From Deltaproteobacteria bacterium (GTDB lineage Bacteria > Myxococcota_A > UBA796 > GCA-2862545): DNA of 32,599 nt. The notes below the pieces were generated by a model. The model saw only the letters and a list, made by a program, of their open reading frames with translations. It did not search any database and was not told the DNA's origin. How positions within the stretch are numbered: position 1 is the first letter of the stretch; every line of letters begins with the position of its first letter. The translations under genes and the position numbers were made by a program. Location: contig SBGP01000075.1 of NCBI GenBank assembly GCA_006226595.1, forward strand, positions 1 through 32,599, read 5' to 3'. This document shows, piece after piece, positions 1 to 32,599 of the stretch.

Positions 1-1
1 G

Positions 2-445
2 ATCACCCGCGCCCTCGCCGGCGAGTGCGTCGCCGTGGATGTGCTCGACGACCGCATCGAGCAGGCCATTGGCGCGCTGACCGCGCTGGGATGGACGGTG
101 CGACTACTCGGCCAGGAACACGCCGGCCGCGCCCAGCCGAGCCGCTGGCTGGACCGCTACCGCTGCGCGGCGGGAACGGTGCTGCTCCAGCACCCGCACC
201 CCGAGCGTCTCGACCTCGTCGTCGGCGTCGACGCGCCCCTGCTCGCCACGGACCAGCTCGCCATCGTGATCGACGACGACTACGTCCTCACCGAGCCGCT
301 CGCCTCGCTCGAGGCCGTTCCCGAGGGCTGGCGACTCACCGTCGTGCCCCCCGAGGCGGATGCGCTGGCCTTTCTGCGCGAGACCTACGCGAACGGCGAG
401 CCCATCGTCTTCGTGCGCGGAGCGCCCTTACCCTCGCGCGACTGA
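2..445 (+). CDS. Hypothetical protein, 5' end outside the window
   Basis: The frame is open from base 2 and ends at a TGA at 443-445, so only the last 147 or so residues are present. Internal GTGs at 35 and 41 could start a shorter protein, but nothing like a ribosome binding site precedes them, and the open frame upstream suggests that the gene continues to the left. The product is mildly acidic and soluble-looking, has no signal peptide or membrane segment in view, and ends in APLPSRD. I do not recognise a family. It converges on the metalloprotease gene, and the two coding ends overlap by 18 bases, so no terminator separates them. Confidence 0.5.
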   Translation: MTRALAGECVAVDVLDDRIEQAIGALTALGWTVRLLGQEHAGRAQPSRWLDRYRCAAGTVLLQHPHPERLDLVVGVDAPLLATDQLAIVIDDDYVLTEPLASLEAVPEGWRLTVVPPEADALAFLRETYANGEPIVFVRGAPLPSRD

Positions 446-1684
446 TCGCCGCCGAGCCACGGCCACCAACGGCAGGAGCCACCACCCACCGATCGGGGAG
501 GTGCTCGCACAGCCGCAGCCCACCGCCTCGCCACCCGTGCCGGGGTTGTCCGGGTCGTCGCCTGGGTCGACGGTGTCGCAGTCGACGCTGTGGTCGAGGT
601 CCAGCGACGCGGCCGTGCCGTGCACGTCCGTCACCGCCACGCTGCCAGTGCTGCTGCCGCACAGCTCACCGGTGAGCGGGAACACGAGCTCCGCGGAGCT
701 GCCGTCGACGAGGTCACCCAGCGTCGCCTCACCACCGGAGAAGTCGCCGGTCAGGCTGACCGCACCAGTGATGTCGAAGGCCGTCCAGTCTCCGGAGTTG
801 GCAACGGACACCACCAGCTCGCTCGGGGTGAACGACACCTCCGACACCGCGAGGACCGGGGTGGCGACGCCGTAGATCGCCTGAAGCGCGGCGACGTCGT
901 CCGCGTGGAGCTGCCAGGACTCCGGCCCCTGCTCGGACGGCGCGTAGGCGTACATCAGCGCGTCTTCGAGGTTCGAGTGGCTGATGCCCAGGCAGTGCCC
1001 CTGCTCGTGGACGAGCGTGTGGCGGAAGGCGTTGCCGCCGCTCGGCGCGCCGTTCGGGTCGAGGCTCCAGTCGATCGCACCGTAGGTGTTGCTGCCGTAG
1101 AAGCGAATGTCGCAGTCGCGGATCTCGGAGCCGACGACGGTGCGCACGCTCACGGCGAGGGTGCTGCCCCACGTCGACGACTCGTACTTGGTGGTGTTGC
1201 TGCCGTCGGAGCCACCGCCGTAGCTGCTGTTGCTGGTGAGCCCGCCGTACACGAGCTCGACCCGCGCGCGCCCGTCGCGGTTCCAGATGCGCAGCACCTC
1301 GGTGTAGGCCGCCTCGAGACCGGCGCGGTCGTAGGACGACGGCCAGATCTCGGCGTTGAGGAAGAAGTCGACGGGCACGGTGCCGCTGCCCCACGAGACG
1401 CCGGCCAGCTCGTAGGGCGGCGCGACCACGCCTCCCATGGGCACGGACTCGGCCACGCGGAGCACACCCTCGTGCTCGACCACGTCGAGCTGATAGCGCC
1501 CGCCCTCGACGAGGCGCGGCGTGTGGGACACGTCCACCCTCAGGTCGCCGAGCTGCCCACCGGGAAGGCGAACCTCGAGGGGGCCCTCCTCGGTCTGGAG
1601 CTGGACGACGGTCTCGAGGGCCCACGGTTGGTCCGGGGTCTCGACGACCTGGGTGGCGAGGACGAAGGCGAGGAGCGTGTGCAT
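428..1684 (-). CDS. Secreted matrixin-like zinc metalloprotease with MYXO-CTERM-type tail
   Basis: The 418-residue product opens with a short signal peptide (MHTLLAFVLATQV). The zinc site HEQGHCLGISH (His226, Glu227, His230, His236) is the HExxHxxGxxH signature of metzincins, and Met244 in ALMYAY can be the Met-turn, as in peptidase family M10. Residues about 275-370 look like a beta-rich CARDB-type domain. The C-terminus carries a Gly/Asp/Pro linker, a Cys390-Gly-Cys392 pair, a hydrophobic stretch (WWLLPLVAVA) and RRR. That layout resembles MYXO-CTERM sorting tails, so the protein is probably processed and surface anchored. The frame stays open upstream to 1873, but the start at 1684 is preferred because it begins the signal peptide. 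It probably degrades extracellular protein; its substrate is unknown. Confidence 0.88.
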   Translation of the reverse strand: MHTLLAFVLATQVVETPDQPWALETVVQLQTEEGPLEVRLPGGQLGDLRVDVSHTPRLVEGGRYQLDVVEHEGVLRVAESVPMGGVVAPPYELAGVSWGSGTVPVDFFLNAEIWPSSYDRAGLEAAYTEVLRIWNRDGRARVELVYGGLTSNSSYGGGSDGSNTTKYESSTWGSTLAVSVRTVVGSEIRDCDIRFYGSNTYGAIDWSLDPNGAPSGGNAFRHTLVHEQGHCLGISHSNLEDALMYAYAPSEQGPESWQLHADDVAALQAIYGVATPVLAVSEVSFTPSELVVSVANSGDWTAFDITGAVSLTGDFSGGEATLGDLVDGSSAELVFPLTGELCGSSTGSVAVTDVHGTAASLDLDHSVDCDTVDPGDDPDNPGTGGEAVGCGCASTSPIGGWWLLPLVAVARRRSVARG

Positions 1685-1853
1685 CCGCCACTCATCGCGC
1701 GTCGGAATCCCGGACGCAAGCCGTCTTCCGCCAAATGGACACATGTCACACATCTCGGCATGCGACGCGCGCACACGGCCGATGACACACCGCGACAACG
1801 CTGGTCGAACGCTGACGGACGATCGCGCGTCTGGTGGGCACATAGGAAGTGCC
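1685..1853. promoter_or_regulatory. Divergent intergenic region
   Basis: These 169 bases separate the leftward protease gene from the rightward small gene at 1854, so promoters for both should lie here. There are short Cys/Ala-type dinucleotide runs (acacatgtcacac near 1740), but I see no clear -35/-10 pair and no strong inverted repeat. Confidence 0.35.
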
Positions 1854-2096
1854 ATGACCGCCCCGCACCCCATCCTTCTCCAGAGCTTCTGCCGCTACAC
1901 CGTCGAGTCCTCGATGGAGGGCCCGCTGACCGTCGAGTCCGACAGCATCGAGCGCGCCCTGTACCTGGGCCTCCAGCTGCTCGAGCGCGATCACCACATC
2001 GAGGACTTCGCGTTCCACCGCGAGTCCGACGGCAGCCTGCACGCGAGCGACGTGCTTCGGAACGAGCACTTCTCGGTTCGCGCCGCCGCCGCCTGA
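1854..2096 (+). CDS. Small hypothetical protein (80 aa)
   Basis: An ATG at 1854 follows an AGGAAG ribosome binding site with a short spacer, which fixes this start even though the same frame is open further upstream. The product is acidic with an even mix of charged residues, no signal peptide and no membrane segment. It contains RYTVES and a repeated VES/ESD pattern near the N-terminus, and ends in Ala-Ala-Ala-Ala. I do not recognise a family. It lies 48 bases ahead of the universal stress protein gene on the same strand and may be the first gene of that operon. The good ribosome binding site and normal codon use favour a real gene. Confidence 0.62.
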   Translation: MTAPHPILLQSFCRYTVESSMEGPLTVESDSIERALYLGLQLLERDHHIEDFAFHRESDGSLHASDVLRNEHFSVRAAAA

Positions 2097-2144
2097 TCTT
2101 GCCGCCGCGGCGAACGCGCGGCCGAGGATTCGGGTTAGACGACC

Positions 2145-2591
2145 GTGAACAGGGAGGCCCCGCTGTCCAACCGCATCCTCGTGGCCGTCGACTTCGGCGA
2201 ACTGACCGCTCGCACCATCGACTACGCCGTGCGCCTCGCGGGCGCCGACACGCAGATCGACCTGCTGCACGTGCTCGTCGGCCGCCCCTCCGCCTCCGTG
2301 GGCCTTCCATCGGCCCGCGAGCTGGTCGATGCGCTGATCGAGCAGGAGCGAACCTTCGCCCAGAAGAAGCTGGCCGAGCTTCAAGCGGCCCTGCCCGAGG
2401 CGAATCGCGGCGAGCTGATCCTCGAAGAGGGCCCTGCCGCCGACGTGATCTGCGAGGCTGCCGAGAAGGGCGGCCACGAGCTCATCGCGGTGTCGACCCA
2501 CGGACGCAGCGGGCTGAAGCACATGCTCATCGGCTCCGTCGCCGAGCGGGTGGTCCGCCTCGCCAAGGCCCCGGTCGTGGTCGTTCGCTGA
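2145..2591 (+). CDS. Universal stress protein (UspA family)
   Basis: A single Usp domain of about 145 residues, the normal length. It begins with the first beta strand and Asp of the family (NRILVAVDFGE) and ends with STHGRSGL, then GSVAERVV, then the strand APVVVV. The Gly-rich segment HGRSG...GS fits the ATP-binding subclass. Cytoplasmic; such proteins bind nucleotide and help cells survive stress. The start is uncertain. GTG at 2145 has a poor ribosome binding site, whereas an AGGGAGG at 2151-2157 sits five bases before an in-frame CTG at 2163, which would give a protein starting LSNRILVAVDFG. The stop overlaps the next start by one base (TGATG), which suggests translational coupling to the thioredoxin gene. 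Confidence 0.88.
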   Translation: MNREAPLSNRILVAVDFGELTARTIDYAVRLAGADTQIDLLHVLVGRPSASVGLPSARELVDALIEQERTFAQKKLAELQAALPEANRGELILEEGPAADVICEAAEKGGHELIAVSTHGRSGLKHMLIGSVAERVVRLAKAPVVVVR

Positions 2592-3124
2592 TGGATCGTG
2601 CGCTCGTCGTCGGCATGATCAAGGACTGGCTGCTCGCCGCCGTGATCGTCGCCGTCGTGTTTGTCGGCTGGAACCTGATGTCCGCGAAGCCCCCGGTGAG
2701 CGGTGGCAACGCGCCGGACATCGTCCTCGTCGACGACGCCCTCGGCGAGTGGAAGCTCTCTGCTCAGGCCGGCCAGCCCGTCGTCGTGAACTTCTGGGCC
2801 ACGTGGTGCGGTCCATGCCGTGCCGAGATCCCCGAGATCGAGCGCTTCGCGAAGGCCCACCCCGACGTGCAGGTTGTCGGTATCAGCGTCGACGAGCGCG
2901 CGAGCACGCGGGCTGTGAAGACCATGGCCGAGCGCCTCGGCGCGACCTACGCCATCCTCCACGACAAGGACGGCCGCGCCAGCGCGCCCTACGCCGTTCG
3001 CAGCCTTCCGACGACCTTCGTCATCGACGCCGAGGGCAACGTGCACGCCCACTGGGTTGGCGGCATCGACCAGGAAGGTCTCGAGCACCTCGTGTACGAA
3101 GACCACGAGGGCCACGGTCACTGA
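2591..3124 (+). CDS. Membrane-anchored TlpA/ResA-like thiol-disulfide oxidoreductase
   Basis: The 177-residue product has one N-terminal membrane segment (about residues 12-29, WLLAAVIVAVVFVGW) followed by a periplasmic thioredoxin fold. The active site is WATWCGPCR (Cys73, Cys76), the motif of TlpA/ResA-type proteins that reduce disulfides during cytochrome c maturation or protein folding. The later LPTTFVID supplies the cis-proline loop and GISVD the AhpC/TSA-like central strand. The C-terminus is His-rich (HEGHGH), which might bind metal. Its ATG overlaps the usp stop by one base, and its own stop overlaps the next ATG in the same way, so the three genes are probably one operon. Which client protein it reduces is not shown by the context. 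Confidence 0.9.
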   Translation: MDRALVVGMIKDWLLAAVIVAVVFVGWNLMSAKPPVSGGNAPDIVLVDDALGEWKLSAQAGQPVVVNFWATWCGPCRAEIPEIERFAKAHPDVQVVGISVDERASTRAVKTMAERLGATYAILHDKDGRASAPYAVRSLPTTFVIDAEGNVHAHWVGGIDQEGLEHLVYEDHEGHGH

Positions 3125-3612
3125 TGGCCGAGGTCGCGTGGGAGCTGCGGCCACCTGACCGCACCCTCCAACGCGCAGGCATCGCCAGCCTGCTCGCGGG
3201 CTCGCTGGGCGTAGCCGGGTTCAGCGCCTTGCTCGTCCCCGAGTACGACGCTGCATGGGCCAGCCTCGCGCTCGGCGGCCTCACGCTGCTCGCCACCGCC
3301 CTGTGGCTTCGAAGCGTGCCGCCCTCCTTCACCGCCTCGGCCCGCGTCGATGGCGGCATCCTGCACATCGCCGACGAGCGCTGGCCGCTCGAGTCCATCG
3401 GCTGGGCCACCGCCGAACACGGTGAGCTCGTGCTGTTCGACGTGGATGGCGCCATCCTCCACGACGTCGTGTACGAGGAGAGCGAACAGGTCGAGGCCCT
3501 CGCGGCGTTCGTGCGCGCGTCTGCTCCGTCGCACTCGACGATCGAGGAGCGGCGACAAGCCGCGGCCCGGCTCCACGCCGAGGCGCGCAAGCTCACCGAC
3601 CGGCGCGGCTGA
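3124..3612 (+). CDS. Two-helix membrane protein of unknown function
   Basis: A 162-residue protein whose ATG overlaps the thioredoxin stop (TGATG). Two hydrophobic segments lie at about residues 21-39 (SLLAGSLGVAGFSALLV) and 43-62, followed by a beta-rich cytoplasmic part in which short strands alternate with turns (ILHIADERWPLESIGWA; ELVLFDVDGAILHDVVY). This resembles small bacterial PH-like membrane proteins, but no diagnostic motif is present. The C-terminus is a charged helix (IEERRQAAARLHAEARK). It probably belongs to the same operon as the thioredoxin. The last 20 bases overlap the end of the opposite-strand gene at 3593. Confidence 0.72.
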   Translation: MAEVAWELRPPDRTLQRAGIASLLAGSLGVAGFSALLVPEYDAAWASLALGGLTLLATALWLRSVPPSFTASARVDGGILHIADERWPLESIGWATAEHGELVLFDVDGAILHDVVYEESEQVEALAAFVRASAPSHSTIEERRQAAARLHAEARKLTDRRG

Positions 3613-4135
3613 CCCGGAAGAAGCGCGCGCGCGGACCGAAGCGCTCCCGGCGCACGTGCAGCGCGTTCGTCGCCAGCTGCAGAAACGGGCTCACCGCCGC
3701 GTAGCTCAACAGCCCGATGCCGACGCCTCCGCGCGCCGCGAGTCCTACGCCTCCCGCGATGGCGCCAGTGGCGAGGAACAGCGGATTGGGCGCATAGCCC
3801 TGCCTGCGCAGGGTCGTGCTCTGGCCGATCACGGCGGTCCATCCGAGCAGGGAGCCCGCAGACGCGAGGCCGAGGGCGGGAGCGAGGTCCACGGTGGCCA
3901 TCGGCACGCTGCTCGCGAGCACCGCGGTGGAGGCCACGCCGAGGGCGCCCCAGGGTCGCAGCCGCGCGACCGACTCGGGTCGGGGCGCCGGCACACCCTC
4001 GCCGCCACAGGTGAGCATGCGGCGACAGCCGACGTCGCTCGGCACCCATCCAGCCGGCACATCGAGCCCCGCGGGCACCACCGGCTCCATCGCCAGCGCC
4101 AGTCCCAGCAGCCACACCACCAAGCACACCTCCAT
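3593..4135 (-). CDS. Exported or membrane protein of unknown function, last gene of the five-gene unit
   Basis: About 180 residues. The chosen ATG at 4135 begins a clear export signal (MEVCLVVWLLGLALAMEP); an ATG at 4144 (MPSMEV...) is an equally possible start, and both have weak ribosome binding sites. The mature part has a Cys pair (VGCRRMLTCGGEG), then two or three Gly/Ala-rich hydrophobic segments and a basic C-terminus (RRERFGPRARFFRV). This resembles a small DUF-type membrane protein of the kind found after secretory signalling genes in Myxococcota, but I cannot name a family. It starts 40 bases after the cyclase stop and is probably co-transcribed. The final 20 bases overlap the convergent gene ending at 3612. 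Confidence 0.65.
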   Translation of the reverse strand: MEVCLVVWLLGLALAMEPVVPAGLDVPAGWVPSDVGCRRMLTCGGEGVPAPRPESVARLRPWGALGVASTAVLASSVPMATVDLAPALGLASAGSLLGWTAVIGQSTTLRRQGYAPNPLFLATGAIAGGVGLAARGGVGIGLLSYAAVSPFLQLATNALHVRRERFGPRARFFRVSRAGR

Positions 4136-4175
4136 GCTCGGCATTGTGCCAGAGCCCGAAGGCCGTCCGCGCGAT

Positions 4176-5897
4176 CTACAGCACGTGCGCGGGGACCTCG
4201 TCGCCAAAGCCCTTGAGCGACCGGGTCACTCGCTCGCTCGGCGGTCGCCCGAGGGCCTCGTGGGTCGCGTCGCACACCAGCAGGCCGCCCTTGGGCGCTG
4301 CGGACTCGAGCCGCGCCGCCAGGTTCACCGTGGGTCCGATCGCGGTGTACTCGACATGCCCCTCGGCGCCCAGGTTGCCGACGATCGCCGGTCCGGTCGC
4401 GACGCCCACGCGGATCTGCAGGTCCGCACCCGTCTTCGCCTGCCACGCAGACTGCATCTTCTCGACCTCGTCGAGCATCTCGCGCGCGCAGGCCACCGCC
4501 GAGGCCGCGGGATCGTCGAGCTGACCGGGCGCGCCGAACAGCACCATCAGTCCATCACCGTTGATCTTGTCGAGGTAGCCGCCGTGCTTCTGGATCACCG
4601 GCACCATCGCACCGAGGTACAGCCGCAGGCTGCTGACCACGCCCTCGGCACCGAGACGCTCGGAGAGCGCGGTGTAGCCGACGACATCGGAGAACAGCAC
4701 CGCGATCACCCGCTCCTCGGCGGCACTCGCGTCGAGCGCGGCGCCCTGGGTCGCCTGCAGCCACGAGAGCACGTCCGGTGAGACGTAGGTGCCGAAGGCC
4801 TGCTCCACCATCTGGCGCATGCGCAGCTCGCGCGCGCCATCGTCGAGGAAGCCGCCGAGCGCCGCGATGGCCGGCGGCAGCGCGAGGGTGAGAGGCATCA
4901 CCCACACGTCGGCGAGCACGAACGCGCCGACGGAGCCTGCCGTCGCGACCAGCGGGAGCCCGACAGTGAGGCCGAGCCAGCCGCGCGGATTGCGACGGCC
5001 GATGAACAGCAGACCCACGGCAATCAGCCCGCCCATGCCCACACAGCTCGCCCACGACGCGACCAAGACGCGACGGCCCTCGACCAGCGCCTGTAGCCGG
5101 TTCGCGTGCAGCACCATCAGCGGGTCGTCCTTGGCCGAGGCCAGCGCGCCGTAGTCGCCGAGGCTGCGATCCGTCGGGCCGAAGAGCACGTAGCGGCCGT
5201 CGACCAGTGCCTTCAGGCGGGCGTCGTCGGCCTCGATCAGCTCGTACAGCGAGATCCGGGGGAAGTCCTCCCGCGCCCGCGACATCGGCACCAGGACCTC
5301 GCCACACTCGCGGACCCCGGCGACGGCCGCACCGAGGTCGGGTACGCAGCCATCGTGGACGGGAAGGCACGCCTCGATGCGTCGATGGACGCCATCCACG
5401 TCCGGAGGCGCCACCACGTGCGCGACCTTCACACCCTCGAGGCCCCTGCGCAGCGGCTGCATGTACATGCGCGGGTCGCGGTTGCCGCACTCCGCGGGAC
5501 CGACGGTAGGCGGCGGCGCCACGCCGGCCTCGGCACGCTCGAGCCGCAGCCCCGCACCCACGACGCCTGCCTCCGCGGCGATCAGTCCGAAGAGCTCGTC
5601 GGACCCGGCACCGCCGGTTCGGCTCGCGAACACCACGTCGAAGCCCATGCCCTCCGCGCCCGCATCCAGGAGGCGCATCACCGCCGCGGCGTAGATGTCC
5701 GGGGGAATCGGCCAGCCATGGGCCTCGGTCGTACGCGCGTCGAGCTCGACGAGCACGACGGCGGGCTCGGCCTGGCTGCGCCCCACCTGGAGCTGGTCGA
5801 GCAACGCGCGCTCCACCGGCCGCGGCACGCCGAACAGGGCAAGCACGAGGCCAAGGACGGCCCCGAGCCACACGCCGCGATTCACGCCCGGACTCAC
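4176..5897 (-). CDS. CHASE2-domain class III adenylate cyclase
   Basis: The 573-residue protein has an N-terminal membrane anchor (about 9-24), a periplasmic CHASE2 sensor (about 30-270; it includes VLVELDARTTEAHGWP and DVVFA, the usual opening of the fold), three membrane helices (about 276-347) and a C-terminal class III cyclase domain (about 393-555). Metal-binding Asp404 (FSDVVGYT) and Asp448 (KINGDGL) are present, as are transition-state residues Asn525 and Arg529 (VNLAAR). The base-specifying positions are Lys444 and Thr518, a Lys/Thr pair seen in many bacterial adenylate cyclases, so ATP to cAMP is the likely reaction. Translation starts at a GTG 12 bases after the preceding stop. CHASE2 proteins sense envelope or extracytoplasmic signals; here the likely partners are the exported products of the upstream genes. 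Confidence 0.92.
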   Translation of the reverse strand: MSPGVNRGVWLGAVLGLVLALFGVPRPVERALLDQLQVGRSQAEPAVVLVELDARTTEAHGWPIPPDIYAAAVMRLLDAGAEGMGFDVVFASRTGGAGSDELFGLIAAEAGVVGAGLRLERAEAGVAPPPTVGPAECGNRDPRMYMQPLRRGLEGVKVAHVVAPPDVDGVHRRIEACLPVHDGCVPDLGAAVAGVRECGEVLVPMSRAREDFPRISLYELIEADDARLKALVDGRYVLFGPTDRSLGDYGALASAKDDPLMVLHANRLQALVEGRRVLVASWASCVGMGGLIAVGLLFIGRRNPRGWLGLTVGLPLVATAGSVGAFVLADVWVMPLTLALPPAIAALGGFLDDGARELRMRQMVEQAFGTYVSPDVLSWLQATQGAALDASAAEERVIAVLFSDVVGYTALSERLGAEGVVSSLRLYLGAMVPVIQKHGGYLDKINGDGLMVLFGAPGQLDDPAASAVACAREMLDEVEKMQSAWQAKTGADLQIRVGVATGPAIVGNLGAEGHVEYTAIGPTVNLAARLESAAPKGGLLVCDATHEALGRPPSERVTRSLKGFGDEVPAHVL

Positions 5898-5909
5898 GTC
5901 ATGGTCCAG

Positions 5910-8585
5910 CTACTCGCCAATGCGGGAGTAGAAGAACATGGGCGCCAGCGCCTCTTCTTCGGTGGCGGGGGCACCACGGCGGCCGGCCATCGCGCTCGTC
6001 TCGATGGGCACGTCGGTCACGCCCTGCTCTTCGAGCTGCTCCTGCTTGTCGCGCGCCTTCTGGAGCACCGCCTCGAGACGACGGCGGGTCTCGGCCTCGG
6101 CACTGGCCTCGTCGGAGCCCTGCTCGTCGGCCCGTCCCCCACCCCACTGGTCGAGGAGCATCTCCATCGCGTCGCGGGGAAGCAGGGTCAGCGCCGTCTC
6201 GAGCTGCTCCTGGATCTGGGCCTCGTCCTCGGGCGCCGCGGTGGCCATGAGCATGACCGCGAGGTTGAAGCAAGCCTCGCCCACGCCTTGCTCGCAGGCC
6301 TCGGCACTGATCTGCAGGCCCTTGTTCCGCGATCCGGAGGCCCACGACAGCGCACCTCCCGCGAGCGGAGGAGCCGTCTTCGGCGGCTTGGGCACGTCGA
6401 GCGCGGGCAGCTTGGCGAACACCGGTGCCAGGTCGATGTCGCGCACGGTCACCTTGGGCTCGCCGGCGGTCACCGACACGGCCGGGTAGTCGCGCCACGC
6501 CTCGCGCACGCGCAGGGCCTCGAAGCTCTCGGCCTTGGCCACGAGCTCGGCGCCCTTCTCCCAGGCGCTCGCAAAGTCCGCCGTGAGCGCGGTGGCCTCG
6601 ACGGGCACGAACAGCGCGCCGTCCACCTGCACGAAGCGCTCGCTCGGGAGCCCGACGAGCACCTCACCCCCAGCCCGCAAGCCGCTGTCGACGCCGAGCA
6701 GCACGTGACCGGGCGTGGTGAGGATCACCGTGGACAGGCCCACCGACTCGTACAACGACGCGAGGAGCACCGTGAGATCGTCGCAGTCGCCGGACAGGCG
6801 CGACAGGGTCTGCCGCGGGTGCTGCACCTCGTCGATGCTGTCCGCGAACGAGGTCTGCACCGGGTCCGGCACGTAGCGCAGCGGGTCGCCCCACACGCGG
6901 GCGTGAATCGCGGCGGCCCGTCCGATCGAGCGCGTCGGCGCCTCGGGCAGGTCCCCGCCGAGCGCTGCCGTCGCGAGGTCGCGCACCGCCGAGTCCGCCG
7001 GGTCGACGAAGGCGGCCACCGACGCGGTGTTGTTCCAGTCCAGCGTGTTCAGGCGGTGGACGACGAGGCTGCTGTACGCCCGGCTCCGTCCATAGCGACC
7101 GCCCTGCTTGTACGACACCGTCGCGACCAGCGGCAGGGTGTGTGCGGCATTCGGGTCGACGCTCGGCAGGTTGTCGAGGCGTAGCGCCACCTCGCCGGAG
7201 GCATCGGCCTCGAGGTCGGACATCTCGCGCGACGCGAGCACCTGGCCGTCGACCTCGATCGCGATGCTCACGTCGGTGAGCGGATCGGTGCCTGCGTTGA
7301 TCACGGTCAGGCGCCCGAGTCCGAGCTCCTTGGCCTCCCGGGCCCGCGCCGGGAACAGCGGGGAGAGCTCGGCGGCCTCGATGCGCACGGTCTTCTGCAT
7401 CAGCCCGTCGCCGAGGTCCTCGGGCAGTCCGAGACCGAGGCGCTTGCTCGGGTCGGCGGCGGCGGCGAGGAAGGACTCGTCGAGTCCGCGAACCGCCGCA
7501 TCGAGCGCGACGAGCGGATCGCTGTCCCGGCCGGTCGCGGCGAGCAGCTCACCGTCGTCTCCGACGAGCGACGCGGTGACGAGCCAGCTGCCTTCGGCCT
7601 GAGCGAGGCTCACCTTCGCGAACCACGGCGCGGCCTCGGGGGCGTCCTTGGACACGTCCGCGACCTCGAGCCAGCGCAGGTTGCCCATGGCGGCGCGCAC
7701 GATGGACGGGCCCCGCTCCGCGACCAGCGCCGCCTCGCTCTTCGGCGCCGCCTTGGGAAGCTCGACCTGCACCCCGACCTTGCGGCGGTGCACGCGACCG
7801 AGGTCGACCTCGGCGTGGATCAGCCGATCGCTCACGTGGGTCACGCGCAGGCCCAGCCCGCCGTCGGACTCGATCATGTCGGGCAGGTCCGCGAGAGCGG
7901 CGGCGCCCTGACCGTGGAGCAGGAACTGCGAGAGCGTCGTGTTGAACGTCGCCATGCGTGCGCTCTCGACCCCGGGAAGCTCCCCGAGCAGCGCAGCGAG
8001 CGCGGTGGCCTGGCTGCGCTCGGTGAGCCCGCTGATCTTGAGGTCGGCATCCCACGGGCCGTCCGGCGCGAACTCCTTGGACCACGCGGTGATGTCCGCG
8101 GCGAGCACGCCGGGAGCGCGCTTCTTCACGTTGCCGCCGAACAGCGCCTGGCCGGGGTTCGTGCCGAACACGTCGTTCCACTCTGCGGTCTCGGCGTAGG
8201 CGGTGTCTCCCTGGGAGATGCGCACGACCTTGCGGGTCATCGTGCAGTACCAGGTCAGGCCCATCGCCTGGCTGTGGCCCGCGGTGTCCTTCTCGCACGA
8301 GAGCTGCACGGCCCACGCGGCATCGGCGTTGAGCACGGACAGCGCCTCGGGCACCTGGCCCGCAGCGACCGCGTCGGAGAGCGCGAAGGCCTGGGCCTGT
8401 AGCGAGGCGTCGAGGTCGACCACACGGTGACCGGCGTCCTTGAGTGCGCCGTGGACCCATGCCTCGAGCGGGCCCGCGTCGCGGGTGTTGCCGTCGGCGG
8501 TGACCTTGGGGACTACGACGACGCGAAGCGGCGCGTCCTGGGCGAAGGCCGGGGTGGCGAGAAGCGCCAGGAGGGTCGTCAACAT
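5910..8585 (-). CDS. Exported transglutaminase-like protein with N-terminal CsgG/FlgT-like modules
   Basis: An 891-residue product with a clean signal peptide (MLTTLLALLATPAFAQ). Residues about 18-130 have the beta-alpha pattern of CsgG/TolB-type modules (RVVVVPKVTADG; LNADAAWAVQL), and about 183-262 resembles a ferredoxin-like repeat (SGLTERSQATALAALL). A transglutaminase-like core lies at about 545-670: Cys601 in SGDCDDLTVLLASL, His627 in TTPGHVLLGVDSG, and an acidic third residue, Asp655 (VQVDG) or Glu663 (VPVEAT). The region about 750-800 contains a Sel1/TPR-like helix pair (ACEQGVGEACFNLAVML), followed by a charged coiled coil. It starts three bases after the stop of the lipoprotein gene. 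A cysteine peptidase or amide-crosslinking role in the periplasm or on the surface fits; the substrate is unknown. Confidence 0.78.
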   Translation of the reverse strand: MLTTLLALLATPAFAQDAPLRVVVVPKVTADGNTRDAGPLEAWVHGALKDAGHRVVDLDASLQAQAFALSDAVAAGQVPEALSVLNADAAWAVQLSCEKDTAGHSQAMGLTWYCTMTRKVVRISQGDTAYAETAEWNDVFGTNPGQALFGGNVKKRAPGVLAADITAWSKEFAPDGPWDADLKISGLTERSQATALAALLGELPGVESARMATFNTTLSQFLLHGQGAAALADLPDMIESDGGLGLRVTHVSDRLIHAEVDLGRVHRRKVGVQVELPKAAPKSEAALVAERGPSIVRAAMGNLRWLEVADVSKDAPEAAPWFAKVSLAQAEGSWLVTASLVGDDGELLAATGRDSDPLVALDAAVRGLDESFLAAAADPSKRLGLGLPEDLGDGLMQKTVRIEAAELSPLFPARAREAKELGLGRLTVINAGTDPLTDVSIAIEVDGQVLASREMSDLEADASGEVALRLDNLPSVDPNAAHTLPLVATVSYKQGGRYGRSRAYSSLVVHRLNTLDWNNTASVAAFVDPADSAVRDLATAALGGDLPEAPTRSIGRAAAIHARVWGDPLRYVPDPVQTSFADSIDEVQHPRQTLSRLSGDCDDLTVLLASLYESVGLSTVILTTPGHVLLGVDSGLRAGGEVLVGLPSERFVQVDGALFVPVEATALTADFASAWEKGAELVAKAESFEALRVREAWRDYPAVSVTAGEPKVTVRDIDLAPVFAKLPALDVPKPPKTAPPLAGGALSWASGSRNKGLQISAEACEQGVGEACFNLAVMLMATAAPEDEAQIQEQLETALTLLPRDAMEMLLDQWGGGRADEQGSDEASAEAETRRRLEAVLQKARDKQEQLEEQGVTDVPIETSAMAGRRGAPATEEEALAPMFFYSRIGE

Positions 8586-8588
8586 CGT

Positions 8589-11500
8589 CTACTCACAGGT
8601 TCCGGGGATGAGGGCGGCGCGGACGCCGCAGGTCGCCGAGTACTCGAGGGAGAGGTGCGTCCAGCCGAAGCCGTCGATGCGCTGCATCTCGTCGTAGTAG
8701 CTCCACTTGTCGAACTCGGTGTACGGGCCGAACTCCCAGTAGCGCTGGGAAGCCTCCCCGAAGCAGTAGGGCGATCCGTCCTCGCTGAGCGCACAGAACC
8801 GGTACGCATCGCGGGAGACCTCGATCTCCGTCCACGTCCGCTCGGGAAACAGCTGGTGCACGCCGTAGTCGCCGGTCCACGGCCAGCACCACAGGGTGCC
8901 GTCCTCCTTGACGCCGCAGCCCTTGTTGCCGGCGACGCCGAGGTCGGCCCAGGGCCCGGACTCGAGGATGCCGCCATTCGCGAGGGCCTGGTCGTAGGTG
9001 AGGTCCGTGGTGCTCCCGGTGCCGAGTCGGCGTGAGGCGCCCTCTCCCCAACACATGGCCTCTCCCGCGTCGTCCACGGCGCAGGTGAAGTCGTCGCCGG
9101 CGTGCAGCTGGGTCCACACGGTCGGCGTGGGCTCGGTCCCGACGGCCACGGTGGGACCCGCCTGGTTGTAGCCCCAGCACGCGATGCGGCCGTCCGAGAC
9201 GCGAATGCCACAGCCGTGACGGTGCCCGATGGCGATCTCGGTGAACACCTCGGAGGTGTCTTCCCACGGCTCGTACACGGGCTGCGTCGTGCCATTGCCG
9301 ACCTGGCCATTGCTGTTTCGTCCCCAGCACCAGCGATGGCCATCGCCGTCGAGCGCGCAGGTGTAGTAGAGGCTGGCATCCACGTCGAGCACGGGGCCGG
9401 CCATGACCATCACCGGCTCCGAGGCCGACTGCGGAAAGTCGCCGGAGTCGAGGGTGATCGTGCCCGTGCCCAGCTGCCCGTAGCGGTTGGCGCCCATGCA
9501 CCACAGCGCGTCACCGTCGTCGATGAAGCACGTGTGGTCGTAGCCCGAGGCGATACGCTTGACGTTCGCTGAGGTGCGCACTGTGGGCCGGTCCATACCC
9601 GGGCCAGTGCCGGGCTCGTCCCACTCACCCCACGCCCACAGGGCCCCATTGGAGTCGACGGCGTAGCTCGCGTAAGCCCCGAGCCCGAAGTCGCTCACGT
9701 CGGAGAGCACGAGCTCGGGCGACCAGGCATCCGCCGTGACCCCGAGTCCGTTGCTCTCGGTGTTGCGGCCCTCACCCCAGCAGTAGAGATCTCCCGCGTC
9801 CGTGAGGCCGCAAGCGCCCTCTTCCTCGGACTCGATGCGCGCGAAGGTCTGGGTGCCCGCGCGCACGGCCTGGAAGGCGTAGCCCACGTCGCTGCCGTCT
9901 CCGAGCTTGCCGTAGCTCCGTGAGCCCCAGCACCAGGCGGCACCATCGCTGTCGAGGGCGCACCCGTGGTCGGGCCCAGTAGCCAGCTGGGTCCAGGTCC
10001 CGCCCGTGGGATGGGCGATCTGGTTGGGCACGGGAGTCCGTTGGCCCGAGGAGGGCGGAACGTCGAGGCCGGTGCGTCCCGAGTCCGAGAAGCCCCAGCA
10101 CCACAGCGTGTTGTCGTCGCGCAGCCCGCAGGTCGCAAGCCACATCACGCCCACGTCGATCCACCGCTCGGTGTCGAGCACGACCACGGGCTCGGCCTCG
10201 TAGCTGCTGTCCTCGGTCGCAAAGCCGAGCTGGCCGTGGCTGTTGACGCCAAAGCAGGCGAGCACGCCATCCGCGTCGATCACACACGCATGGTCGCCGG
10301 TCGCATCGAGCTTGCTCCACGTCGCGTTGCCCACGCGGACGGGAACGCCGCTGTCCTGGGGAGGGATCGGGTACCCAGAGGAGTTCCAGTCACCCCAACA
10401 GTAGAGCTCGCCGGTGAGGGTAAGACCGCATGCGGCCTCGTTCCCCATCTCGACCGTCGCGAACGTCAAGCCACCGGCCACGGGCGCAATCCACCGCCGC
10501 TCCCACAGCGTGTCCTCGAGGCCGTCGCCGAGCCGGCCATGGTTGTTCGCGCCCCAGCAGTGGAGGGTGTCGTCCATCGCGAGCGCGCAGCCGTGCATGT
10601 CGTCGCCGTGGGTCTGGGCGTCGCCGTACACGGCCTTCCACGGGCCCTCGTCGACCAGCTCTGGACGCTGGCGCACGTACTCGCCCCAGCACTCCACCGT
10701 GCTCGTCCCCGAGAGGTCTTCTTCGAGGATGTTGTCGTCCGTGCCGTCACAGTCGTTGTCGAGGCTGTCGCAGGAGGCCTCGGTGGGCTCGAATCCGGCG
10801 AGCTCGGTGAGGTCGGGCTCGACCCAGATGCCCTGGTCGAGGTTGCACACGAGCGTGCTTCCCGCGCACACGCCGTCCTGGTTCGAAGCGAGCGGGAGCT
10901 CCTCGGGTAGGAACTCGTCCCACTCGCCGTCACAGTCGTTGTCGTAGCCGTCGCAGTCCTCGGCGCCGTACAGCGCGTTGTGCTCGCTGTAGTCGGGCTC
11001 CATCCACCCGCCGTTGACCGGGTCGCAGACCTTCACGGCATTGCGGCACACGCCGAGCTGCTTGTCGGCGAGCGGCGGCGTGCCCGCGTCCTCGTCGACG
11101 GCGGCATCGCAGTCGTTGTCGAGCGTGTCGCACCCGGTCTCGACCACCGCGTAGTTCTCGATCGCCGTGTAGTCGGGCTCGACGAAACCACCGCTCCCGT
11201 CGCAGACCTTGCGGGCTCCCTCGCACACGCCGTCCTGGAGATCGGCGAGCGGGGCGCTGGCGAGGTCGTCGTCGACGCCGTTGCAGTCGTTGTCGAGACC
11301 ATCGCAGGTGGCCTCGGACGCCTCGTAGGTCGCGATCTGCGTGTAGTCGGGGTCCTGCCAGCCGTTGGTGCCGTCGCACCACTGCACCTGACCGGCGCAC
11401 ACGCCCTGGTCGAGCGTGGCCGACGGCGCGGTGAGGCCGTTGTCCTCGCCGCCGTCGCAGTCGTTGTCGAGGCCATCGCAGCTCGCCTCGGTGGCTTCGT

Positions 11501-12452
11501 AGTCGGCGACGGTCCCGTAGTCGGGCTCGATCCAGCCGTTGCCGCCGTCGCAGACCTTCTCGGCACCCGCGCACACGCCCTGCTGCACGTCGGCAAGCGG
11601 CGCGGACAGCGCCTCGTCGGTATCGGCGTCGCAGTCGTTGTTCAGGCCATCACAGGTCGCCTCGACGGCCTCGAAGTCGGCGACGGTCGTGTAGTCGGGC
11701 TCGACCCAGCCCCCGCTGCCATCGCAGACCTTCGCGGCTCCCGCGCACACGCCGTTCTGGTTGTCGGCGAGCGGCGCGGACAGCGCCTCGTCGGTCTGCC
11801 CGTCGCAGTCGTTGTCGTCGCCGTCACAGGTCGCCTCGTCGGCCTCGTAGCCGGCGATCCGCGTGTAGTCGGGCTCGGTCCATCCGCCGTTGCCGTCGCA
11901 CTGCTTGAGCGCACCCGCACACACGCCCTGCTGGTTGGCGGCGAGCGGCGCCCCCTCGAGGTCGTCGACGACGTCGTTGCAGTCGTTGTCCACGCCGTCG
12001 CAGGTCTCGGCGGCACCCGGGTACACGGTGTCGTCGGTGTCGTCGCAGTCCGTGCCCCCGCAGGTGTCGGTGGCGACGCCATCTCCGTCCTCATCCGCGT
12101 CGAAGGACTCGGTGACCAGCGCATCGGTGGGGTTGCCGTCCCCGTCATAGGCGACGACCCGCGCCTCGCATGGCGCACACGCCGCGGCCATCGCGGTGGA
12201 CAGCACCTGGCTGCCACTGCCCTCGAAGCCGAGGTCGATCGCGGTCGACGCGCCCTGTCCCTGGATCTCCACGACGTAGCGGGCCACCAGTGGCTGCGCC
12301 GAGACCGACCACGACAGCTCCAGCCCCGCCTCCGCGCAGGTGAAGCCGAGGGTCGGCGCCGCCGCCTCGATGAGCCGATCCTGCGCGGCGCCCTCGATCT
12401 GCGGGGCCTCCACGCACGCGGCCAGGACAAAGGGCAACCACGACCAGCGCAT
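8589..12452 (-). CDS. Giant lipoprotein: MopE-type metal-binding repeats fused to an RCC1-like propeller
   Basis: 1287 residues. The start at 12452 gives a lipoprotein signal (MRWSWLPFVLAAC, lipobox LAAC, Cys13) and lies one base after the preceding stop; the open frame further upstream is ignored. Residues about 35-115 form a beta-rich fibronectin-like region, then DADEDGDGVATD, a type-3-thrombospondin-like Ca-binding loop. Residues about 131-565 contain eight copies of a 58-residue repeat built on CDGxDNDCDGxxDE with GVCAG and KVCDG Cys pairs, the MopE (Cu-binding) motif family. Residues about 580-1287 hold some 13 RCC1-like blades with the signature CWGxNxxGQLGxG, with extra cysteines. The protein should be anchored to a membrane and face outward. 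MopE of Methylococcus binds copper; whether this one does is inference. Confidence 0.88.
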   Translation of the reverse strand: MRWSWLPFVLAACVEAPQIEGAAQDRLIEAAAPTLGFTCAEAGLELSWSVSAQPLVARYVVEIQGQGASTAIDLGFEGSGSQVLSTAMAAACAPCEARVVAYDGDGNPTDALVTESFDADEDGDGVATDTCGGTDCDDTDDTVYPGAAETCDGVDNDCNDVVDDLEGAPLAANQQGVCAGALKQCDGNGGWTEPDYTRIAGYEADEATCDGDDNDCDGQTDEALSAPLADNQNGVCAGAAKVCDGSGGWVEPDYTTVADFEAVEATCDGLNNDCDADTDEALSAPLADVQQGVCAGAEKVCDGGNGWIEPDYGTVADYEATEASCDGLDNDCDGGEDNGLTAPSATLDQGVCAGQVQWCDGTNGWQDPDYTQIATYEASEATCDGLDNDCNGVDDDLASAPLADLQDGVCEGARKVCDGSGGFVEPDYTAIENYAVVETGCDTLDNDCDAAVDEDAGTPPLADKQLGVCRNAVKVCDPVNGGWMEPDYSEHNALYGAEDCDGYDNDCDGEWDEFLPEELPLASNQDGVCAGSTLVCNLDQGIWVEPDLTELAGFEPTEASCDSLDNDCDGTDDNILEEDLSGTSTVECWGEYVRQRPELVDEGPWKAVYGDAQTHGDDMHGCALAMDDTLHCWGANNHGRLGDGLEDTLWERRWIAPVAGGLTFATVEMGNEAACGLTLTGELYCWGDWNSSGYPIPPQDSGVPVRVGNATWSKLDATGDHACVIDADGVLACFGVNSHGQLGFATEDSSYEAEPVVVLDTERWIDVGVMWLATCGLRDDNTLWCWGFSDSGRTGLDVPPSSGQRTPVPNQIAHPTGGTWTQLATGPDHGCALDSDGAAWCWGSRSYGKLGDGSDVGYAFQAVRAGTQTFARIESEEEGACGLTDAGDLYCWGEGRNTESNGLGVTADAWSPELVLSDVSDFGLGAYASYAVDSNGALWAWGEWDEPGTGPGMDRPTVRTSANVKRIASGYDHTCFIDDGDALWCMGANRYGQLGTGTITLDSGDFPQSASEPVMVMAGPVLDVDASLYYTCALDGDGHRWCWGRNSNGQVGNGTTQPVYEPWEDTSEVFTEIAIGHRHGCGIRVSDGRIACWGYNQAGPTVAVGTEPTPTVWTQLHAGDDFTCAVDDAGEAMCWGEGASRRLGTGSTTDLTYDQALANGGILESGPWADLGVAGNKGCGVKEDGTLWCWPWTGDYGVHQLFPERTWTEIEVSRDAYRFCALSEDGSPYCFGEASQRYWEFGPYTEFDKWSYYDEMQRIDGFGWTHLSLEYSATCGVRAALIPGTCE
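10738..12010 (-). repeat. Tandem 174-bp coding repeats (eight copies)
   Basis: The core CAGTCGTTGT occurs on the plus strand at 10750, 10933, 11110, 11284, 11458, 11632, 11806 and 11980. The spacing is 183, 177, then exactly 174 bases five times (58 codons). The copies encode the MopE-type repeats of the lipoprotein and stay in frame. The exact period of the middle copies points to recent duplication or gene conversion. Confidence 0.9.
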
Positions 12453-12453
12453 C

Positions 12454-14700
12454 TTAGAAGCGAAGCTCCAGCTTGGCGTGGGCGCCGCCGAGCGTGGGGG
12501 TGACATCGAGGCTCGCGCTGGCCTTGCCGAGGTCGAGGCCCTCGAGGTTCGGCTTCACCTTGCCACCGAAGGCCATGAGTCCGGTGCCGATGACAGCGAG
12601 GCCGACACCACCCACGCCGACGGCCTGGTAGGTGTTCGCGCGCTTGTGGAAGGTCGTCGCCTCGGCAAGCGCGGCATCGGCATCCGCCTGGCGCACGGCA
12701 TTCTGGGCGAGGGCCGTGTACTCACCGGCCTTCTGGCGATCGACGGCACCGGCGTACAGCCCGAAGCCCGCGGCACCGAGCCCGGCGACCGCCGCACCCG
12801 CACCGACCATGCGGCGGGTGCGCTGCTTCGCGGAGGCCTGGGCGATGCGCTCGCCGATCTCCTTCTCGAGGGCCTCGCGCTCCTCGGCGTTCTGGGCCAG
12901 CCGGTCCTTCTCGGCCTCGGCCCGCGCCTCGTCGGCGGTCAGCGCGTCCTTGGCGATCTCGGAGCGCATGAACTTCTCGAACTCCTCGAGGGTCGGCTTG
13001 CCCTTCGTGAGCTCGCGCATGGTGTCGGCGTCGAGGTCGCGGCCCACCGCGTCGGCGAGCTCGGCGATGACCTCGTTGACCACGTCGCCGTACTTGTTCA
13101 TCGGGCCGTCGGCGCCGGCGGTGTACAGGACCTCGCCGCTGCCCACGTCCACGAAGCGGACCGAGAGCTTGAGGTCGTTGTCGAGGTGCTGGAAGCCGCC
13201 GAGCACCAGGAAGTTGGCGGACATCTGCTGGCCCATCGCCGCCAGATCGACGGCTCCCTCTTCCATCAGCTCGGTTCCGGCGGCCTCCTCGGCCCCCATC
13301 ATCGCGAGCTGGTAGGTGAGCACCTTGCGCATCTCCGCGCGCTCGACGGTCGCGAAGCCGAGGACCGGCAGGTCGCGGCCGAGCAGCTCTGCGAGACCAT
13401 CGGAGAGCCACGCGTCCTCGGCCCTGGCCGTGGTGTTGCGGAACGGGAGCACCGCGACCTTCGCGGCCACGTCGGCGAACTGCAGGCGCAGCGCCTCGTG
13501 GGCGTTGGCGTACTCGGGGTCGGCGGCCATCGCCTCCTCGAACAGCTCCTTGGCCGCATCTGGCGAGGAAGCCGCCGCGAGGCGAGCCTTGGCGACCGCG
13601 CGAACCGCGGAGTCGCTCGGCGCGCGGGCACCGGCGATCTTCATCTTCTGGACCGCGGTCATCAGGCCGGCGTCACCCATGATCTCGGTGGTCAGCTCTC
13701 GCGTGCCCTGGAACAGGTGGTCGGCGTCCGTCTTGACCACCGCGGACTGCAGGATGGCGCCGGACTCGACGTGCACGAGGCGGCCGGTGAGCGTGATCAC
13801 CTCGCCATCGGCCTTGTAGTTGCCGTAGATCATCGTCCCGGCCTGCAGGCTGTTGCCGAGCTCGACCGCGTGCTTCTCGTCGACCACGCCCATGAGACCG
13901 AGGGAGAGCTCCTCCATCACGCTCTCCATGCGGGTACGCTCGACCACCTTGAGGTCGGTGTGCTTGATCAGATCGTTGGTCACGCCGTCGGCGACCGCGA
14001 GCCCGATCCAGTCGCTGTCGCTGTCCTTGGCGTCGAGGTTCGCGAACGCGGCCACGGCGACCGGACGCTCGGAGAGGTACGCGAGACGCAGGCTCTCGAT
14101 CTCCTTCTTGCGGGCCAGGCGCATGTCCTTGACCTCGGCGTCCTTGTCGATCTGGCCGAACCACTGCACCGCGCGCTCGTCCTCGTGGACGTGGTAGTTC
14201 GCGACGGCGTTGAGGTAGTAGAAGTGCCGGGTCAGCGCGACGCGGTAGCCCTCGATGGACTGGGTCGGACCGAAGCCGACCTCGAGGTCGACCTGCTCCG
14301 CGAGCTGCTGGGCCCGGATGAAGTCGTCGGCCCGCACCGCACCGATGAGGTTCAGGTACACGGCGAGGTTCGGGTAGGTGCCGGACGAGGCCTTGCGCAC
14401 GCGGGCGAGGTCGATGCGCTCACCCTCGGGCGTGCTGCGGGCAGTGTCGAGCACGTACTCGAGCACCGGCTCGATGGCCTCGGCGCGACGGACTTCCTTG
14501 GCGAAGGTGTCCTTGTCGAGATCGCCGGTTCGTCCAGCATCACGCTCACCCAGGATGTACTTGAAGTAGGCCGAGTCCTCGGCGAGCTTGCGGAGGATCA
14601 GGGTCTCGGCCTGGTCCTCGGCCTCCTCGATGCCCGCAGCCTGGGACGGCGCAGCGAGCAGCGTGAGCATCAGGGTGAGGAGGATGGGAAGCGAACGCAT
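12454..14700 (-). CDS. Exported protein with two CsgG/FlgO-like modules and a coiled-coil membrane tail
   Basis: 748 residues. The ATG at 14700 follows GGAGT at ideal spacing and begins a signal peptide (MRSLPILLTLMLTLLAAPSQAAG); the frame continues upstream without a better start. Residues about 23-205 are helical, TPR-like. Two related modules follow, at about 212-345 (PVAVAAFAN...VVERTRM) and 412-545 (KVAVLPFRN...TVERAEM). The pattern of a beta strand VAVLPF, then VERxxM, then a strand ending in G is that of CsgG/FlgO/TolB-type envelope proteins. Then come a charged coiled coil (575-630), two Gly/Ala-rich hydrophobic segments (631-652 and 692-712) and a C-terminal Phe (AKLELRF). It is first in the five-gene unit. 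An envelope assembly or sensing role is inferred. Confidence 0.8.
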   Translation of the reverse strand: MRSLPILLTLMLTLLAAPSQAAGIEEAEDQAETLILRKLAEDSAYFKYILGERDAGRTGDLDKDTFAKEVRRAEAIEPVLEYVLDTARSTPEGERIDLARVRKASSGTYPNLAVYLNLIGAVRADDFIRAQQLAEQVDLEVGFGPTQSIEGYRVALTRHFYYLNAVANYHVHEDERAVQWFGQIDKDAEVKDMRLARKKEIESLRLAYLSERPVAVAAFANLDAKDSDSDWIGLAVADGVTNDLIKHTDLKVVERTRMESVMEELSLGLMGVVDEKHAVELGNSLQAGTMIYGNYKADGEVITLTGRLVHVESGAILQSAVVKTDADHLFQGTRELTTEIMGDAGLMTAVQKMKIAGARAPSDSAVRAVAKARLAAASSPDAAKELFEEAMAADPEYANAHEALRLQFADVAAKVAVLPFRNTTARAEDAWLSDGLAELLGRDLPVLGFATVERAEMRKVLTYQLAMMGAEEAAGTELMEEGAVDLAAMGQQMSANFLVLGGFQHLDNDLKLSVRFVDVGSGEVLYTAGADGPMNKYGDVVNEVIAELADAVGRDLDADTMRELTKGKPTLEEFEKFMRSEIAKDALTADEARAEAEKDRLAQNAEEREALEKEIGERIAQASAKQRTRRMVGAGAAVAGLGAAGFGLYAGAVDRQKAGEYTALAQNAVRQADADAALAEATTFHKRANTYQAVGVGGVGLAVIGTGLMAFGGKVKPNLEGLDLGKASASLDVTPTLGGAHAKLELRF

Positions 14701-15118
14701 GCGCACTCCAGGGGCGGAACTCGCCCTAGCCAACGAGCAGAAAGTCAGAGGGTACGGGGAATGCAGCTTCCCCGGGGGCGCCATCGTCGCACGATCCGAC
14801 GGTCGCGGCGAGTCCGAAGCCAGATGCGCGGCGTTCGAGCCGGGAAAGCGCCAGCGACGCCGACCGATCGGCATGCGTCAATCCCGGCTTCTCGGGCGGA
14901 CATCGATCGCCCTGTCGTGCGCGACGCGTCATGTGACTCCTTGCCGCCGATGCATAGCAGTCGCACCGATTTTATGCAAGACGAATTAAACGCATTCACC
15001 CACGCGCCCGCTTCATAGGCTCATCGGCGAGCCGTCGCTCCGCAACGCATTCGCAAGGGCGAGCATTTTCGCACGCAAGTAGTGCGCTCTCTGGCCCGAT
15101 CGCCCGATTTTCGGGCCA
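14701..15118. promoter_or_regulatory. 418-base non-coding region upstream of the five-gene unit
   Basis: No convincing gene lies here in either strand. The left half is ordinary GC-rich DNA, with the ribosome binding site GGAGT just before the start at 14700. Around 14965-15000 it turns unusually AT-rich for this window (tttatgcaagacgaatta). On the minus strand that patch contains TAAAAT (14969-14974), a fair -10 element, without a good -35. If it is used, the leader would be about 270 bases long. Confidence 0.4.
15102..15116 (-). terminator. Hairpin just after the kinase stop
   Basis: GCCCGA and TCGGGC form a 6-bp stem with a three-base loop directly downstream of the kinase stop (minus strand). 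A second copy of the left arm at 15093-15099 could pair instead (7 bp, longer loop). There is no T-run, so factor-independent termination would be weak. Confidence 0.35.
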
Positions 15119-16678
15119 TCAACCCACGCGAGTGGGGTCGAGCTCGAGCTCCTGGACATCGCCGACCCGTCGCACGACCGCGGCCAGATCGGCGGCCGTC
15201 GCCACGGCATCGCGATCGACGAGGGCATGCAGGGCCTCGTCCACCTCCGCGGCGGATGCAAAGCGCCCGTCGGGCTCACGGCACAGGATGCGCTCGAAGA
15301 ACGCGTCCCACGCCGGCCCCGCGTCCGCGCGCAGCGACGAGATCGGCGGGATCGGCGCCTCGACCACCGCATACAGCGTGGCCGCCTCCTCTCGCCGGGC
15401 GAACAAGCGCCGATTCGCCGCGAGCTCCCACAACAGGACCCCGAGCGCCCACAAGTCGACGCGCTGGTCGATGACCCCGTCCTTGAGCTGCTCGGGCGCC
15501 ACGTAGCTGGGCTTGCCCGCCAGGGTGTGGGTCTTGGCGGAGTGCTCGGTGCCGAGCGCCCGCGCGACCCCGAAGTCGGTGATCTTCACGGTGCCATTGC
15601 GGGCGAGCAGGACGTTGCTCGGCGAGAGATCGCGGTGCACGACGCGAAGCGGCTGACCGTCCGGATCCAGCGCGAGCTCGTGGGCATACTGGAGTCCCGA
15701 GGCCAACTGCTGGCCGATGAACGCGACCATGCCCAGGGACAGGGCGGTACCGAGCTCGTAGCGATGCTTGTTGAGGTCGCCGAGGGTCGGCCCATCCACG
15801 TACTCGAGTGCCAGGAAGAAGGTGTCGTCGACGCGCCCGAAGTCCAGGGCGCTGGCGATGTTCGGATGGGCAAGGCGCGCCGCCAGCTCGGCCTCGGTGC
15901 GAAACCGCTCCACGAACGCGGGGTCCGCGGCAAGGTGCGGATGGATGAGCTTGACCGCGACCGGGCGCTCGAAGCCACCCTCCGGGCAGTACACGGCGCG
16001 AATGACACGCCCCATGCCCCCCGAGGCAATCTCGTCGAGCAGCCGGTACTTCCCGAACAGCTCCTGGCTGCGGACATCGGCGTTCGCGGCATCGATGACC
16101 CGGCGCAGGGCGACCACCGCGAGCGAGCTGCCGATGCCGAACAGCACGAGGGACGAGGCGCGCACCAGCTGCACGCGTGGCGAGAACAGCGTGACCGTCG
16201 GGTCCACCGCGCCGCGAATCGCCACCAGCCACACGAACAGGTACTCGGCGGCGGCGAGCACGCCGACCGCGAACGGAATCGGCGCGTGGAGACGCACGAT
16301 GCCGGCACCGATGTACAGCGTGAACAGCATCGGCGGCACCCAGCTGCCCAGCGCATACGCCGGGCCCTCGGCGAACACCGTGATCAGCAGCGCGGCGCCG
16401 GGCAGCGCGAGCTCGACCAGCGGGTTCACCCAGCGGAGCACGGCGAAGCCCAGGCCCCGCGACAGCATGGCCGCGGCGACCGAAAAGTAGGCGAAGGCGA
16501 GGCCCGAGAGCAGCGACAGCGGGAGGCCCAGGCTCGGCGAGATCGCGGCGGATGCATACAGCGCGACCGCAATGCACAAGCCCGACACGAGCTGATCGGC
16601 GCGCGCTATCATGCGCTCCAGCTCCGCAGAGCTGGATTCGAGCGCGCTCCACAACGGACTCTGCGAGCTGTCGGCCAT
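15119..16678 (-). CDS. Membrane Ser/Thr protein kinase (eukaryotic-like)
   Basis: 519 residues, in the reverse of the usual bacterial order: a polytopic N-terminal domain (about six hydrophobic helices between 30 and 192) and then a C-terminal cytoplasmic kinase (about 210-490). Kinase motifs are complete: Gly loop ASGGMGRV, Lys243 in VAVKL, catalytic HRDLSPSN (Asp350, Asn355), DFG (Asp368) and APE (394-396). The Ser in place of Lys in HRDLSP is a common variant in Myxococcota. The start at 16678 (MADSSQ) is chosen; ATG 16690 adds four residues, and neither has a strong ribosome binding site. No PASTA, TPR or other sensor domain follows. It points the same way as the five-gene unit but is separated from it by 418 bases, so co-transcription is uncertain. 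Confidence 0.92.
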   Translation of the reverse strand: MADSSQSPLWSALESSSAELERMIARADQLVSGLCIAVALYASAAISPSLGLPLSLLSGLAFAYFSVAAAMLSRGLGFAVLRWVNPLVELALPGAALLITVFAEGPAYALGSWVPPMLFTLYIGAGIVRLHAPIPFAVGVLAAAEYLFVWLVAIRGAVDPTVTLFSPRVQLVRASSLVLFGIGSSLAVVALRRVIDAANADVRSQELFGKYRLLDEIASGGMGRVIRAVYCPEGGFERPVAVKLIHPHLAADPAFVERFRTEAELAARLAHPNIASALDFGRVDDTFFLALEYVDGPTLGDLNKHRYELGTALSLGMVAFIGQQLASGLQYAHELALDPDGQPLRVVHRDLSPSNVLLARNGTVKITDFGVARALGTEHSAKTHTLAGKPSYVAPEQLKDGVIDQRVDLWALGVLLWELAANRRLFARREEAATLYAVVEAPIPPISSLRADAGPAWDAFFERILCREPDGRFASAAEVDEALHALVDRDAVATAADLAAVVRRVGDVQELELDPTRVG

Positions 16679-16914
16679 GAACCGGAGCATTGCACAGCCG
16701 GAGCGTTCGGGCGGTTCGCGGGCGAACGAATGCCGCGCTCGGCCCCGGGTCCACGTCGTTGGACGAGGCAGCGGAACCACACCCCGGGCCACGAAAAGCC
16801 GGCGCTTCCTACCAAAGTGCGCTCGGACCGGCTACCCTTGCGACGTTTTCATACAGCCGTCGGCCCATGCTGCGGGTTCGGCGACAACATTCGCTCCATC
16901 CTTGCGTTTTCACG
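16679..16914. promoter_or_regulatory. Divergent promoter region between kinase and monooxygenase genes
   Basis: These 236 bases must carry the start signals for both neighbours. A TACCCT at 16833-16838, 76 bases before the ATG at 16915, is a weak -10 candidate on the plus strand. The part around 16840-16915 is lower in GC, with several T-runs (gttttcatac, gcgttttcac). No clear operator is visible. Confidence 0.35.
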
Positions 16915-18279
16915 ATGCGGAGGCTGCCTGTGCGCCTGATCTTGCCCCTTCTCCTCACCGCGTGCGGCACCTCGGGTGGCGCCCCCACCTGGCACCAGGA
17001 CATCGCGCCGATCGTCGCCGAGAACTGCGGCTCGTGCCACACGGACGGGGGCATCGCGCCCATGTCCTTCGACACCTACGAGCAGGCCGACGCCGCGGCC
17101 TTCGCGATGCTCGCCGCCATCGATCGCGGTCAGATGCCTCCGTTCCTGGCCCAGGAGACCGAGGACTGCGCCCCGACCCGCCCGTGGAAGGACGACATGC
17201 GCCTCTCCGACGAGGAGATCGCGCTGATCACCGAGTGGATCGAGGCCGACCGGCCGGAGGGCAACCCGAACAAGGCCACCGAGCTGCCGCCGCCGCGGGA
17301 CCCGTCCATCGCGGACCCGAGCGTGAGCCTGCCGTTCCAGAACAGCTTCGTCGTCGAGGGCGACCACGACCTGTTCCAGTGCTTCGTGCTCGACCCGGGC
17401 AACACCGAGAACATGTGGGTCGACGCCATCCAGCTCGTGCCGGGCAACCCGCGGGTCGATCACCACGGCCTGGTGTTCGTCGACGTCAACGGCGAGGCCG
17501 ACGCACTCGCCGGGCCCGACGGCAGCTTCCCCTGCTTCAACAACCCTCGCCTCGATGGCTACCTGATGGCAACCTGGGTGCCTGGCGCCCTGCCGATGCG
17601 CACGCCCGAGACCGCGGCCATGCCGCTTCCCGCCGGCGCCAAGATCGTCGTGCAGATGCACTACCACCCGGTCCCCGGCGAGTCGCACGAGGACCAGTCG
17701 ACCGTCGACCTCACCTGGAGCAGCGAGACCCCCGAGTGGGCCGCCGCGCAGGCCCTCGTCGGCAACTACGGCAGCCTGAGCGGCGACGGCACCGGCCTGC
17801 AGCCCGGTCCGAACGACGAGCTCAACGGCAACACCGACCCGAAGTTCTTCATCCCGGCCGGCGCGCGGAACCACACCGAGACCATGATCTACGAGCAGTC
17901 GATTCCCCTCGACCTGCCCCTGTTCTCGGTCGGCACGCACATGCACTACGTCGGCACGGACATGACCATCCAGCTCAAGAAGCAGGGCGAGGAGGACGAG
18001 TGCCTGCTCGGCACGCCCGCCTGGGACTTCAACTGGCAGCGCACGTACGACTTCGACGTGCCCATCGACGAGCTTCCCGTGGTCAGCCAGGGCGATCAGC
18101 TCCACATGACCTGCACCTTCGACAACTCGATGGACAACCCGTTCGTCGCCGACGCGCTCGCCGAGCAGGGCATCAGCGAGCCGCAGGACGTGTACCTGGG
18201 CGAAGAGACGCTCGACGAGATGTGTCTGGGGCTGTTCGGCATCCTCGTGCCGCCGGCCCTCGTCGAGACCCTGTACTGA
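16915..18279 (+). CDS. Lipoprotein with heme c motif and copper type II monooxygenase-like module
   Basis: 454 residues. It begins with a lipoprotein signal (MRRLPVRLILPLLLTAC, Cys17). Residues about 25-115 hold a cytochrome c-like segment with Cys38-x-x-Cys41-His42 (NCGSCHTDGG) and possible axial Met. Residues about 140-440 match the two-copper fold of peptidylglycine alpha-hydroxylating and dopamine beta-monooxygenases: His183-His184 (DHHG) and His249 (QMHYH) for one copper, and His342/His344 (THMHYVG) and Met436 (DEMC) for the other, with Cys400/Cys437 placed to form the expected disulfide. It probably hydroxylates a small or peptide substrate in the periplasm or on the surface, with the heme as electron donor; the substrate is unknown. 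An ATG at 16867 is an alternative start. Confidence 0.85.
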   Translation: MRRLPVRLILPLLLTACGTSGGAPTWHQDIAPIVAENCGSCHTDGGIAPMSFDTYEQADAAAFAMLAAIDRGQMPPFLAQETEDCAPTRPWKDDMRLSDEEIALITEWIEADRPEGNPNKATELPPPRDPSIADPSVSLPFQNSFVVEGDHDLFQCFVLDPGNTENMWVDAIQLVPGNPRVDHHGLVFVDVNGEADALAGPDGSFPCFNNPRLDGYLMATWVPGALPMRTPETAAMPLPAGAKIVVQMHYHPVPGESHEDQSTVDLTWSSETPEWAAAQALVGNYGSLSGDGTGLQPGPNDELNGNTDPKFFIPAGARNHTETMIYEQSIPLDLPLFSVGTHMHYVGTDMTIQLKKQGEEDECLLGTPAWDFNWQRTYDFDVPIDELPVVSQGDQLHMTCTFDNSMDNPFVADALAEQGISEPQDVYLGEETLDEMCLGLFGILVPPALVETLY

Positions 18280-18285
18280 GGCCAC

Positions 18286-18314
18286 GGTGACGGGGCGGAA
18301 ACAGCCCTGTCACC
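18286..18314 (+). terminator. Strong hairpin after the monooxygenase gene
   Basis: Arms GGTGACGGGGC (18286-18296) and GCCCTGTCACC (18304-18314) form an 11-bp stem with one G-U pair and a seven-base loop, starting seven bases after the stop codon. No T-run follows, so it may end transcription only partly, or stabilise the 3' end. Confidence 0.6.
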
Positions 18315-18378
18315 GCGTCGGGACGTGACTTTGCGTCTCCTCGGGCCCGCGATACCCCCGGGGCCCTGGGAGGCACGG

Positions 18379-18876
18379 ATGAGCGAACCGGTTGTCGGCA
18401 TCGTCATGGGCTCGCGCTCGGACTGGCCCACCATGCAGCACGCGGCGGAGACGCTGGACGCGCTGGCGATTCCCTACGAGGTGAAGGTCGTCAGCGCCCA
18501 CCGCACGCCGGGGCTGCTGTTCGAGTACGCGGACACCGCCGAGGACAAGGGCCTCAAGGTGATCATCGCCGGTGCCGGCGGCGCCGCGCACCTCCCGGGC
18601 ATGCTCGCCGCCCGCACCTGGGTGCCGGTGCTCGGCGTGCCGGTGCAGTCGCGGGCTCTCAACGGCCTGGACTCGCTGCTCTCGATCGTGCAGATGCCCG
18701 GCGGCGTGCCCGTCGGAACCCTGGCCATCGGCAAGGCGGGCGCGATCAACGCCGCCCTGTTCGCCGCTGCCCAGCTCGCCACCACCGACGCCTCGGTCCG
18801 CGAGCGCCTCGTCGCGTTCCGGGATGCGCGCACGCAGTCCGTGCTCGACGACCCGGACCCGCGCGTGGAGCTGTGA
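18379..18876 (+). CDS. purE: N5-carboxyaminoimidazole ribonucleotide mutase PurE
   Basis: 165 residues, the normal size of class I PurE. It converts N5-CAIR to CAIR in purine synthesis, in the cytoplasm. The family motifs are GSRSDWPTM (residues 11-19), the SAHRTP loop (39-44, with catalytic His41) and [12 protein letters not shown] (about 64-75). The ATG at 18379 has GGGAGG five bases upstream, which selects it over the open frame that begins at 18325. The stop TGA overlaps the purK ATG by one base, so the two enzymes, which act in succession, are translationally coupled. Confidence 0.97.
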
Positions 18877-19976
18877 TGCGCATCGGCATCCTCGGCGGCG
18901 GCCAGCTCGGCCGCATGCTCGCGATGGCGGCGCACCGCAACGGCCTGACCCCGGTGATCTTCAGCCCCGACGGCGGCTGCGCCACGGCGGTCACCGACCA
19001 GAACGTGATCCGACCCTGGGACGATCACGCCGCCCTCGACGCCTTCGCGAAGAGTGTGGACGTGTGCACCTTCGAGGTCGAGCACGTGCCCCTGGCCGCC
19101 GTCGAGCGCGTGGCCGCCCGCGTGCCGTTCCATCCGAACCCCGAGGCCCTCAAGCCCACCCGCGACCGCCTGCTCGAGAAGCAGCTGCTCAACGGCGTCG
19201 GCATCCCGACCGCACCGTTCGTGGACCTCACCGACGACGAGGACGCGGCGCGGAACGTAGGCAACACCGTGGGCTTTCCCGCGCTGATCAAGCTGCGTAC
19301 CGGCGGCTACGACGGTCGCGGCATGTTCAAGGTGACGACCCCGGAAGAAGCGGTCGCCGCCTTCCGCGAGCTGGGCTCGCCCTGCATCGCCGAGGGCTGG
19401 GTGCCCTGGGTCCGGGAGCTGTCGGTCATCGCCGTGCGCACGGCCGAGGGCGAGCTCGCGTACTGGGACGTCGGCGAGAACGTGCACAAGGACGGCATCC
19501 TCCGGCACAGCATCAACCCGGCGCCGGGCCTGTCCGAGGACAAGGCCCAGACCCTGCGCGACCACGCGAGGCGACTGCTCGAGAAGCTCGACTACGTCGG
19601 GGTGATCGCCATCGAGTTCTTCGAGACCGAGGACGGACTCGTCGCCAACGAGATCGCGCCTCGCGTCCACAACAGCGGCCACTGGACCCAGGACGGGGCG
19701 TGGACCTGCCAGTTCGAGAACCACATCCGCGCGATCGCCGGGCTTCCCCTCGGGGAGACGGCACTGCGACGCCCGGCGGCGATGGTGAACACGATCGGCG
19801 GCATCCCTCCGCTGAGCGAGCTGCTCGCGGATCCTCGCGTGGCGCCTCACCTGTACGACAAGACGGCGCGGGCGGGTCGCAAGATCGGCCACGTGAACCT
19901 CACCGCCGACACCACGGACGAGCGGGACGCGCTGCTCGACACGATCGTGGCGATGTGCGAGGCCGCGGGCCGGTAG
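18876..19976 (+). CDS. purK: N5-carboxyaminoimidazole ribonucleotide synthase PurK
   Basis: 366 residues, ATP-grasp family, the expected size. It makes N5-CAIR from AIR, bicarbonate and ATP, the substrate of PurE. The N-terminal [19 protein letters not shown] is diagnostic. FEVEHVP, the Lys-rich nucleotide segment KLRTGGYDGRG (about residues 144-154) and IAIEFF with NEIAPRVHNSGHW near the metal site are also present. The ATG at 18876 sits in the purE stop (TGATG). A GTG one codon earlier is unlikely. The gene is followed by a promoter-like TAGACA that overlaps its stop. Confidence 0.97.
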   Translation: MRIGILGGGQLGRMLAMAAHRNGLTPVIFSPDGGCATAVTDQNVIRPWDDHAALDAFAKSVDVCTFEVEHVPLAAVERVAARVPFHPNPEALKPTRDRLLEKQLLNGVGIPTAPFVDLTDDEDAARNVGNTVGFPALIKLRTGGYDGRGMFKVTTPEEAVAAFRELGSPCIAEGWVPWVRELSVIAVRTAEGELAYWDVGENVHKDGILRHSINPAPGLSEDKAQTLRDHARRLLEKLDYVGVIAIEFFETEDGLVANEIAPRVHNSGHWTQDGAWTCQFENHIRAIAGLPLGETALRRPAAMVNTIGGIPPLSELLADPRVAPHLYDKTARAGRKIGHVNLTADTTDERDALLDTIVAMCEAAGR

Positions 19977-20003
19977 ACAGTCCCCCGAAGCGGACGGTAC
20001 AAC
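19974..20003 (+). promoter_or_regulatory. Putative promoter for the gene at 20047
   Basis: TAGACA (19974-19979), an 18-base spacer and TACAAC (19998-20003) form a sigma70-like pair 43 bases before the ATG. The -35 overlaps the purK stop. Assignment is by eye. Confidence 0.4.
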
Positions 20004-20046
20004 TCCTCCGTTGACCCTGCCTTTGATCTGGGGTTGCGGAGGAACG

Positions 20047-21093
20047 ATGAGCTGGACGATCACACTGGCCGTGCTCGGCCTGTGCGGACTTGGTCTATTC
20101 CTGTACCCGAAGTTCGAGGACTGGCGGATCCACCAGAAGGTGCGCGAGTCGCGACGCTACAAGTGGCTGTCCACCGAGATGCGCCAGGCGGTCGATGCGG
20201 CGTGGTCCGACGACTACACACGCTTCTACCAGTACTTCAGCCCGACCCTGCCACCGCAGGTCCGCGCCCTGCGCCTCGGCGGCATGCCTGGTGAGGTGTC
20301 GTGGTACACGGCGCAGCTGTACATGGCGAAGCGCCACCCCGACCTCCCTGGCGGCTGGATGGCGGTCGCGCACGCACACCTCGACCTCGCCTACGACCTG
20401 CGCGGCGACCACACCGAACCGCCCGGAAGAGACTTCGCGGAACGCTCGGGCCTGGTGCTCGAGTCCGTGGACACCGCGCTCGAGTTCGATCCCAAGGACA
20501 TCGAGGCCAAGGCACACGCGGCCGAGGTCCTGCTCCTCGGCGACAGTCGCGATCACGCGCGCATCGCAGGCCTGCTCGACGAGATCGTCGCCGTCGACCC
20601 ACAGCACTGGCGGGCGCGCTGCATGCGGGTGCGCCTTGCCGGGCCCCGCCACGGCGGCAGCTTCGAGGCGATGCTCGACCGGGCCCGCGAGATCTCCGGC
20701 AGTGCGCCCGACGGCAGCGCCCTGCACGCGCTGATCGGCACCGCGCACTCCCAGCGCCTGCTGCACCTGTGGCGCTGGAAAGGCCGCACCGAGGACGCGC
20801 TTGCCCTGTCGCACGACGCACCGGCCAAGGCCGAGGTCGCCGCGGCCTGGGATCGCTTCGCTGCCGCTCCCTGCGGGCGGGACGAAGTCTTCGCCCTCAC
20901 CCAGTTCGCGATCAGCCTGTGGAACTACCCCGATCCTGAGCGTGCCCGCGCCGTATGCGAGCGACTCGGCAACCGCTTCCTCTACCACCCGTGGCAGGAA
21001 TGGCGCGGCGATCCGGTCGTCGCGTTCAACGACGCCCGCAAGGAAGCCGGTCTGCCGCAGCTCGCCGAGGAGCAGCTCCAGCTGCCCGGCTAA
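20047..21093 (+). CDS. Membrane-anchored helical (TPR-like) protein of unknown function
   Basis: 348 residues. The ATG at 20047 follows GGAGGA closely and begins a signal anchor (MSWTITLAVLGLCGLGLFLYP). The rest is predicted soluble and almost all helical, with repeat-like segments (LVLESVDTALEFDPKDIEAKAHAAEVLLL; LLDEIVAVDPQHWRARCMRVRLA) that resemble tetratricopeptide pairs, and Trp/Tyr-rich turns. The size and pattern resemble DUF4034-type proteins, but this is from memory and uncertain. It has its own putative promoter and lies 78 bases ahead of the PH-domain gene. A scaffold or protein-interaction role on the cytoplasmic or periplasmic face is possible. Confidence 0.72.
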   Translation: MSWTITLAVLGLCGLGLFLYPKFEDWRIHQKVRESRRYKWLSTEMRQAVDAAWSDDYTRFYQYFSPTLPPQVRALRLGGMPGEVSWYTAQLYMAKRHPDLPGGWMAVAHAHLDLAYDLRGDHTEPPGRDFAERSGLVLESVDTALEFDPKDIEAKAHAAEVLLLGDSRDHARIAGLLDEIVAVDPQHWRARCMRVRLAGPRHGGSFEAMLDRAREISGSAPDGSALHALIGTAHSQRLLHLWRWKGRTEDALALSHDAPAKAEVAAAWDRFAAAPCGRDEVFALTQFAISLWNYPDPERARAVCERLGNRFLYHPWQEWRGDPVVAFNDARKEAGLPQLAEEQLQLPG

Positions 21094-21120
21094 AATACGA
21101 CGAATCGTTCGCGAATCTCA

Positions 21121-21148
21121 TTGTCGGGTATCGATCGGTGCCTAGCTT
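21121..21148 (+). promoter_or_regulatory. Putative promoter for the PH-domain gene
   Basis: TTGTCG (21121-21126), 16 bases, then TAGCTT (21143-21148) lie 23 bases before the ATG at 21172, in a region of lower GC that starts with aaaatacgacgaatcg just after the preceding stop. The match to consensus is modest. Confidence 0.35.
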
Positions 21149-21171
21149 CTCCTCATCACCGAGGAGGATCG

Positions 21172-21702
21172 ATGGCCGCACTGACGACGACCACCATTCC
21201 GGGGCTGGCGCTCCTTCCCGGTGAGCGCTTGATCCGTCAGGGCACGCCGTCGGGCGTGCTCCGGCTGCGCGCGCTGATCCTGGCCACCGCCATCGGCGTG
21301 CTCGGGGTGGTGACCATTCCCCTGCTGCCCGTGTTCTGGTGGGCGGCGCTCAAGGGCGTGGACGTGCATCGCTACTGGCTGACGGATCGGCGCGTGATCG
21401 TGCGCACCGGCATCATCGGCTACCGCCTGCGCTCCATCCCGCTCTCCCGCGTCGCCGACGTCAGCGTACAGGCCACCTGGCTCGACCGACTTCTGGGCCT
21501 CACCCACGTGGAGGTGCGTGACATGACCGGCGAGTCGGCCGGCGAGGGCGTGAGCAAGGGCGCGATGCTGCTCGGCGTGGATGCCCCGGGCCTGTGGGCA
21601 GAGTCCATTCTCGCCCGCAGCGGCGGCGCGCTCGAGGCGGGCGGGTCCCAGCTCGACGAGATGGTCGGACTGCTCCGCGCGCTGGTCGCCAAGGCGGCCT
21701 GA
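21172..21702 (+). CDS. Bacterial PH (bPH2-type) domain membrane protein
   Basis: 176 residues. The ATG at 21172 has GAGGAGG eight bases upstream. The layout is that of small bacterial PH proteins: a cytoplasmic N-terminus, two close membrane helices (about 34-62, LRALILATAIGVLGVVTIPLLP) and then a beta-rich PH module with the typical YWLTDRRVIVRTGIIGYRLRSIPL and RVADVSVQATWLDRLLGL, the family's conserved LTxxRV...RTG...IPLSRI...V pattern. A Gly-rich C-terminal third may be a helix. Such proteins are thought to act in membrane organisation, but their exact role is unknown. It ends at a bidirectional terminator before the histidine kinase. Confidence 0.85.
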   Translation: MAALTTTTIPGLALLPGERLIRQGTPSGVLRLRALILATAIGVLGVVTIPLLPVFWWAALKGVDVHRYWLTDRRVIVRTGIIGYRLRSIPLSRVADVSVQATWLDRLLGLTHVEVRDMTGESAGEGVSKGAMLLGVDAPGLWAESILARSGGALEAGGSQLDEMVGLLRALVAKAA

Positions 21703-21707
21703 ACCAC

Positions 21708-21735
21708 GAGGCCATGCTTCACCCGAAGCGTGGCC

Positions 21736-21737
<2 letters not shown>
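21708..21737. terminator. Bidirectional hairpin terminator between convergent genes
   Basis: GAGGCCATGCTTC (21708-21720) and GAAGCGTGGCCTC (21725-21737) make a 13-bp stem with one G-U pair and the loop ACCC. It begins six bases after the PH gene stop, and its last bases overlap the histidine kinase stop, so it can serve both strands. There is no long T-run on either side. Confidence 0.72.
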
Positions 21738-24243
<2,506 letters not shown>

Positions 24244-24264
24244 ATCAGCACTCGCGGGCCCATG

Positions 24265-24783
24265 CTAGCTCTCGTCAGAAGGCGCCGGGTTGGTGCGGAA
24301 CACGACCGTGGCCATGTCGTCTTCGTCCTCATCGTCGTCCTCGGCACCGTACGACGATGCAGCGGCCTTGGCCTTGCGCTCGGCCTCGAGGCGCTCGCGA
24401 AGGCGGCGAGACTCATCGCTCTCGGCCGGCTCGGGCGCCGGGGTGGGCTCGGGAGCCGGGGCCGGTTCCGCCGCAACGGGAGCCGGAGCAGGCGCGGGTG
24501 CAGGAGCTGGTGCAGGCGCGGGTGCAGGAGCCGGCGCGGGTGCGGGCGCCGGCGCGGGCGCCTGCGATTTCTGCGCGGCCGGCGGATGCGCCGGAGCATG
24601 CGCCGCGTGGCTGCCCTCGTCTTGCTTCGGGCGCGCCGACATCACCAGGATGCCCGCCCCCGCGAGAAGGACGGCGCCGACAATGCCGAAAAGAGCGGAA
24701 TTGTCGAGCGTGGCGCCTCCCGCCTCCTGGGCGGCGGCGACAGTCGGGAAGACGAGGAGGAGGAGAGGTTGCAGTCGGCTCAC
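24265..24783 (-). CDS. Exported protein with long Pro-Ala tract and acidic tail
   Basis: About 172 residues. The GTG at 24783 is preferred: a GGAG lies seven bases upstream, and it begins a textbook signal peptide (MSRLQPLLLLVFPTVAAAQ). ATG 24804 would add seven residues. The mature part is short: one hydrophobic segment (NSALFGIVGAVLLAGAGILVM), then a His/Ala/Pro segment, a run of about 15 Ala-Pro pairs with AEPAPAPEPTPAPEP, a charged helix (RRLRERLEAERKAKAA) and an acidic end (EDDDEDEDD). Rigid Pro-Ala rods are typical of linkers that span the envelope, as in TonB. It is followed by the histidine kinase 21 bases on, so the two may be co-transcribed. No function is recognised. Confidence 0.68.
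   Translation of the reverse strand: MSRLQPLLLLVFPTVAAAQEAGGATLDNSALFGIVGAVLLAGAGILVMSARPKQDEGSHAAHAPAHPPAAQKSQAPAPAPAPAPAPAPAPAPAPAPAPAPAPVAAEPAPAPEPTPAPEPAESDESRRLRERLEAERKAKAAASSYGAEDDDEDEDDMATVVFRTNPAPSDES
24421..24563 (-). repeat. Low-complexity Pro-Ala coding tract
   Basis: On the plus strand this reads as a GC-only series of six-base units of the type gcaggc/gcgggt/gcaggag, and on the minus strand it codes for Ala-Pro pairs. It is imperfect at the DNA level, so replication slippage would change the length in 6-base steps without breaking the frame. Confidence 0.8.
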
Positions 24784-24972
24784 GAAGGGAACTCCACTGG
24801 ACATGCGCGAATCGTACCGCTCGATGCACAGCCCTGCCAAGCACCGCCCCCACATGCGCTGCCGCATTTGCTGCACACGTGTCGGGTACCCACGGCTCCT
24901 CCCGGTACAATCGCTCGCCGCGAGTCGCCGGAAACGGACGCCGTGTCCCCTCCACAAAGCCGGAGAAAGCCT
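24784..24972. promoter_or_regulatory. Divergent intergenic region with a -10-like box
   Basis: 189 bases between the Pro-Ala protein gene (leftward) and the ceramidase-like gene (rightward). A TACAAT at 24906-24911 in the context CCGGTACAATCG is a good -10 for the rightward gene, 61 bases before its GTG, but no convincing -35 accompanies it. No strong repeat is visible. Confidence 0.4.
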
Positions 24973-26694
24973 GTGCATCGACGTGATCTCCTCGCCCTCG
25001 CCCTGCTGTGCGCATGTGGCAAGTCCGAGCCGGAGGCCCCCGGCTTCACCCCCGAGCTGTACTGCCCGGGAACAGCGGGTTGCGAGACGGCCGAAGGAAA
25101 CCTGCGGGCGGGCGCCGCACGTATCGACGTGACCCCTACCTGCTTCGAGACCTGGACCGACGTCGACGGCAACCACGAGTACCGAGCGTCGACCGACACG
25201 TTCTTCGACTGCGGCTGCGACCGACTCTGTCCCGGCGACGACGGCTACACCCAGCCCGACGAGGGCGAGGGTGACGGCGTGTTCCAGGCGGTGTGGATCG
25301 CCGGCTTCCAGCAGGGCCGCGCAATGACCGGGGCCCGCGACGCGAGCCTCGGGTGGCGAGGCGAGGGCGATGGACTGTCCGCGCGAGCGCTGGTCGTCGA
25401 GCGTGGCGAGACCCGCCTCGCGATCGTCGCCGTGGACGGCTTCGGGTGGATGAACCCCTTCGTTCGCGACGTCCGCGACGACATCGCCGCCGCTGGCATC
25501 GACGTGGACCACGTCATCGTCCACTCCTCGCACAGTCACAGCTCGCCGGACACCCTCGGCATCTACGGGCCGAGCCTGAACCAGAGCGGCATCATCCCGA
25601 GCTATGTCGCGCAGGTCCGCGCGAGCCTGGTCGAGGTCGTCGGCGACGCGGTGGACGCGCTGGAGCCCGCGTCCCTGTCCCTCGGCAGCGTCGACATCTC
25701 GACGTACCACACCGAGAAGGGCGTCCGGAACGTGAACAACGACACGCGAGATCCCTTCGTGCTCGACGAGACCCTGGCTGTCGCGCAGTTCGACGCCGAC
25801 AACGGCGAGAGCATCGCCACGGTGGTGAACTACGCGAGCCACCCCGAGGCCAGCGCCGGCGAGCACACCGTGGTCTCGGCGGACTTCGTGCACGCGATGC
25901 GGCTGACCATCGAGGACGGCGTGACCTGGGGCAGCTACAGCCGGCCCGGCATCGGCGGCACCGCCCTGCTCCTCAACGGCGCCGTCGGCGGCATGCAGAC
26001 GCCACTGCGCATCGAGGTCGTCGACCCCGACGGCAACGCCTTCCAGAGCAGCAGCTTCGACAAGGCCGACACCGTGGGCTCGCTGCTCGGCGAGATGGCG
26101 CTCGACGCCGTCGAAGACGCGAGTCCCGTGGCCGATCCCGCCCTCTCCTTCCGCATGCAGAGCCTGTACCTGCCGATCGACAACACGGGCTTTCAGGCCA
26201 TGTTCCTCATCGGCGTGCTCGATCGCGAAGCGTACAACTACGACGCGGACGCCCAGATCGACGAAGACAACGTGCCCGAGCTGCTCACCGAGATGGACGT
26301 CATCCAGCTCGGCCCGCTGTCGATGCTCACCGTGCCGGGCGAGCTCCTCCCCGAGCTCGCGATCGGCGGCTACGACGGCAGCCACGTGAACTCGCCAGAG
26401 GTCGAGCTGATCGCCGCGGACAACCCGCTACCTCCGGATCTCGACGCCGCGCCGGCGGGTCCCTACCTCAAGGAGGTGCTCGGCGCCGAGCACAGCTGGA
26501 TCATCGGTCTCGGCAACGACGAGGTCGGCTACATCGTCCCCGAGTACGACTTCGTGCTCCACGATGGCGCACCCTACATCCTCCAGCCCGACGGCGACCA
26601 TTACGAGGAGACGAACTCGCTCGGCCCCCGAACGGCGGGATTGGTGCAGTCCCAGGCGGAACAACTCATCGCGTGGCAGCCCTCCGAACCCTAG
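24973..26694 (+). CDS. Lipoprotein resembling neutral/alkaline ceramidase N-terminal domain
   Basis: 573 residues. The GTG at 24973 with GGAGAA six bases upstream starts a lipoprotein signal (HRRDLLALALLCAC, Cys15 as the acylated residue). After a short linker, the domain starts with LRAGAARIDVTPT, the opening of the neutral/alkaline non-lysosomal ceramidase family. Zinc ligands fit: His187 and His189 in HSSHSHSS and His290 in NYASHPEAS. GGTALLLNGAVGG and LTVPGELLPELA match later family segments. The extra Cys-rich stretch (TFFDCGCDRLCPGDDG) is not typical of the family. Family members cut the amide bond of ceramides; this one may act on another lipid amide at the outer membrane. The catalytic serine equivalent was not pinned down. 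Confidence 0.75.
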   Translation: MHRRDLLALALLCACGKSEPEAPGFTPELYCPGTAGCETAEGNLRAGAARIDVTPTCFETWTDVDGNHEYRASTDTFFDCGCDRLCPGDDGYTQPDEGEGDGVFQAVWIAGFQQGRAMTGARDASLGWRGEGDGLSARALVVERGETRLAIVAVDGFGWMNPFVRDVRDDIAAAGIDVDHVIVHSSHSHSSPDTLGIYGPSLNQSGIIPSYVAQVRASLVEVVGDAVDALEPASLSLGSVDISTYHTEKGVRNVNNDTRDPFVLDETLAVAQFDADNGESIATVVNYASHPEASAGEHTVVSADFVHAMRLTIEDGVTWGSYSRPGIGGTALLLNGAVGGMQTPLRIEVVDPDGNAFQSSSFDKADTVGSLLGEMALDAVEDASPVADPALSFRMQSLYLPIDNTGFQAMFLIGVLDREAYNYDADAQIDEDNVPELLTEMDVIQLGPLSMLTVPGELLPELAIGGYDGSHVNSPEVELIAADNPLPPDLDAAPAGPYLKEVLGAEHSWIIGLGNDEVGYIVPEYDFVLHDGAPYILQPDGDHYEETNSLGPRTAGLVQSQAEQLIAWQPSEP

Positions 26695-26698
26695 GATG

Positions 26699-26728
26699 TT
26701 GGCCCATCCCGGTCGTCCCAGGTACCAT
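26699..26728 (+). promoter_or_regulatory. Putative promoter for the lipoprotein gene at 26768
   Basis: TTGGCC (26699-26704), an 18-base spacer and TACCAT (26723-26728) lie 39 bases before the ATG. The same GGTAC context is found before the genes at 20047 and 24973. Confidence 0.45.
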
Positions 26729-26767
26729 GCCGCATCATCGAGGTCGGACGGACCTCCAGGAGTACAC

Positions 26768-27661
26768 ATGCGGCTGGGAACCCTGCTCATCCTCTCGCTC
26801 GTCGCCTGCAGCGGCAGCGGTAACGGCAACACCGACGAGACCACCGACTCGGGCGACGACGGCGTCACCTTCGACGACTTCATCAACACGACCGTGAGCC
26901 CCACCGGCACGCACGACTGCTTCTCGCCCGGGTCCGACTGGAACACCCAGACCGTCGATAGCACCCTCGTCGCGGACTACCCCTTCGGCGGCATCGTCGC
27001 CGACTTCGAGGAAGACGAGCCCGTGGCCGACGCGAACGTCGAGATCTGGCTCGGCGACGCGGTCGACGGCGCCGCCGACATCACCGCCACCTCGGGCTCC
27101 GATGGCACGCTGAACATCGACCTTCCCTCGTGCCAGGCGATGACCTACCGGGTCACCACCACCGACGGGAACACCAAGGACACCTACGAGGCGCACCAGA
27201 TCTACGATGTGCCCTCCGGTGGCACGCACAACGACAGCCTCAACAGCGTGTCTCGCGTGACCTACCAGCTCATCCCGGGCCTCCTCGGCGTGACCATCGA
27301 CGAGGACAAGGGCGTCATCGCGGGCACCGCGTTCGACTGCAACGGCTCCGAGATCGAGGGCGCCCAGGTCGTGGTCAAGGACTCGAGCGGCAACATCCCC
27401 GAGAGCCTGGTCGTCAACTACTTCGTCGACAGCTTCCCGAACCGCGACCAGCTGCACACCTCCGCGGATGGCCTGTGGGTCGCGGCGAACGTGCCCGAGG
27501 GCGAGCTCACCGTCGAGCTCTACACCTACAACGGCACGGACTACGACCTGATCGGCGCGACCGTGGTGCCGAGCCTCGCCGACTCGATCAACATCTCGAA
27601 CATCTACGAGGGCTACGGGAATGGCGTGAAGTTCCCGGACAGCTGCCTGCAGACGAACTGA
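26768..27661 (+). CDS. Lipoprotein with carboxypeptidase-regulatory-like modules
   Basis: 297 residues. The ATG at 26768 has AGGAG six to seven bases upstream; the open frame before it is not used. Lipoprotein signal MRLGTLLILSLVAC (Cys14), then a Ser/Gly/Asp-rich spacer (SGSGNGNTDETTDSGDDG). Two beta-rich modules follow: the first (about residues 75-160) has the pattern of a carboxypeptidase regulatory-like domain (PVADANVEIWLG; ITATSGSDGTLNIDLP), the second (about 185-290) repeats it (GVIAGTAFDCNGSEIEGAQV; TSADGLWVAANVPEGELTV). These folds usually support extracellular binding or structure. The stop overlaps the start of the guanine deaminase (TGATG), so the two genes are translated together although the products act in different compartments. 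Confidence 0.8.
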   Translation: MRLGTLLILSLVACSGSGNGNTDETTDSGDDGVTFDDFINTTVSPTGTHDCFSPGSDWNTQTVDSTLVADYPFGGIVADFEEDEPVADANVEIWLGDAVDGAADITATSGSDGTLNIDLPSCQAMTYRVTTTDGNTKDTYEAHQIYDVPSGGTHNDSLNSVSRVTYQLIPGLLGVTIDEDKGVIAGTAFDCNGSEIEGAQVVVKDSSGNIPESLVVNYFVDSFPNRDQLHTSADGLWVAANVPEGELTVELYTYNGTDYDLIGATVVPSLADSINISNIYEGYGNGVKFPDSCLQTN

Positions 27662-28866
27662 TGACGACGTACCGCGCGCGGGTGCTCGCACCCGTGTCCT
27701 CCAGCGAGGTCCGCTGGCTGAACGACGCCGTCGTCGTCGTCGACGGCGGTCGCTTCGTGGAAGTGGCCGCGTTCGATGGCCGCGACGTGGACGAAGACCT
27801 GCGCCCCGCCGTGGTGGTGCCGGGCTTCGTCGACAGCCACGTGCACTTCCCGCAGACCCGTATCGTCGGTGCTGCCACGGGCCCGCTCCTCGAGTGGCTC
27901 GCGAAGAGCACCTTCCCCGAGGAGCAGCGCTTCGCGGACCCCGCGTTCGCCGCGCAGATCGCGACGGTGTTCTGTGATCGCCTGGTCCAGGCGGGCACGA
28001 CCCTGGCCATGGTCTACGGCTCGGTGCATCCGGCCGCCTGCGAGGCGCTGTACGCCGAGGTCGAGCGCCGCGGTCTCCGGGTCATCGCCGGCCCCGTGCT
28101 CATGGACCGCGACTGTCCCGACGCACTCAAGTTCCCCGCCGAGCAGGCCATTCCCGCCCTTCGCGACCTGGTCGAGCGCTGGCACGGACGCGACGGCCGC
28201 ATCGAGGTCGCGGTCGTCCCGCGCTTCGCGCTGTCGACGTCGATGGCGCTGATGACCGCCGGCGGGGAGCTCGCACGGGAGCACGGTCTGTGGGTCACGA
28301 CCCACCTCTCCGAGAACCCGATCGAGTGCCAGGTCGCGTGCGACATGTACGGCACCGCCGACTACCTCGAGGTCTACGAGCAGGCCGGGCTGCTGCACGA
28401 GCGCAGCGTGTACGCACACTGCATCCACCTCTCCGACGCGGAGTGGGACCGCTTCGCCGCGGCGGGCGCGGTGGTCGCGCACTGCCCGGACAGCAACTTC
28501 TTCCTCGGCTCGGGCAACATGCCCACCGGCAAGGTCCGCGAACGCGGCATTCCGCTGGCGCTGGGCACCGACATCGCTGCCGGACGTAGCTTTCGCGTGC
28601 CGCGCATCGCGTCGAGCGCCTACGACAACGGCCTGTGGACGGGCCTCACCCTCGACCCGCGCGAGCTGCTGTGGTGGGCGACCGCCGGCGGTGCCGCGGC
28701 CCTGGGCCATCCGGAGCTCGGCAAGCTCGAAGTCGGCGGCGAAGCCGACTTCGTCACCGTCGACGTGCCCGAGTGGGCCGAGACCGAGGACGAGGCGCTG
28801 GGCTGGGTGCTCTTCGATCACGACGCCCGATGCACGGGCACCTGGGTCCGCGGGCAGCGCCTCTAG
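27661..28866 (+). CDS. guaD: Guanine deaminase (amidohydrolase)
   Basis: 401 residues, a little shorter than typical family members. It hydrolyses guanine to xanthine and ammonia in purine salvage, in the cytoplasm, with one zinc ion. Metal and active-site motifs: PGFVDSHVHFPQ (His60, His62), THLSEN (His215, Glu218), YAHCIHL (His253), HCPDSNFFLGSG and LGTDIAAG (Asp304). These together separate it from the atrazine-chlorohydrolase-like relatives. It starts in the stop of the preceding lipoprotein gene. The stop TAG ends at 28866, and the opposite-strand gene ends at the very next base, so no sequence separates the convergent genes. Confidence 0.93.
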   Translation: MTTYRARVLAPVSSSEVRWLNDAVVVVDGGRFVEVAAFDGRDVDEDLRPAVVVPGFVDSHVHFPQTRIVGAATGPLLEWLAKSTFPEEQRFADPAFAAQIATVFCDRLVQAGTTLAMVYGSVHPAACEALYAEVERRGLRVIAGPVLMDRDCPDALKFPAEQAIPALRDLVERWHGRDGRIEVAVVPRFALSTSMALMTAGGELAREHGLWVTTHLSENPIECQVACDMYGTADYLEVYEQAGLLHERSVYAHCIHLSDAEWDRFAAAGAVVAHCPDSNFFLGSGNMPTGKVRERGIPLALGTDIAAGRSFRVPRIASSAYDNGLWTGLTLDPRELLWWATAGGAAALGHPELGKLEVGGEADFVTVDVPEWAETEDEALGWVLFDHDARCTGTWVRGQRL

Positions 28867-29460
28867 TCAGCGCGCGACGACCTCGACCGGGAAGTCCACG
28901 CTGGCGTCGCTGTCGCCGCCGATGCCTCCGAAGCCCTCGCTGGCGACCGTCTCGGCGAGGCCCTCGACCTTGACGATGGCGTTGCCCTCGGGCGGCAGGT
29001 GGCGCAGGGTCACCGTGAGGGTGCCGGTACCGGTGCCGTCCGTGTCGATCTCGTTGTCGAGACCGATGGGAAGCCCGTTCATGTCGGTGTCCGCGTAGCG
29101 GTGCACGAGCACACCCGCCGCGCTGCTCGCCGGGCCGCTCACCGCATCGCCGGTGAAGAAGACCTGGTGCTCGTCGGCCTCGTCGGCGACCTCTTCGGTG
29201 ATGTCCTCGGCAGGGCTGGCCAGCTCGTCGAGGAAGCGCACGGAGAGCGTGTAGTCCACGCCATCGGAGAGCTGGATCGCATCGATGGCGGGGTCGCCGT
29301 CGTTCTCGGGGTCGCCCCACGTGAACACGAGGTCCTCGCCGCCCCCGACCGGGGCGAAGGTGAGCTCGACGGTGGTGATCAGCTCGCCCTCGTTGGTGTC
29401 GACCGGGGTGGTGGTGTCAGTGCACGCCGCGAGCATGGCGGCAAGGAGAACAAGACGCAC
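28867..29460 (-). CDS. Small lipoprotein partner of the TonB-dependent receptor
   Basis: 197 residues. The GTG at 29460 has GGAGG five bases upstream and starts MRLVLLAAMLAAC (lipobox LAAC); an ATG at 29472, which overlaps the receptor stop by one base, is an alternative. The mature part is acidic and beta-rich: GELITTVELTFAPVGGGED, DITEEVADEADEHQVFF and GTLTVTLRHLPPEGNA. From memory this matches a family of small periplasmic lipoproteins annotated as type 1 periplasmic binding fold superfamily, found beside TonB receptors in putative zinc-uptake loci. Its place directly after the receptor agrees. A substrate-capture or receptor-accessory function is inferred. Confidence 0.76.
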   Translation of the reverse strand: MRLVLLAAMLAACTDTTTPVDTNEGELITTVELTFAPVGGGEDLVFTWGDPENDGDPAIDAIQLSDGVDYTLSVRFLDELASPAEDITEEVADEADEHQVFFTGDAVSGPASSAAGVLVHRYADTDMNGLPIGLDNEIDTDGTGTGTLTVTLRHLPPEGNAIVKVEGLAETVASEGFGGIGGDSDASVDFPVEVVAR

Positions 29461-29471
29461 GGAGGCCTCCA

Positions 29472-31877
29472 TCAGAAGGTTGCGCCGACGCGCAGACGGA
29501 CGTCGCGTCCGGGCATGTCGGCGTAGTACCGGAGCAGGCTGGTGTACTCGCGGTAGCGGGTGTTGGTGAGGTTCACGGCCTCGAGGCCGAAGTCGAGATC
29601 GACGGCTCGGGTGGGCACGGACACGCCGAGGGCGGCCCCGAGCAGCAGCGCGCCGTCGGGGGGCGGGGCGAAGTCCAGGGCGGGATCGACCCGCGCCTGC
29701 TTGCCAATGGCACTCAGGCTGACGTCGACCCACGGATCGAGCATGGGTCCGGCGTCCGGCGGACGCAGGTGGCCGGTGATTCGACCACGATCCCCGACGA
29801 TGCCGATCAGGTGCTCGCCGCTCGCGAGCTCCTGCGCGCGGACCAACGAGCCGGAGAGGGTGAGACCGAGCAGCCCCTGGGGGGCCAGGTCCACGCGACC
29901 GTCCGCGCCGTAGAACAGCGCATCGACCGGATCGAAGCGGTACCGCGGGAAGGTGCCGCGAATCGTCGTGTCGAAGGCGAGCTGCCCGTCTTCCGTGCGC
30001 TCGGGCGCGAAGAGCACGTAGTTCTGCACGAGGTTGGCGTAGGCCCCGACCTCGGCATCGAGCCAGGGCAGCGACAGTCCCACGGTCGGCGACACGCCCC
30101 ACGTCGTCTCGGGCGACAGATCCGGCGTGCCCAGCGCGTACACCGGGAAGCTCGGCGCCGAGCCGTTGAGCCACTGTTCGTCCGTGTTCGGGACTCGGCT
30201 CGCCGTCGACAGGTCGAGCTTCACGTCGACCACGTCGGGCACCGCCTGCCACAGGCCACCGAGCGACGCCGAGGCCATGTCGAAGCCGCGCGGACAGTGG
30301 GCCACCTCGCCCACGAAGGTGCACGATACGCCGTCGAGGGTTCCGCGGCGGTCGTGCCGCTCCCACGTGGACTCGGTGAGGTAGGCGGTGCGGCCGACCC
30401 GGTCGTAGCGCAGGCCGCCCTCGATCGCGGTGTGATCGAAGGAAAGGCGCTCCCACACGTGCGCGCCCGCGGAGAGGCTGCGGTAGTTCGGGACCAGCGG
30501 CAGCCCGCGGTACACGTTTTCCTGGAACGAGACCTGCACCCCTCCCCCACCCTCGGCGGCGGCGTGCCCGAAGGCGTGGGTGTGCTGGGTGAACGCCGCA
30601 TCCACGCTGTGCGTGCGGAGCACGAAGTCGTACTGCGGACCCTCGACGGTGTCGCGGACCTGCTCGAACTCCTGGCGGTGGTTGATCTGCGCGGCGTAGG
30701 TGACGGCGACATCGCCGTAGCTGCCGAGGTGCCCCTCGAAACGCGCGGAAAACAGGTCATGGGTCACGGACTGCCGCGGCCGATCGATCGCGTAGGTCGA
30801 GGTCCATGCATCCGCGAGCAAGGGGCGCTCGAGCTGGTTGCCGAAGTCCTCGGGCGTCGAGTTGGTGATCCCGTAGAAGATGCCCGCAGCGAGGTCGTAG
30901 CGACGCCACGCGACCTTGATCACCGAGCTTCCCGGACGCCACTCGGCGGCGGCGCCGAGGTTGAGCAGGCGGCTGGCGGTGTTGCCGAGCACGTAGTCGG
31001 GGGCGAGGCGGTCCGCGGATCGCGCGAGGTTTCCCTCGACGCGCAGCGACAGATCGTCGGTGGGGGTCACGTCGAGTCGCAGGGCCGCGTAGCCCTTGCG
31101 ACCGTTGGCGGCGCCCATGAGCAGGGCCTTGCCACCGACGCCGCGCTCGGTCCGCATCGCCGGGGGCTCCACGAGGATTACACCGCCGATGGCGTCCGGG
31201 CCGTAGCGCACGCCAGCGGCGCCCTTGACCACACTCACGCTTCCCGCCGAGAACGGGTCGATCTCGGGCGCGTGGTCGGGTCCCCACTTCTGGCTCTCGT
31301 GGCGAATGCCATCGTAGAGAAGCAGCAACCGACGCTCGACCTGCCCGCGGATGATGGGCTTGGCGGTGTCCGCGGCGCCACCGGCGAGCTCGACGCCCGC
31401 GACCCCCTCGACGGTGTCGGCGAGGGACTCCCCAGAGCTCTGGTCGAGCACCGCTTCGTCGAGGGTCTCGCGCGCGTGCGTGTCGAGCCGGTCGCCGTCC
31501 GCGCCGACGACGATCTCGTACACCGGCTCCGGGTGGTCGTGCTCGGGGGGCGCGAAGTGGAAGTACACGTCGATCAGCGCCGGGACCGGCTGACCGTCGC
31601 GCGTCGCCGGCGCAAACACCAGCTTGCGACCGGCGCGCAGAGCCTCGAGGCGAAACACCTCGGGGCCCTCGACGAAGGACACGTCCTGAACCGCACCGCT
31701 CTCGCCCACGTGCACGCGCACGGTCACGCTCCCGTGCACCCCCTCGGCCAGCGCGGACTCCGGGTAGTGCAAGGACGCCTGCTCGAGCAGGACCGGCGGC
31801 TCGGTCTCGGCAGCCGGCACGACCTCGCCCCCGACCGTGGGCTCGGCCAGCGCGAGCGCTGCCCACCACAGCCACAT
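29472..31877 (-). CDS. TonB-dependent receptor with N-terminal TonB C-terminal-like domain
   Basis: 801 residues. Signal peptide MWLWWAALALAEP. Residues about 26-108 match the C-terminal domain of energy transducer TonB (LHYPESALAEGVHGSVTVRV; LVFAPATRDGQPVPA), followed by a short His-rich linker (PPEHDHPEP). A TonB-box-like EIVVGAD (about 121-127), a plug domain (about 142-240; PEIDPFSAGSVSVVKGA, RYGPDAIGGVILV) and a 22-strand-type barrel ending in Phe (RLRVGATF) follow. GGGAGG lies six bases before GTG 31880 and nine before ATG 31877; both are possible starts, and each overlaps the regulator stop. Placement between a Fur-family regulator and the lipoprotein suggests a metal or metallophore receptor. 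Confidence 0.9.
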   Translation of the reverse strand: MWLWWAALALAEPTVGGEVVPAAETEPPVLLEQASLHYPESALAEGVHGSVTVRVHVGESGAVQDVSFVEGPEVFRLEALRAGRKLVFAPATRDGQPVPALIDVYFHFAPPEHDHPEPVYEIVVGADGDRLDTHARETLDEAVLDQSSGESLADTVEGVAGVELAGGAADTAKPIIRGQVERRLLLLYDGIRHESQKWGPDHAPEIDPFSAGSVSVVKGAAGVRYGPDAIGGVILVEPPAMRTERGVGGKALLMGAANGRKGYAALRLDVTPTDDLSLRVEGNLARSADRLAPDYVLGNTASRLLNLGAAAEWRPGSSVIKVAWRRYDLAAGIFYGITNSTPEDFGNQLERPLLADAWTSTYAIDRPRQSVTHDLFSARFEGHLGSYGDVAVTYAAQINHRQEFEQVRDTVEGPQYDFVLRTHSVDAAFTQHTHAFGHAAAEGGGGVQVSFQENVYRGLPLVPNYRSLSAGAHVWERLSFDHTAIEGGLRYDRVGRTAYLTESTWERHDRRGTLDGVSCTFVGEVAHCPRGFDMASASLGGLWQAVPDVVDVKLDLSTASRVPNTDEQWLNGSAPSFPVYALGTPDLSPETTWGVSPTVGLSLPWLDAEVGAYANLVQNYVLFAPERTEDGQLAFDTTIRGTFPRYRFDPVDALFYGADGRVDLAPQGLLGLTLSGSLVRAQELASGEHLIGIVGDRGRITGHLRPPDAGPMLDPWVDVSLSAIGKQARVDPALDFAPPPDGALLLGAALGVSVPTRAVDLDFGLEAVNLTNTRYREYTSLLRYYADMPGRDVRLRVGATF

Positions 31878-32260
31878 CACGCGTCGCCTCCCAGGCAGTC
31901 CGGGCAGGACCCACGCAGCTGGACCGACGCGAGGGCGATGGCCTCGGCCCAGTTTCCGGGCTCCTCGACGTGGACGACGAGGGGCGGCAGGCACCGGAGG
32001 TCCCCGCACACCACGCACAGGAAGTGGGGATGACGCTGGTCAGCGAGCTCCCAGCGACCCGCGCTCACTTCGGCGATCAGTCCGACCTCACCAAGCTTCT
32101 GGAGGTTGCGGTACAGCGTGACCCGGTCCATCTCGGGCAGCTGCTCCTGCAGCTCCGACGACGACAGGGCGCCGTGCACCCGGTCGAGGGCTTCGAGCAC
32201 CTGGAGTCGCGGGGTCGTGGCGCGCAGACCGGCTCGCTGGAGTTCGTCCCTGAGCTTCAT
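31877..32260 (-). CDS. Fur-family metalloregulator (probably Zur-like)
   Basis: 127 residues, slightly short for the family (about 140). The N-terminal winged helix has RVTLYRNLQKL, the recognition-helix pattern. HPHFLCVVCG (His77, His79, Cys82, Cys85) and CPDC (Cys119, Cys122) are the two CxxC pairs of the structural zinc site; the first sits in the usual place of the regulatory His cluster. The stop overlaps the receptor start, which makes it the first gene of a three-gene operon with the receptor and lipoprotein. Two inverted repeats just upstream suggest self-repression. The choice of zinc over iron or peroxide sensing rests on the neighbours, not on a diagnostic residue. Confidence 0.9.
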   Translation of the reverse strand: MKLRDELQRAGLRATTPRLQVLEALDRVHGALSSSELQEQLPEMDRVTLYRNLQKLGEVGLIAEVSAGRWELADQRHPHFLCVVCGDLRCLPPLVVHVEEPGNWAEAIALASVQLRGSCPDCLGGDA

Positions 32261-32272
32261 GGCCCATGACTA

Positions 32273-32289
32273 ATGCAACACCGTTGCAT
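32273..32289. promoter_or_regulatory. Operator-like inverted repeat 1
   Basis: ATGCAACACCGTTGCAT is a perfect 7-3-7 palindrome 13 bases before the regulator start. Fur-family proteins bind dyads of about this size. Confidence 0.75.
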
Positions 32290-32290
32290 C

Positions 32291-32305
32291 TGCTACCGCG
32301 TTGCA
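32291..32305. promoter_or_regulatory. Operator-like inverted repeat 2
   Basis: TGCTACCGCGTTGCA repeats the first site (TGCAAC-N3-GTTGCA) with one mismatch. The two centres are 17 bases apart, close to two turns of a helix, so two dimers could bind side by side. Confidence 0.6.
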
Positions 32306-32476
32306 AAACGTGACGGCATCCCAAGCCGCCGAGCCCACGATCGCCCACACACCATGCGATCTAGAAGCCGTTCTTCTGGCATCCGACCTCCAGCACACTC
32401 ACGATATGCCTCCGATTTCATGCGAATCGCTTGCTTGGCATTCGCTCCGCGTTACAGCCCGCGTCCTGGAGGCACG
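32306..32476. promoter_or_regulatory. Intergenic region before the last gene
   Basis: 171 bases that lie between the operator sites and the start at 32477. It should hold the rightward promoter. A TTGGCA-like hexamer occurs near 32436 and GCGTTACAG near 32450, but no clean pair is seen. Confidence 0.3.
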
Positions 32477-32599
32477 ATGATGTCCTTGGTCCTGATCCTC
32501 AGTTTCGCGCACGCGGCGCCGCTCGATGTACGTCTTGCAGACCCTGACTTCCAGTGGGAGGAGTTCGCGCTCGCTGGCGACTCCGAGACCCCGAATGCC
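32477..32599 (+). CDS. Exported protein, N-terminus only
   Basis: ATG codons at 32477 and 32480 follow GGAGG (32468-32472); the second is at the better distance. The frame stays open to the window edge (41 codons). The start MMSLVLILSFAHAAPLDVRL is a signal peptide with a likely cut after the AHA. The next residues are acidic (DPDFQWEEFALAGDSE). Too little is present to identify the family. It is divergent from the Fur-family regulator and could share its operators. Confidence 0.75.
   Translation, partial: MMSLVLILSFAHAAPLDVRLADPDFQWEEFALAGDSETPNA

Follow-up and report, generated by a model that had tools for sequence, protein, structure and literature searches.

A CHASE2 receptor adenylate cyclase gene next to a gene for a predicted exported transglutaminase-fold protein in a deltaproteobacterial gene run

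The window is a stretch of 32,599 nucleotides from a deltaproteobacterium of the Myxococcota_A (assembly GCA_006226595.1, contig SBGP01000075.1). Inside it, five genes, which we call g1 to g5, follow each other on the minus strand from position 14700 to 3593 (Table 1), with intergenic gaps of only 1, 3, 12, and 31 to 40 bp. As the genes are codirectional and no gap exceeds 40 bp, an ordinary operon prediction is plausible. The intergenic stretch before g1 separates the run from a Ser/Thr kinase gene on the same strand and, judging by this spacing, is likely the promoter region of the run. Beyond g5, a universal stress protein gene is followed by two frames with good codon scores that are convergent with g5, one of them thioredoxin-like (motif WCGPC) and extending up to 3124 and the second ending at 3612. 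The run is thus bounded on one side by the kinase gene and on the other by these plus-strand genes. Farther along the window, a dCache-HAMP histidine kinase gene faces a large open frame on the other strand; the kinase is probably the real gene and the frame a GC-rich shadow over at least its first half.

Table 1. Location of the five-gene run, its surroundings, and other loci mentioned in the text.
Feature	Location	Strand	Description
g1	12454..14700	-	748 aa, exported, two CsgG/FlgO-like modules; hydrophobic stretch near C terminus
g2	8589..12452	-	1287 aa, predicted lipoprotein, MopE metal-binding motifs and RCC1-type repeats
g3	5910..8585	-	891 aa, predicted exported transglutaminase-fold protein
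g4	4176..5897	-	573 aa, CHASE2 receptor adenylate cyclase, class III
g5	3593..4144 or 3593..4135	-	183 or 180 aa, small protein, N-terminal hydrophobic segment
Gap upstream of g1	14701..15118	-	418 bp, likely promoter region of the run (from spacing)
Ser/Thr kinase gene	15119-16792	-	Next gene upstream of g1
Universal stress protein gene	2145-2591	+	Beyond g5
Two frames with good codon scores	2594-3612	+	Convergent with g5
Open frame opposite histidine kinase	21730-26694	+	1654 aa, probably a shadow frame over at least its first half
dCache-HAMP histidine kinase gene	21736-24243	-	Probably the real gene
CHASE2 - CsgG/FlgO - CHAT module loci	L077 (G000:C21, 7016-12710), L119-L123, L126, L128; truncated at contig ends: L125, L127, L129		See text

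The product of g4 contains both a CHASE2 domain (82.3 bits against a Pfam cut-off of 26.3) and a Guanylate_cyc domain (74 bits against 21.9), and its best PDB matches are adenylate cyclases. Hydrophobic segments at residues 7-25, 282-300, 310-328, and 333-351 give the order N-terminal transmembrane segment, CHASE2, transmembrane cluster, and catalytic domain. Residues D404, K444, D448, T518, N525, and R529 are invariant among eight aligned CHASE2-cyclases, and we take them to be the metal, adenine (purine), and transition-state positions of class III cyclases; with these catalytic residues in place, the enzyme should make cAMP. We considered whether g4 could be the Pycsar cyclase PycC and rejected this assignment, since the matches are confined to the shared class III domain and K444 and T518 are of the purine type. 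PADLOC found no effector matches among the five genes. The genome has a large cyclic nucleotide repertoire, with 24 class III cyclase-domain stretches and 18 cNMP-binding stretches. We can assume that g4 is probably a conventional receptor adenylate cyclase paired with an unusual partner.

The gene directly upstream, g3, matched no Pfam family at an E value of 0.1, and the protein was placed in the transglutaminase fold by its relatives and residues only. In 379 genomes of the phylum, the family was seen only in both genus members and in two distant relatives (G194 and G235, whose open frames span 937 and 972 aa). Cys601, His627, and Glu663 are invariant across these four members, one of the distant relatives passes the Transglut_core model (PF01841), and in distant relatives a TPR region corresponds to the C terminus of g3. 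The N terminus of g3 reads by eye as signal-peptide-like. A search of the GTDB r220 contig collection gave no match with g3 alone and recovered only the congener with a two-row alignment. The AlphaFold models of g3 (two sequences, mean pLDDT 38.9) and g1 (single sequence, mean pLDDT 39.7) were of too low confidence and were left out of the fold search. Residues 425-690 of g3 weakly match the anti-phage protein ProA (NCBIfam NF058533), at 50.4 bits against a cut-off of 1500 and over profile positions 14-297 of about 1900 only; what both have in common is the transglutaminase-like part alone, so g3 was not assigned to ProA. This same part of g3 matches the N-terminal part of long proteins (frames of ~1,950 aa at L007 and other loci), which may be relatives of ProA. 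The long protein at L007 looks helicase-like by eye.

In g1, CsgG and FlgO both score above their Pfam cut-offs, with Pfam matching the first module only. A local profile of CsgG/FlgO-like proteins from related loci detected two modules, at residues 214-324 and 415-530, which are 29% identical to each other (BLAST E value, 8e-7). Assignment as a curli/CsgG secretion channel, which would require a full-length CsgG lipoprotein, was rejected: the match spans only profile positions 11-96 of 210, and the signal-peptide region of g1 has no Cys. Profile comparison detected no relation between g1 and g3. The g2 protein contains MopE and RCC1 repeats above the Pfam cut-off and a lipobox, LAAC, with similar motifs in several paralogs. 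Lipoproteins with this MopE and RCC1 combination, of ~1,200 to 1,400 aa, make up a dispersed family, of which each genome of the genus has at least five complete members (L091-L101).

The weakest of the five is g5, whose status as a gene is uncertain: its codon score is 0.26 per codon versus 0.42 to 0.77 in nine training genes, and no homolog was found. Apart from this gene, the content described in an earlier note on this DNA, made from the sequence alone, was borne out, namely, five closely packed minus-strand genes coding for two CsgG/FlgO modules, a lipoprotein with MopE and RCC1 repeats, an exported transglutaminase-like protein, and a CHASE2 adenylate cyclase. The export signals claimed for four of the five rest on hydropathy in g1 and g5, the lipobox in g2, and the N terminus read by eye in g3. 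For the small membrane protein that the note saw in g5, only one clear hydrophobic stretch is present, and the low codon score and lack of a homolog count against it.

The same note had regarded the five genes as one cassette, and here the genus comparison, which consisted of two genomes (our own, G000, and the congener G001), was largely against it. The congener ortholog of g1 (70% identity) lies alone on a separate contig (L076, 1020-3263), with the next frame on the opposite strand; full-length g1 is present in both genus members and was not found in the 377 other genomes sampled from the phylum. No clear or syntenic ortholog of g2 was found in the congener, as the best matches of g2 are a paralog from its own genome and G001:C81, and the best match of the latter is yet another paralog. 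Beside the nine other complete g2 paralogs and a partial one, we detected no g1-, g3-, or g4-like neighbors (phmmer, 1e-5, within contigs). The congener has no counterpart of g5 after the cyclase. Only g3 and g4 are together in the congener, adjacent in the same strand and order and about 6 bp apart (L075). With identities of 60% for g3 and 47% for g4, this adjacency has been kept across real divergence, and almost no other part of the window has a syntenic counterpart on that contig; as the genus has two genomes, this is a single comparison. The five-gene run is therefore a local arrangement and not a conserved system, and the g3-g4 pair is its supported part. In the congener, g3-g4 is directly followed by a Ser/Thr kinase gene (L075:6420-9593) coding for a long C terminus with a TPR match, and this kinase is a possible third partner of the pair.

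CHASE2 genes were also searched for in 58 relatives, where 28 places were above the cut-off. Fusion to a cyclase occurs in at least six CHASE2 genes other than g4 and its ortholog. The earlier note would count cyclase homologs with unrelated partners against its reading, and outside the genus other partners were indeed found, with a release factor gene, a peptidase C26 gene, an OmpA protein gene, and a TPR-CHAT gene among those nearby. A CsgG/FlgO-like gene adjoins 12 of the 28 CHASE2 genes, when the chance estimate is about 0.1% for each; the probability is ~5e-28 under a uniform model and 1e-19 allowing a five-fold local density, figures that treat related, nonindependent genomes as separate cases.

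These 12 loci carry a recurrent module in which a small exported protein, CHASE2, a CsgG/FlgO-like protein, and an exported TPR-CHAT protein are encoded with nearly constant strand and order. In a variant locus (L124, genome G054), the CsgG/FlgO-like gene lies on the opposite side, and a CHAT gene was not found. The CHASE2 proteins lack an enzyme domain in both members scanned with Pfam. Among the CHAT proteins, the nine whose C terminus is complete have retained the His (ATHG) and Cys (LSAC) motifs, and most begin with a signal-peptide-like stretch. A FecR label for the first gene was dropped, as it was assigned by eye only and Pfam gave no match. Our genome also carries this module at a separate place (L077). 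The g1-g5 run was not counted as a member because its CHASE2 protein bears a cyclase, its CsgG/FlgO gene is 6.5 kb off, and it has no CHAT gene. The module is better conserved and looks more interesting than the five-gene run.

Our leading, still tentative, reading is that the stable unit is the g3-g4 pair, from which an exported transglutaminase-fold protein and a CHASE2 receptor adenylate cyclase are produced together. The g3 protein would reside in the periplasm and sense or process a peptide or protein that is incoming or belongs to the envelope. Its binding or cutting would change the state of CHASE2 and so the cAMP output of the cytoplasmic domain of g4, and this cAMP could then act on some of the cell's many cNMP-binding proteins. 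The genes g1, g2, and g5 would be lineage-specific neighbors, perhaps cotranscribed accessories and not fixed parts. The kept adjacency, the intact catalytic residues of g4, the Cys/His/Glu set of g3, the 18 cNMP-binding stretches, and a precedent in Sinorhizobium meliloti (see below) all argue for this reading. Against it stand the single genus comparison, the specificity problem posed by some two dozen cyclase domains of class III in one cell, and the distant g3 relatives, which have no visible cyclase: the one in G235 has thioredoxin-like and peptidase genes as neighbors and no cyclase alongside, and the one in G194 sits where its contig ends, the visible side being free of a cyclase.

A somewhat unlikely explanation, although one to be taken seriously, is that a stand-alone CHASE2 sensor cyclase is cotranscribed by chance with unrelated envelope genes and its pairing with g3 is inherited gene order. 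The CHASE2-cyclases of other genera sit near genes as unlike as those listed above, and short conserved runs are common inside a genus; however, g3 and g4 have stayed together on a congener contig that shares almost no other synteny with the window.

That all five genes form one envelope assembly reporting via CHASE2 to cAMP, as the earlier note proposed, now appears improbable. The tight spacing on one strand and the adjacency of CHASE2 and CsgG/FlgO genes far above chance in related genomes are in its favor, but the CHASE2 genes involved in that adjacency differ in kind from g4 (the two scanned encode no enzyme domain), none of the other partners accompanies the g2 paralogs elsewhere, and the congener has g1 on its own at another place, lacks a g2 ortholog at the corresponding position, and has no counterpart of g5. 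What stands of this proposal is narrower: in both genomes, the gene for the exported protein g3 has stayed next to that for g4, a cyclase with its catalytic residues intact. Equally doubtful is a broader version of the g3-g4 reading, a protease-gated cAMP receptor in which g3 would control the CHASE2 cyclase, the CsgG/FlgO modules and the metal-binding propeller lipoprotein would act as accessories, and the whole would be related by kind to the CHASE2 - CsgG/FlgO - CHAT module. Least probable is a rearranged form of that module, with g3 in place of TPR-CHAT and a cyclase added to CHASE2, for although the ingredients are the same by kind (CHASE2, CsgG/FlgO-like, and an exported cysteine-peptidase fold with a TPR region) and in another genus a TPR-CHAT gene immediately precedes one CHASE2-cyclase gene (L109), g1 is not beside g3-g4 in the congener, the gene order differs, and our genome has the CHAT module elsewhere.

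To our knowledge, the ligands of CHASE2 are not known and few of its periplasmic partners have been named. The closest known case to g3-g4 is that of S. meliloti, where the outer membrane protein NsrA is needed for signaling by CyaK and CyaD1/CyaD2 (PMC7529298, PMC13001267) and a plasmid with CyaD1 lacking CHASE2 gave constitutive cAMP (PMC5498481). Both systems combine CHASE2 with a class III cyclase and have cAMP as the output, with an envelope protein acting upstream, a role that g3 would fill here. They differ in that NsrA is a beta-barrel sensing a plant protein and the output passes via the CRP-type regulator Clr, whereas the neighbor here is an exported transglutaminase-fold protein. 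The BiofilmReg operon of Burkholderia contaminans codes for a response regulator, a periplasmic LysM-FecR protein, a CHASE2 histidine kinase, and a DUF4136 protein (PMC5192318). It resembles our run in having exported proteins encoded with a CHASE2 sensor, but it signals through a histidine kinase and response regulator instead of cAMP, and its envelope proteins belong to other families. Likewise, the CHASE2 - CsgG/FlgO - CHAT module shares with the run CHASE2, a CsgG/FlgO-like protein, and an exported protein of cysteine-peptidase fold, and differs in its enzyme-free CHASE2 (in those scanned), its CHAT peptidase, and its adjacent genes in nearly fixed order.

In a literature search that covered papers outside subscription, CHASE2 was not combined with CsgG or with "CHAT domain," the module was not found, and CHASE2 and transglutaminase co-occurred in one paper, in unrelated passages. 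The earlier note had suggested that the five-gene combination was undescribed, and in this literature it was indeed not found; the principle by which an envelope protein acts through CHASE2 on cAMP is nevertheless established in S. meliloti. By that precedent, g4 probably works as a receptor adenylate cyclase whose CHASE2 domain, outside the cytoplasm, would be set by a periplasmic partner, here probably g3. The g3-g4 pair offers a concrete candidate partner for CHASE2, an exported protein of a cysteine-protein fold kept beside a CHASE2 cyclase, and the CHAT-containing module suggests that CsgG/FlgO-like proteins may be general CHASE2 partners in this group of bacteria.
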